This document shows, piece after piece, positions 1-64,000 of a stretch of DNA of 64,000 bases. Within the stretch, counting starts at the first letter, position 1, and every line of letters starts with the position of its first letter. Both the position numbers and the translations under genes were made by a program. The notes under the pieces were generated by a model. That model saw nothing but the letters and a program-made list of their open reading frames with translations. It was not told the origin of the DNA and made no database searches. This DNA is from Yponomeuta sedellus (lineage: Eukaryota > Arthropoda > Insecta > Lepidoptera > Yponomeutidae), in contig OW203721.1 in NCBI GenBank assembly GCA_934045075.1, positions 15,780,678-15,844,677 on the forward strand. Reading direction: 5' to 3'.

Positions 1-318
1 CAATCATGAGTTTTGTCTACTATCGAATCGAGAATAGTATCGAGTAAAAATGTATGAAAAAAAAGCAGCGATCCTAGCGGTAAATAGCGGCGCTACTTTT
101 TTTTCATACATTTTTACTCGATACTATTCTCGATTCGATAATAGACCAAACTCATGATTGGGCCACTGTACATAAAGGTCAGTTGGGAAGATGGGAACAA
201 AAATAATTCAGATAATATATTCCCATCTTCCAACCTGCCATAGGTTGGAAGATGGGACAAACAATTCCCAACCTCCAACCCAGGGTGGAAGTTTAGGTTG
301 GAAGATGGGAATAAGTCG
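1..318 (+). repeat. Foldback element, copy 1 (cut by window edge)
   Basis: Bases 1-159 form a near-perfect palindrome whose arms contain an oligo-A/oligo-T stretch next to a TACATTTTTACTCG motif. It is followed by about 130 bp in which CCATCTTCCAACC and its complement alternate, ending ATAAGTCG. The same hairpin plus tail recurs at 16260-16548. That copy also has the opposite arm, so this one is probably the right half of the same 640-bp element, with its left arm outside the window. Confidence 0.75.
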
Positions 319-319
319 A

Positions 320-860
320 GATAACGGGGGTAATTTTAGTACTTATAAATTTTATGTCTTTTGCTTGTTTGCCATCCAAACCTGGGCTTTTATTATTTAG
401 GTGCCTAATTATTGCATGTATAACATCACACTTAGCTTTATATAATTTAATGGATGATGGGGATGGTTAACATAGGTTTCGCAGTCTAATATAGGCACAT
501 TACATGAGGTTGATAGGTTTCTTACATTGTTTTTAAATTATGTTTCAAACAGGTTAAAAGTTACAGTAGGTTCAGTTTTAAAATGTTTATTTATTACATC
601 ATCAATAGATTTTATAATTTTACCACATTATCTGTTTACAATTTCCCACATTTACTTAGGGTTTTTGAAGTTTTTACAAATTTCCTTTTTATTATAATTG
701 TTTTTGACATTATTAATATGTTTCTTAGTTTTATTTCTATAAGAGTTATAGAGTAGTCTATTGCATAAATTATTTTCATCTCTTTTCCATATATCTAATA
801 ACTCATCTCTTTTTACACATGTATATTGAATTATAATTACTCTGTGAATTAAAAATAGGT
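320..860 (-). pseudogene. Degraded jockey/CR1-group LINE ORF2 fragment
   Basis: On the minus strand the stretch reads as the linker between endonuclease and reverse transcriptase of a non-LTR retrotransposon. One can follow KRDELLDIWKRDENNL and, after a frameshift, RHLNNKSPGLDG, the conserved pre-RT motif. Several stop codons and at least one frameshift show it is dead. It abuts the end of the foldback element at 318. Confidence 0.6.
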
Positions 861-2078
861 TAAGTACGTCATGCGTAACTTATCGATTTTTCATAAACAG
901 ACGTATAAATACTTCTACACAAAAATTAAAACACACATACACGACTGAATAGAGGATGTATTAGCAAAGGGTAAGAAAAGAGCATCCGATACTTTCGTGC
1001 GTACATGCAACGACTAATGAAGCAAAGGTTGTTTTTCAGGGTATACGTCGTTCCAGCACTTAGACACTGCACATTTTAAGATGCCACGAAATATGTACAT
1101 ACAATGCGCGGCTACGAATTCTATTCGGATGCACTTGCTGTACTCGTATCTAATAGTTATGTTGGGAAGCACACCAAACAACAGCGTGCTCAGGTGCTGG
1201 CGTCACCTCGTCTTTATTTTCAGGAGGTTTGCGGCATTCAAGTACAGAGTTACGTGGGATCTGGATGGGACATTACAAAACCGACAACATGCGCTTTGCA
1301 TTAACTGTTTTAGTTTCTTTCTCTGGCCAAATAAATCACTATAGACTATATCACCTCAGTTTAGTCTTGATAAAAGTGAGCCTGACATATATAATGTTAG
1401 ATTTATTGTGGTTTGCCATTGTGTTTCTCCTACCCGCTGTACTCTGCTTAAGCTGAAGTCCTTCGACACGTAAGTTAAGGCCTCGTCTTTTGCAACGCAT
1501 CTGTACATATTTCATACATTTTACGTAAATCACAATAATTTCTGACCTCAGAACAACTAAACCAATAAAAGAAACCATGATCACGTACATGACACCATGC
1601 ATAATAAAATGTTTGTAGTTTTACGGGTAGAACCACTGACAAAAAACATTGCATTTGGTAATATCAGGCGAAATACGCCGTAGAATACCGGAAAAGATAA
1701 GTCTGGGCGTTTGGGTAAAACTATTGAAAATAGTATCATTTTGGAGAAAGATGATTTTCAATTTGGGGAGAAAATCGCATCTGGCAACCCTGACCACAGA
1801 GTACTGCACTACAGCGTTATTTTATATTTTATAAAAAAATGTGATAATCTGCACAAATTAGACAGATCTGTCTCTTCTGTGGCATTGATATTGTGGATTC
1901 TTATTTTTTGCGGTCGTCTGCCCTAAAAAAGCTGTCTCAAAGTAATACAATAAATTATGTTGTGTGATAGCGGTTCTAAAAATTATAATGAGTTCTCAGT
2001 TCCTTTAGAATTCTGAGTGTCTCTCTCGCAGGATAACTCTTTCATTTAGCTAGGTACGCTAAAGGTTAGCTCAGGAAA
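861..2078. other. Upstream region of the zinc-finger gene
   Basis: AT-rich and without a supported coding region; the short open frames here look like chance. A small RTE-type fragment lies at 955-1035. The last few hundred bases presumably hold the promoter and 5' UTR of the gene starting at 2079, but I see no clear TATA box. Confidence 0.4.
955..1035 (+). pseudogene. RTE-type LINE 3' fragment
   Basis: Translates, with one frameshift, to DVLAKGK followed by a stretch resembling MNVDEAKV. The same words occur in the larger RTE remnant at 42560-43310. This is a short relic only. Confidence 0.4.
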
Positions 2079-3569
2079 ATGCCCAAAAGAAAGATACCCC
2101 AGACGGGAATAATTGATTTAGATCGATGTCGCAAGAGCGGTGAGATGCCAAGCATTTGTCGTGCATGCCTTGGCAATAATGCTGTGGAGCAATCTCTCTT
2201 TGCTCCTTACCAGTACTCAACGGCATCTGCTTTGATCAACACCATAGCAGATGTCAAAATCACTCAGGGCGATGGCCTTCCCGATATGATATGTCACCAA
2301 TGTCTACTCGAATTGGAAACATTAGTAAACTTCAAGAAGAAATGCGAGGAGTCAAACATGCGTCTGCTGCAATTAATTAATTGGAAGTCTCAGTTTGTTG
2401 CTGACCATCAGATGATAAAAACGGAAGTTTTTGATGATGTGTATGAACCTGCATTGATAGAGGATTTTACAATGTCTATGGATCTAACTGGTGAAAGTAC
2501 ATCTAAACAGAAAAAACAGGATGATACCATTGTGAACCATGACATCAGATTCACTGAGCTACCAGGGACAAAAGTACAATGTGATGATTGTGGTGAAATA
2601 TTAAAAAGCAAGTGTAAGTTGAGAGTGCATTGGAAGACTACTCATAACACTAAGGTCTGTTCAAACTGTAAGCGTTTATTTAAAAGCATAAAAGCATTTA
2701 ATAGACACCAAAATTATAGCAAGGTATGTATAAACCCAAAAGAAGTCTTAGTAGAAGGTGTTGGAAAAAATAGAGTTTTTAAATGTGCAAAATGCCATTA
2801 TGAGACTCGAGTTCTAGCAGCAATTCGTTTGCATGCTTACATACATAATGGCAAGAGGCCATATAAGTGTAACAGTTGTCCCATGGCATTTAACCAGATC
2901 AGCTGTCTTAATGTTCACAAGGAAAGAAAACACCGTGTGAATGTTAAACAAATAACATGTCAGTATTGTGGTAAAGAAGTTTCTGGACGAAATAAAATTT
3001 ACAGGCATATTAAATCTCATTCAAATGATAAATATCAATGTGACATCTGCAAGAAATTTGTTAAGTCAAAATCATCGCTAATTGGGCACCTGAAACGCCA
3101 CTCTGGAGTCAAGTCATACACATGCGAGCTCTGTGCATCATCCTACTACACAATGGCAGAATTGTGCAATCACAAGAGATCCCGGCACTCTACAAAGGCA
3201 ATCTGGTATAATTGTAATCTTTGTGAGTACAAATGTAAAAGAAAACATAATGTTCTGAAACATCAAGCCAGACATACAAGTACAAATGTAGCATGTCAGA
3301 AATGTGGTTTATTTTTTCACAATTTTTTAAAACTACAATGTCATTCCGCACTTCATGCGTCAGAGAAGAAATTTGCTTGTCCAATATGTCTGCACAAGTT
3401 TCACCGCAAGGATAGTGTCCGTAACCATATTCGAAAGAAACATACAGGTCAAACAACTGACCCCAAGAAAACCATTGTAGTGCACTTGAAAGAAGAAGTG
3501 CAAGATTCTGTGGAAGATAAAAGTGTCCATCTTTCACCAGACAGTCACCAACCTATCTTGAGTTACTAA
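2079..3569 (+). CDS. ZAD-domain C2H2 zinc-finger protein
   Basis: A 496-residue intronless reading frame, likely a nuclear DNA-binding regulator. Residues 25-100 form a zinc-finger-associated domain (ZAD), with cysteine pairs C27/C30 and C72/C75 that bind one zinc and usually mediate dimerisation. Residues 101-165 are an acidic linker with a possible sumoylation site (IKTE, 113-116). From about 167 to 462 there are ten C2H2-type fingers. Finger 2 ends in a cysteine instead of the second histidine, and several linkers lack the canonical TGEKP. The C-terminal 30 residues are acidic. The ATG is the first in the frame, with a purine at -3. ZAD-ZNF genes expand lineage-specifically in insects, so no symbol is assigned. 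A possible poly(A) signal ATTAAA is at 3733-3738. Confidence 0.9.
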   Translation: MPKRKIPQTGIIDLDRCRKSGEMPSICRACLGNNAVEQSLFAPYQYSTASALINTIADVKITQGDGLPDMICHQCLLELETLVNFKKKCEESNMRLLQLINWKSQFVADHQMIKTEVFDDVYEPALIEDFTMSMDLTGESTSKQKKQDDTIVNHDIRFTELPGTKVQCDDCGEILKSKCKLRVHWKTTHNTKVCSNCKRLFKSIKAFNRHQNYSKVCINPKEVLVEGVGKNRVFKCAKCHYETRVLAAIRLHAYIHNGKRPYKCNSCPMAFNQISCLNVHKERKHRVNVKQITCQYCGKEVSGRNKIYRHIKSHSNDKYQCDICKKFVKSKSSLIGHLKRHSGVKSYTCELCASSYYTMAELCNHKRSRHSTKAIWYNCNLCEYKCKRKHNVLKHQARHTSTNVACQKCGLFFHNFLKLQCHSALHASEKKFACPICLHKFHRKDSVRNHIRKKHTGQTTDPKKTIVVHLKEEVQDSVEDKSVHLSPDSHQPILSY

Positions 3570-3683
3570 GGCCCTTTTACTGATAGGCAAACTAAACACA
3601 TTTTGAGGATTGCTTGATAGTTATTTTAGTTTTAACAATGTTTATGTGTCAAATGCATTGTGTTTTTAAGATTTTGAGAGAGC

Positions 3684-3723
3684 AACAAATGTTCTTGGTA
3701 AAAATTTACCAAGAACATTTGTT
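3684..3723. repeat. Perfect hairpin, 19-bp arms
   Basis: Arms 3684-3702 and 3705-3723 are exact reverse complements separated by AA. It lies about 115 bp downstream of the zinc-finger stop codon, probably in its 3' UTR. Confidence 0.9.
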
Positions 3724-3847
3724 TTAGCAGAAATTAAATGGTCTTTTTTTATAAAAAGCTGATTCTACACTAAGTTTCCAAGAGGAATTCTTCTCATAAA
3801 CTGGCTTTAACTCTGTCTTAATATCCTTAATAACTCTGTCTTTATAT
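3724..3847. other. 3' flank of the zinc-finger gene
   Basis: AT-rich sequence with ATTAAA at 3733 as the only candidate poly(A) signal. No gene is visible before the LTR boundary near 3848. Confidence 0.35.
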
Positions 3848-3904
3848 TCTTATGGGCTAGGGTTCTGGATTTGGATGTAAAACTCCAATGACAACTTCTT
3901 AGGA

Positions 3905-3910
3905 TTTATT
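3905..3910 (-). terminator. Poly(A) signal of the LTR
   Basis: TTTATT on the plus strand, i.e. AATAAA on the minus strand, about 60 bp before the inferred LTR end. Confidence 0.5.
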
Positions 3911-4358
3911 CACGCAGGGTCTGGTCTGCAGGTCTTCACGACACGAAGTCCACACGTAGATTCCAATCGCAGGTCCAATCGAAGTCCAATAGTATCGCTG
4001 AGGTCGTAGGTTATCGCTCGTATCGTAGGTATGTTCGCTCGAAGTTCACTCTTCGCTCTTCCAAACGGAACTGACAGCGCGTTTTTTTTTTTTTTTTTAA
4101 CCCTATAAAGGGCACCCTCCGGAGGACACGGGGGAGGGAGGTGGTGAATGCTCATGCATAACAGCACGGACCCGGCCGTGCTGCCAATGTGGGACTCACA
4201 AGAAGTGCGCCTACCCACTAAACACCACCTTGGGACTGGTTTTGGTCCTAGAGACCCCTAAACCCACATCGGGAGCGACCCCCCTCGAGGCCGAGGAGGG
4301 CGCACAGCGGAGCTCCCTAGCGGAGCGTCCGCTTAGAAGAGTTTATATTACAAAACTG

Positions 4359-6179
4359 CTATGAAAGAGCAGTGCCCCCCCTAGGGGGGACACTGGCAGA
4401 GGAGGGGGGCGCGTCTGACTGAGACCGAGCCTCTAAGAGGTGGTTCAGGTCAGACGACAATTTGTCGGGCGGGTCAACGAGTACGTTCCTGGGCCTGCGC
4501 ACCAGGTAACGTGGGTCCGTCGTGGGCGGAGAGTAAGCCGCTGCTTCGCGGATCAGGGGGTTGGGATGTTCTTCAGCAGTGCTGAAGAACGTCTCTGAGA
4601 GGGACCTAATAAATTGCTGCATGGTTGGGATTTCCATGTCCCGATGTAGGTCTGCGTTCCTGACGCACCAGTGAGCGTTCAGTGCCCTACGAATAAAAAT
4701 GTTCTGTACCCTCTGCAGTCCGTACAGGGCTGAGGGGGACGCGTGAGCGAAGACGGGTGCCGCGTAAGTCATCACGGGACGAATGCAAACCTTATAGAGC
4801 GTTCGCTTGTTCCTAGCTGACATCCTACTGTGCCGGCCTATCATGGATGATAGGCGGCCTAGGTAAAATCGGGCTGTCCGGGTCACCTTCCGGATGTGTG
4901 GGACGAAAGTCAGGTTCCTATCTAAAATGACACCTAGGTACTTGGCGGATTTTTGCCAGGGGACTGGGGTCCCTAACATGCGAATGGGGGGGTCCTCGCC
5001 GAGAAACCGTCCACGCTTGTGTTCAAAACGCACAGCCGTGCTTTTCTCCGGGTTGACCTCGATGCGCCATAGTCTGAACCAGGCTCCTAGCTTATCGACC
5101 GCGGGTTGGAGTTTGCGGAGGATACACGACATCTGCCGACTCTTGCAGTAGAGTGCGGTGTCGTCGGCGAAAAGTGACAATTGGACCCCATCGCCGGGAA
5201 TGGGAATGTCATTTGTGTACGAAATGTACAGGAGGGGGGAGAGCACGGAGCCTTGCGGGACCCCGGCTCTGAGCGGACGGGGGGACGAGAGTACCCCCTC
5301 GTGTCTAAAACGGAAGGACCGATCCTTCAAAGAGCTATATATGACGCGGACAAGTCGGTCGGGGAGACCCAGTTCGTACAATTTGTACACGAGCCCTGCG
5401 TGCCAGACCTTGTCAAAGGCCTTGGCGACATCGAAGAAGACGGCTACCGTCTTTTCGCGCCTAGGGAAGAAACCACTCAAGATATACTCTACTATGCGGT
5501 GGACTTGTTGAGGGCAAGAGTGCCTAGCTCGAAAGCCAAATTGGTGATGGATGATGAGAGGGGGTCCCTCTGACGGGAAGAGGTGGTTTCTCATACGAGT
5601 GAGAATAACTCGTTCGAAGAGCTTGCCCGTGGCCTTAAGAAGGCTGATGGGGCGGTGGCTAGATGGGACGTTGAGGGGCTTCCCGGGCTTGGGAATGCCT
5701 ATGACTGTCGCCTCTTTCCATGCGGATGGAAAGTGACAGAGGTCAAAGCAGGCATTGAAGAGAATGGCAAGGAGGGTGAGCACCTGGCCGGGGAAGTTTT
5801 TGAGCGCTAGGTTGGCAATACCGTCCGCTCCTGGGGCCTTTTTACGTTTCAGTCTTTTGATAAAAAGCTGAATTTCGTCAGTGGATACCGCGATAGGGTC
5901 GTCGGTTAAGGGGAGGGAGGTCTTTTTACGGACCTCCTCCTCAACCTTGCCTATGTGAACTGGGTCCCTATGCTGGACGCTGGGAGAGCATTGAGCCTCA
6001 ATGCTGTCAGCGAAGCATTCGGCCTTTTCGTCGTCCTCGAAGGCGGTAGTGCCATCGGGACGCATCAAGGGAGGGGTGTGGGTGATCGCGTCAACCCGAA
6101 GGGCCCTAGCTACTTTATAGTATGCTACGTGGGAGGGGGAAATGGTCTCCATGAGGTCACCCCAATTGGAGTTGCTCAA
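4359..6179 (-). CDS. LINE reverse transcriptase (jockey type)
   Basis: An open frame of 606 codons covering linker, reverse transcriptase and C-terminal domain. Visible motifs, in order: KKAPGADGI (linker end), HRPISLL, DVAKAFDKVWH with a catalytic aspartate, AGVPQGSVLSPLLY, and the active-site FADD. The YLGVILDRNL block and a C-terminal region typical of jockey-like ORF2 follow. The frame is intact, but it is cut off from the upstream endonuclease by a frameshift near 6180-6230, so the native ORF2 is broken. No host function is expected. Confidence 0.9.
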   Translation of the reverse strand: MSNSNWGDLMETISPSHVAYYKVARALRVDAITHTPPLMRPDGTTAFEDDEKAECFADSIEAQCSPSVQHRDPVHIGKVEEEVRKKTSLPLTDDPIAVSTDEIQLFIKRLKRKKAPGADGIANLALKNFPGQVLTLLAILFNACFDLCHFPSAWKEATVIGIPKPGKPLNVPSSHRPISLLKATGKLFERVILTRMRNHLFPSEGPPLIIHHQFGFRARHSCPQQVHRIVEYILSGFFPRREKTVAVFFDVAKAFDKVWHAGLVYKLYELGLPDRLVRVIYSSLKDRSFRFRHEGVLSSPRPLRAGVPQGSVLSPLLYISYTNDIPIPGDGVQLSLFADDTALYCKSRQMSCILRKLQPAVDKLGAWFRLWRIEVNPEKSTAVRFEHKRGRFLGEDPPIRMLGTPVPWQKSAKYLGVILDRNLTFVPHIRKVTRTARFYLGRLSSMIGRHSRMSARNKRTLYKVCIRPVMTYAAPVFAHASPSALYGLQRVQNIFIRRALNAHWCVRNADLHRDMEIPTMQQFIRSLSETFFSTAEEHPNPLIREAAAYSPPTTDPRYLVRRPRNVLVDPPDKLSSDLNHLLEARSQSDAPPSSASVPPRGGTALS

Positions 6180-6959
6180 TTCGGAGAGCCGCGACCGGAC
6201 TTGCCGGCGGCTCTTTTGGCCCTTATCAGATTTCTGACGTCGAGAGGGAGCTTACGGTCATGGACCGGGACTTGGTGTTCGTTGTCACGGATGGCTGTTT
6301 GGATCACATGCGTGAGGGAGTCTACGGCGCTATCTATTTTATCCGTGCTGTCAAGACAGCCGGGTGTGAGCACAAGCGGCGAATCGGGGGCTTCAGCAAC
6401 GGTGACTAGGGAGGCTTTAACACCGTCCCAGTTAGTGATAGTCTTAACAGAGAGTGTGGAGTGAGTCGGGGGACCTAGCTGGAGCGAGACCGGTCGGTGG
6501 TCGGAACCTAGGTCGTCGAGAGGCTCGATCGACCTGAGGTTGAGGCTGACGCCCTTTAAAAGGGCGAAATCTAGCACGTCGGGGGAGTGCGCTGGGTTGT
6601 CAGGGTAGTGGGTTGGAGAAAACGGACATAGGACGTCTAATTCCAACGATTCGGTTAGACCGAGAAGGGCAATGCCACCAGAGTTCGTCTGTAGGCAGGT
6701 CCAATCCGTGTGTTTCGAGTTGAAATCCCCGAACATCACGGTATGGGGGCCTAGAGCGAGGATGGATTCGAAATCACTCCGTAAGGGTAGTGTTCCGCTG
6801 GGAATATAAATTGAAGCTATTACTAAGGACGGATGTCCCGTCATACCTAGTCTGCAGACAGTGGCTTCCATGTTGGAGAGAGCCGGAGTGGGGACATGGG
6901 AGCAGTGAAGGGAACTCTTGTAATAAATGGCAGTGCCGCCGCCTTGACGGCCGTCGGCT
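6176..6959 (-). pseudogene. LINE endonuclease, truncated and frameshifted
   Basis: The minus-strand frame contains GGGTAIYYKSS near 6900-6955, then MFGDFNSKH and GSDHRPVSL, hallmarks of apurinic-type endonucleases of non-LTR elements. The N-terminus is removed by the 5' truncation at 6959. At the other end the frame overlaps the reverse transcriptase by four bases and is out of phase, where jockey elements have a single ORF2. Confidence 0.8.
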
Positions 6960-6983
6960 CTGACAGCGCGCCGCGGCGACCGC

Positions 6984-6991
6984 TATTTATA
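6984..6991 (-). promoter_or_regulatory. TATA box of the LTR
   Basis: TATAAATA on the minus strand. In the restored LTR, the A of the initiator TCAGTT (split by the LINE insertion at 4069-4081 / 6960-6970) falls about 30 bases downstream, the canonical spacing. Confidence 0.6.
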
Positions 6992-7224
6992 TCCGCCGGC
7001 AAGGGTTCTAGAACATTCAAGTACGTACCTACACTCGGTGCACGCGGCAACGACTCTAGAACAAAGTCCTTGTGAAAGAGATTTGAACCTTATACTAGTG
7101 GACATACGAGTCACTATTGCTTGCTGCGTTTTATTGTTTACTAAAACGCAGCATGCGGCGACTATTCGATAGGCTTCCAGAAGGCTCTATTCTAGATGGT
7201 TCGGGATAGGACCGCGACAATATT

Positions 7225-7689
7225 AAAAATAACAATGGATTTCTTTTATTATTTTCAGTGAAGAGTTTAATTAGTGTGATCATTTATTTTATAAATAAGA
7301 CCTACAGCCTTCAAGGTTTGGATCTATGCTATTATCCTACTAATATTATAAATGCGAAATTTTGTGAAATGATTGTTTACATAACTTTCCACTCTATTGG
7401 CATTTATGAAGTGTCAAAATATCTATGTATCTGACAGTTCGGTTCAGAGTAGACCGTATGGTCTTGGTCTATGACCGTATGAAGTACTTATGTAATTGCA
7501 TCCTAGAATTGAGGCCTTGGATACTTGATACTTATTCCGATTGTATTCCTAGCGACTACGGCCCTTTTTACCCGAGATGCTGCATTTTATGATGAAAGCA
7601 AGCCGTGTTATACAGTGATAGTAGGGACAAAAATAAGTGGTTTGACCCACAGCAGCACAAGTTTCACCACTTAGAAAAGAAACGGCGAC
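7225..7689. repeat. Common lepidopteran repeat fragments
   Basis: CCTACTAATATTATAAATGC at 7338-7357 is the start of a very widespread moth/butterfly non-autonomous repeat, probably Helitron-like. A GTGTCAAAATAT...CTGACAGTTCGG segment (7411-7443) recurs inverted at 63714-63750. From 7560 to 7689 runs a segment whose inverted copy is at 11453-11600. Confidence 0.5.
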
Positions 7690-7860
7690 ACATCTTAAAA
7701 AAAAAAAATCGACAAATTCTGACAGGCTAACCGATGAACCGATTTCAATGATAAATATCTTAATCGAAAGGGAATTACTTAATGTATCATTACAAAGATA
7801 AAGACCAAAATTATATAAAAGGCAGCTGCCGTAAATCCTCCATTTTGTAATATTTTGTGT
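7560..7860 (-). repeat. Uninterrupted copy of the 8183/11453 repeat
   Basis: Read on the minus strand, 7840 to 7690 matches 8183-8312 and 7690 to 7560 matches 11453-11600. In those copies the two halves are separated by the 3.1-kb insertion at 8313-11444. This copy therefore shows the empty-site arrangement. Confidence 0.65.
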
Positions 7861-8765
7861 AGTCAGTTTTCCGTTATGCATACAAAAAAATTGTATGATG
7901 TGGGTACCTACATTTTTTATGACTCATATTGTTAAATTTAATGCTGCATTAAAAAAAAAGATTTCAATATTTTTAATACATTATAATTATATCAGTGTAA
8001 TTTCCATTTTATGTACAATAAAGTGTTCCATATCTATCTATAACATTGGAAATATTTAGATTTACGTGGTCTCGAAAAGCGGGGTCATTCATTGCCCTCG
8101 CGTCGTAGTAACTACGAAGAGTGAAAACTAAAATGTACCTACTTAAAATATTACGATATGCTTAGAGGATATACTACTACGTAGGAAATGTAGGATTTAC
8201 GGTAGCTGTCATTGTTTTTTTTCCATGTTTTTGTTATTGATACTTATAATTCCCTATTGATTAAGATAATAATAATAAAAATCGGATCATCCGTTAGCCT
8301 GTCAGTATTTTTCATTTGTTCGCTTATGGCCAACTTAGCAAACCGTCCACTAAAATTTTCTGTAGGAGATGAGCAATCGGTCCCTTTCTCATATAGTCAA
8401 CTTCGCAATCAGGCCGCTTCTTAAACCATCCACTTCTCAAAAGGTCTGCGTATCAATCGGTCCACTTCTCAAACGGCCCCCTATTCCTTGTGTGTCCGGC
8501 AAACTACACCCGAGAGTAATGAATTCGGAACAGTTTTTTAATATTAAATTATGTTTCAAACTTAAACAAAAAAAACAGTGTATGTAAAACAAAAATATTT
8601 TATTTACTGTAGATTACCTCGTAATATTTTATCTTTGTCACGGTTTAGCGTGATTGTAGCATGGCACTTTCTGCGATCGCCGCATCTCCACCGCGTAGAC
8701 CCACCTTTATTAGTCTTTTGCAAATTGTATCGGTAGCCATTGTCTAATAAAATAACATATCATTT

Positions 8766-8822
8766 CCTTGTTGATTTTTTTCAAAAATAAATTTCATTTA
8801 TTTTTGAAAAAAATCAACAAGG
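8766..8822. repeat. Perfect hairpin, 27-bp arms
   Basis: Arms 8766-8792 and 8796-8822 are exact reverse complements around a 3-base loop. Confidence 0.9.
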
Positions 8823-8888
8823 AGAAAATATCACACTAACTATAATTATGTATATATATATATATTTGTATGTAATGTGATGAGTATG

Positions 8889-10932
8889 TTCAAATTCAAA
8901 TAATTTTATTTCAACGTAAAGAATTTACATACTGTTTGCTGAATGTCAATGTACAATGTAAAGTGTAAGCCGCCGCCTTCGGGCCGTATTGTAGTGGAGA
9001 AAAACGCAGCGGAAAAAAAAACTCCACTCTGACCATCTTTTCTCAAATCATCTTAAAACCAAATACATTAGTTGCCATATGTAAACCTAATAAGATTTCA
9101 TGATTGCCATTAACAACCCTAAATGCCAAAGCATTAGTCAAATGTCTCACAATAATAGGGGAAAACATAAGTGCTGCGGCCAGACACACGAACAGCACTC
9201 GTTCACGAGCATAACGCAGTGCTCAGCCATCATCAGTCTCAACCATTTTGGAGGGAGATAGATGACCCGAACACCACGCTACCATTCGAATGACCTTTAG
9301 CAAACTTGCAGTTAAGTTTTTGTCAGTTATATAAGGTATCATATACTTAGTTATTAATATGCAATCACGTCGTCTGTGCACACTTGTATTATAAAATATG
9401 TTATACTTAGTTATACTTAACAATAAAATCGCGGTGGGATTGGTTTACTACCACGGATTAGGATCGTTTATATAGTCGTCTATTCTATAATATGCCTTTT
9501 TACATAGCGAATTTTTTATGAAAGTTTTAAATTTATTTTCAGACAAGCATAGAACACGTTCTGGAATTTTGTTGTAAAAACGAACGCAGTAACCTACAAA
9601 TGATGTGCCTACCTTGGCTAATCGGGATTTAGTACAAGCAACCTTGTTTCTATTCCTTGTGTTTACGTTATGAACGTCCCTATTTAATTTAAACATTGTT
9701 ATATTTTTTTCGGACATACATTATATTATCGAATATATATTGGCAAGCCAGTGTAAGAATGCCTATTTCTTTAAAACGCTCCCTTAGCGATTCTCTACTG
9801 TTTAAGTTGTAAATAGCTCTTATTGCTCTTTTTTGCAAGACAAATATGGTTTCTATATCTGCTGCCCGTCCCCATAATAACAAACCATACGACATGACAC
9901 TGTGAAAATAACTAAAATAGACCAGCTCTGTAAGTTGTCTAATTTTTCTGACTGCAAACGCTGCTGAACTCAACGGACCCGACAGTTTTCCAATATGCTG
10001 ACCCCATTGCAGTTTGAGTCTATCGTTATGCCTAAAAAAAGCGTGGACTCTACCAGCTCTAGCCTCTCACCAGATATTTCTAAACTCGTGTCAACTTTTT
10101 TAACATTGGGTAGTGAGAATTTGATGCTTTGTCTTTTTTGCATTTAGCATCAGATTGTTTATAGTGAACCAGTTTAGAATAGTAGATAAAGCATTGTTTA
10201 CATCGTCTACATTACTTATACCTCTCTTTACTTTAAAAATTAAGGAAGTATCATCTGCAAACAACACTATCTGCGAAAGCTTTTCTACTAGGTAGGGCAA
10301 ATCATTTATATATACCAAAAAAAGGAACGGACCCAGTATAGAACTTTGAGGGACTCCTACTTTTACATCAGAACCCGAGGATTTAACTCTATTAATATCA
10401 ACCTTTACAGTTCTATCTGTTAAGTAAGATCGAAGAAGACTTAGTGATTTATTACTTAAACCATATCGGTGCAATTTTATGAGAAGTGTTTCGTGGTCAA
10501 CGCAGTCAAACGCCTTAGAAAGGTCACAGAAAACCCCAATGGCATCCTGCGACTCCTCCCACGCCTCAAAGATATGCTTTACTAACGCTATGCCTGCTTC
10601 CGTCGTTGAGCGGCCTTTTGTAAACCCGAACTGTTTCTTATGGAAGAGCTTATACTAAAATGAGTTTGCAATTGATGTAATATTACTTTCTCAAAAACTT
10701 TACTTAGCACCGGCAGTATTGCTATAGGTCTGAAATTATTTGGATCTTCACTATCACCAGATTTAAACAAGGGTACGATTTTACTTAACTTTAATAGATT
10801 AGGAAAGGTTCCCTGGTCAACACATTTATTAAAAATCAAAGCAAGGTAAGGTGCTAGAATATTGATTATAGTGGATATTAATTTAACCGATAACCCCCAC
10901 AAATCTTCAGTCTTTTTTAAGTTTAACTCTTT
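8889..10932 (-). pseudogene. Jockey/CR1-group LINE, 3' half, frameshifted
   Basis: Minus-strand reverse transcriptase in pieces: 10588-10902 (NNFRPIAILPVLSKVFEK), then across a frameshift DLSKAFDCVDH, then 10100-10474 with VPQSSILGPFLFL and FADDTSLIF, then 9689-9973 and 9448-9717 (C-terminal domain). A 3' UTR of about 550 bp follows, ending in TTTGAA-type repeats at 8889. A nearly identical plus-strand copy is at 26551-27750. Relative to it this copy lost 15 bp in frame (missing DVSTA before RLVYF). The CATATATATATA tract at 10945-10968 follows its truncated 5' end. Confidence 0.88.
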
Positions 10933-11029
10933 AAATGTTTTGACAATGCATATATATATATATATATACTATTATTTTAATATATTCGTTTAGTGTATTA
11001 TATGTGTAAGTATATAATAATGTAGAAGG

Positions 11030-11180
11030 TTGTCTTTTTCCTTTTTTTTTTTTGCACGCCTGCCAAGTTTTCGTTCTACCTCCTGCGGTTGACTGGTAGA
11101 AAATGCTAATGGCATTAAGTTCGCCGCATTGTACAATTTTATGGTGCAATAAAGTATTAATAATAATAATAATAATGTGA
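11030..11180 (+). repeat. LINE 3' end with (TAA)n tail
   Basis: Contains GCATTAAGTTCGCCGC and TGGTGCAATAAAGTATT followed by (AAT)n, a 3' terminus typical of lepidopteran RTE-like LINEs. The coding part is absent. Confidence 0.55.
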
Positions 11181-11715
11181 TAAATAATGTAATAAATATC
11201 ATCAGTTAAACTGCAAGTAGGTAAACATATAATCTAAAGTGGCCTGACGAAAGAGGTAATGATGTTCAACTTAAAAGAAAATGTTACCATCTTTATTTTT
11301 GACCGAACGCTAAGAGGACTGATTGCGAGGATGACTAGTTGCTAAGTTGACCGATCAAGAAGTTGACTGATTGCGAAGTTTACCGATTACGAAGTCGTGG
11401 AAAATAGTGGACGGTTTGCTAAGTTGGCCATAAGCGAACAAATGGTATTTTTAGTTTTTCTTAAAGAAATGGCGCCCTCTCTGTCCCTAATGGGTGAAAG
11501 TTGTGCTGCTGCGCGTCAAGTCCATGTCAAATCGCTTATTTTTGTCCCGACGATTGCCGTGCAAAACGGCTTGCTTTCTTCATAAAATGTAGCTATTTTC
11601 ATAGCTACTAGGGACTATAATTCGTTACGTGTCTATTTTATTGTTACCTTACCAACCTCTTTTTATCAAGCCAAACTCGTTGTAATGGTAACATGGCGAT
11701 GTCAAGTTTGCCGGG

Positions 11716-12855
11716 ACAGCTAGTAATATATAGCTATATAGAATAATAATTATTTTATTAACAAAATATATAATATGCTATATAAAAATTGTATTAATAA
11801 ATAAGAGAAGTAGAAGTAAATAAGTAATGTGTGGGTAGTATTAGAAACATGACTTTTAAAAAAAATATTTTAAAAGAAAATATGTAGAGTAGGTATGTTT
11901 AATTAATACTCTGACCTGTCTTAATAGTGTAGTCAATACCTAAAGAATCATGTTTTAAATTTATATAATATATACAGCCTATATTATAGACTTCCATGTG
12001 TTGGCCGTAATGATGGCATTCGTCCCAGGAAGAAACCCATGAAAAGAAACAGAATCATTTTGAGAATCTCTCCAAAATACGAAATTGAATAAAACTATTC
12101 GTTTTAGCACCGTTTGTATTCATTCTTCAATAGTAGCCTGACAACTTCGTCTTTGCTCCTGAGATCCTAATGTGTCCTAAACCGCAGAAAGAGCCATTTT
12201 GAGATTAAATTACACACCTTTGAAGAGCATTTTTTTATCTTTTGCTCTATTCTATTTAATTTCTATGAGACCATGAAAAGTATGTATACGTATTAACTTG
12301 TTTAATATTTTTTTCACGCTAGCGAAACGCAGTTCAGTAAATATCTGAGACCAAATATGGTTCAATTTCGACTCGGAATTTCCGAGCAAGATATTTTGTG
12401 GATGTATAATACATAAATTCCGTAAATTTAGAATTTATAATACATAAATTCCGTAATCACCACAAATTAGACAGGTAAGCAGGCAACGCAGTGGTTATAT
12501 TATCTTTGAGGCAAGCAGATGTATAATATTACATCCGTCGTGACAAGATACGATTTTTTTCTACGCTGTGGTCTCGGAACAATTGTTCTGTTCTGGGATC
12601 CCTTCAAAAATAATGTTTGCAGGTGGTTGGCAGCAAGTCTATACTCTTTTTTCTCAGAACAATAACAGACGAGGGACTTTTGTCCCTAAGAGACAAAAGT
12701 CCCTCGTCTGTTATTGTATTGTAATTGTTATTGTCTGTACAAAGTGGGATTTGTGAACTTTTTGTCCACAAATCCCCATTGGCATACGTATCTTAGTATT
12801 GGCAATGCGGATTTGTGAACAGAAAGTTCGTAAGTCCCCATTGGTATAAAGAACT
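11716..12855. other. Gene-free AT-rich stretch
   Basis: No supported gene. It holds a 20-bp direct repeat (ATAATACATAAATTCCGTAA, about 12405 and 12436) and the hairpin at 12660-12716. TTTGTGAAC motifs recur at 12750-12830. Confidence 0.4.
12660..12716. repeat. Perfect hairpin, 25-bp arms
   Basis: Arms 12660-12684 and 12692-12716 are exact reverse complements with a 7-base loop. Confidence 0.9.
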
Positions 12856-12859
12856 AATT

Positions 12860-13125
12860 AATATAAATAAATAAATATCCATGGACATATTACACAGATC
12901 TCGTTAGCCCTATACTAAGTACAACTAAATGACTTATCTTATATAGGTGCTAACTCGACGATAGATTTAATACAATATAGACAGACATAGATAACATCCA
13001 AGACCCGAGACAAACTAGAAAAGTTCGTTTCCTAGTTTTATCCGGCCGGGGATCGAACCCGAGATCTTTGTGTTTGTGTTTGTAGTCAGCATGCTAAACC
13101 GCTGCGCCACCAAGGCCGACAAACA
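12860..13125 (-). mobile_element. tRNA-derived SINE (family A)
   Basis: The head on the minus strand, from 13119 downwards, carries an A box (GGTGGCGCAGCGGTTTAG) and a B box (GGTTCGATCCCC). The body shares CTAGTTTGTCTCGGGTCTTGG-type sequence with the plus copy at 33073-33310. It ends in an (AAAT)n-like tail at 12860-12875. Confidence 0.85.
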
Positions 13126-13317
13126 ACAACACATTAAATATGAATCACAAAGTTTTATAAATACCTACATTACACAATCACGATTTTACAGTAGTTTATA
13201 AAACACAGATGGTTAGATGTTCTCCTAACCTAAATAGAACGTGAGCTTATACTAACAAAGTAATACACTTATAATTACCTACCGATTACAACAAAATCCA
13301 GCCTATACCTACCATCT

Positions 13318-13420
13318 AAAACCATGTCGCGTGCACTGCAGCGTCCGAGTGGTCCCTTCCCACATCTAATGTGACTGAAGATGCCACTGGACGCTGTATA
13401 AATCATCTCACTACGTAGAT
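13318..13420 (+). repeat. SINE fragment (family B, 3' part)
   Basis: GAGTGGTCCCTTC ... CTGTATAAATCATCTCA matches, in the opposite orientation, the tail end of the SINE at 31530-31905. The head is missing. Confidence 0.6.
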
Positions 13421-13750
13421 GTATAGGTCCATTACAATAGAATCACATTTTCACAGGCACAGAATAAATTCACAGATTTTTTATTACTTATCTAAATAAA
13501 CAAGAAGCGCTCGTGACCTAGTGGAACTGAGTGATTGGAATCAATCACAAAGGTTAAGCAACAACAGGCGCAGTCAGGTGCTGAATGGGTGACCATCTCG
13601 TGACTACCGCTAGTGGCATTTTTCCGAGCACTTCCATGCTTCGCAAGGCACGCTAAGCCGTTGGTGCCGGCTGTCATGTAATGGCAATTGTTAAGCCATG
13701 TCGGAGGCCTCATAGGCGGCTTGATACGGCCCGCCACTGCCTTACAATCC

Positions 13751-14785
13751 TTTTTTTTTTTTTTTTTCACCCAGGAGAAACCCCAATTACAGGTACCACC
13801 GGCTCGGGGGAGCACAGTGGTTATGTCGGACTCCCCGCCCTGAAAAGGGCGGTATACCGACTAAAACTCCTGGGGTGTTCCTCCGCACCGCAAAGGACGG
13901 GGCCACGGGGACGCTTACGCACACTTCCGCGACCCCGTCTGCGGGCGCCCTTTCGGGCACTCCTTCGGCGGCGCCCCTGCCCCATCGCATCGGACCGAAC
14001 GACGGGGCGAGGGAACGCCGCATCTCTTCGTTGGAGCGCATAGTGGCCAAGTGCGAACCCCTTGGCCACCACACGCCCCAACGCGCCGCCCCCTCCATCC
14101 CATTGTTGTGTGGTCCAATGGGATTAGAGGAGGGCGGCGCACCTCCTCGTTGGGGCGCATGGGGGCTAATGTCAACTGTTGGCCCCCACACGCCCCACAC
14201 TCGAGGCCCGTCACGTCGCCCACCAGCACTTCTCTGAAAGCAGAGAAGGCGGTGAGCGACCGCGCGGGCCCCCTCCGTGCCAGAAGTTGGAGGCAGAGGG
14301 TCCCCCGACCCTCCGCGTCCCGGCGGCCACTCTGGTCCGACTGGTACGAGGCGCGCGCGCTTCCGCGCAGCGGCGCCCCCCCCAGTCGGTCCTTCATTCG
14401 GTTGGTCGCCTGGGTCCCGCTCCACAAAGTGAAACAGGGCCCACGCGACCCCTCCCGCCGTGATGGAGGCAGAGGGTCCCCCGACCCTCCGCCCACGGCC
14501 ACTCTGGTCCGACTGGTACGAGGCGCGCGCGCTTTCGCGCGGCGGCGCCCCCCCCAGTCGGTCCTTCAATCGGTTGGTCGCCTGGGTCCCGCTCCACAAA
14601 GTGAAACAGGGCCCACGCGACCCCTCCCGCCAGATTATTAGCCGTTAGCCAGTAAGTTCCGTTAACAACTTACTGACTAACGCTCAGGGTGCACCGACCC
14701 CACCACTTGCCCCTCCACCTGGTTCATAGAATCAGATGGAACGGAAAGCGGAGGGGTACACGTGAAGGTTATCTGGCATCGCACC
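13751..14785 (-). mobile_element. GC-rich non-coding poly(A) retroelement, 17-bp target duplication
   Basis: An exact 17-bp duplication, CCACTGCCTTACAATCC, lies at 13734-13750 and 14786-14802. The T run at 13751-13767 is a minus-strand poly(A) tail. So this is a retrotransposed 1,035-bp sequence inserted in the SINE. It is very GC-rich, and the open frames in it on both strands are compositional artefacts. It has two tandem units of about 176 bp near its 5' end and a hairpin at 14645-14685. It may be an internally deleted LINE keeping 5' and 3' UTRs; the family is not recognised. Confidence 0.8.
14289..14633. repeat. Two ~176-bp tandem repeats
   Basis: Units starting GGAGGCAGAGGGTCCCC at 14289 and 14465 are over 90% alike. 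A partial third unit may precede them at about 14255-14288. They lie inside the poly(A) retroelement. Confidence 0.85.
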
Positions 14786-14902
14786 CCACTGCCTTACAAT
14801 CCTCCACCAACCAACTCGGACTTGACCCGCGTCGTCGTGGAGTATGGCCTAACCTGCGATGCAGGAAGAGACCCAAGCCCTACCAGCGGGGACATACAAA
14901 GG

Positions 14903-15902
14903 GTGCATACCAAAGAAAATCAAAGTTTTGCTATCATTGTTAAAATCGCCGATTTTTACCATTTCTTATTAAGTAGGTATCTGAAAAAATCAGTCTATAA
15001 CCTAATTTTGATGCGAAATTCCAAAAAATAATTCTTCAGTTCGGTCATCTCAATTTTTCCAAGTAATGGCCGAATGTAATTTCGGCTTTAACAAGATCCA
15101 TTTGGACTTACAAATATATTTAAAAAAAAAACTATATCTAAGTATTCCCTTTTCTATCTTTAGTAAACCGCAATACTTCGTTGTAGATACGATCATTGAA
15201 TTTTAAAATTCAATGGTATCTACGATGCATCTTCAGCCTAGAAGCTTTACAAGATTATGATTATATTTTTTTGTTCCATGCTTCGACTTATTTATTAGTG
15301 CGGTGGGCCATGGACGAATGGCGGCGGCTCTGACTGACCAAATGAACACCATATTTGAATGAAACCCTCTTTTACCCACTGCTTGAGCGTGAATAATTAA
15401 GATGAGTAAGAATTTAATTTCTGGAATTTCGAATTAAAAATTATTACTTAGTCTTGTTTTACACAAATGAAAATTTTAAGAAATGCCGTCTTGTACCACA
15501 CAAGACGGCATTTCTTAAAAAGTCCGACAGGAATAAAACCACCTATTGAGTTCCGATCGGAACAACTAGTAGATTCGTTTAGTTGGTCGGTACGGAATAA
15601 GGGCATTTTACTAATTTGACTATGCGGAAAGATTAATTCCACGTGGTCAAATCAGTTTGACAAAATAGTTTGACTATGGTTTGACTGTACTTATCTTATA
15701 CAGGAAGGATCATTACTTTAATTTGACCACGAGGAACGAATTTTCCACGTGGTCAAATCAGTTTGACTACGTGGAAGAACCCCAAAAATAGTGTTGTGTC
15801 AAGAGGGAGACAGGGTGATGCAAATCTGCCTTCTGCGTCGCGCCGCCGCAAAGAAAGCAGCATTTCATTGCACGATAATGTTAAAGTATGTCCTATCTAT
15901 AG
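14903..15902. other. Gene-free stretch with several inverted repeats
   Basis: Holds an interrupted palindrome at 15183-15222, a perfect hairpin at 15474-15520, and two copies of TTCCACGTGGTCAAATCAG (about 15637 and 15743) with a nearby inverted partner TTTGACCACG (15722). No gene is supported. Confidence 0.5.
15474..15520. repeat. Perfect hairpin, 21-bp arms
   Basis: Arms 15474-15494 and 15500-15520 are exact reverse complements with a 5-base loop. Confidence 0.9.
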
Positions 15903-15908
15903 AAAAAC

Positions 15909-16548
15909 CGACTTATTCCCATCTTCCAACCTAAACTTCCACCCTGGGTTGGAGGTTGGGAATTGTTTGTCCCATCTTCCAACCTATGGCAGGTTGGAAG
16001 ATGGGAATATATTATCTGAATTATTTTTGTTCCCATCTTCCGAACTGACATAAATGAGGTACAGTCAATAAATTAATGGGTTAGTATGTAATTTTGTACA
16101 AAGTAATGTGTATACAATCTTTAAATCCAAGTACATACCTAAATAATGATTTCGTTTTCCGATATGGTTTTATCACGCAGACAGACCTATAGGGTTCTAT
16201 CAATTAATCATGTTGAGCACCTCTTGTTTCAAGAGTGTTATTATCTAACCTCTTTAAATGAGAATAGTATCGAGTAAAAATGTATGAAAAAAAAGCAGCG
16301 ATCCTAGCGGTAAATAGCGGCGCTACTTTTTTTTCATACATTTTTACTCGATACTATTCTCGATTCGATAATAGACCAAACTCATGATTGGGCCACTGTA
16401 CATAAAGGTCAGTTGGGAAGATGGGAACAAAAATAATTCAGATAATATATTCCCATCTTCCAACCTGCCATAGGTTGGAAGATGGGACAAACAATTCCCA
16501 ACCTCCAACCCAGGGTGGAAGTTTAGGTTGGAAGATGGGAATAAGTCG
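15909..16548. mobile_element. Complete foldback element, 6-bp target duplication
   Basis: Arms of about 150 bp (15909-16064 and 16396-16548) are inverted copies starting CGACTTATTCCCATCTTCC. Each arm contains alternating direct and inverted CCCATCTTCCAACC motifs, so it can fold on itself. Between them lies about 195 bp of unique sequence and a separate palindrome (16260-16384). The flanks carry AAAAAC (15903-15908 and 16549-16554), a likely 6-bp target duplication. There is no coding capacity, so it must be mobilised in trans. Confidence 0.85.
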
Positions 16549-16554
16549 AAAAAC

Positions 16555-17570
16555 CAAGTTGAAAACTATGAATATGGAATAACATTTAAAAAAAATCTTT
16601 CGGACGGATTTTAATAATATTAAACTTTATTTGGTAAGAAAAAATATATCTATAGATTGGTATTATTTTTATTCGTGGCAGGTCTTGGACCACTTTCGCC
16701 CATTCTCCTTTGTCGATTCCAAAACTCCCAAATATTTAATTTGTTTACATAATTTTTAATTTAACCTACGCAAAAAATATGTTCACGCCACGAAAATATG
16801 TTCACGAAAATAAAGATTTAAATGTGCGAAAAAATATATATATAAAATTTGGCACTTACTGTTTTGAATTTTTATAGGAATTCATGAGATAGAAGAAAGA
16901 CCGTGAAAACGCGGCTTTAGTTTGTAACTTTTTTGCACAGAACATAAAAAAAATTGTGAATAAAAATTATAACATATTGCAGAAAGATTCATTTAATTTG
17001 TATTTTTTTATTTTTCCAGTTTCTATCAAAAGTGAGGATTCAAAAATTATTTCAAATAACTTACACGTGGTTGCATCACAGGAAACATATTATTTAAAAA
17101 TAAATTATCACTTTTGGAGTTTTGGATATGTTTTGTAACTTTTTACTTTGCTCGTGTAACTTATAACGTCGGGTTCTAGTAACCTTGTAACGTTTTATAA
17201 CTTTTATAATAAATAAATAAACTCTGGAACGACTTCAGGTGTGATTTTATTTGTAGATTTATAGTTACTTTAAAACAGAAAACTGGATAAAAACGGAGAA
17301 GCAGGTAAAAAAGTCAGATCTGGTCAAAGGGTAAAGTAGTAGTGGATGAAAAATGAGGGAAATCGAAGAATGAGTGACAAAATTTAAATATTTGAAAATG
17401 ATAGATAGAAAAGAAATAAAAATGGCGTAAAGAGGTTTGCACCGTTACAACCTATGGTTTCTCTTTCTCATTTTCTCTCAGAATAAGATTATTATTCTGA
17501 ACATTTTCTAAGATTAGGTATTTAACACGGATGTCATATTTATTTATGTAGTCTCTCTCTAGAGACAGGC
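16555..17570. other. Gene-free AT-rich stretch
   Basis: Low-complexity AT-rich DNA; I see no conserved coding frame, SINE head or terminal repeat. Confidence 0.4.
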
Positions 17571-17987
17571 GCAAAACAGTACCCTATGAGAACATGCCAC
17601 ATCACATGGCATGGCATTTCGTACCACGCCATAATATTATGGCAGTATAGCAGTACGCAGTTCGCGGAACATGGCCTCCCTGAGATGTCGTATTACGACT
17701 CATTGGGGGGCATGTTTAGAGTCATTGTCATATGCCTATATGACGAAGCCCGTCTGTATTATCCATTATACTTAAAACACGAGGTGGTGTCAAAGAAATG
17801 TAGGCCTTATCAAGAACGTGTTGAGTTCAATTCAAAACGCCTTACCGGCGTGATAGAGACAGCGGAATCTCGTTCGCGGCGAGGTCATTTCTTCTCACTC
17901 GCACAATTACTCGAAGTTTTACGATGCCGACAGACGGACACCCGAACATCGAAGTTGGATAATAATTTGTGCAAAACAGTACCCTAT
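17571..17987. repeat. 383-bp segment between 17-bp direct repeats
   Basis: GCAAAACAGTACCCTAT occurs exactly at 17571-17587 and 17971-17987, 400 bp apart. The enclosed 383 bp is richer in GC than its flanks and is open in one frame (17586-17990), with no recognisable domain. The repeats look like target duplications, but no poly(A) or inverted terminus is visible, so the nature of the insert is unknown. Confidence 0.5.
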
Positions 17988-18251
17988 TAACAAAGCAATG
18001 CGGTAGATTCGCCGACCGCCGCGCGGTTTGTGTCAGTCATGTCTGTGCAAGTAGATAGCAACGATTTGGTTGTCAGATGTCACAGTCACAGGTACATTTG
18101 TTTCACAATTTATTTGAAATAAAGTATTTTGTGAATTGTAATTGTAAGTATATCTCCTTACAATCGTACAGCAGGTTCTATTTTTATATTTGTATGTAAT
18201 ATACTGCGTTTGAATTCGTTTACTCATCGCCATATTATATTATTCCTGAAG

Positions 18252-21200
18252 ATGTTTATTGTTGGACTTACCGGCGGTTTGGCAACTGGAAAAAGTACAG
18301 TTCTATCGATATTCAGAGAAAATGGAATCGCTGTTATTGATGCCGATGAAATTGCTAGAAAAGGTAAGAAAACTATTGGGTTTAGGGTATTTAGTGTTAG
18401 TTACACGGGTATTTTTCACCCTTACATGTTTAAAGCGTCACGTCGTGTTTTACATTACAACGCAAGACCGATTGTTTTATGTAAAGTTTTATAAAAAAAC
18501 CCATTCTAGAACATAATTATCATATTTTTTCTCTGTGATATTCTTCCAGCAACGAAAGGTTTGTGCGCGTAGAACTGTTTCGTGTTACATTTTTAATTGG
18601 CGACACACCTGCACTTACATACCTAAATGTTACAGTTCTCGAACCTGGCACATCGGGCTGGCTGGAACTTCGTCAACATTTCGGTGATGCTGTCTTTCAT
18701 CCGGACGGGAAGGTAAACAGGGTGACCCTGGGCGAAATAGTGTTTGACAACCTAGAGAAGAGAAAGCGGTTGAATGCCATCACCCACCCGCGGATACAGA
18801 GTGCTATGATGCGCATGGCCATTTCCTACTTCTTTGCTGGACACAGCTACATTGTGATGGAGGTGCCGCTGTTATTTGAGACCGGGAAAATGTTAAATTT
18901 CATGCACAAAATCATTACAGTTGTTTGGTAAGTTGTTCTCACTGAATTAGCTTGAAGTTGTTGGATGTCAAAAGAATTTAGGACTCACTATCACCTCAGA
19001 CAGACCTATAATGGGACACTTACCTATTATAGTGTTGAAATTACAAATTTTATTTCATATTTTCGTACAAAGATAAAGAAATTTTACGAAACCTATGTTT
19101 AACTACTGAATGATAAATGAATAAAAATAGCCTACGTCTTACATACCTACTGATTTATTGAATTGAATTGAATTGATTTTAATAAAAAAAATAAACACTA
19201 AAACTTCCTAAAAATATTTTTTAGTAGGTAGCCATGTTTTGCCAATGTCTGCAGACAATTATTACGATTAAGGGAAAGTAATAATATCACAGCAAAATAT
19301 AATAGGTATTTGCAATTCATTTACAAGGTTACATCTTGTATTTACATTAAACCCTGCAGCAGCAATATAATGCTGATTATATTTTCATCATATTTGATTA
19401 GGCTGGAATGGAAAAAAAAAATATTAGGTTAGGCACAGATGTTGAAAGCTTTGGTGGGAGTGCTACTAATAACTTTAGGAATCACTCGTCTAATATAATC
19501 CCTTTCATTTTCTAGTGAAGATAACCAACAGTTGGAAAGGTTGTGCAAGCGCAATGATTTTTCTCAAGAGATAGCAAAGAAAAGGATAAAATGTCAAATG
19601 CCACTCGATGAGAAAGTAGCCAACTCACACTTTGTCATTGACAACTCAAGGGATATAGAGAATACAAAGAGGCAAACTGAGAGCATCATTCGTGTTTTAT
19701 GCCGTTCCAGGTTTACATGGTAAGTTAAGTTATCTTCCAACAACAACAACTGTGCATTCTCCAAAAAAATAAAGTGTTTTATTTTACAATTTTTTTTAAA
19801 CTAATTCGTCATTTTGAGAGAATATTTCGATTTGTAAAGCACAAAATAAGATCCAAAGACTATGAAACTAGCAATATTGGCAAGGCGAGCAAGGTGTTAG
19901 TTTCTAATGATGCTATAACTCGTTGCTCTTAAAATTTAAACAAAATCTAAAGACTCCTTATTTATGCAAATGTACTGTTATAATACAATTTTTTTTCTCT
20001 TCAAAATATTGAGAATTCACACACTTATTCACAAAAATACAAGAAATCTGTGAATATGATTAATTTATAATTGTAGCATTAAATTTATTGTCCTTCTACC
20101 TTTAAAAGTATAAAGGTATTCTTCTTAACTAATGTGAATATTTTGGACAATGCCCATTAAACCCAATTGGGAATAAATAAAATAAAAGTATTTCAAATTT
20201 TTGCTTTATGAATATTATATGTATCTATGTACATAAAAAGCAGGAAGCAGAGGAAGGAAAAGGGACGCCAAGGGAAATCTGGGAAGCTATAATAAGGAAT
20301 GATCACAACCAGGACATGGAAATAATATGTGATTCTGCACAACGACTTAGTTGCAGTGTAGCCGTCATGCATGTGGATCAATGTTGATGTATTAATCTTT
20401 ATACTAAACTTGGCATTGGCACTACATAATCAGGGCCTTAGCGTAATAATAGAATAGATAGAATATTCTTTATTGAATGTACACCAGGGATTACATAAGA
20501 GACTTATAAAATAACAGTACAGTACAAGTGGCGGCCTCATTACTGAAAGTAATTTCTTCCAGATAGCCATTAATGGAAAAGAAGAAACGGAAACTGAAAT
20601 ACGGGTAGTCGCAACTAAACAATATTAGACAACATATTATTTTATAGTTGATACATATACATAAACGATACAAAAATATGAAATTGATACGCATACATAA
20701 ACAGTATATAGATATGAAATAAATAAAAATAAACATACACAAAAAAAAACATAGCAGATGAACGAAAAATATACCTATATAATACTAGAAAGGGATTTTA
20801 CAAATACAAATAATAATTTAGATTCTGCGGAAATGAATGCCTTTTGACAGGTCCTCTACCCAAATTTTATCCTAGGAATGCTTTAGATAAACCCTAGGAA
20901 GAGTAGAAAGGTTGATATAATGGTTTTCATATGGGAATATAAGTCTCCACATACCAACGCAAAACTGTTTTGGGATCGACAATCAACAAATCCATATTTC
21001 ATCACCTGTTACTATGACCCAAACTAAATTTTTTTTTTTTAATCTTTTATTTATTTATGGAGGGCTTGGTACAGTATATTCCGACCATGTCGCCCTCATC
21101 GGAGCAGAAACAACAAGTCTTAATAACTTAATTACTACTTACTAGGTTACGACTACTCCCTACCTAAGGTATTATTGCTTCTTCTCTTAATACCACACAA

Positions 21201-24200
21201 TGCAACCTTATACAGTGATAGAGCTAAATTTGTTAGAGGAGAACTTAAAGCACTATTGCAACCACCTATTTCATAAAACATTGCATTATCGTATACACTT
21301 CTTCTCACCGCTTTGTTCCGAACACACTCCATCAACAAATGATACACGTCTTCTTCGACATTGCACTCAGAGCAATTCGGAGACTCTGTTTTTCGCATTA
21401 GGTATCCAAACTTATTTAATGGAATGTGTCCCGATCGAAGTCTAAGAGCTATTACTATTTGTGATCTTTTTAGGGTACATTTATCAAACCATGGAATGCA
21501 CAAAGGATTGTCCTGTATTGTTTTGTACCAAATGCCCTTCTCTAACGACCTCTCATCAAAATACTCTTTCCATAGCGTCGAACATTTACGCTTTACCTTT
21601 GAAATGAGATCGGTAAAGAAAGGCAGGCACATTAATTCTTCTCCCTCAGTAGCCGCTTGTTTAGCCAAAGCATCAACAGTTTCATTGCCTTCTAAGCCGA
21701 CATGAGACGGGATCCACTGCAACTTAACTGATCTATGAGTAGCTTTTATTTCTTGTATCAGATTTATGATAGTGTAGGCTACGGGGGTTCCTCGAAAAGT
21801 CGAGGTGCAACGAGCCAGATGTTGCAGGGCACTTTTAGAGTCAGTTAGTATTACAAATGCATCACAGTCTATAGACTTTGAGTACGATAATGCTTCCGAT
21901 ATGGCTAACAGCTCCAGATACATTATTGACACATTTGAGTCGACGTTAAATTTCATAAAGGTATTACTTTGAGGGTCAAAAAAAGCAACTCCTTTAGCTT
22001 CTTCATCTTTTGAACCATCTGTGTATAGTTGGTAATCGTTAGGATAATTATCTTTTAACATTTTTATGCATTTATATTTTTATTCAATTTCATTAATTTT
22101 ATGTTTGGCTCTCTCAATGCCCTCTATGTTACTATAAATTACACTTTTAAGATCTATGTAACTCACCCACGTGTCCATGGAGAATATACCTATCAAGGGG
22201 TCCGAGTGAATGGGAAATTCTTTGAGGAAGTTGTGAACTGTGGCTAAAAGTGGTTTTGTCCTTCCACTCCAGTAAGGTCTCTCAGAAGCTCTGGCCAGTT
22301 TATCTATAGTATCAATGGAAGCATCGCTAATTGATTTCGATCTTAACCAATACCTACCAGCTAAATACCAACGTCGGATGTGTAGCGGTTGGAGAGACAG
22401 CTCGCTTTCCATCACGTGTACTGGAGTGGACTTAACAAAACCACCAATAGTCCTCATAGCTTGGTTTTGAATTTTCTCTAATTTGTATAAGTTACATTTA
22501 GCACTATTGTGAAACAAAAAACTGGCATAATCTAATCGGCTTCTAATCAATGAAATATAAAGTCGCCTCAAATGCTTCGGATGTACCCCCCAATTTGAAC
22601 CGGATAAAGCTTTTAACACATTTAAAAATTTAGATGCTTTTTCGCAAATTTCATTTATATGTTTATTCCACTTCAATGAACAATCAAGCCAAAGCCCCAA
22701 GTACTTGACAATATTGACAGTCTGAATTGACCCAAACTTTTGCCGCCCCTTATTTGAATCTGGTAAGCAATGCCTTCCACCAAGTGATGCAGTCCGTTTT
22801 TTGTAGACTTTATAATTCATGGCATATACTACCCAAGTAACATTTTGTAGGGACCGAAGTTTTGAGAAATCCTCTTAGTTCTAGAATGGTAATATACTGG
22901 TTTCAGATTTTACCTCGGGTCATAATTTGTTTTTATTTAATGCAAACAGCTCTTAGAACTCTACAATAATTTGAAAAACTAAATGGACTTCCACAGGCTT
23001 CCACCACCACTACTTGGTTTTACACACTTCCTAAGCAAGGCTTTTAACACGTTGCCAGTCCAACGACTCCACATGGAGTCACAGACAGTACTGACTGGGA
23101 CGTCCATGACTCCAGTAGGAGTCACATTCGCAAGGTATAATAAAGTAAATTTATTTTGTGGGCGTGTGAGTTAGAGCAAAGATATTCCCATGGGCGTATG
23201 AGTTAGAAAATAAAGTATTTAAAGAGCAAAAAACAAGACGGCATCATAAATTAAACTGTTTTAAAATATAAGTTCTGTATTTAATGAAAAACAAATCAAT
23301 GAATAGCATTATAAGAAGTACGATAGAAAGCTTTATTACATTTTGGGCACCAAATAGACACTCTTGAAGCTTATGCGCCAGCAATTTTTGAAGTTTTACC
23401 TTCTAAAACAATTTTATTGTAGCATCCTACACATCGTTTCTTATTATCGGTTTTGCCTTCTGGTTTCTCAATCTTTTCAAAGCTGTGTTTACTTCCGAAT
23501 GATGGCTCTGCAGTAGTAAAAGTTGACTGTCGGTCCTCATTTTTATTGCAAACAATTCTTTTATAATTTCTTCATGAGTTGCTAAGACAGTAAGTCTTAA
23601 CCGGTCAGTGTTCTTACGGACTTCTTTGTAAATAATGTATGCATTTATAACAGCGATTGAAAACAAGCCTATGCCAATTTTTTTTGCCATACCATGGTTT
23701 TTCTAGATTGATTATTGTAGATTTGCTTGACTGATCTTATATGTCAGTGCCTTTTTACCCTTATTATACTTTATTATCATTTCAGGTTTTAGTTGTGGTC
23801 GTCGTCCTCCAACCATTTTCATTGATTTACCATAGCATGTTGAAAGAAGAAAAACGTTACGCTTGTCATGCCATTTTAGAAAAGTGATGTTTATGACTTG
23901 TTTATGTCTGTGGCTTGATTCTGCATAGCTGCAATATCTCTTTTTTAATTACGAGCTAACAGTTTTTGGCAAACCCTTTCGTTTTTTGTTTACCGTGCCA
24001 AGCAGATTAGTGCCGCGGCTCTTCAAAACTTCTGCCAGTGCATGTATAGAAGTTATCAGTAATAATCAGTCAGCCTTCACCTAGCAGATTTTCAGACAAT
24101 CGCGCAACAATACTTCCCGATAAATCCAAGACGAACACTTTTTGCCTTTAGCCATAGTAAATTTCGTAGCACTATCCAAAACTGATTATGGTGCATATTT

Positions 24201-27200
24201 TATAAATTTTAATTCCATATAATAGACATTCCATTCGATGGAATGTACTGTCGAAAAAGAAGGCGACCGCGAAAATACACCATTGGTTCATCGACGACAA
24301 TTATTCGACTCGGCCAGGTTGACTTGCATTGACCATTCTTCTGACAGCTGATGACCACTTGGGGCAAATATATCAAAACTGGACTATAAAAACTGGTTTT
24401 CTGTACTTAGGTCCTGGTCAGATACCTCTTCAGCTTGAATTAAATCGGCGATGTCGTCCGTTGATTCACGTAGAAGTGGTGTAGTAGATTCCCGATCAAA
24501 AACGATATTTTCTTCTTCTTTTTTGGAACTCAGCTCTACGTCACTGCTTTTCTACACTTGCAATATATCTGTATCACGAAGTCTTTTATCCATTTTTGTC
24601 ACGAAATATCTTTCATAGAACGTTAGAATGCTCAATTGACAAGCTAGTGATAATTTTGATATGAGGGTAGATTAAAAAGACAGTATCTATCTATCTATCT
24701 ATAATTTTGGTAGGTGGTGCCATTGAAAATAAACACATTTTTATCGTCATGCGTTCGTGATTCTAAGCGGAGTCTCGAGATTTTGCATTCATACGCCCAT
24801 GACTCCATATAGATTCACAAACATTTATACTCATACGTCCTTGACTCCATACGGAGTCATTGTGTTTTTCCGGAAAAATTAACAAATTTTCCATTTGTAA
24901 ATGCATATTTTGGAAAGTATTAGGCCATTACTTGAACTTAAAACAAAAAAATCTATTGGACGTATGGGTAGTACGGTACCAAACCTCTTGTATGGGGACA
25001 GAGAACGTGTTAAAGAACCATATTTCACTAAGGCTTTTAAGCATAGTTCAAAACCTTCCCAGGGCTTAAAGAGTTTTTCTCTTACCACTCCCAGTCTTTT
25101 TTGTTTGTACTAAGACTAATTTGCAATTTCATTTACCTTTTGACATCCAGCAAGATAGGTTCTAGTCCAAAAGCGCCTTTTGGGCATTCATTATTATTTT
25201 TGTATTTTTGCCAAACCAATTCGCAACCTTGTGGGCTTCGCCTGTGCTTTACCAAAACTTTGTTTATTCACGAAAATATACAGGTGTTCTGGTGCAAGTT
25301 GGTCAGCAGTGGAAATTTTAAACGAAAAGTAAAACAATACTAAAATTTGTATGCTGCCATCGCCAAGTTTCCATTGGTTTCTGAGAATTAGAAAATTTAA
25401 AAAACGGCCGCGTTTGGCATTCATAAATGTTGTAGACATTGTTTCACAAAAATTTGTTGTCTAAAAATAGTTCATTGTTATTTCTAGGCATTTAAGTTAT
25501 TGAACACATTTTCAGTAATTATTCTGGTTGGTACCTACGTAATGTTTTTTTTCTAAATTGGCAGCAGATGTTAAAGCCTTAACTTTATTTCAATATAGTT
25601 AATAAGACACAGGTCGACTCAGGCTCGTTGGTAACTAGATAAGCTCCTTAAAAAAATTAATTCTAGTAGGTAGGTATTATTCTCCAAATGAAGTATCTCT
25701 TCAGGTCATCAGCTATCTCTGAAGGTCAGTGGCAAATACAGAAACCTATTTTACGGAGGGCTGACGGTAGGTTTCATTAAGCCTTTTCAAGATAGTTATA
25801 GATAGATATAGTTATTAGCATATTCCTTCTGTTCTATTAATATGGTTTTGTCGAAATAGGGTAATAATGAAAGAAATGTGTGAGTCCTACATCGTACATA
25901 TTGGAGGGGGCTTCAGCCCTTTTCGCTTTTCGTGAAGGTTATACTTGTGGTGGTGCTTTTAGTTAACTCATGGCATGGTCTAAGTGGTTTAAGTCTCTAT
26001 ACTTTTTCAGGTACCTACTTTTATTCATACATTCTTATGTCATTAAATAAAATGGGCCTGATTTATTCACAGGGGTCAACGAACGACACAGATAGAGCGA
26101 CGAGTTTGGATAGACAGGCGAAAAGTAGGACAAAACCTAAAAAGACAAAATAACACAAAATATATACTAACCGACATTATCAGCTAGCCAGATTAACCAC
26201 GGATGCTAATTGCAATTGAGGGAAGGTATATATTTTTTCCTTTTGTCAGTGTCAATCCAAAGTTTGTATATTAGTAGTCGATGTGTTTAGCGGTTCACAA
26301 TTACGCCTTTAAATATATATATTTTTATAAAGTATTGTTAGTAAATCTTTAAATTTTTGTGATGGATTCTATTCCGGGACGTATGTTTTGTTCATCTTTA
26401 ATAGTTTTGGTACATAAATAATGGTTTTAGTATGTTTGAAAACAATAATGATCGGAGGGTGATTAATAAGCAACTTGAAAATTCGTTAAGTGCTAAAGTG
26501 GATTTTTTTGGACAGTCCTGCTTGCTTATTTTTGTTTTGTGTTAGATTAAAAATATCTGGTGAGAGGCTAGAGCTGGTAGAGTCCACGCTTTTTTTAGGC
26601 ATAACGATAGACTCAAAACTGCAATGGGGTCAGCATATTGGAAAACTGTCGGGTCCGTTGAGTTCAGCAGCGTTTGCAGTCAGAAAAATTAGACAACTTA
26701 CAGACGTGTCGACGGCGAGGCTGGTCTATTTTAGTTATTTTCACAGTGTAATGTCGTATGGTTTGTTATTATGGGGACGGGCAGCAGATATAGAAACCAT
26801 ATTTGTCTTGCAAAAAAGAGCAATAAGAGCTATTTACAACTTAAACAGTAGAGAATCGCTAAGGGAGCGTTTTAAAGAAATAGGCATTCTTACACTGGCT
26901 TGCCAATATATTTTCGATAATATAATGTATGTCCGAAAAAATATAACAATGTTTAAATTAAATAGGGACGTTCATAACGTAAACACAAGGAATACAAACA
27001 AGGTTGCTTGTACTAAATCCCGATTAGCCAAGGTAGGCACATCATTTGTAGGTTACTGCGTTCGTTTTTGCAACAAAATTCCAGAACGTGTTCTATGCTT
27101 GTCTGAAAATAAATTAAAAACTTTCATTAAAAATTTGCTATGTAAATAGGCATATTATAGAATAGACGACTATATAAACGATCCTAATCCGTGGTAGTAA

Positions 27201-30200
27201 ACCAATTCCACCGCGATTTTATTGTTAAGTATAACATATTTTATAATACAAGTGTGTACAGACGACGTGATTGCATATTAATAACTATATGATACCTTAT
27301 ATAACTGACAAAAACCTAACTGCAAGTTTGCTAAAGGTCATTCGAATGGTAGCGTGGTGTTCGGGTCATCTATCTCCCTCCAAAATGGTTGAGACTGATG
27401 ATGGCTGAGCACTGCGTTATGCTCGTGAACGAGTGCTGTTCGTGTGTCTGGCCGCAGCACTTATGTTTTCCCTTATTATTGTGAGATATTTGACTAATTC
27501 TTTGGCATTTAGGGTTGTTAATGGCAATCATGAAATCTTATTAGGTTTACATATGGCAACTGATGTATTTGGTTTTAAGATGATTTGAGAAAAGATGGTC
27601 AGAGTGGAGTTTTTTTTTCCGCTGCCTTTTTCTCCACTACAATACGGCCCGAAGGCGGCGGCTTACACTTTACATTGTACATTGACATTCAGCAAACAGA
27701 ATGTAAATTCTTTACGTTGAAATAAAATTATTTGAATTTGAATTTGAATTAAACGCTAAATTTTCCATTGCAACTGCAATTTGATGCGTCCGAAAGCGTC
27801 GTTTGAACAAAATATTCACTTTAAGTCTGGGAGTTAACGTGTTATCAGATGATATAAAGCGCTCCTTGAAAGTGTTAATTATGGAATTAAATATGAAATT
27901 TTAAGGCAAAACTCCTTCAAGCACACAGGAATTATACATCCATGGTCATCTTTTACATGCCCACAACACTTCACAAAATATTAATCCATGGTTAGAGGAT
28001 CATTAAGAACGTGAAATAGCTATCGGTTTATTAAGTGAAGATGCTCAAGAGAACCGAAACAAAGATGTGAGAAAATATACCTAGAGAACAATTTTCGAGA
28101 AAATTAGCTATGGAGAACACATAAAAGACTAATTATGTCCTCAGATCCGTAGTGTATTCAGGGTAGCTTGCAGGAATGTTATTGTGTACGTGTGCCTAGG
28201 TGACAAGCGTCAGTCTATAATAAATGGTCTTGGAAGCAATACGTTGTCTCTGTTCGCTCCTTCACGCCGGTAACAGCCGCTCGGGACAGACTAAGGCTGA
28301 CATTCAGAGACGAATCCCAAGTTCACGCTTAGAGCAGTCTAAGCAAAGTAAACTAAAGTCATACTTAGTAAAGCGCCGAAATTTTCGTATTCACATTCGA
28401 TCGGGAGCCGTAGTTAAGCATGAGCTAACAGAAGACCTATCTTAAGAAAGTCATCTATATTGTCTATTATTTTTTAGTGATGTAGTTCGTACCGGTTTTT
28501 TAAATATGATATCGCTACACGAGAGCAGGACAACATCATACAAGTTTATGTATGTGAAAGTGAAATAAAAAGCTCACAGATAATGCTCGTAGAATATCAG
28601 TGAAATAACGTTTGGAGTCGTCTGTGAACGAAAGAATTTTTTACATTCTTTGGTTGGCGGTTGGCGCGAGTTTTATAAGTTGGCGAAAATTGTAGGTACT
28701 TACCTATTCTCAATTCTGTAAATTATTATTCAGTTTCGTTAATTTTTCATAGACTGTCATAGAAAATGACAAAGAAAAAGGAAAGCTCCTTTTACTGCGT
28801 TTCTATTGGAATGGGAAGACCTCTTTCTGTCTGCTCGTCTCTTACAGCGAACAGGGGCATTATAACATCTCTAATAGTTTCTTTGTAGAAGCGAAAACGA
28901 TCGCGAAATTCGCTGTTTGAATAAAATTCAAACAGATTTTTTAAGTTCCTTAATGTAGATATTACTTTGCCTCGGAACAACGGCTGCATCATCCAGACCT
29001 AGGTTTCCCAAGGCGTTCACTTCTTCTAAAAAGTCTATAACTTCTAAGCGATTCATTTTCTCACAAAACTCCGCAATAAACACAATGCTAATCACAAACT
29101 CCAACCAAAACATACGACAAAAAGGTAAGCTCAAAGTGAAGAGTCTATCTAAGTTCACGTAAAGTCACCAATATTGGCTACTTACACTTAGCTTCATTCA
29201 TCAATCACATTAAAAAACTCGAGTTTATGTTTATTATATTCGTATCTGTTCGTCTGGGAATCAAACTTGAGAAATCTAAGACGTGAGCATGTGTCTAACC
29301 CATTCTTCATAGAGTCCAATTACGTTTTCAATACTTTTCATTGCATTTTTGACAACATTTAGGTTTTGTCCGACTTTTGTTCTATTTTCGCCTGTGTGTA
29401 GCGTGAGCAAGACAAGCGAATTAAAGCAGATCCATTGGACTTGCTTTTGTAGGACCACGCCTGGGGAGCGGATAGAGTGGAGTCAATAAAATAGCTCCAA
29501 TGCGAGGATGTTGGTAAAATGTATATCATCCAATCACATAAAAAATTGTTTTAACATTCGACTCGTTTAACATCGTTGATGTCAACGTAACGGCATAGAA
29601 ACTAAGTATTTTCTTGACCGCAGTCTACCGTATCTTCCTCCTTATGTTTTTATCTAAAGGTACCCACAAGTATTTCAGAACTGTGCCTACTTAATTAAGT
29701 TTTGTTTAACTTAACTAGTTTAATTAACATGGCATAAACATTAATACGGAGGTTCTCACCCTTTTTAAAATGAATGCAATTCGTAAGTGAACAGCCTGTA
29801 TTCACTAAATCACTTTTTTTGGTCTGATTTTGCCAAGCGCTCTTGAACGAATATGCCGCAAAAAGTTTTTTCTTTGCGCAATCTGCCTTAGTTATCACAG
29901 ACTAACAATCCTTAACACAGGGCCAGTTTGAATAAACAAAAACCAAATAAGCCAGGCTCTTACCAGAAAGTCCTGATTTAGCCCTTTAATATACCGGTTG
30001 CCCCTTTTGAGAGTCCTATTAAGCACTTTCAGGTCCAAAAAGACTTGGACCAGGGCTTATTTGTTCTAAATTAGTAAACTCCGAAACTTCTAGGTTCTAG
30101 AACTAAGTCAGCCATTTTTTGCTAATTGAAATCATATTTTATTTATGAAATAATTACATTTACTCATTAAAACAAAGCTTGAATTACCTTTTGGTGTTAC

Positions 30201-31219
30201 ACATTTGCATTTGGAAAATAGTTCCAATCGTTTCACCTTTTTTCGCATATAATTTGAAAATAATCTCAATAGTTTTTAATAAGTACCTAAATCCTATAAA
30301 CCAATGTATTTTAGAGTGCCTGTGAATTTTACAGAGGTATTGTACCTTATTTTATCAATAAACTAAAAGTCCCAACGAAACTGACCAAACCAACAAGCTA
30401 TAAAGGCATCCAATTATCTCTAACAAATTGTTTACGAAATATTAGATCATCCATTTTATTATCGCCATGTCAGAAAAGCAAAATACTATTCAAACAAGAA
30501 CTAATTGAATGAGCAAAGCTAAATATAACTTTACCAATAAGAACACCTACTTTGTATTTTCGTAATCCTTTACCCGGCTAACAAGGCTATTTCAATTACA
30601 AATCCGGGCTAATTCAAGAGTTGCACACAAGTTCTGAACAGGTTCAATTATTTTTTGGGATTTGCTATTTGCTTCTGAACACTAGCTCCTGACAACGCTG
30701 TGCGGAGGTTCTGTAGGTCGGGCCCTTTTGGGCTACAGAACCAATTCAGAAGGTTAATTTAACGTTATTGTGGCTAGTTTCCCAGAACCTTGCGTTATCC
30801 TAGAAAGGTTTTAGAACCTGCTCAAAACCTTTTGAGAACCTAAAATGTTACTTGGGTAGGCATATACCGTTTGGAAATAAATATGTTTATGACCGACACT
30901 TTTCTTAATCTATCTTAATGATCTGTGCAACTTAACAATTAAATGGAAAATCTTCGCGTATGCCGACGACACCTCCAGTGTCTTTACGAGCAATATTTGG
31001 CACCTACCTGACTTGGTAGCTGAATCAGGTCTCAATCACTTTGCACGGCGCGGCTCAGCTCAAACCTATTAACCCTTCATCTATAGCTGATATATATTTT
31101 ACTCATTTTGAATATCTGTTTTCATTTTCTTTTGCAGGTATTTCCGGGCCGTGCTGTCTGTGGGTCTTCTAGGTGTTATATTCGGTAGCATTTATTTAAT
31201 AAGTATGTTTCGACAGTAA
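18252..31219 (+). CDS. DCAKD: Dephospho-CoA kinase (DCAKD-like), four exons
   Basis: Exons 18252-18363, 18636-18927, 19516-19719 and 31138-31219 join in phase through GT-AG introns to 229 codons; animal DCAKD is about 231. The enzyme phosphorylates the 3'-hydroxyl of dephospho-CoA with ATP, the last step of CoA synthesis. Exon 1 carries the P-loop GGLATGKST (residues 8-16) and DADEIARK. Exon 2 has [16 protein letters not shown] and PLLFE, the CoaE substrate and lid region. Exon 3 has [11 protein letters not shown] and FVIDNS. Exon 4 adds a hydrophobic helix ([18 protein letters not shown]), as in DCAKD proteins, which suggests membrane anchoring. The start matches the family's MFLVGLTGG N-terminus. 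The last intron is 11.4 kb and full of transposons. AATAAA lies 50 bases after the stop. Confidence 0.92.
20230..20390 (+). pseudogene. Possible RTE-type LINE C-terminal fragment
   Basis: One frame reads [14 protein letters not shown] ... [15 protein letters not shown], resembling the C-terminal region of RTE ORF2 (GTPRKRW...DRAKWR). Short and weak; it lies in DCAKD intron 3. Confidence 0.3.
20463..20640 (-). repeat. LINE 3' UTR fragment
   Basis: TCTTTATTGAATGTACACC followed by GGCGGCCTCATTACTGAAAG and TTCTTCCAGATAGCC is a minus-strand 3' end of a lepidopteran LINE (poly(A) signal as TTTATT). A relative is at 45475-45600. Confidence 0.45.
21153..22061 (-). pseudogene. LINE RNase H domain and C-terminus
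   Basis: 302 codons: YTDGSKDEE (first catalytic D), [11 protein letters not shown] (catalytic E), LTDSKSAL (catalytic D) and [19 protein letters not shown] (H and D) form a complete RNase H active site. [17 protein letters not shown], a CCHC-like knuckle, follows. It is in frame with 22080-22820, separated by a single TAA stop, so one substitution broke the original ORF. Confidence 0.85.
22080..22820 (-). pseudogene. LINE reverse transcriptase C-terminal domain
   Basis: Contains [18 protein letters not shown] and [20 protein letters not shown], the thumb and connection region of I- and jockey-type reverse transcriptases. The catalytic part is missing because of the break at about 22825. Confidence 0.8.
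23038..24870 (-). pseudogene. Degenerate piggyBac-like transposon
   Basis: The minus strand reads, with frameshifts and stops: an acidic N-terminus (near 24420-24590), [19 protein letters not shown] (near 24250-24310), [56 protein letters not shown] (23427-23690), and a C-terminal cysteine region [10 protein letters not shown] ... WCPKC (23345-23450). This order is that of piggyBac transposases. Palindromic GACTCC-N-GGAGTC motifs lie near both ends (23066-23125 and 24797-24860), and TTAA occurs at 23043 and 24876, though the duplication is not certain. Confidence 0.8.
24690..24705. repeat. (TATC)n microsatellite
   Basis: Four tandem CTAT units beside the degenerate piggyBac. Confidence 0.6.
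24877..26550. other. Intronic stretch without a recognised gene
   Basis: Part of DCAKD intron 3 and of the 9-bp-duplication interval. Open frames here (for example 24901-25113 and 25194-25439) have no recognisable domain and look like chance. Confidence 0.35.
26551..27750 (+). pseudogene. Jockey/CR1-group LINE, 3' part, plus copy
   Basis: Coding part 26551-27149 ([16 protein letters not shown] ... [20 protein letters not shown] ... [19 protein letters not shown]), then a 3' UTR ending in TTTGAA repeats at 27750. It is nearly identical to the minus-strand LINE at 8889-10070, so the two insertions are of similar, recent age. Severely 5'-truncated; no host role. Confidence 0.88.
27830..28170 (+). 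pseudogene. Unclassified transposase-like fragment
   Basis: Broken plus-strand frames give [12 protein letters not shown] (about 27955-27992) and, in another frame, [17 protein letters not shown] (about 28032-28080). I recall similar words (VHKxLIHG, LSEEAQExRNKDxxxxR) from uncharacterised insect transposon proteins but cannot name the superfamily. Frameshifts and stops show it is dead. Confidence 0.35.
28792..29160 (-). pseudogene. Harbinger-like transposase N-terminal fragment
   Basis: Two overlapping minus-strand frames combine to [15 protein letters not shown] ... [20 protein letters not shown] ... [10 protein letters not shown]. This resembles the N-terminal helical region of PIF/Harbinger nucleases (RFRLSKETV..LLP followed by LPI). 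The catalytic domain is absent. Confidence 0.4.
29161..30660. other. Intronic stretch without a recognised gene
   Basis: Mostly AT-rich; from 29930 on it repeats short TTCTGGTTCTAGAAC- and AGAACCT-like words also seen near the terminal repeats of the 22830-30858 interval. Confidence 0.3.
30885..31075 (+). pseudogene. LINE reverse-transcriptase fragment (YADD box)
   Basis: The plus strand reads [26 protein letters not shown], the palm motif of a CR1- or jockey-like reverse transcriptase. It is only about 60 codons long and sits just before the last DCAKD exon. Confidence 0.65.
31138..31219 (+). CDS. DCAKD: DCAKD terminal exon
   Basis: Acceptor TTTTGCAG precedes 31138. The exon completes the split TGG codon left by exon 3 (donor at 19720) and encodes [12 protein letters not shown]...SMFRQ with stop TAA at 31217-31219. 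It is easily missed because a transposon-filled intron separates it from the rest of the gene. Confidence 0.88.
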
Positions 31220-31268
31220 TCTTTTAGTCTGTTAAACATCAAAAGTCAATAATGTATTTTCTCACCTC

Positions 31269-31274
31269 AATAAA
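31269..31274 (+). terminator. Poly(A) signal of DCAKD
   Basis: AATAAA 50 bases after the stop codon, the first canonical signal in the 3' flank. Confidence 0.65.
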
Positions 31275-31529
31275 ATCACAATAAGATAAGTTTTTAGTCG
31301 TAGCCAATAAGGGGTAAAATGATATTTATTTATTTCTAGTTAAAAACGGGTATGTGGAAAGGGTTTATTATGGCCCAATAATTGCTATAAAGGTAGATGA
31401 TAGATTTTATTTGATGGGTGCACTAAATCATCTCGCTAGATAATTCAGTGAGTGTGTACCTTGCCAAATGCTGAGATCAAGGCAGTTGCAGGCTAGCCAG
31501 AAATAATATTGGCCTTTTTGCATCTACTT

Positions 31530-31908
31530 AATGAGATGATTTATACAGCATCCAGTGGTATCTCCACTCACACTAGATGGGTGAAGGGACCACTCCGACG
31601 CTGTAGTGCCTGGGTCATGGTTTTTATAGATGGTGTAGGCTTGCCCAGCACCTATACCATCCTGACAGCCTAGTCGGCCTAGCCCACAGGAAAGACTAGT
31701 CAATACGTGCGGAGCCAACCAAGCTGCGGGTTTCCTCACGATGTTTTCCTTCACCGTTAGCGTGTGGTATTGCGACTACAAATTCGCAAATGTACGTAAC
31801 TTTGAAATTAAACAAAGTCATTGGTACATGCCCGCACTCGGGATCGAACCTGGGGCTCTCGCTTGCCAGTCTATGGTTCTACCCACTGAGCTACCACCGC
31901 TCCTAGCC
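31530..31908 (-). mobile_element. tRNA-derived SINE (family B)
   Basis: The head at the right end, on the minus strand: GGTAGCTCAGTGGGTAGAAC (A box) and CAGGTTCGATCCCGAG (B box). The body contains TTTCCTCACGATGTTTTCC (plus-strand reading), a motif shared with copies at 45060-45100 and 60715-60735. The tail at 31530-31600 matches 13318-13420. Confidence 0.8.
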
Positions 31909-31969
31909 AGAAATAAAGCCCACATAACCTGCCTATATTATAAATAATTTTGATTTGTGATATCAACCA

Positions 31970-32195
31970 TTGTATGTCTTCACTGCTGGGGCACGGGTCT
32001 CTTCCTGCACCTTAGGAAGGTTAGGCAATTTAGGAAGATATCAAGCCGCCCATAAAGGCTCAGACATGCCTTAACGGCTGCCATTACATGACAGCCGGCA
32101 CCAAAGGCTTAGCGTGACTTGCGAAGCACGGAAGCTCACGGAAAACATGCCACTAGCGGTAGTTACAGGATAATGATAGATTCCAATAACGTGCG
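31970..32195 (-). mobile_element. 5S-SINE body, second copy
   Basis: The minus strand contains ACTACCGCTAGTGGCAT, GCTTCGCAAGTCACGCTAAG, GGTGCCGGCTGTCATGTAAT and GCAGGAAGAGACCCGTGCCC, in the same order as the body at 13600-13750 plus 14803-14897. The 5S-like head is lost. It shows what the SINE looks like without the 1-kb insertion. Confidence 0.75.
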
Positions 32196-32465
32196 CTTCA
32201 GTTAATTTATGATTTGTAGACAGATGGTAAAGGAGTTTCTATTTTTCTTTGGGCACTGGCTGGCACTTTCTTTGTTTAAATATATAAGCTGTGTAAGTCT
32301 ATTCCAAAGTTCAAGCGTTGTCGTATTAGTAGAGGAAGAAATAGAGCTCGAAATCAGGCCGAAACCTCGGAATTTCTGGAATGTTCTAGGATTTGTTTGT
32401 GTTATCATTTAATATTTTACTTCTTTACTTATAATATATTACCAGGTGTTTGACACCGTGTATAG

Positions 32466-32635
32466 TCTTATAAAAACACGATTCCTTAAAACACTGATTG
32501 CAAAAAATCTGTGGTAGGTTTACAAAGAAAATACGTGTTGACCTCAGAACAATAAGTTATTGTTCTGAGGTTGACCAATTAAATAAACAGACTCAAAGAT
32601 GCTTCAAAGGAATCGTGCTTTTATAAATAAGGCCT
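32466..32635. mobile_element. Small element with ~20-bp inverted ends
   Basis: TATAAAAACACGATTCCTT (about 32468) and its near complement AAGGAATCGTGCTTTTATA (about 32606) bound about 160 bp. The centre holds a 15-bp-arm hairpin (32541-32555 / 32557-32571). A related AAAAACACGATTCTTT end occurs at 36106 beside the THAP element. Confidence 0.55.
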
Positions 32636-32984
32636 TTAGGGTATTAAATATCCTATTATAGGTAGCAGTTCATTTAGCCCACGACCAGCGCTTGTCCCGT
32701 GAACACTCACATGTGTGATTTTAGATATTGCAGGAAATACTTACTCGGAGAAGATCATCTCTTGACAAAAATAAGTTATAAATAATAAAAAAAATATGAC
32801 TTGTCACAAGACGGCGAATATGGCGGTATTTTCATAGTTAAAACAATAAAATACTTGTTAAAATGCCTCAATTCATTACAACGCTCCGCGCACGCACAAT
32901 GAGGTACCGAAATAAAGTTTTTTTACATAAATAGTTAAGTTATGAATAGATACGTTATGACATTGGTTTGATGTTCAAAATTAT

Positions 32985-33430
32985 ATTCTAATAGCTGACC
33001 CAGCTAACTACGTACCGCCTAACAGTCGATTCTTTAATTTTTTTCTCTCTTTAAAAACCATCGTCGTATGACGGCCTCGATGGCGCAGCGGTTTGGCACG
33101 CTGACTATAAAACCGAAGGTCTCGGGTTCGATCCCCGGCCGGGTCAAACTAGGAAACGAACTTTTCTAGTTTGTCTCGGGTCTTGGATGTTATCTATGTA
33201 TTTATTGTATTGAATCTATCGTCGAGTTAGCACCTATAACACAAGTTAGTTGTACTTAGTATAGGGCTAACGAGATCTGTGTAATATGTCCATGAATATT
33301 TATTATTTATTTATGTATGTACTTCAAGGAATATTCTCAAAAAAGAATTAGCGAAATCGGTTCAGCCACTCTCGAGATTTGCGCTTACCAACACGTTCAA
33401 CGATTCATTTTTATATTATAGATAGATAGA
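32985..33430. repeat. Helitron-like repeat interrupted by a SINE
   Basis: AGCTGACCCAGCTAACTACG (32993) and GAAATCGGTTCAGCCACTCTCGAG-like sequence ending TTTTATATTATAGATAG (33352-33425) are two parts of a widespread lepidopteran repeat. The SINE at 33073-33310 sits between them. Confidence 0.5.
33073..33310 (+). mobile_element. tRNA-derived SINE (family A), plus copy
   Basis: A box GATGGCGCAGCGGTTTGG and B box GGGTTCGATCCCCGG, then the body ending GGGCTAACGAGATCTGTGTA and an (ATTT)n-like tail. Same family as 12860-13125. Confidence 0.85.
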
Positions 33431-34560
33431 TTTTCTCTGGCGATGATAGAAGCGAGTCGTGGATCAAATATATCCAAAATGTCGGAAATACCATGCATAC
33501 CTAAGGCTCGATATAGTATTTCCGTCCGTTTTCCTTTTGATGAAAAGAAAATTGTATCGTGTTCAAGTTAACTGTCCTAGTTCCTTTAGATGCCTTCAGC
33601 GAAAAGCCACGTCCTGATATTTCAAAATTATCCTCTTGAAGGAGGTATCGTTCGTTTGATATTTTAAAAATAGTGCGTATAATTATACGAAAACCAAATT
33701 TAGATTTAGGGACCCGTTTTCGAAATATTAACCTCCGAATACGGATGTCAATGACATCCGTGCCTCCGAGGCGCAATTTTTTGTTTGGAGACGTTTGGGC
33801 GTTGTCTGTGAAGAAACGTCAAAAAATTCGGAGCTATTGTTGGCCACTTAGGGCTACCCGCTACCCAGTAGTGGCTAGCCCTAAGTGGGCTTTACAAGTT
33901 TACAAGTCCATCTGTTTAGGTACTTGCAAAAATGTTAACAATCTTGATTGTTTTTTTATCAAAATACAATTTTTAAATCCAAATCTTTACTCTTCATCAA
34001 TTCAATCTGAAATTTAATGTAATTTCATGAAACTCGAGTAAAATGTTAAGATTTTGATTTCAAAAGTGCGTATGTATTTCAATAAAAAGACTTATCAAGA
34101 TTGTTTACATTTTTTTAAGTACCTACGAATGGACTATAGAACAACTTATATAAAGAAACTTCGTACAAACTCTCTATAACGTGCTTGGCACTTGATCGGT
34201 TTTTGTGAACGGCCCTACGCCCCTCCCCTCTGTCTCTCTCAGACAGTAGGTTTGTGCCTTTTGTGAGATCTCTGTATAGGCTGCTTAAGTTTATGTATGT
34301 TATTTAAGTAATTTTTGTATGTTACGTGACAGTATAGTTTGTTCAGCGTTACGATCAGCTCCCAACTATATTTTTAGCGGCAGTTGTGAACCACACACAA
34401 CCAACCAGTTTAGACACCAATTTAGAGATAAGCGTATGTTCGCGGTGGGCGCGTTTTTTCAAGAGTGAGGACACTCGGAGAGAAGGCTTGGCTCTTGAAC
34501 ACTTTCGGGTAATTTGGTGAATGGAAAGACCAATGGACGGTTTCATATTAAACGTAACGA
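33431..34560. other. Gene-free stretch with one hairpin
   Basis: A hairpin at 33841-33891 has arms of about 15 bp built on CACTTAGGGCTA. A 91-codon open frame on the minus strand (33501-33776) has no recognisable domain. No promoter-gene structure is supported. Confidence 0.35.
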
Positions 34561-34563
34561 ACA

Positions 34564-34720
34564 CGAAATCTAGTTTCTTACATTCACTACGTTCGTGGTT
34601 ATGGCTAGTGCTTGAAAAAATATAGTTTCATACAGTTGCTACGGTCAGGCTGGCTAGGTATTGCATGAAAAGATCTAGTTTCATGTTGTGGCCATGGCTG
34701 GTTATTGCAGGAAAAAAAAT
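34564..34720. repeat. Three degenerate ~52-bp tandem repeats
   Basis: Three units each contain (T)CTAGTTTCAT-like, GCTACGGTC/TGGCTAG-like and TGAAAAAA-like words in the same order. Confidence 0.5.
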
Positions 34721-34862
34721 CGCTTAGTTATGTTATCTACCAATGGGAAACGAATGAATGTCACATTCTTTCACATCACACATCCACATTCTTTCAATGA
34801 ATGAAAGCCCTTGTATTTTACTTTGTGAAGTAGATCGCATTCCCTGACCAAAATGTTGCATT

Positions 34863-35318
34863 CTAAATATAAGTCATCGTTTTCTGAAAGAGGTCGGTGG
34901 TGGGCAGTTTTGTTGTAATGTTTTCGTTTTGCTGTTCACTTTCGGTCATGGCTCGTGGGACGTTCTTAGATGTCTGTTTCGTGTCACTAGCAGTGCTTCC
35001 GGAAGAGATTTCATTTGCATTAGTGGCAGTTGAGATAGCTGGAGGCCGGGGTTCGAACACATTCGTCACGATGTCAAATGAATTTGCCCCGCAGAATGAC
35101 CTGAAAATGCAAATGCACGCACAGTTTGAATGGAAGAATAAGTAGGTGTAAAATCGCACAAGTAAAAACATCGCGCAGGCGTATGCCTGCGCGATGTTTT
35201 TACTTGTGCGATTCAGATTCCGATTCAGATTGCAGATTCCAGAAAGAAACTGTAAACATAAATTAATGGAGAAGAGTAGTAGACACTTTATTGCGCACGA
35301 AAGGACAATACAAATCAT
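34863..35318 (-). other. Unrecognised open frame containing a hairpin
   Basis: 151 codons on the minus strand. The C-terminal 80 residues (from CGANSFDIVTNVFEPRPP onward) are rich in S, T, N and E; the N-terminal part is hydrophobic. The reading frame runs through the perfect hairpin at 35152-35213, so the frame before it may be fortuitous. I know no family for it; it could be an exon relic or chance. Confidence 0.2.
35152..35213. repeat. Perfect hairpin, 29-bp arms
   Basis: Arms 35152-35180 and 35185-35213 are exact reverse complements with loop GTAT. This is the longest perfect short hairpin in the window. Confidence 0.95.
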
Positions 35319-36105
35319 ATTGTTATCCTAAGAATACAGTAGAAGCTGTTGATCTTGTTCAACTTGTGAATGTTACTTTGCAACTGAAATGTAAATGTTT
35401 GTGTACATACCACTGTTCATCTCGGCGTGGTGGTATATAAAAGTGGAACGTATTGACAAACATATATAACTAATATTAAAATATGTTATACCTACCTAGT
35501 ACCTTTGTCATCATACGATTTATTAATAAAATATTACCTATTAGTTTTTTTAATTCTGTAATAAAACTTGTCTTATTTAAAAAAAACACAAAGTACTACT
35601 TCAAGTGCATTCTAAATAATCTGGGAAAGGGAAAAACTTTTTCAACCACTATTGGTTGCATAAAATGCATCGGGGGAGGGTTTCAGAGAAATGTTGTTTT
35701 TATAACATCCTAATCGTTAGAAAAACATATTAGGATAATCTTACAGTCTTATTTATTTAGGAAGCAAACAGTACAATGAACAGAATTACATTAAAATGAC
35801 ACATACACTAGTAAAGTCTGGTCTTAGTAATACAGAAACAGAGACATTAGATAATTAATTGGTGACATTTTTAGCTGTAGGTTTCTATGGTCATATTTAC
35901 CTATAAGTCCAAAAATGGGTGACAAAATGATCTAAATTAGATAATGTTTTGTTAAATTCGTTAAGCGAGCGAAACAAAAATGTGTTATATTTGTTCTTAG
36001 CAAATGGAATATGGAATAAATTACAACACAAACGAGAACTGGTCCGGGGGCACTAAAAATTACATTTTGGAGTAAAAAGGGCTAGTCAATTTCATTGTAA
36101 CTTTT

Positions 36106-36935
36106 TAAAAACACGATTCTTTATAACACTTTCAAGTAAGTCTTAAACGGTAAATAACTCTTCCATTAGACCAAAAAATATTTTAGTATATTTTTTGAGG
36201 ACCTAAAAGCAACATAAAAATATATTTTAAAACTTTATTTTCCTAAACAGCCAAAAACGCGGTCAGCCATTTTTGTCTATGGTTTGAAGTCCAAAAAATT
36301 GTAAACAAAGTTTGACATTCAATTTTCTGTAAGTGATCTCTGACTGAGCATAGTGAAATAACAACAACGCAACCACGATTTCATCGAATTTACATCCAAA
36401 ATATACCAATTATCATTATTGCATTGTTCGGGAATAAAACAACATGTCAATAAAGACCCCCGGGAAGTTGTGAATTCGTGTACCCAGTGAAATTAACTTT
36501 CGAAAAACTTGGCTCAAACTTGCTAAAAGAGACCCCGACTCTTTAGCAATTGAAACTCGGGTGTATTTATGTGAAGATCACTTTGATGTAAGTCCTATAG
36601 TAATCAATGTCCACTGGCTCTGGCTGAAAGATGTTTGTTTACATACTTTAGATGGTTTCAAGATGGCGGATAGCGTTTTTGCCGTTATTAACGAATTAAA
36701 CCAGGAATTTTTTTTTACTTTGCAAATTTTGCAGCCATCCTGCATACTTAGCAAAATCTTTGAAACCGAATATATTTCGGTTTCATGTTCAATTCAATTT
36801 TGGTAATATGGCAACTAGCCGATGTCGACTATTTCTGCCAGAATCACGTCTTGACATTGACACGGTTTCCTAAGTTATTTATTGAAATAGTCATTTATCG
36901 CGTCAAATTTGATACGTGTCAAATAGCGGATTACG
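36106..36935 (+). mobile_element. THAP-exon-bearing element, copy 1
   Basis: Homologous to 58490-59242 over about 750 bp. The plus strand encodes a degenerate THAP domain: a cysteine-containing start near 36410-36440, RVPSEIN-like sequence at about 36478, WLKLAKRDPDSL-like, then RVYLCEDHFD (about 36559-36588). The THAP zinc fold is the DNA-binding module of P-element transposases and derived host proteins. Stops and frame breaks occur. The right end GTCAAATAGCGGATT matches the inverted end of copy 2; the left inverted end is replaced by other sequence. Confidence 0.65.
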
Positions 36936-37089
36936 ACCACAGATTATTTAAACTGCTTCTGGGGAGTGTCATGGCGGAGTCGTGTTTTTGGAAACCGACG
37001 TATGTTACATGTTACTAGAAATGAATTTATGGTGTTAAAACATGGGGTACATTTGGCAGTTGTAATTGCTTACATTTAAACGACCATGT

Positions 37090-37445
37090 TCTATCTATTC
37101 AGGTGTATACCTACACGTGGAACGTGGAACCACTATTATGCTGCTTTAATTCCCAAGTTGAGGAATGCCATCAAAGACAAAAGGAGAGGGAAACTTCGAA
37201 AGGGCGTGTGCTGTTTCATCACGACACCGCACCAGCGCACAGGTCGGCAGTTGCGATGGCTGCCATTCTGCAAGCTGGCTTCGAATTGATTGACCCCCCT
37301 TATTCACCAGATCTGGCATTTTTATATGTTCCCCGAAATTGAAAGAATACTTAAGGGGAAACAAGTACGAAGACGATAACGAGGCGATGAAAGCCGTGGA
37401 GAACTTTTTGCAGGACCAAGAAATTGTAGATTTTATTACAAGTAA
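37090..37445 (+). pseudogene. Mariner-like transposase C-terminal relic
   Basis: The plus strand, in shifting frames, gives RKGVCCFI/VLFHHDTAPAHRSAVAMAAI with a catalytic aspartate, then FELIDPPYSPDLA and YLRGNKYEDDNEAMKAVENF (after a frameshift), the C-terminal catalytic part of Tc1/mariner transposases. The third catalytic acidic motif (SPDLAP-D) is damaged. The N-terminus is absent. The right end joins the foldback element at about 37440. Confidence 0.82.
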
Positions 37446-38075
37446 GGAAGGTTGTCATTGCAAAGAGTTCCGACAAATGTCTACCTGAGCCGAGGCGCAG
37501 CCGAAGGCGAGGGTCAAGTCAGTCATTGCAACTTGTTCAGTCGGAACAAGTTGCATTGCAAAGATTTCCGACAAATGTCTACCCGAGACGAGGCGCAGCC
37601 GAAGGCGAGGGTCATCCCTCGCCTTCGGCTGCGCCTCGGCTCGGGTCAAGTCAGTCATTGCAACTTGTTCAGTCGGAACAAGTTCCAATGACGGTTCCGC
37701 ACGTGTACTGAAATGAAATGAAAATGAAATTTAATGAAATGAAATGAAACCTAACTTAACACATTCAATCAAATCATTAAATCTGATATTGAAACAAAAG
37801 AGTAGTAAAGAGCTACTAAGCTCATAAAAACTTCTATGATTTTTTTTAGTAAAAACTTCATGGTTGGTTTTCCTTTTTATAATAGACATTATTTTGACAG
37901 TTGACGCCACTTTTTGAGCAACTGTATTAAAATTGTACATTACACAACTAGGGTGGTAATACAAAGAAAGGTCGAGATCGCAGAAGTTTGCGGCCCGAGC
38001 TGCAAGCGAGGGACGTATGCGATCGAGATTTGTCGGAACTCTTTGCAATGACAGCCTTTCCGCACTTGTAATGAA
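37440..38075. mobile_element. Foldback element with nested inverted units
   Basis: Outer inverted repeats of about 40 bp, TTACAAGT...GTCATTGCAAAGAGTTCC (37438-37483) and its complement (38027-38068). Between them are direct copies of a unit containing AAATGTCTACC, GAGGCGCAGCCGAAGGCGAG and TTGCAACTTGTTC, and a strong inverted pair 37581-37611 / 37616-37646. It resembles multi-hairpin MITEs; no coding sequence. Confidence 0.65.
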
Positions 38076-39628
38076 ATATACTATTTTAACTGGATGGGTG
38101 AAGCCTTGGAAAAGCGCTGGAATCGGGAGTGTACAGAGACTCGGAGACTGTAGAAAAATTAATTATTAAGCTATCAATAGTCATTATATTCTATCTCTAT
38201 CTCACTACTTTTTGAATGCCCCTCGTAAATAGGCCGATCGAATTTTGAATCAAAATTATTTTTTCAAACAAAAGTTAATAGTGTTTGTTAGCCAAATCTG
38301 TAACGACTTCATCTATTTTCATGATTTTTTTTGTGTACCTACCTATATTTAGTAGGTCTGAGAATAAGTTCAAATAAAGTGTTCTCTATCTATCTACAAT
38401 TTCACAAGAAAAGTTTGTGGAACAGTTGGTTAGAGGTATAAAGTAGGTACTCAAATAATTGTTGTCAGCTACATCAGTACAGTTTTAAAAATTGGGTTTA
38501 GTAAAAAGAACACGACTAAACTTACGGCATGAAATCTTCGTCGACCATATACCTTTTCAGAGGCGGTCTTTGTGCTTGAATGCTGGTAAAAAAGATTTTT
38601 TAAATAGGTACCTAAGTGTTAACATTTTACACAATTTTATGAACCACTAAAGATTATTGATGTAGCCTAAATACGGCCCACTGCATGGTACATACAAGCA
38701 CTACTTAATATTAATAAGGATAATACGTAGTCAAACTACTGAAAGGTATTTTACTATCAATGAGATAAAAATAATATAGATACCTTAATATAAACATAGC
38801 GACAAGGCAGACGAACCTAAAAAACATGATGAATTGTGTATTTTAAACTCCTATTAAAACATGTACGTATCCATTTTAATATAAGTATAATATGAGTGCA
38901 TACACAACTCGTATTGTGATTTTACGACCACCAAATAATTTTTTAGCAACTATCAAAATTGGATTGTTATGGTTCATGGGCGATTCTAGTTTATGGTTTA
39001 TTAAAAATAAAAAAATATATGCCTACCTTATATTTTTGTTTTTAGTACAGTCGCCTACAAAAATATACAATTTCACACAGTAGGTTAACTAAGTAACAAT
39101 ATATCATGAATAGTCTTAATTTTGCACAGAGCTGCGCACAGCGTAGCACCACAAAGAGACATGTAGCGTAGCTCGTGCTAGTCCCTCTGTCGTTTTGTCT
39201 CAAACTAGAGAGAGATACAAGATGGCGTAGCACTGTACTGTAGCACTCATCCTCGAGCAGAGCTTGCCTTGTGGGCGGTCTAACTGTCGTAGGGCGTGGC
39301 GTCCCCCACGGCGGCCTCCGAACCCTCCCTACATCACCCTCTCGTCCTCACTCATGATACAACGGTCAACATTGACGAACCTCAGTTAAAACCGCAAAAA
39401 TAATGTGAATTGCGCACAGCATTCAACTGGGAAGAGTCCTGATTATTAAATAGGAGTTTTGCAATGTGATTCGAGTCAAAAGCCGTCAGGCTTGCATTCC
39501 GCCTACCAGTCGTGTATATCAATCGATAGATTTAAATATTTATGAAGCCTTCACACCTTCTTTGGACTATCTACTCTCAGAGTAGATAATAAGGATTTGG
39601 TAAAGGGGACTCCTTGCGAGTGCCAGCA
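38076..39628. other. Upstream region of Fer1
   Basis: No gene is supported. TCTCTATCTATCTAC at 38382-38396 is a short (ATCT)n tract. From 39120 to 39360 the sequence is more GC-rich with several GTAGC/GCTAC words and may include the Fer1 promoter. An in-frame stop (TAA, about 39590) precedes the Fer1 ATG. Confidence 0.4.
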
Positions 39629-42600
39629 ATGTTCAACGTGGAGAGTGGCCTCCGCGGCGCTCCTCTGGAGGCCGGTGCGCACCTCGGGGCTTCGCCCAAC
39701 TCCGGCAGCAGCTCAGACATGTTCCTCTACGACGACTCCTCCATGTCAGACGGCAGTCTTTACGCGAGCGATCAGGAGAATCATTCTACACCAAGAAAGA
39801 GGTACAGTGATTATTCTTTGCATATTTTTCTTTTGCTGGCGGATTGGTTCGTGATTATTACATCAAACTTTAGTTTTTTACGTCTTCTTGAAATTATATA
39901 TGAAATTAGAACTCTTCATAAATAACAACAGTTTTTTGCGTATTTGCGATGCGAAATATTAATTACAAACTAACCCGATAAGCTGTACAAAAATATTTTA
40001 AAATAAAAAGTGTTTCATAAAAACACAGCAAAAAAAATCTACTTCATCCATCCGTTCTCAAATGATGCTCATCATACAACGCAGATTTTTATTTTTAGAG
40101 ATATTTCTTTCATGTCGTGACTCTCCGAAGACATGCCCGCCTTACAGTGCATCAGGAGAAATTTTAGCCCATTTAGGTACCTAGGTACTTTATACTCCAG
40201 GGTGATTTGGAAATCGTTAGCTGTATTTTGAGAAAACAGTATTATTAATGATTTATTAGTAATGGCATAACAACAACCGAATTCGAAGTTCCCGTACTTA
40301 TATCAAATCCCTATTTTACTCATTTGTTTTGTGTACTCTGGCGGTCTTATTATTGAATGTCAATCCACTAAAACACTGTTAAGACAAAATTGTACCCGGT
40401 TTCGACGTAACTCCGTCTTAAGAGTGTTTTCGTGAAGCTGATTTTTTATATGAAAGTGCCTGTATGTAAATGTTATAGATAAGACTGCACATCAACTATT
40501 GCTTATGTGTTGATTTATCCCCCACTACAAATCTGATAAGCAAAGAGGCGTGCCGCGTAAATATAATTAAATGACCCTGAATGAACGATTTTTCTCAAAC
40601 AAACGGACGAAGCGAATTGTACAATTAGATTAACCCTCTCCTCCCTCCGGTTAACCATATTTGGTCGGATCCCAATGATTCGGTGCGGTGCGGCCGATTC
40701 TTTAAAGCGCGGTCTGACTCTGTACCGCTCGCAGGTCAGAATTTCGGCGACTGCACAAGCGGCGCTCGCGCTGCCCACAACAGCAGATCCAGCAGCGGCA
40801 AGCTGCGAACCTGCGCGAGCGCCGTCGCATGCAGTCCATCAACGACGCATTCGAGGGGCTGCGGGCGCACATCCCCACCCTGCCCTATGAGAAACGGCTG
40901 TCCAAAGTAGACACTCTGAAGCTGGCGATCGGTTACATAAGCTTTTTGGGCGAGCTGGTAAGTATTGTTGCTTTACATTTTCTGCACACGAATGTTGTGT
41001 TTTATATAATATGTTATTCCTGGTGTACAATGCAGAATATTCATTGTATTTTTGTATTCAGCTGCGCTATCAACTTCCTTCTATTGGTCGATAGGCGTAC
41101 CTACATATTAATAAACAGTATGGACACATTAAAATGTGTCTATAGTAACTTAATTATCGATACTGTTAATTAATTATTCATTTTTAGGTTTTGCCTTCTG
41201 GACACTCGCTATTGCGATAAATTTACCTATAGGTACTAATATTTTTCGGGTTATTTGGGAGCATGATAACAGCGAAAAACTGCTCTACCTAATAATAAAA
41301 ACATATTACATTCCGTTAATTCACTGCATTCTGAACGGTTTCTTATAAGGGTGCATCTACCTAAAACATTATATTAAGACATAACACAAGTATCAATAAA
41401 CACTTCATACATTTTAATGGCATTACGTGCAAGTTGACGTCATAGTTTGAGCACAATTTGTATGGGGCGTTATTTATATTGTACGTGACTATATTGACTT
41501 TTTGACACGTCATAGTATGATAAGTATTATGAAGAAAATTAACGCGTTTATTTATGTTTTAATCATAGCCTATCCTAGCCTTTTATATAATTATACTAAC
41601 CCAACAGACGTTGTCCTGCATTATATTCCAAACGATTCTGATTTGTGAATCTAAACCATCCAGGGAGCCACCCAAACGCATACAATTTTTTGTTATTGAA
41701 ATCTGTCCAGCAGTTTAGGAGGAGTTCAGTGACATAAATAAATAAATATTCATGGACATATTATACAGATCTCGTTAGCCCTACATACACGTACATTAGA
41801 ATTATATTTATAAAGATTATCATTTTGTAGTAAAAGTTCTTCATTATAATCTTAGCGCACAGACAGGGATGGCTACGAAAACGTTTAGGTTGCTACGGCG
41901 CGTAGGCTTCGTAGCTACGAGTTTTACTTCCGTCATTGTCGTAGCAAAATTATCTAACAACTTTGCACAAATTCTGTTTCCTTCAATGAACTGAGCATAT
42001 TCCTAGGTTTATTGGTTATTGATTGTAAACTTAGCACGCATTACGAATAAAATCACCGCGATATTTTTCTGACGGATTTTAAATCGTGTACTGAATTACT
42101 TGGGAACCATTTTCGCGCGACTTTCTCTTTCGCTAGTGTAGTCACTTTCACACATTTTCCATATCTCACAGATTTTTTTGGATAAAATCGCGCGGTGAAA
42201 AATTGTTATGCCTGCTAAGCCTTGGCATAGCGTGTCTTCATATTTAGAGAGTCTTTTGTTAGAATTCATAGTCAGTTCCAGATTCTCTTTTTGCCTGGTC
42301 TATTATTTTAACTGTTTAAAGTGTGTCAAGAGTGCTTCAATTTGGATATTATTTTGTTTAGGTGAGGGCTGATCGCAGTCACGACGACGGCACACTAAAT
42401 GGCCTCGGCAAATGCAATAGCAAGGAGGAACACAAGAAAGTTATTATCAGAGGTAAAGCTTTATTTATTTCTTGTAATCCATTTTTAGTTGTGTCATAGT
42501 CCCGGCAGGGGGATGAATATAGGCTACATAAGAAAAAAAAATTAAGTTATTGTGTTTTTGTTCTGAAACTTATACAAACATAACCTCACGCCTGTATCCG

Positions 42601-45600
42601 AGAGCGGTAGGTAGAGACAAGGGACTGCCACTTGCCACGATCCTGACAGATCACCTTCGCTTCATCAACGTTCATAAGTCGTTGCATGCACGCACGCCGG
42701 TTCCGGGTACTTTTTATCTTCCCCTTTGCTAATACATCCCCTATTTGGTCGATGTATGTCCGCCTGGGACGTCCCTTAACAGCCCTTCCACTCACATTCG
42801 CAGTAGGAATATATTTGTTTTGTCAATCTTTCTTCCTTCATCCTCTTCACATGTCCAAACCAACGCAACATTCCTTTCTCAAGTCTTGTCACTACATCCT
42901 CTTTCAGTCCACAACGTTCTCTAATCAGACTTCTCACGGACCTCATTTCTACTGCATTAATTCGACTTTCTTGCTTCTTTTGCCACACTCAAGTCTCGAT
43001 ACCATACGTAAGTGTTGGGAACAGCACATTATGAATAGCCAATCTAACTCTTGTGGAGATGTTTCGGCTGCACACAATGGAGTGCAAGCAAAAACGTTAA
43101 AAGAACCTTGAGTGCAAGGCTTACACAATTTTCCGCTTTTACTCGTCTTTCTATATCACCTTCACACTTTCCATCCCTCGTAAACAGGCTACCCAAACAA
43201 ATTTTTACACTTGTTCCACCCTTTCGCCTCTAATCGTTATCATGCATGCAGTCATTTCATCATCTTTTTCAAAGACCAGTACTTTCGTCTTACTCACATT
43301 CATGTTATTTTCTTTTTAAATGCCTGAAACTGTTATAGCTACTAAATAACATTTTTATATACCAACACATTGGTTCTTCGGTAAGTAGAAGGTTAAGGCT
43401 TCTTTTACACCTAGAAGACCTCTCACTCGATTATATTTATTGCAAATTTTCAAGGCTACACCGCTACGAAGTTACACCATGTTTCTGTCTCAAAGGCGAA
43501 GTTCCGAAAATGTCTAGAACGTCGGTATTATTTGTATTGCCGCCGCTTACAATATTCATACAGGTATACCTTTAGTTCTACAATAATTTTAGGTATTACT
43601 CGATATTGCCTAGGGTCTAATAAGGCGCCACAAATCCTTTCGGAATCATGACGTTAGCGATAGCAATGTAATTTCACAGTTAGACAATTGGAATCCTTCA
43701 CAATTTGGGGTGCGTGTTATAGCGGCTTATTTCGGTAAATATGTTTACCAAGTATTAAGCAAAAAAAAGTTATCTGTCCACAGAACACAAAAAAAGAGTT
43801 ATCTAACTACCATTAAAATGACGATGACGATTACGATGTGCTAGTGCGAGGGATCAATCCTATTCATCAGCCCATATTTCTCTAATTCCGGAAATCCCAA
43901 GGCACCTATTTCTCTCCTCGTTCATACTCCAGCCACCAGAAATATGCCCCAGGAGCGGGCGCGAGGAATGCCAAAAGGAAGACTAATTTGCAACTTCCTC
44001 GTCGGTCCAGCGGTATCACCTTTTATTACCTGAGTTCGTGAATTTGATTGTCACCGGGGATCGCCGCGCAAATGGTCTCAATCTAGGCGGAAGTATTTAT
44101 AACTTTGTGATATCCTCGCCTGGTAACAGCGTATCCTAGATTGCGACTAATTTTATTTATTCGACAAGATCATGAAACGGTTGAAACGTTACAAAAAAAC
44201 AGATCATTGTAAAATACAACACAGCTCATCTGAACAGCTATTTTTCAATATCTATAAGTGAGAGACTTAAAATGTGCAATAACTTCGGGGGGGGGGGGGG
44301 TCTCTAAAATGTATGTCAATTAGTAATTTAATAGTGTCGTATTGGTTCGGTATTAATTAAGTTTTTCATTCACATAATTCGTAGTGTAATAATCAATCGC
44401 ATCCCAATCGCCTCTCGCGATTAGATCTTCTTCGCGAGGGGTGCCTTTTTAAGTCCGCGCAACTTAAATAAGCACCCCTCGCGAAGAAGATCAATAAAAA
44501 TGAAGATGAATTTTACGAACGATATCACGCCTGTAGTACTGAATTGGCAGGTGAAGACTCGGCACTTGCCTCTTGTAAAAGAAAAAAACTATTAAAAGAT
44601 AAGACTAAGTAAACGTAGACGTATAGTAAGCGTAGGTAAGAACAGATTTTACACCTGCCATGATAACGCAATGCAATTTATCCTATGCAATTAAACTTCA
44701 ACTCCAAGCAACAAACCTGAAGAAGAAGAATAAAACTTCTATTTCAGTTCAGACTTCCAAAAATCTGATTTTTTTTAGAATTTCTATTCAATGTGTTAGG
44801 CCAATGAAGAATCTATTTTGTCTTTTTATGCTTAAGGCTTTTCTTACGTCAAGCATTCTGTCGCTCGCACATTTTAACATTTTTAGTATTTTGAGTTATG
44901 TAGAGTTCGTAACTTAGAAAAGAAAGTCTTTGGTACATTGACATTCGAACCCACGACACCCCGAATGTGAGGCCGCCGTTTTACCGCTCCGTTGGCACCG
45001 CTCTTTATTTTTTAATTTACGTACATTCGTTAAGTTGTGGTAGCAATACCAATCGCTTACCGTGAACGAAAACATCGTGAGGAAACCTGTGTTTCCATAG
45101 TGCCCACATGAGCTGGAAAGCGCTTGAATATCCCAATCCGCGGTGGGCACGCGTAATTATTAAACCCATACTTTCGCTTGTGAGTCGTATTTAGGATACA
45201 GCAAAAAAAAGTTCTGTGACACGACCTGTAAATAATTCGAAAACTAAGATAAATATACATGCACCCATTGCACTCTAACTCGTTCAATGGACCTTAACCC
45301 ATATGGCTAGGGTCACGTCACAGGCCTCTATTCTCTAAACACGCATTGCGAAACCCCTGCGTTTTGTGACACCGTTCGTAATGTAGACAAACATGATTCA
45401 ACCGAGAATAGCCACCCCAAAACGACCACGGACCTTACACATTGAAACATGTAGAAGGTCAGATCATCTGATCGCTAATGAGTACAGACTTCGGTCTTAT
45501 CACTAAAAGTTATCTCTTCCGGACAATCTTTGGATGGACTGGACTAATTTATTGGAGAAGGAAGTAGATGTACAAACAAACAAGATTATTACAAAGGTAT

Positions 45601-48600
45601 AAATGAATACGTACCTATAAACAGTGTACATACCAACAGATACATACAAATAATTTATAAATTAATTGTATATAAATATAAATACACATAAGAAAAAATA
45701 TATATTATTATATAAATACATTAACATTTGATCTTTGTTTTCTATAAGTGAAGCTTGGTACTCGTAAGATAGCGTTACTTTCATCGCTGCTGGATTACGA
45801 GTAGCGTCCTCATATTGACCGAGATACTTATGGAAACAGTGAACTAATTTATTTATTGAACCTGCACTAATTAACTCGTTTCAATTTCTATTATAATTCT
45901 TTGTAGATTTATGAAAGTATCAAGATAAATCCGTTTTCTTATATTTGAATTTATATTTGAGTTTACAAAGTGTAATTACGAAAAACAATTATTCTATAAG
46001 ATACAGGCCTAGGCTAGCTTAAGGACCTCCGGAAACAATGTACGTAACTAAACTCCTAATTAAAAAAAACGCAGTCTGTAGTGACCAGTCTTACCATGTG
46101 AGCGAGGGTTGATTCTTCCTCCATCCAAGTGATCCGAACTCCGCCTGTGACAAACCTGGTTTCTTTTGGAGCTTAGCCAGTCATTCAAGAGGCCTGAGCT
46201 TAGACGAAACTACGTAAGGGATGTCCGAGGCGAACATACATCAAGCAATTAGTTTAAAAAAAACGAATCCTTGGAAAAAATGTAACCGAAAGAGGCATAG
46301 GTGCATGAAGAGACTAATATAGTGATTATGAATAGGTTCGTCACGATAGTGGCAAACCTTGTTTTCTAGCTACCCTTCCGGGATACAAGCATGAGTTTAA
46401 CTATGTATATTGTATGTACGAAGCTAAGCTATTTCAATTAATGATAAGGGGTCGTTTCCTCTGTCCCTAATTCGTCCTGGAGCCCGTGCACCTTGTGATA
46501 TGTGTGATCGATATTATGCAATACGGTTTGAACCACAAATGTACGGTAATTAGTAGGACATGTGGAGTGAATGAACTTTTTTAATTGTGCCGTTTTGTTT
46601 TGATGGGGTTACCGTTGACAAGGGTGGGCTCTTTGAGTGGCGGATCCGTCTATGTCATAGGTTTTTTCGTGCATTAATTAGAATGAATGATAAATAAATG
46701 ACTACCATCTTAGAGTATAAAATACTACCGTTGCCGAAAAACTGACCACCGTTTTTCCAGTTTTTCCTCTAGTCGCCATCATAGGGTTCTCGAGGCGCAG
46801 CTTAGGGATTGACTTGTTATACGCAAGGAATCGATTGATTGATATTATATTTGCGTTGTAACTTTCTTACCTGCAGTATTCGTAATGCTATGAATAAATA
46901 TGTGGTGTGTAAAAAGTATTACACACCACATAACAAAAAGTATTAATCGAATCTAATCTAAAGATAAATTGGTATTGAAGAACTTACTCTTACCTATCCT
47001 TAAATAAAGCCGTCAATTCTGATATTGTAATTTTCTTTGTACAATTAAGAAGAAGAAGTACCTAAATTTCTATTAGTTTTATTACGACAAGATCGAGACA
47101 GCGGAGGAGCTGTCGCGTCCTGAAGAGTAGGTAACAGTATCAATGTTTTCAGCAACACGGTTACTCAGCTCCCCGTTTCCCATGTAATCTGTAATGATGA
47201 TTACGTAATAGCATGCGAAAGCGCATCCCATCACAGCCAGGTGCAGGTTGCACGCAACGAACTACGTCCTTTAGCGAAATGGCCGGTTCTCACGACGAAC
47301 TGTAGCACGCATCCCGAGGGATAACCGCCCTCGCCCGTGTATTGATGCGCTGTTGATAATTTAATTTACAATTCATTAGTTGTTGTTAATGACACCTGAG
47401 TAAGTTTTTCTCACGGGGGATGTTTTCTGTACAGTAAGGCATCATCCAGCGGTACCCCCAGACTGCAAATGGAATAAAACGGATTATTTTCTCTATATTC
47501 ACAATTCTCGCTGCCTACTACGCTTCTATATGGCAAGTTGTGTATTGTTTTAAGGTAGTGGTGATGACAGAGCACTTAGCTATATTTTTTGCATACATAC
47601 ATGATTTAAAATGGCATCTTTAGATAATACATAAACAGGGAAACATTTTAGATACTTCAATTTCTTCCATCAATCAAGAAATTGAACGGCGGCATGGAAA
47701 CAGTATTTAGTTTCTCAATGTCTCAAAAATATAAATAATAAAAAAAGAGCTAAGTACATGAAAGGGCACGCGTAAAAACCAAGGGGAGCACTCAATAGAT
47801 ATATTTGCGAATCGTGCCATAGCAAATTGTCGCGCCCTTTGTAAACACGAGGGCGGAGTGCATTAGATCACCATTAACACTTGAACGACGAGAGTACAAT
47901 GGCCCATGTTTCATACGATTATTTAGGTATTGAGACTAAACGAAATTTGTAGCAATTTCATGATAGGGAAGGACTCGATAGTCACCATGGAGTACTTCGC
48001 CTAATGTATATTTAATGCGCGTAAAGATTACTTTTATTTATACAGACAGTTTTTATACAATTTGGTGGTAAAAAACTTTGTATAGTTGACAGCAAGTCAA
48101 TCTATAGATTTGTTTGCAAAGTCGCCCGTAACAGTACGTATAATGCACGCATGTGAAGGTCGATGTGCTGTGGACTGGACTACTTACTAAAAACCGGCCA
48201 TGTGCGTGTCACGCCACGCGCAAATTAGGATTCCGTAGGAGGATGTTTTAACTTGTACTAAGCTATATGATGAAAGATGAGCTAGATGTATGAAAGGTAG
48301 TGCTCTGATATAATATTGTAACGCTTTGGTGTAATTTTACTGTTATGTTACAATATTCATGTAAATAAATGAATGAATTAATGAATGAATTAATTAATTA
48401 ATTAATGAATTAATTAATGAATTAATGAATGAATGAATGAATAAATATACATCATCAATGTAATATTAAATGGAATTTATACGAAGCTTTCCTTTTATAA
48501 TTATTTTCGTCGCCTACTCTTTAATTTGTAAAGGCTACTCAGCTCTGAAAAGTTTATTATACGTGCTACAATCAAGCGTTTAGCTGAGAAAGGCGAAAAT

Positions 48601-51600
48601 TTGTGCTTTCAACTTTAATATTTAATCGAAAAATGGTAGTCTTCCTCTAAAAATATTTATAAGCGACCAATCTAATAATGCCTTACACTATGGCGTAGGC
48701 GAGAAAATAATATTTTATCACTAATTTAAGTTGAGTAGCGGTGGTACCCCAATAAATACTTTCTTAGAGGTTTTGTCTTGTTGGCGTAATTAATATGTCA
48801 ATCTTCAGTTTTCTTGTATCTTCCTCTTTACGGTAAATAGGCGGACATGGCGAAACTGTAAACGGTTCCTTGTTGAGTACGGAACCCGAAAAAACTTTTA
48901 CTTGCGCCAAACAGGGGTAAGCTCGGCCATCCATAATTTTATTTGCGTAATTGACTGGCTACTATGGTTTTTCAGCATCATGCCGCTTTAGCATGGCACT
49001 TTTGTGAATTAAATTCTTAACGAGACCCGCTGACCTAAATAGGTGATAGAAAACCGTAGTGTATTAAAATAGAGACATAATCAACACGACAACATCAGAT
49101 AAAAAGCTTCATAACGCGGGGGCCCGACAAAAACAAACACCACTCGAGAGCGCGGTCCGTAATCTTTTTTTCAATTAATAAAAAAGACCTTATCGAAATG
49201 TAATGTAGGATTTACATAGAGATTAGTTCGCACGTGCGTTGGGCCTGCTCGGCGGCTCTGTGTGTTGACTATGCGATATCTGTAGCGCGGTCGTTGCTCG
49301 TTGCAACAGCCTTGCACTGTGTTAGATAGAAACGTGCCGAAACCCCGCAATAAGCTATTGTTGATTCAAACCGTGCAAAACAACTAGGTACGTACTATAA
49401 AGCGATGGTGCAAGGCTACAATGTAAATTCAGGAAACGGTGATAAAAAATTCGTATCTGAACTGGCGCAAAAGAAATGGTCTGTGCTTTATCATATATCA
49501 TTTGATTTTTATGTGTGCAATAAAGTGTAAGTATAAGCAAGGAGTCAGAGGAGGAGGAGGAAGAGAGTTATCCAGGAGTGGGTTAGACAGTTCTGACCCA
49601 TCTGGCGCCCCGCCTATCTACTAATACAAACAAAATACAAAACGTATGAGCCACCTAGCCATCCTGAGAAATACGATTTTGTAGGCGGAAGACAACAACC
49701 CCAGTAGGCTTAGCACGCTAGTATGCGGAAAAATGACAGGCGCCGCGGCATACTCTTTGCCGCAGTATTAGTTTTGTCGCAACAGCGAAATTGATATGAG
49801 TGGAAGAGAAATTAAAACCCTGTCTAAAGTCTATCCCGCAGGCGGCAAATTGGGGATGCCAATTAAATGAAATTACTTAATGTTTATATTTTTTCGGTTC
49901 GCCACACTCGATCGGTATACTTTAGGCGTGATCGTTGCAAAGACGAACCGTTTTATAAGACCGTTTTGTGTTCCGCGACGATAGGACCGTTTTACGTTTC
50001 ATTCTAAAGCAGTGCCAGCGACTCTAAAGCAGTGCCAGCGTTTGTTCGTCGCGAGACCAGTCCTTAGATTGTTTGACGCGGATATGTCCTTTAGTGCTAT
50101 ATTAATAGAGCCTTGAACGTAATGAGATCATTGCGACGTCGTCGTCGGCTCCTTGCTCGTTCCGTTCGTTTTGGTCTGTGATACAATAAAGTAATCTTTA
50201 TGTCTATGAGTATACAGTCGAATATCGTGTAAAACAACTTATTTTTTCCGATGTTTCGTGATTTCGTCTCGTTCGCACTCGTTTGACCGTCCTCTGCGCC
50301 TTGCTCGTTCGCATACAATGAAACCAGTTGCGAACGAAGACCGTTTCGAGGACCTGTTTTTGTTCCAGAAAAAACGGTTGCGTTTCGTCGTCGAAAAATC
50401 GGACAACGACCCACTCCTAGTATACTTCGACTGTATTACAACACTATTCATTCGTTCATTTGGTTCTAATGCGTTTCGATAACAATTTTTTTTTTAAGAA
50501 CAGGCGTGTAACCTAGTGTTTTGTCTGAAGTGACAACTAGCGTAAATACAGTGCGTTCACATTAACTTGACGCGTGAGAGAATTGGTAACAAGGACATAA
50601 CATGTGAATTAGCTTTTGGACCTAATCGGAAGATGGTAAAACAAGCCCTCAATTCTTTTATTTTCCCCAAGTAATGGGAATGATTTCTTATTTAACATGG
50701 TAACAGTAAACATCTCAGTGCTACCAATTCTCTCACGCGTCAAGTTAATGTGAACGCACTGTATATATGACTGGACTACAGTGCGTTCACATTAACTTGA
50801 CGCGTGAGAGAATTGGTAACAAGGACATAACATGTGAATTAGCTTTTGAACCTAATCGGAAGATGGTAAAACAAGCCCTCAATCCTTTTATTTTCCCCAA
50901 GTAATGGGAATGATTTGTTATTTAACATGGTAACAGTAAACATCTCAGTGCTACCAATTCTCTCACGCGTCAAGTTAATGTGAACGCACTATACATACCG
51001 AAACGTTTATTTTTCGTCGTGTTTTCTTTTTTCCGCAAGCAAACTGTCATGAATTTTTTTTCTGAATCTCAACTGAAAATGGAGCGAATAAACTTAGTAT
51101 ACGATATTACGATATTTAAGTTCTACTCCTTTGCTTCAAGTTTACCGCTACCTCGGCGCGCATTTCCTTATACTTTGCACCTCGTATCGCCCGGTAGTAC
51201 ATATCGGCGGAGGGATGTAATTGCGAAAGTACACGGAGGCTTTTAAAGAGAACTCAGAAGGGATACATAAAAAGTGGTAATGCTTTTTAATTTATTCCTT
51301 TTTACTGTATAACGTATCATGTACTTCCGAACAGATGACCCAACGGGCCTTGTGACCTTTACCTAAGAAAATAAATAAAGTTTTAGTACATATCCACTCT
51401 CTTTAAAAATCACCCCATATCCGTCAGATATCTTCAGCTGTAGGTCTTCTTGCAGCTCCTCGCATAGATAATTCTGCATATCTCTACTTATTTTATAATT
51501 TTGAAGGAACTCTTTATCGGGCATGTCGTGTGGGAGGGACATCTCCCGCACTTCCGTCCGCTGTTTTTTTCGAGCTTCCTTTTTAGTGTTCATTGCGTAA

Positions 51601-54600
51601 AGATATCTTACATATTATGCCCTAGCTATTTAAGCAATAAAGTTTGTTATGTACCTAAGTTAGGTTTCAGCCACAGTCGAAGCCAAAGTCGTCGTTGTAG
51701 GAGGTAAAGCAGTCCGTGAAAAGCCGAGAGAGCCCAAAAAATTTCAACACGAAAACAAAGAGAAATTATAACCTCAAAGCCTTGTCTTTACCCTCGACAG
51801 CAATAGAGAAATTTCTCTAAGTTAAGCTGTCATTTTGCGGGAAAAAAACACTTGCATGTTCGGCGTTGCGGGAAACCATAGACAAACTGTATTAAACTGA
51901 CAGAAGGGGGCACGTCGAGACCTCTCCCGCGGTCTTCATCTTCGCACCGGCGGTATACCGCTCTGTGACGTCATTTTAATACTGTTTAGACTGTTTAGTG
52001 TTTAAGGTGACAGTAGAGAGTAGGCAAAATGGTCAGCGTGATGGATATTTACATGTTTGTGATGTCGATGTTTCTCGTTCCCATGACACAGGGTATCCTA
52101 GTGTGGGGCCAGAAGCAATGTACCTATTTGCCTGTATGTAATGTTATGTTAATACGAGTAGATGCTTTTAGTGTTGTAAAGGGTTGTAAAGGCAAATTCA
52201 CGACAAAGTTAGTATAAATTTATAGGCAATATTCATGGTATGACAAACATGTCACGCGATAAGACAACAGCAAAGATTAAAAAGACAAATATGACAGTAA
52301 ACAGTGACACAAAACACAAATAAGATTTTTAAAGTCCCAGTATTTACATCAGCTTAATTAAATATAATATAATTCCAAAACGCATTCATAATGCCAATCA
52401 AAATGATGAACGCGCGTCAGATATTTGACACGACCGCTCGACCGACGGTAGAGGTGGACTTGGTGACAGAGCTGGGCTTGTTTCGCGTGGCCGTGCCCTC
52501 CACCGACGTGCCGCGAGGGCACGAGGCGCTGCAACTGCGCGACCAGCAGCTCCCGGCCTACGGCGGTCTCGGCGTTACCACTGCCGTCAAGAATATAAAC
52601 ACCATCATCGCGCCCGAGCTCATCAAGCAGAACCTCGAAGTGACGCAGCAGAAGGAGATCGATAACTTCATGATGGTGCTGGACGGCACCGACAACAAGT
52701 GCCGGCTCGGCGCCAACGCCATGTTGGCCGTCTCCTTGGTCTGCGCCAAGGCCGCCGCAGCCAAGAAGGGTATGCCGCTATACCGACACATCTCTGATCT
52801 CGGCGCCGTCAATACCATCGTCATGCCCGTACCCCACTTCACAATTTTCATGGGTGGGCTGCTGTCGTCCAACGGGCTGCCCTACCAGGAGTACATGATA
52901 ATGCCGACGGGCGCCGCCTCGTTCGCTGAAGCCATGAGGATGGGCACTGAAATTTACCTCTTTATCAAGGATGCTGTGATAACAAAGTACGGCATGGATG
53001 CGGCATACACTAGTGACACAGGTGGCTTCGCCCCGCCCTTCGAGACCCATCGAGAGGCGTGCGTCTTCATCCACGAGGGCATTAAGCAGTGCGGCTACCA
53101 GGGGCGCGTGGAGCTGTCGTTCAACTGCGCCGCTAACGACCTCTACAAGGACGGCGCCTACGATACCGACATCAAGAACCCGGCGGCCAACCCGCAGGAC
53201 TACTTGAGTGCCGAGCGACTGGGTGAGACTTACCAGGAGGCAATGAAGGAGTTCCAGTTGGTATCGGTGGAGGATCCCTTCTACATGGACGACTGGGGTT
53301 CATGGGCGTCGTACACGGCGCGGGCGCCCGCTGCCTTGCAGATAGTGGCGAACGATCTGACGCAGACGAATTTGCGCCGCGCCGGGATGGCCGTGGAGAA
53401 GAAGGCGTGTACCACGGTAGCGTTGCGGTTGAACCAGGCCGGCACTCTGACCGAAGTGATCGACGTGTTCAAACTGCTGAAGTTAAATGGCATTGCGGTG
53501 TTGCTGAATGATCGCTGGGGAGACACGGACGACCTGTTCATGGCGGACATGGCCGTGGGGCTGTCGTGCGGGCAGGTGCGTTTCGGCGCGCCCGCGCACG
53601 GCGAGCGCGTCGGCAAGTACAACCAAATCCTTCGCATCGAAGAGGAACTTGGTGCGCTTGCTAAGTACGCTGGTAAAAACTATAGAGGCGAAAAGTAATG
53701 TAATCTTGTATGTCTTGGATTTATGACGAAGTACTCACGTGAATAAATAAAATTAATTATTATTACAATATTACTTCTTTATGTTCATTAGTGTAGGGTG
53801 GATAGATAGAGTTCTGGGATGGAGAACAACGAAACTCATTTGCGTTTGCGGATACGATACATAGCTCAAAAGAATTTTCTTCATTAATTTTTGTGACCAT
53901 TATAACATTGCTTAAATTTTAATTACTTGTCGCTAAATGCAACCTAGTGCAGGTAATTACTGGGGTTTCCTACATGTCCCTGATTTGCGGTTCAATTTCT
54001 CTTATTGAAATGGACATACGCGAGCTGCGTAATTACCGGAAGCGTTTAGGTTACCGCTGTCGTAAACTGTTATTAAACATGTCGCTTTGGGGTTGGAGAC
54101 GTGTACTACCTATAGAAAAGTGTCTATACCTAATTAGATATCTACCGGGTGTTAATAAAGTGACGTCCTCCCTAAACGATTTCTTTCCAAAGGAACCACG
54201 CGTCCGAAATCCAGCTTAGGAGATATATAAAAAGCCAATAGGCTTATAATAATTATATCCACTTCAGGACTCAAGAGGAGAGTAGGGGCTTAGTAGACAT
54301 TGAGGTACAACTTGGGTTCAAAGCAGCACTTTTTTATTATTTTTGTTTTCTACCTAATTCGAATTCGTTTATAAATCGAATTCGATTTTAACGTGCATCT
54401 CAAACGAGTTAGTACGTGTCATAAGAAAGCTGAAAGTTACGCGACTAATGAGTATTAAAAAAAATCTGTAAAATTAAATATATTTTTTATTTTCTAGTTA
54501 AATTACTTCGATAAGGTAGTTTATTTTGGTTTGCATTTCAGTAGCTTGTAAATTGGCATGGGGCGATCTTTAAATTTTCAAAAAGTTCGTTACACGCAGT

Positions 54601-56046
54601 CGGTTAATAATGCAATGCAGTAATTAATAGCGTTCTGCATTAATTTATTGTTGCATTAGTAGTTATTACTATTACAAAATGATTTACCTGAACTAGAAAG
54701 TTGTTCTAGAAAGCGCACAAATGAGTGGCTCTAAAATATTCTTCTTATTTCCGACTTTTGTTCGTAGAGAAAAATGCACGCCATATAGTTACGGAGAGTT
54801 AAATGCAGACAATTCCAAAAAAAAAAACCTATTGTGCGGAACCTGTATAACGAAACTTCTTCGACTGTAGAACATTAAAAATATCATGGTGTATAGAGTC
54901 TATAAACGGGCAGGTAGCGCCAACCCCATCAGCTATCGTCCGACAACAGGGCAAAGGGGCTCTAACAGCGCACACGTGCACGCGGCACCCCTCCGCAATC
55001 GACCCCCCAGCGCAGGAATAACACCCCGCCATTGTGATCCAACTACCGCATTCGCGAAAACACCCTCCGCGCACTTTGACGAATAATTGTGGATAAATAA
55101 ACTTCAGTTTACGCTCGCTTAATACACCCCTAAAGCGATTTGGGAATAATTAAAACTGTTGCAGATTAGCTCTCACCGTTCCATTGTTAATAAGGGCAAC
55201 GATAACAAGTGGGCAACTCGGCAAAACTAGTAATTACAAAAATAATTAGCACCATGGAAACTGCAGCTTATGATTTTTCCATAAATCAGCAGAGTGACAG
55301 CAGAGAAAAAGAATATACTTTTCTTCCGACGACGGAGACGGTTTATATTCCGAACAAGGGTAGATGTGAACTCGGCAGATATTCGTGTTTCTCTGACTTT
55401 TAGATTTAGCGTTTTCATTCCGAACCCCGGACCGCTTAGATCAGCTACCTGTATCCCAGAGGAGACTGGCTGCTCTCCGTTTCAAAATACTTAAAAAAAT
55501 AGTGAAAGAGAAGTCACGTAATTCGTTTCGTTTTTCCGTATTGATCTGCATGCACTCGCGTTTGTTTTACTTTCGCAGTGATTTTTTTTACTTAGCCTCT
55601 TTTGTACCCACTGCTAGGCATAGGCTCCCTACTTTTTTTCCATCTCTCCCTGTTTCCAGCCACCTCGCACCATTCTGGCAAAAATGCATTTAGGTCGTCC
55701 CGCCATCTTCGCCTTCGTCTGCCGCGACGTCGCGTCGGTTGATAATTATTCAAGTTTTATTCACCTGCTGCCAATTACAAATCACTGGCTGGCAGCAAAA
55801 TATTTTCGCAATTTCATTCTGCGCTTCTGTGAACTACACGACCTTTGCGCTTAGCTGAGCAGTACACCAGAGTTAATTTTGAACATGTACTTGTCCACAG
55901 GCAGTAATTTTCAGGCGCACTCGCTGTCGTGGTCCCGTCGCGGCGAGCGTCCCGCCGGCTCCACCCTCCATGCCAAGATCTGGATCCCCGAAGACCCTCG
56001 TAACTTCAACGTCCACTCCCTCCATGATAAAGAGGAGATGAGGTAG
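39629..56046 (+). CDS. Fer1: Fer1/Ptf1a-like bHLH transcription factor, four exons
   Basis: Exons 39629-39801, 40735-40957, 42362-42452 and 55901-56046 join in phase through GT-AG introns to 210 codons. Exon 1 encodes an acidic, serine-rich N-terminus. Exon 2 holds the whole bHLH: basic region [21 protein letters not shown], loop [17 protein letters not shown], helix 2 [15 protein letters not shown], almost identical to vertebrate PTF1A. Exon 3 ends in KKVIIRG, matching PTF1A QKVIICHRG. Exon 4 encodes [10 protein letters not shown] and [11 protein letters not shown], matching the conserved GHSLSW and AKVWTPEDPR blocks that contact RBPJ/Su(H). It should bind E-boxes with an E-protein and act in neural and gland fate. 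The last intron (13.4 kb) hosts the enolase-like gene. Confidence 0.9.
40735..40957 (+). CDS. Fer1: Fer1 bHLH exon
   Basis: Acceptor CTCGCAG precedes 40735 and donor GTAAGT follows 40957. The split AG|G codon joins exon 1 as arginine. It contains the complete DNA-binding and dimerisation region. Confidence 0.92.
41585..41830. repeat. Helitron-like repeat with nested SINE tail
   Basis: CAACAGACGTTGTCCTGCAT ... CCAGCAGTTTAGGAGGAGTTC (41602-41728) is a common lepidopteran repeat that resumes after 41787 (CATACACGTACATTAGAATT). Between lies a 5'-truncated minus-strand fragment of SINE family A (41736-41786), apparently flanked by an ACATA duplication. Confidence 0.6.
42560..43315 (-). pseudogene. 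RTE-type LINE, C-terminal part of ORF2
   Basis: The minus strand reads [14 protein letters not shown] ... [11 protein letters not shown] (from about 43310), then after several stops [46 protein letters not shown], and in another frame [19 protein letters not shown] ... [11 protein letters not shown]. This is the thumb-to-C-terminus of an RTE-group reverse transcriptase. Frameshifts make it non-functional. It sits in Fer1 intron 3, just after exon 3. Confidence 0.8.
44287..44300 (+). repeat. 14-base poly(G) tract
   Basis: Uninterrupted G run in AT-rich surroundings. Confidence 0.9.
44424..44492. repeat. Perfect hairpin, 21-bp arms
   Basis: Arms 44424-44444 and 44472-44492 (GATCTTCTTCGCGAGGGGTGC type, just over 20 bases) are exact reverse complements with a 27-base loop. 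Confidence 0.9.
44925..45150. mobile_element. Rearranged tRNA-derived SINE
   Basis: The tRNA-like head (GACATTCGAACCCACGAC ... GGCACCGCTC, 44938-45003) lies in plus-strand antisense. The body motif CATCGTGAGGAAACC (45073-45088) lies in the reverse orientation relative to the head when compared with the copies at 31530-31908 and 60610-60890. One half has therefore been inverted. Confidence 0.5.
45475..45720 (-). repeat. LINE 3' UTR-like fragment
   Basis: CGGTCTTATCACTAAAAGTT and ATCTCTTCCGGACAATC resemble the 3' UTR fragment at 20463-20640; AT-rich low-complexity sequence follows. Confidence 0.35.
46899..46932. repeat. Perfect hairpin, 14-bp arms
   Basis: TATGTGGTGTGTAA (46899-46912) and its exact complement (46919-46932), 6-base loop. 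Confidence 0.85.
48140..48900. repeat. Ubiquitous lepidopteran 'CCAAGTGCG...GGTTCCGTA' repeat
   Basis: Begins GATGTGCTGTGGACTGGAC ... CGGCCATGTGCGTGTCACGCC ... GGATTCCGTAGGA and ends GGTTCCTTGTTGAGTACGGAACCC near 48895. Related pieces occur at 56473-56563 and 57590-58065. It is interrupted by the microsatellite at 48364. Confidence 0.5.
48364..48445. repeat. (TGAA/TTAA)n microsatellite
   Basis: About 80 bp of mixed TGAA and TTAA tetranucleotides. Confidence 0.9.
50004..50040. repeat. Short tandem duplication
   Basis: TCTAAAGCAGTGCCAGCG occurs twice in tandem. Confidence 0.85.
50549..50761. mobile_element. 213-bp TIR MITE, first of a pair
   Basis: Starts CAGTGCGTTCACATTAAC and ends with its complement; inverted ends of about 40 bp include CTTGACGCGTGAGAGAATTG. 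TA flanks both ends (50547-50548 and 50762-50763), as for Tc1/mariner-type MITEs. Confidence 0.88.
50779..50991. mobile_element. 213-bp TIR MITE, second of a pair
   Basis: Same element, same orientation, 17 bp downstream of the first, differing at only a few positions. The last base is A instead of G. TA flanks at 50777-50778 and 50992-50993. Confidence 0.88.
51412..51593 (-). pseudogene. Harbinger/HARBI1-like N-terminal fragment
   Basis: The minus strand reads [20 protein letters not shown] and [12 protein letters not shown], which resembles the helical N-terminus of HARBI1-type nucleases (F..NYR.SKE...YLC.EL). It could be a first exon whose remainder is lost; no partner exon is seen nearby. 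Confidence 0.4.
51966..51973. promoter_or_regulatory. Consensus CRE upstream of the enolase-like gene
   Basis: TGACGTCA, the full palindromic cAMP response element, in a GC-richer patch about 420 bp before the enolase-like ATG. A promoter role is inference. Confidence 0.35.
52391..53698 (+). CDS. Enolase-like pseudoenzyme, intronless
   Basis: 435 codons (enolases have about 434), full-length alignment from MPIK-ARQI to [17 protein letters not shown]. Enolase converts 2-phosphoglycerate to phosphoenolpyruvate in glycolysis, but this copy lacks the chemistry. By position in family numbering: the loop SGAST (37-41) is STDVP; H158 is L; E210 in GDEGG is T210; metal ligand D245 is N; metal ligand D318 is N321; both catalytic lysines are arginine (R346, R397); SHRS is NDRW (373-376). 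E167 and one metal ligand (E294) remain. The frame is intact and structural segments such as [13 protein letters not shown] and VEKKAC are kept, so a selected non-enzymatic role is likely. No introns, inside Fer1 intron 3 on the same strand: a retrocopy. Poly(A) signals follow the stop. Confidence 0.93.
   Translation: MPIKMMNARQIFDTTARPTVEVDLVTELGLFRVAVPSTDVPRGHEALQLRDQQLPAYGGLGVTTAVKNINTIIAPELIKQNLEVTQQKEIDNFMMVLDGTDNKCRLGANAMLAVSLVCAKAAAAKKGMPLYRHISDLGAVNTIVMPVPHFTIFMGGLLSSNGLPYQEYMIMPTGAASFAEAMRMGTEIYLFIKDAVITKYGMDAAYTSDTGGFAPPFETHREACVFIHEGIKQCGYQGRVELSFNCAANDLYKDGAYDTDIKNPAANPQDYLSAERLGETYQEAMKEFQLVSVEDPFYMDDWGSWASYTARAPAALQIVANDLTQTNLRRAGMAVEKKACTTVALRLNQAGTLTEVIDVFKLLKLNGIAVLLNDRWGDTDDLFMADMAVGLSCGQVRFGAPAHGERVGKYNQILRIEEELGALAKYAGKNYRGEK
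53742..53751 (+). terminator. Poly(A) signals of the enolase-like gene
   Basis: Overlapping AATAAATAAA 43 bases after the stop codon. Confidence 0.75.
53752..55600. other. Fer1 intron 3, downstream of the enolase-like gene
   Basis: No gene is supported. A 90-codon open frame (53947-54219) has no recognisable domain. Confidence 0.35.
55600..55745 (-). pseudogene. RTE-type LINE C-terminal fragment
   Basis: The minus strand reads [20 protein letters not shown], then ERWKK and the CCCACTGCTAGGCATAGG-type 3' sequence typical of lepidopteran RTE elements. It ends only 155 bp before Fer1 exon 4. Confidence 0.65.
55901..56046 (+). CDS. Fer1: Fer1 terminal exon
   Basis: Acceptor TTGTCCACAG. The frame completes the G left by exon 3 as GGC and reads [11 protein letters not shown] ... 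[22 protein letters not shown], stop TAG at 56044-56046. A nearer acceptor (TTTTCAG, 55913) would be out of phase with exon 3, which decides the start. Confidence 0.85.
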
Positions 56047-56472
56047 ATCACTCGAGTTTTAACCCTGGTAGACCGAGTCTCTATAGAAGTATCCATTAGA
56101 GGAGCATCGGCGTATCAAGATCAATTTTCCAGAAAATGATAAGATTGTAGCACAGAATCGCAATGCTTGTTCGTATGTAATCCAACAACCTGAGATGGGT
56201 CAAGACCATTACGCCCGGCTCCCTCCTGTCTACGCCAGTAGAGCATGTATCCACAGAATTAAGATTATGTAGAGGCTATAGTTGAGTCGCTGATCAAAGT
56301 AAAATTGTAAGTTATGTTGTAAACTTGTGAGCAATATTAAAGTAAATTAATTGTAATATAAATACGTAGTAAATATGGTTTGTGCAAATATGTATTATCA
56401 TCGCTGAACAAATATGCTATATTTATGTAGGTAGGTAGTTAAAGTAAGTTTGACTTACAAATATATAATTGT

Positions 56473-56563
56473 ACAGTCCACAGCACATCCACCTTTACTC
56501 CGTCCACTCTATATAGTAACGTTACCGGTGACTTGTAAATGTGGATGTGCTGTACCTATTAAA
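56473..56563. repeat. Inverted repeat of the GATGTGCTGT type
   Basis: CACAGCACATCCAC and GTGGATGTGCTGT face each other across about 55 bp; related to the 48140 and 57990 repeats. Confidence 0.6.
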
Positions 56564-56726
56564 TCACGGTTGAAATGGACATGCCTAGTGTTTAGTAGAC
56601 ATTAGCCATGTCGATTACGCATTGTACTCGTGAAGATTCACAACCGTAACTACAAGATTTACTTTATCGCAAAATGATAGATAGGTAAATAAACTATTTA
56701 TGATCTCACTACTCTAGAGTAATTCA

Positions 56727-56976
56727 GGGCGAGATAAATAGTCGTTGCTTAGCCCAAGTCCGTGCTCAAGCTTCCCTAAGCATTACTTCAGGCTAACTTA
56801 GCTAAGTATCAAAGTAGACGTTTGCTTAGCTAAGCATGTTTTTAGGCCAATGCTAAGAATTAGTCCGGGTTTCGCGACTAAAAGAGTGCTAAAGTACTGT
56901 CTATGATAGACAAATTGATTCTTAAGCAAGTGCTTTCGCTAAGACTCGTTCTTAGAAGCGACTATTTATCTCGCCC
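56727..56976. mobile_element. 250-bp MITE, 18-bp TIRs, TCA duplication
   Basis: Identical inverted ends GGGCGAGATAAATAGTCG (56727-56744 / 56959-56976), flanked by TCA (56724-56726, 56977-56979). Three-base duplications and a GGG start fit PIF/Harbinger-type MITEs. The interior has TTAGC/GCTAAG words in both orientations. Confidence 0.8.
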
Positions 56977-56979
56977 TCA

Positions 56980-58485
56980 GATTGTAAGATACAGGTTTCT
57001 AGTCTATTTTTCAATTTATTGTTACATTAGGGATCTACTAATATACTTAATATGACCTAGAAGAATAACGGCAGGTATTTATTGAAGCGCTCAAAACTTA
57101 CAAAAACATTGTGTATTTATTATTCACCCACATTTCGATACGTAGGTCTTAAAAATAATTATGTAAAATCTAGGAAAGTAGTACCTACTTAAGTCAAGGA
57201 CTTAAAGACTAAAATTATTTATAAAGTAGGGATGTATATATAGGTAGTACTTAAATAAATACATTATTCGTTTAAAATAGCAATCATTTTAATCCATTGC
57301 CTGCAGTAGGTAGGTATGTACCTATTCCAGTGGATCAGATAAGTAGACCGTCAAGATATGAAGATAATTTCAACATTAAGGCTTTATGTGTTTCTGAAAG
57401 CTTTACAGTGGTACAACTGCATCCGTCGCAATAAATATTGGCATTGAGAATAAAAATGTATACTTAGCTTAGTTTGAAAGCCTATAGGGGTTCGGTCCGA
57501 GCCATGATAGACATCCACAAGTTTTACCACGTGTTAATTTTCCCAAGGGGTAGAACCTTTCTGATTTCTACGCGCCTATTCAAAAAAATAAAACGGTCAA
57601 GTGCGTGACAGGCCACGCGCTTTTGCAGGGTTCTGTAGTTGGTCGTCAGAATAGATGAACCTAGAAGAAGCGACATTAGATTGAAATTAGGATTTTATTT
57701 TACTTGCCCTTTGTTATGCTTTACATAACTTAACCAAAGTAATTTTCGATTTAATGAGTGCAATTAATTTTTAGTAAGTTAATCGCATCTCCTGAACGTG
57801 TAAAACTTACTTAGCCGTGATAATTTCCCTTTTAAGTTTACTATAATTATGTGCGACTGCTCTGATTTTTTTACGGCTCTACATGAGGACGGGGGAAAGC
57901 TCTACTATAACTATTTTGTAACGTCTCATCCGTAACATAACTGATTATGTTACGGATGAGAGGAGCAGGAGTGTGAAGGCTAATGTGCTGTCAATACTTA
58001 CTAAAAACCTACCAAGTGCGTGTCAGACAACACAATGAAGGGTACCATAGGCGGAGGAGTTTTTTTACATGCTTTACAGAACTAAGAACTATGGTATAGG
58101 CAAAGATAAATTGTTACAAGTGTACCTATCCGTAGTGTCGCTGTCGTCGAGTGCAAGGAGGAGGGCATCATCATTATCATTTGATGCAACTTTAAATAGA
58201 TTGAAAAGATGTTGGTATCTTCGAGCAGAATCGAAGGGCTCTCAAAAAATTGCTTGAAGTAGGAACTACAGCAGATTTTTGAACACTCCTCAAATCCAGT
58301 GAGCTCTAGTAGTCTTAGAGCTCTAATAGTCCGTAGTAAAGGGGGTGGGAGGAACAATTATTCTTTATTTGAAGAGTGTTTTATCGTTGTCTATCGCTAC
58401 GCGGTGTTAACTAGCGCCGCCAATAGAATATTAATCATAACTTGTTTTATAAAACGTTTTGTCAAAAAGTAAACATCATATAACC
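56980..58485. repeat. Gene-free stretch with lepidopteran repeats and a hairpin
   Basis: GGTCAAGTGCGTGACAGGCCACGCGC (part, 57595-57620) and ACTTACTAAAAACCTACC ... GTGCGTGTCAG (57998-58026) are pieces of the 48140-type repeat. A perfect 16-bp-arm hairpin is at 57925-57960. No gene is supported. Confidence 0.45.
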
Positions 58486-59242
58486 ATCTTTAAAATCCGC
58501 TATTTGACTCTCTTTTCAAGTAAGACTTAAACGGTAAATAACTCTTCCATTAGACCAAAAATATTTTAGTATATTTTTTGAGGACCTAAAAGCAACATAA
58601 AAATATATTTTAAAACTTTATTTACCTAAACAGCCTAAAACGCAGTCAGCCTTTTTTGTCTATGGTTTGAAGTCCAAAAAATTGTAAACAATTGTACAAA
58701 TTGTAAATAATTCAATTTTCTGTAGGTAAGTGATCTCTGAGCATAGTGAAATAACAACAACGCGACCATGATTTCATCGTTTTTACATCCAAAATATACC
58801 AATTATCATTATTGTATTGTTCGAGAATGAAAAAACACGTCAATAAAGACCCCCGGAAAGTTGTGGATTCGTGTACCCAGTGAAATAAACCTTCGAAAAA
58901 CTTTGCTCAAACTTGCCAAAAGAGACCCCGACTCTTTATCAATTGAAACTCGGGTGTATTTATGTGAAGATCACTTTGATGTAAGTCCTAAAATAATCAA
59001 TGTCCACTGGCTCTGGCTAAAAGATGTTTGTTTACATACTTTAGATGGTTTCAAGATGGCGGATAGCGTTTTCGCCGTAACGAATTAAACGAGGAAAATT
59101 TTTTTTACTTTGCAAATTTTGCAGCCATCTTGCATACTTACTTAGCATAATCAATATATTTCGGTTTCTTACGTTAAATACTATAGGACATATTCATTTA
59201 TCGCGTGAAATTTGATACGTGTCAAATAGAGGATTTTATTAC
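58486..59242 (+). mobile_element. THAP-exon-bearing element, copy 2
   Basis: Inverted ends AAAATCCGCTATTTGAC (58491) and GTCAAATAGAGGATTTT (59220) bound about 745 bp homologous to 36130-36935. The plus strand encodes part of a THAP domain: IRVPSEINLRKTLLKLAKRD, then ETRVYLCEDHFDVSP (58861-59000). The frame starts without an ATG, with the zinc-ligand segment (YCIVRE, CNN-type) in another frame just upstream. Probably a non-autonomous P-element derivative. Confidence 0.7.
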
Positions 59243-60400
59243 GACAACAATTTTCATAACCTACAGCCTAGAACCACTAACACCTAGGCTCAACAACCTA
59301 GAATTTAAATGGTTCCGCTAGAAACGGGCGTTTTTAGTAAAACTGCTTTAAATTCCAAGATTCGCGAATCTAGGTTCTATTTAATAACATTTATGATAGA
59401 CGCGTAATAAAACAGATAGGATTTTTTTCTCCATGGCTCAAGTTAGCGCTGCGTAGCGCCCTAAACCAACGTCTGAAAATGTTTGCTTGTAGCGCACCTA
59501 GGAGTGAGATTCTTGCTTGCAACGTGCAAAACCTGCAAGGAAAAAGACACATAACTTTGCTGTAACAGCGGCAGCGGTAAAGCAAAGTGAGATCGATATG
59601 GGGCTCGCTGCGCGATTGGTGGCAGGTGGCGGTTCCCACGTGGCTCCGGCCCGCCTCCTCGCTGACGGATTAACCGGGGAACGAGCTCGGAAAACGGAAA
59701 CCTTTTTATTCTCCACTATCCGAGACTGGAACCGAGGTTGGTGTGACGGTAAAGAGGCCTGTGCTCTCCATAACTAATTGTACACACCTAGGTACCTACC
59801 TAATTGTCTACCAAAAAGTGTGATTTTCATAAGCTGATGATAACTTTTATGGGGACCACTGAAATATCCGTATATACGTAATGGCATTAAGTACGTTGTA
59901 TTGATGAGCTTAGTAAAGATTTGGTGTCGGAGACGTAAGTGACTTCTGTCCTTTTAAGTATATTTACTTATCCATACATTTTAGTGTCATATTAATTACG
60001 GCATAAACTAAGTAAAATTATTCTGTAACCAAACGCATACTTTTATAAGCAGTTTCGGTATGTATCGATGAAAAGTGAAGTGATCAGATTAGATTTTCAT
60101 TTATGGGTGACAGTATTATCAAAAAACATTTTAAGCTCAGTAGGAGGCATAAAATAGGTTAACAACGCTACAGTTTTGAATTCAACCCGTTTATTAATCT
60201 GAGGACTTTATCAACGACTGCGTTAATAACAGTGCCAACTAACGGATGTAGGTAATCGTGCCTGTGCCATAATAATTTAAAGCAACGAATGTTTCATTAG
60301 TGTTTCTAATTTATATTCCAAAGAAATAAAATATGTTTATAAATACAATGGTACATATAACTAAGTTATCGACATAGCTCAGAGAATCAGCAAACCGTTG
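59243..60400. other. Unrecognised stretch
   Basis: 59440-59780 is GC-richer with open frames on both strands (for example 59517-59777, plus), but no domain is recognised and coding status is doubtful. The rest is AT-rich without features. Confidence 0.3.
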
Positions 60401-60404
60401 GAGC

Positions 60405-60560
60405 AAACGTGTCCTTGAGTGGTGACCGCGACTCGGCAAACGTAGTGTAGGACGCCCTCCGACTAGGTGGGATGACGATCTGCGAAAAACTGCAGGCAGA
60501 TGCTGGATGCGGCAAGCTGAAGACAGGGCGCTATGGCGCTCTTTAGGGGAGGGCTATGTC
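60405..60560 (+). pseudogene. RTE-type LINE C-terminal fragment
   Basis: The plus strand reads GRPPTRWDDDLRKTAG ... AEDRALWRSLGEGYVQQWTS, the characteristic end of lepidopteran RTE ORF2. The upstream part of the element is missing. Confidence 0.75.
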
Positions 60561-60609
60561 CAGCAGTGGACTAGTATAGCCTGCGACGACATATAACTAG
60601 AACATAATA

Positions 60610-60890
60610 AAACTTTTTTTTATTTAGTCTAAACATAACGTCCCACTGCAGGGCACAGGCTTTATCTCAAGAGAATGTGGGCTTAATTGTATGTGAACAC
60701 CCCAGACACTCAGGTTTCCTGACGATATTTTCCTTTAATGCTAGCGAGTGGTAATTGCTACTATAACTTCACAATCACATAATTATGTAGGTACGTATCT
60801 AAAAAAAAGACGAAGTCAATGTAGCCGGGATTAGAACCCACGACGTCTCGAATTTGAGACCAGCTTCCTTTGCACTCACATAATAGGTAC
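60610..60890 (-). mobile_element. tRNA-derived SINE (family B-like)
   Basis: Minus-strand poly(A) appears as the T run near 60615. The body has CCCACTGCAGGGCACAGGC and GGTTTCCTGACGATATTTTCC. The head has a B box complement GGGATTAGAACCCAC (60830-60844). Confidence 0.7.
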
Positions 60891-61480
60891 AGACTTACAC
60901 GCAATACGCGCATACTCGCCTACAATCAGATAATTAATAAACCATCACGAAAGAATAAACTATGTTCGTGGTCCATGTGTAAGGTGGTACTATATAAGGA
61001 GATCGTGCGTATAAATTATAACTTCTTGGCAGAGTGAGTTAACTTAACGATAACTTACATACCTAAGTGTTGTAGGTACGTATTAGAAAAAGTGAAGTTT
61101 TATTTAATAAGTAGGCACCGGTGGCTCTCTCCAATATAATCTGTCACTCCAGTAGGAATAGAGTTGTATAGTATGATATATAGTATAAGTACCTACAGCT
61201 GCATCCACTGATCCAGCTGCAAACAACAATCTGCGTAAGACGGTAAGTCCAGCGAACTGGTGGACGTCCTACGCTGCGTTTGGCAGTAGGTAGGTATTAA
61301 CGATGCAATCGTCTTGCTCAAGAAAAGTTAAAATAACGCAATTAAGGCGCTTTGGGGTGCTAAATAGCGATATCTTGTTTTATATGATATCTTGTTTTAT
61401 ACGTTTTTTTTAAATTAAACATCATAAATCTTAACCATTATGGTTAACTATTTTTAGAACCTACAGTCTAGAAACTGGGA
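60891..61480. other. Gene-free stretch
   Basis: AT-rich with many GTACCTAC words; no gene or complete repeat seen. Confidence 0.35.
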
Positions 61481-61482
61481 TC

Positions 61483-61690
61483 AATTCAATTTATTTCAAC
61501 GTAGAGAATTTAGATTCTGTTTGCCGAATGTCAGAGTACAATGTAACATGAAAGTGAAAGCTGCTGCCTTCGGGCCGAAAGAAAGGCGGCGGAGAAAAAA
61601 ACTCTGACCATCTTTTCTTAAATCTAATACATCAGTTACCTCCTATACGTATGATGAACATCCTAAGACTTTAAATACCTATTTAGAGGC
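61483..61690 (-). repeat. 3' UTR of the 8889/26551 LINE family
   Basis: ATTTATTTCAACGTAGAGAA, GTTTGCCGAATGTCAG and GCCTTCGGGCC follow the same order as at 8900-9060. Diverged and lacking coding sequence. Confidence 0.7.
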
Positions 61691-61699
61691 TAAAAATTC

Positions 61700-61745
61700 C
61701 ACCCTTGCCGGGACTCGAACCCGCGACCTCTGGCTAACGAGTTAG
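61700..61745 (-). repeat. tRNA-like SINE head fragment
   Basis: The minus strand GGTCGCGGGTTCGAGTCCCG has a canonical B box; no A box with correct spacing follows. Confidence 0.4.
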
Positions 61746-62114
61746 TGCTTAAAAAAATCCTAAGACTTTAACCGATTTCCGCTAAAACTGCCGTTTTAAG
61801 GCTTATTGGTACCTCTTCCTGTTCCTGCCTGAGATTGAACTACACGTGAAAATAGATAGCAGCGCTCTCTGCGTCCAGTACAACAATGCACTCGTTGTTA
61901 CCCCGCTACTACCGCGCATCGGGCATGTTCGCACGTACAAGATAATCCGCAAGCGCAGTGCGACGCTCGTACGCATGGTCAGGCGTCCGTCACTCGCTCA
62001 AGGTCACGCGTTTTATACCTGCCGCTCGGCGTATCGTCCACGATACAACCGACAAAGGGCCGCTACGCCCACCTGAGCGCTCTCACCGCACGTTTCCCGC
62101 GTTTACTACTCGTA

Positions 62115-62213
62115 ATGCCGAAACCACGTAATTATTGTTCAGTGGATGGGTGTAAAGGTAAAAAAACAAATGAAGAATGATAATTTTTTTCACTGCCGAG
62201 AGAAGAAGAAAGG
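62115..62213 (+). pseudogene. THAP-domain first-exon relic
   Basis: From ATG at 62115 the frame reads MPKPRNYCSVDGCKGKKTNEE, two stops, then FFSLPREEER up to a GTAAGC donor at 62214. CxxxxC plus FFSLP is the start of a THAP zinc finger. The stops, apparently compensating single-base indels, mark it as broken. GC-rich sequence just upstream (61890-62110) could be a promoter. Confidence 0.45.
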
Positions 62214-62488
62214 TAAGCGGTATTTTAAATATTATATTTATTTCTTTAAACATTTAGGTAGGTAGGTACTATAAATGTAAAATAAATACATAAAGGTAAC
62301 TGCTTTTTTTCGTGGACTTGTTAATTTTGATTCTAAATAACCACATCCGTTCTAACATTATTATGCGTGTCTCTGTCTGTCACGTTTTCACGGCTGTACT
62401 GTGGCTATACCGAAAATTTTTAAAAATGCACAACAATCATAGTCGTAAATTGATGGAAAATGCCAAAAATATCAATTTTATAATAGTT

Positions 62489-62640
62489 CGCTCCACGACT
62501 TTTAGCAGTTGCTAAAACTCGTGGAGTCGTGAAAAACAAATACATGCACGACAAAGATGGGTAGTTACCATCGATAAAATATTACTACTTTAGTAATATT
62601 TTATAAATGGTAGTTAACCATATTTGTCGTGCGTGTATTT
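62489..62640. repeat. Two adjacent foldbacks
   Basis: 62489-62527 (arms built on CTCCACGA-CTTTTAGCA) and 62543-62638 (ATGCACGACAAA ... TTTGTCGTGCGTGTA, with inner ATGGTAGTTA words) are imperfect palindromes. Confidence 0.65.
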
Positions 62641-64000
62641 TTTTTAATGTTAATTTAATTTAGGATCAACTAAATTGGCTTTTTAGTGTTTCGTAGTTAA
62701 CATTAGAAACAAAACATGTACAACAAACATGGATGTCAAATATTTACGTATTTCTCGAATTCAAACCAATATAATGTGGTCGACTCTGACCGCCACGCCC
62801 AATCCAAAAACTAAAATCAGTTTAGTCTGTCCCCTTTTTAGATATTTGTCTAGGAATAGAGAGGGACAAATAGAACCCATTCCAATTTCAGGATTAAACG
62901 TGGCGGTCAAAATCGCCCACAATGACGAAAAATTAAGTTTGATAACTTAATGTTTGCTTTTCAGACGCCGCAATTGGCTTGAGATAATAGGCAGGCCTGA
63001 TCTAATAACAACTCAAACAATGTCAGCTTGTCATTTTATATTACATATTTTTGACAAATAAATAAATATGGTTATTTCACAACATTCGTTTTATTACAGT
63101 AATAATAATCATCAACAACCCTAGCGCATTCGTGCGATGACGCGCTTGCACGTGAGTCGCACGGTGGGCAACACAATCTCGACTCTTTGAGCGGGTACTT
63201 ATGGTATATTTCTCCTCGCTGTGAACAGTAGTTATTATTATTAAGATTTTGTAGGCTATTATAGCGTAGGTATTTTCACTTTAGTATGGGAGTGATGTAT
63301 CTGTTACGTAGTAACTATTATCTAATCTGTGGCATGGTGCAAGCCAGTCGTCCTGTCTGGGGGTAGTACGACGACGGGAGTCGCGCCTTTTAACGTCAAA
63401 ATCCAATACATTAATTGTCAAATTCTGACATTTAGTTGCCACAAAACGCGTGACTCGCGTCATCGTTCTACACGGGCTGGCATCCTGCCTTTCTATTCCG
63501 TAACATTCCACTCTATCGAGTGAAGCATTTAGACAACTCCAAAGTGTCAAAAAATGTATGACATTTGACAGCTGGAGTAGCCTAAAAAAAGTAAAAATCA
63601 ACGTCACGCAACTCAGTGGATACTTACATAATAATGCCCCTGGACCCTCCTGACTAGGGATGCGATCGCGTAAGTCGTCCAGTCTATGGAGTTCTCTGAT
63701 TTAGCCTACTTCGAACTGTCAGATACATACATATTTTGACACTTTGGAGTCGCCGAAATGCTTAACCCGATGATGCCGAAAGTAACGCAGGTAATACAAT
63801 GGCACACTCGTAGTATAAACCACTGTTGGCATCTTCGAGCGGCGGCAATGTCAGTGCGTTAGAATAAATACTAGAATCAGAATCTGTACTAACACGTCGT
63901 ACAATAATGAGATCACTATGTACCTTATATGATTTTTTATATCTGAAATAAGTAAATTGTGGATTCTATCCACTACCTGCCTATATATAGGTATTATAAA
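62641..64000. other. Terminal stretch of the window
   Basis: No gene is supported. CTCCAAAGTGTCAAAA (63536-63551) is repeated inverted at 63735-63748, and the second copy extends the 7411-7443 repeat. Open frames at 62729-62950 (+) and 63281-63607 (-) lack recognisable domains. Confidence 0.35.

Follow-up and report, generated by a model that had tools for sequence, protein, structure and literature searches.

What is an enolase gene kept for when residues required for catalysis have been replaced? This question is raised by a locus in Yponomeuta sedellus, in a stretch of 64,000 nucleotides that we refer to as the window (positions 15780678-15844677 of contig C36, in an assembly of 657.5 Mb and 57 contigs). 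It contains an intronless enolase-like gene, here called Eno2 (Table 1), whose active site had been described from the sequence as dismantled and for which selection for a role outside glycolysis had been proposed. Elsewhere the window contains a 496-codon open frame that encodes a ZAD domain and C2H2 zinc fingers (2079-3569, + strand) and, within a GC-rich patch, two adjacent frames left over from a non-LTR retrotransposon, whose domains are reverse transcriptase and endonuclease (4359-6871, - strand). There are also a further reverse transcriptase piece at 10100-10474, an RNase H piece at 21153-22061, and a frame, perhaps a single exon, that matches part of dephospho-CoA kinase (CoaE; 18563-18931, + strand).

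Table 1. Positions in the window of the Eno2 and ptf1a/Fer1 features, with the basis of each assignment.
Feature	Position	Strand	Basis
ptf1a/Fer1 coding exon 1	39629..39801	+	splice sites, in-phase translation, homologues
ptf1a/Fer1 coding exon 2, bHLH domain	40735..40957	+	record matches, homologues, splicing
ptf1a/Fer1 coding exon 3	42362..42452	+	record matches, homologues, splicing
Last ptf1a/Fer1 intron, containing Eno2 on the same strand	42453..55900	+	GT...AG ends, phase
Eno2 coding sequence of 435 codons in one exon, with replaced catalytic residues	52391..53698	+	ORF, Pfam, family search, fold model
Codon 210: general acid/base Glu to Thr; family-variable position	53018..53020	+	alignment and family counts
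Codon 245: metal-ligand Asp to Asn; 68/69 family members	53123..53125	+	alignment and family counts
Codon 346 (Tribolium 344): catalytic base Lys to Arg; 69/69 members	53426..53428	+	alignment and family counts
Codon 374 (Tribolium 372): SHRS His to Asp; 69/69 members	53510..53512	+	alignment and family counts
AATAAA, candidate polyadenylation signal	53742..53747	+	read from sequence
ptf1a/Fer1 final coding exon with stop	55901..56046	+	record matches, homologues, splicing

The enolase frame and its lepidopteran relatives

The frame runs without interruption or intron over its 435 codons, as the original prediction stated, and the end-to-end alignment with enolase was likewise borne out: both Pfam domains are present (Enolase_N at residues 3-134 and Enolase_C at 143-432), and the protein aligns with Drosophila and lobster enolase. 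An AlphaFold2 model computed from an alignment of 51 rows (pLDDT 93.9, pTM 0.92) has Drosophila enolase 5wro as its closest PDB match (TM 0.97, rmsd 1.2). The model indicates that Eno2 retains the enolase fold, and in this predicted fold as in domain order Eno2 resembles canonical insect enolase (Eno1, with 5wro as its structural example). The comparison that aligned Eno2 with Drosophila and lobster enolase also gave an enolase chain in 7n6g/7sqc, which we take to be structures of the Chlamydomonas central apparatus.

A protein search with Eno2 returned, among its best 120 matches, 68 relatives that outrank the canonical enolases; they are 57-90% identical to it and nearly full-length, covering 94-100% of the query. 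A profile search built from 16 sequences, including that of the window, again ranked all 68 ahead of the first canonical enolase among its best 120 matches, with an E-value gap of 34 orders of magnitude. All of the 68 that are named by organism come from Lepidoptera, and the altered active site is common to Eno2 and the 68 relatives in the alignment. In a maximum-likelihood tree of 95 sequences without an outgroup root (the whole family of 69, with 26 of the 52 canonical enolases), the 69 family rows fall on one side of a branch with support of 100/100. Eno2 pairs with a 90% identical relative (P0001) on an early branch, with P0064 and two copies from Eumeta nearby, a branching order that is weak (a fork of 83/0, unsettled by bootstrap, with P0064 and the window pair as long branches meeting). 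The enolases of Arctopsyche grandis (P0119) and Plectrocnemia conspersa (P0127), presumably caddisflies (Trichoptera), rank among the canonical sequences, and it is therefore likely that Eno2 arose in Lepidoptera.

Two Eno2 copies each were found in Amyelois (P0006/P0040), Plodia (P0046/P0047) and Eumeta (P0067/P0068), on contigs of equal listed size. In the tree P0040 groups with P0047, and P0006 with P0046; because the copies pair across species, the Amyelois/Plodia duplication is older than the split between the two.

Absence of the gene outside this species had been named as one sign of a young, decaying pseudogene. Orthologues occur in many Lepidoptera, and we reject a young decaying or processed pseudogene on the grounds of the 435 open codons and the 68 near-full-length relatives.

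The family itself is known. Kikuchi et al. 2017 (PMC5237310) place BmEno2 of Bombyx mori in a Lepidoptera-only cluster and report that Asn replaces Asp at a metal ligand and that Ser, Arg and Asp replace Glu, Lys and His; enolase II of Antheraea pernyi carries the same residues. Eno2 of the window lies in the same clade, its N245, N321, R346 and D374 match the published changes, and it is 64-65% identical to the BmEno2 and A. pernyi records. It differs from both in having T at 210, where they have S, and R at 395, where they have K. Judged by sequence, the window frame is the orthologue of lepidopteran enolase II/BmEno2, and for it, as for those two proteins, no second, enolase-like glycolytic function has been proposed.

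Replaced residues in the pocket and their fate in the family

We aligned Eno2 with 120 homologues and give positions in Tribolium numbering, with window numbers in brackets where they differ. The catalytic loop SGAST has become STDVP (S37 kept; T38, D39, V40 and P41 new), H158 is Leu, with S159 and S160 also present in the pocket, and SHRS reads NDRW (N373, D374, R375 and W376 of the window), with R373 (375) unchanged. The metal ligands D245 and D319 (321) are both Asn, the third, E294, is unchanged, and K395 (397) is Arg. With the codons in Table 1, these changes confirm the replacements listed in the original prediction (the loop, H158, E210T, Lys to Arg at window positions 346 and 397, SHRS and two of three metal ligands). 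N161, Q166, E167, D209, D295 and D320 (322) are also unchanged. Of the residues that yeast enolase requires according to Kikuchi et al., the acid Glu 211, the base Lys 345, Lys 396, the loop Ser and both His are replaced, as are two of the three Asp/Glu metal ligands; Glu 168 and Glu 295 remain. Thus, of what characterizes a catalytic enolase (EC 4.2.1.11), Eno2 has the fold and the domains but not the acid/base residues, the gating loop or the full set of three metal ligands.

Kikuchi et al. raise the idea that such enolases may be active despite the lost residues (PMC5237310), and Eno2 might on that account still be a phosphopyruvate hydratase that uses substitute residues. Its score of 364 with the NCBIfam eno model exceeds the cut-off of 300, the fold is kept, and E167, E294 and D295 remain in place. 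However, this score is far below that of a canonical enolase (563 for P0073), position 210 varies freely in the family, and the acid/base residues and the gating loop have been replaced along with two metal ligands, so that we regard persisting hydratase activity as very improbable. The standard NCBIfam model nevertheless still labels Eno2-type proteins phosphopyruvate hydratase.

The original prediction went too far in holding that almost only active-site residues had been removed: most of the altered invariant residues lie outside the pocket. Among 52 canonical enolases (P0069-P0120, a narrow sample since all are top matches of the Eno2 query), 285 sites reach an invariance of at least 98%; Eno2 is altered at 15 of the 24 that belong to the pocket and at 95 of the 261 that do not (odds ratio 2.9, P 0.016). 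At strictly invariant sites, with a tighter pocket of 16 sites, 11 of the 16 are altered, compared with 79 of 220 elsewhere (odds ratio 3.9, P 0.014). Both pocket lists combine residues known from the enolase literature with those named by Kikuchi et al. By these counts the pocket has changed more than the other sites, and the loss is partly specific.

Many of the replacements are shared by nearly the whole family of 69. K344R and H372D occur in all 69 members, A39D and D245N in 68, D319N in 67, and H158L and S374W in 62 each; E167 and R373 are present in all 69 and E294 in 65. Position 40 is free to vary, and position 210 is occupied by S in 29 members, N in 28, T in 6, C in 3 and other residues in the remainder. 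In tests that ignore the shared ancestry of the sequences, positions changed in the majority of members are at least 95% fixed at 5 of 10 pocket sites versus 28 of 157 others (P 0.027; with 31 representatives, 5 of 10 versus 20 of 155, P 0.008), and re-fixed positions make up 5 of 24 pocket sites versus 13 of 261 others among the canonical-invariant sites (P 0.011). Entropy, with shared ancestry again ignored, is not unusually low on average over the 16 pocket sites (P 0.28), and for the 10 changed pocket sites P is 0.66 against all sites and 0.057 against other changed sites. We take these results as suggestive of a pocket that was partly re-fixed after rewriting, not simply lost.

One explanation for such re-fixation is a re-tooled ligand receptor or enzyme, in which the fixed D39, N245, N319, R344 and D372, the mostly fixed W374 and L158 and the kept E167, E294 and R373 would make up a new pocket, specific for another metabolite that the protein binds or converts. 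The postulated ligand has no known candidate, thirteen of the re-fixed sites fall outside the 24-site pocket, and the entropy values are those just given; the excess of fixed replacements within the pocket and the three kept residues are in its favor, and we consider this reading unlikely.

Constraint on the family was gauged from Eno2 and Eno1 protein divergence, which served in place of dN/dS. Across ten species, including that of the window, Eno2 diverges 2.2-7.4 times faster than Eno1 (median 4.3, 45 pairs). Because the nine pairs that involve the window have ratios of 6.0-7.4, against 2.2-6.4 in the other 36, the window gene represents a fast Eno2 branch. The largest pairwise difference between Eno2 proteins of the ten species is 39.5% of residues. 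Over the same pairs, 17.5% of comparisons differ at the 16 pocket sites and 26% at other sites; the pocket value is 9.7% without positions 40 and 210, both of which were dropped after their variability had been seen.

The speed of this branch also bears on whether the window copy could be a pseudogene that was silenced recently, in a family whose other members function. Against silencing stand the open frame, a third-position GC content of 0.79 (0.59 in Eno1) in a window of GC 0.39, the retention of all five fixed replacements, and the 90% identical relative, which shares the long stem and has 42 differences from Eno2, none of them on the 16 pocket sites (loop position 41 differs). Although a long stem branch (0.61), a mean identity to the family of only 0.645, the high Eno2/Eno1 ratios and the extra K395R are what silencing might leave, we find it scarcely credible.

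Nesting in ptf1a and the origin of Eno2

In the window, Eno2 lies within the last intron of ptf1a. The host gene spans 39629-56046, and its joined GT-AG exons are in phase and give a 210-residue protein whose closest named relatives are the pancreas transcription factor 1 subunit alpha of Colias, Ostrinia and Pieris, with which it shares the spliced C-terminus. We assume that this gene corresponds to fly Fer1, or '48 related 1'; two names of this type occur among the ptf1a homologues listed.

This arrangement accounts for a peculiarity of the family records. Pfam detects a bHLH domain in 18 of the 68, with ptf1a exons joined to the front, and in three (P0013, P0041 and P0052) the final ptf1a exon is attached at the enolase C-terminus. 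The extra parts of the fused records match the window upstream of Eno2 at 39629-39823, 40730-40960 and 42362-42466, and the three tailed records match downstream at 55900-56043. Because Eno2 is nested in a ptf1a intron on the same strand, both kinds of fused model follow from the nesting, and we reject a genuine bHLH-enolase fusion protein; real read-through transcripts may occur in other species. A single junction within the enolase start is common to 14 of 17 bHLH-fused records (P0049 left out). In Eno2 of the window, no AG immediately precedes that junction, and such a fusion is therefore closed to it.

The fused records and the contigs point to the same nesting in other species. Among the 11 species named in both the Eno2 and the ptf1a lists, the two genes are on equally sized contigs in nine, an agreement that speaks for linkage only, since the majority of the contigs have great length (Dendrolimus kikuchii, Mythimna loreyi, Cydia fagiglandana, Epargyreus clarus, Iphiclides podalirius, Leptidea sinapis, Papilio machaon, Danaus chrysippus and Arctia plantaginis). 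The contigs differ in size in Pieris brassicae and Phthorimaea operculella; the Pieris mismatch probably reflects different assemblies in the two lists, since P0041 carries the final ptf1a exon.

A PF00113 search of the same genome found six stretches at two places, the window frame and five exons on contig C13, and no third enolase place. The exons of the gene on C13, Eno1, were joined at GT-AG sites by a script that followed a relative; the gene has seven coding exons and encodes 433 amino acids with all tested catalytic motifs present and 55% identity to Eno2. Since the genome keeps this intact Eno1, Eno2 would be free of glycolytic duty. In contrast to canonical Eno1, in which six introns interrupt the coding sequence, Eno2 has no intron and has lost acid, base, loop and two metal ligands to replacement. 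The coexistence of an intronless copy with an intron-bearing gene suggests retroposition; a poly(A) tract and a target-site duplication would hardly have lasted in a copy of great age.

Possible role of Eno2

We think it probable that Eno2 is an old retrogene whose product, now glycolytically inactive, has been kept by selection as a binding or scaffold protein with the enolase fold, probably for sperm formation. A processed enolase mRNA would have inserted into the last ptf1a intron early in lepidopteran evolution, and the copy would have gained expression of its own, which in the silkworm, according to Kikuchi et al., is mainly in testis. With the seven-exon Eno1 carrying out glycolysis, Eno2 would have lost the dehydration of 2-phosphoglycerate and kept the fold, as the acid/base residues and the gating loop of its pocket were replaced together with two metal ligands; drift at positions 40 and 210 and fixation to D39, N245, N319, R344 and D372 would then have followed. 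Loss of two acidic ligands, combined with the new Arg/Asp pair (R344/D372), may have produced a charge-balanced, Mg-independent pocket. In developing sperm the product would most likely act as a stable protein of this binding or scaffold type, as a homodimer or as a heterodimer with Eno1.

A non-glycolytic role in gametes is our leading idea, and sperm are proposed because of the silkworm testis mRNA and several precedents. In the silkworm study, BmEno2 mRNA is found mainly in testis, where it is high from late in the last larval stage to the prepupa, the time of spermiogenesis; its presence in ovary and suboesophageal ganglion counts against a purely sperm role (PMC5237310). The precedents are the enolase chain in 7n6g/7sqc, the Tribolium testis enolase TC011729 (PMC8438054) and mammalian ENO4, both enolase paralogues associated with the male germ line that are separate genes of other lineages, and the S-LAPs (sperm leucyl aminopeptidases), unrelated to Eno2, in which a metabolic-enzyme fold serves as a structural sperm protein. 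Selection for a non-glycolytic role, as first proposed, thus finds support in the conserved full-length orthologues and the silkworm testis mRNA; the lens use suggested with it is rejected, as no evidence for it was met.

The passages of lepidopteran sperm papers covered, which were retrieved by terms other than enolase, make no mention of enolase. In the open-access literature, as represented by titles and the beginnings of abstracts, we found neither a functional study of the Eno2 family beyond Kikuchi et al. nor an enolase assay of any member. We put forward only tentatively that, in the ptf1a intron since early Lepidoptera, the pocket of a retroposed enolase was rebuilt into a conserved, metal-independent site for a new ligand or partner in dimorphic sperm.

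The Eno2 family and its altered catalytic residues were already known from Kikuchi et al. 2017. The nesting in ptf1a and the partial re-fixation of the pocket are added here, and neither was met in the part of the literature covered. The present analysis adds a divergent branch to an enolase family of Lepidoptera that was known but had no explanation. It offers the ptf1a nesting as a positional marker for Eno2 orthology, one that also explains the bHLH-enolase models in about a quarter of the records, and it suggests that the altered Eno2 pocket has been partly fixed and not merely lost.
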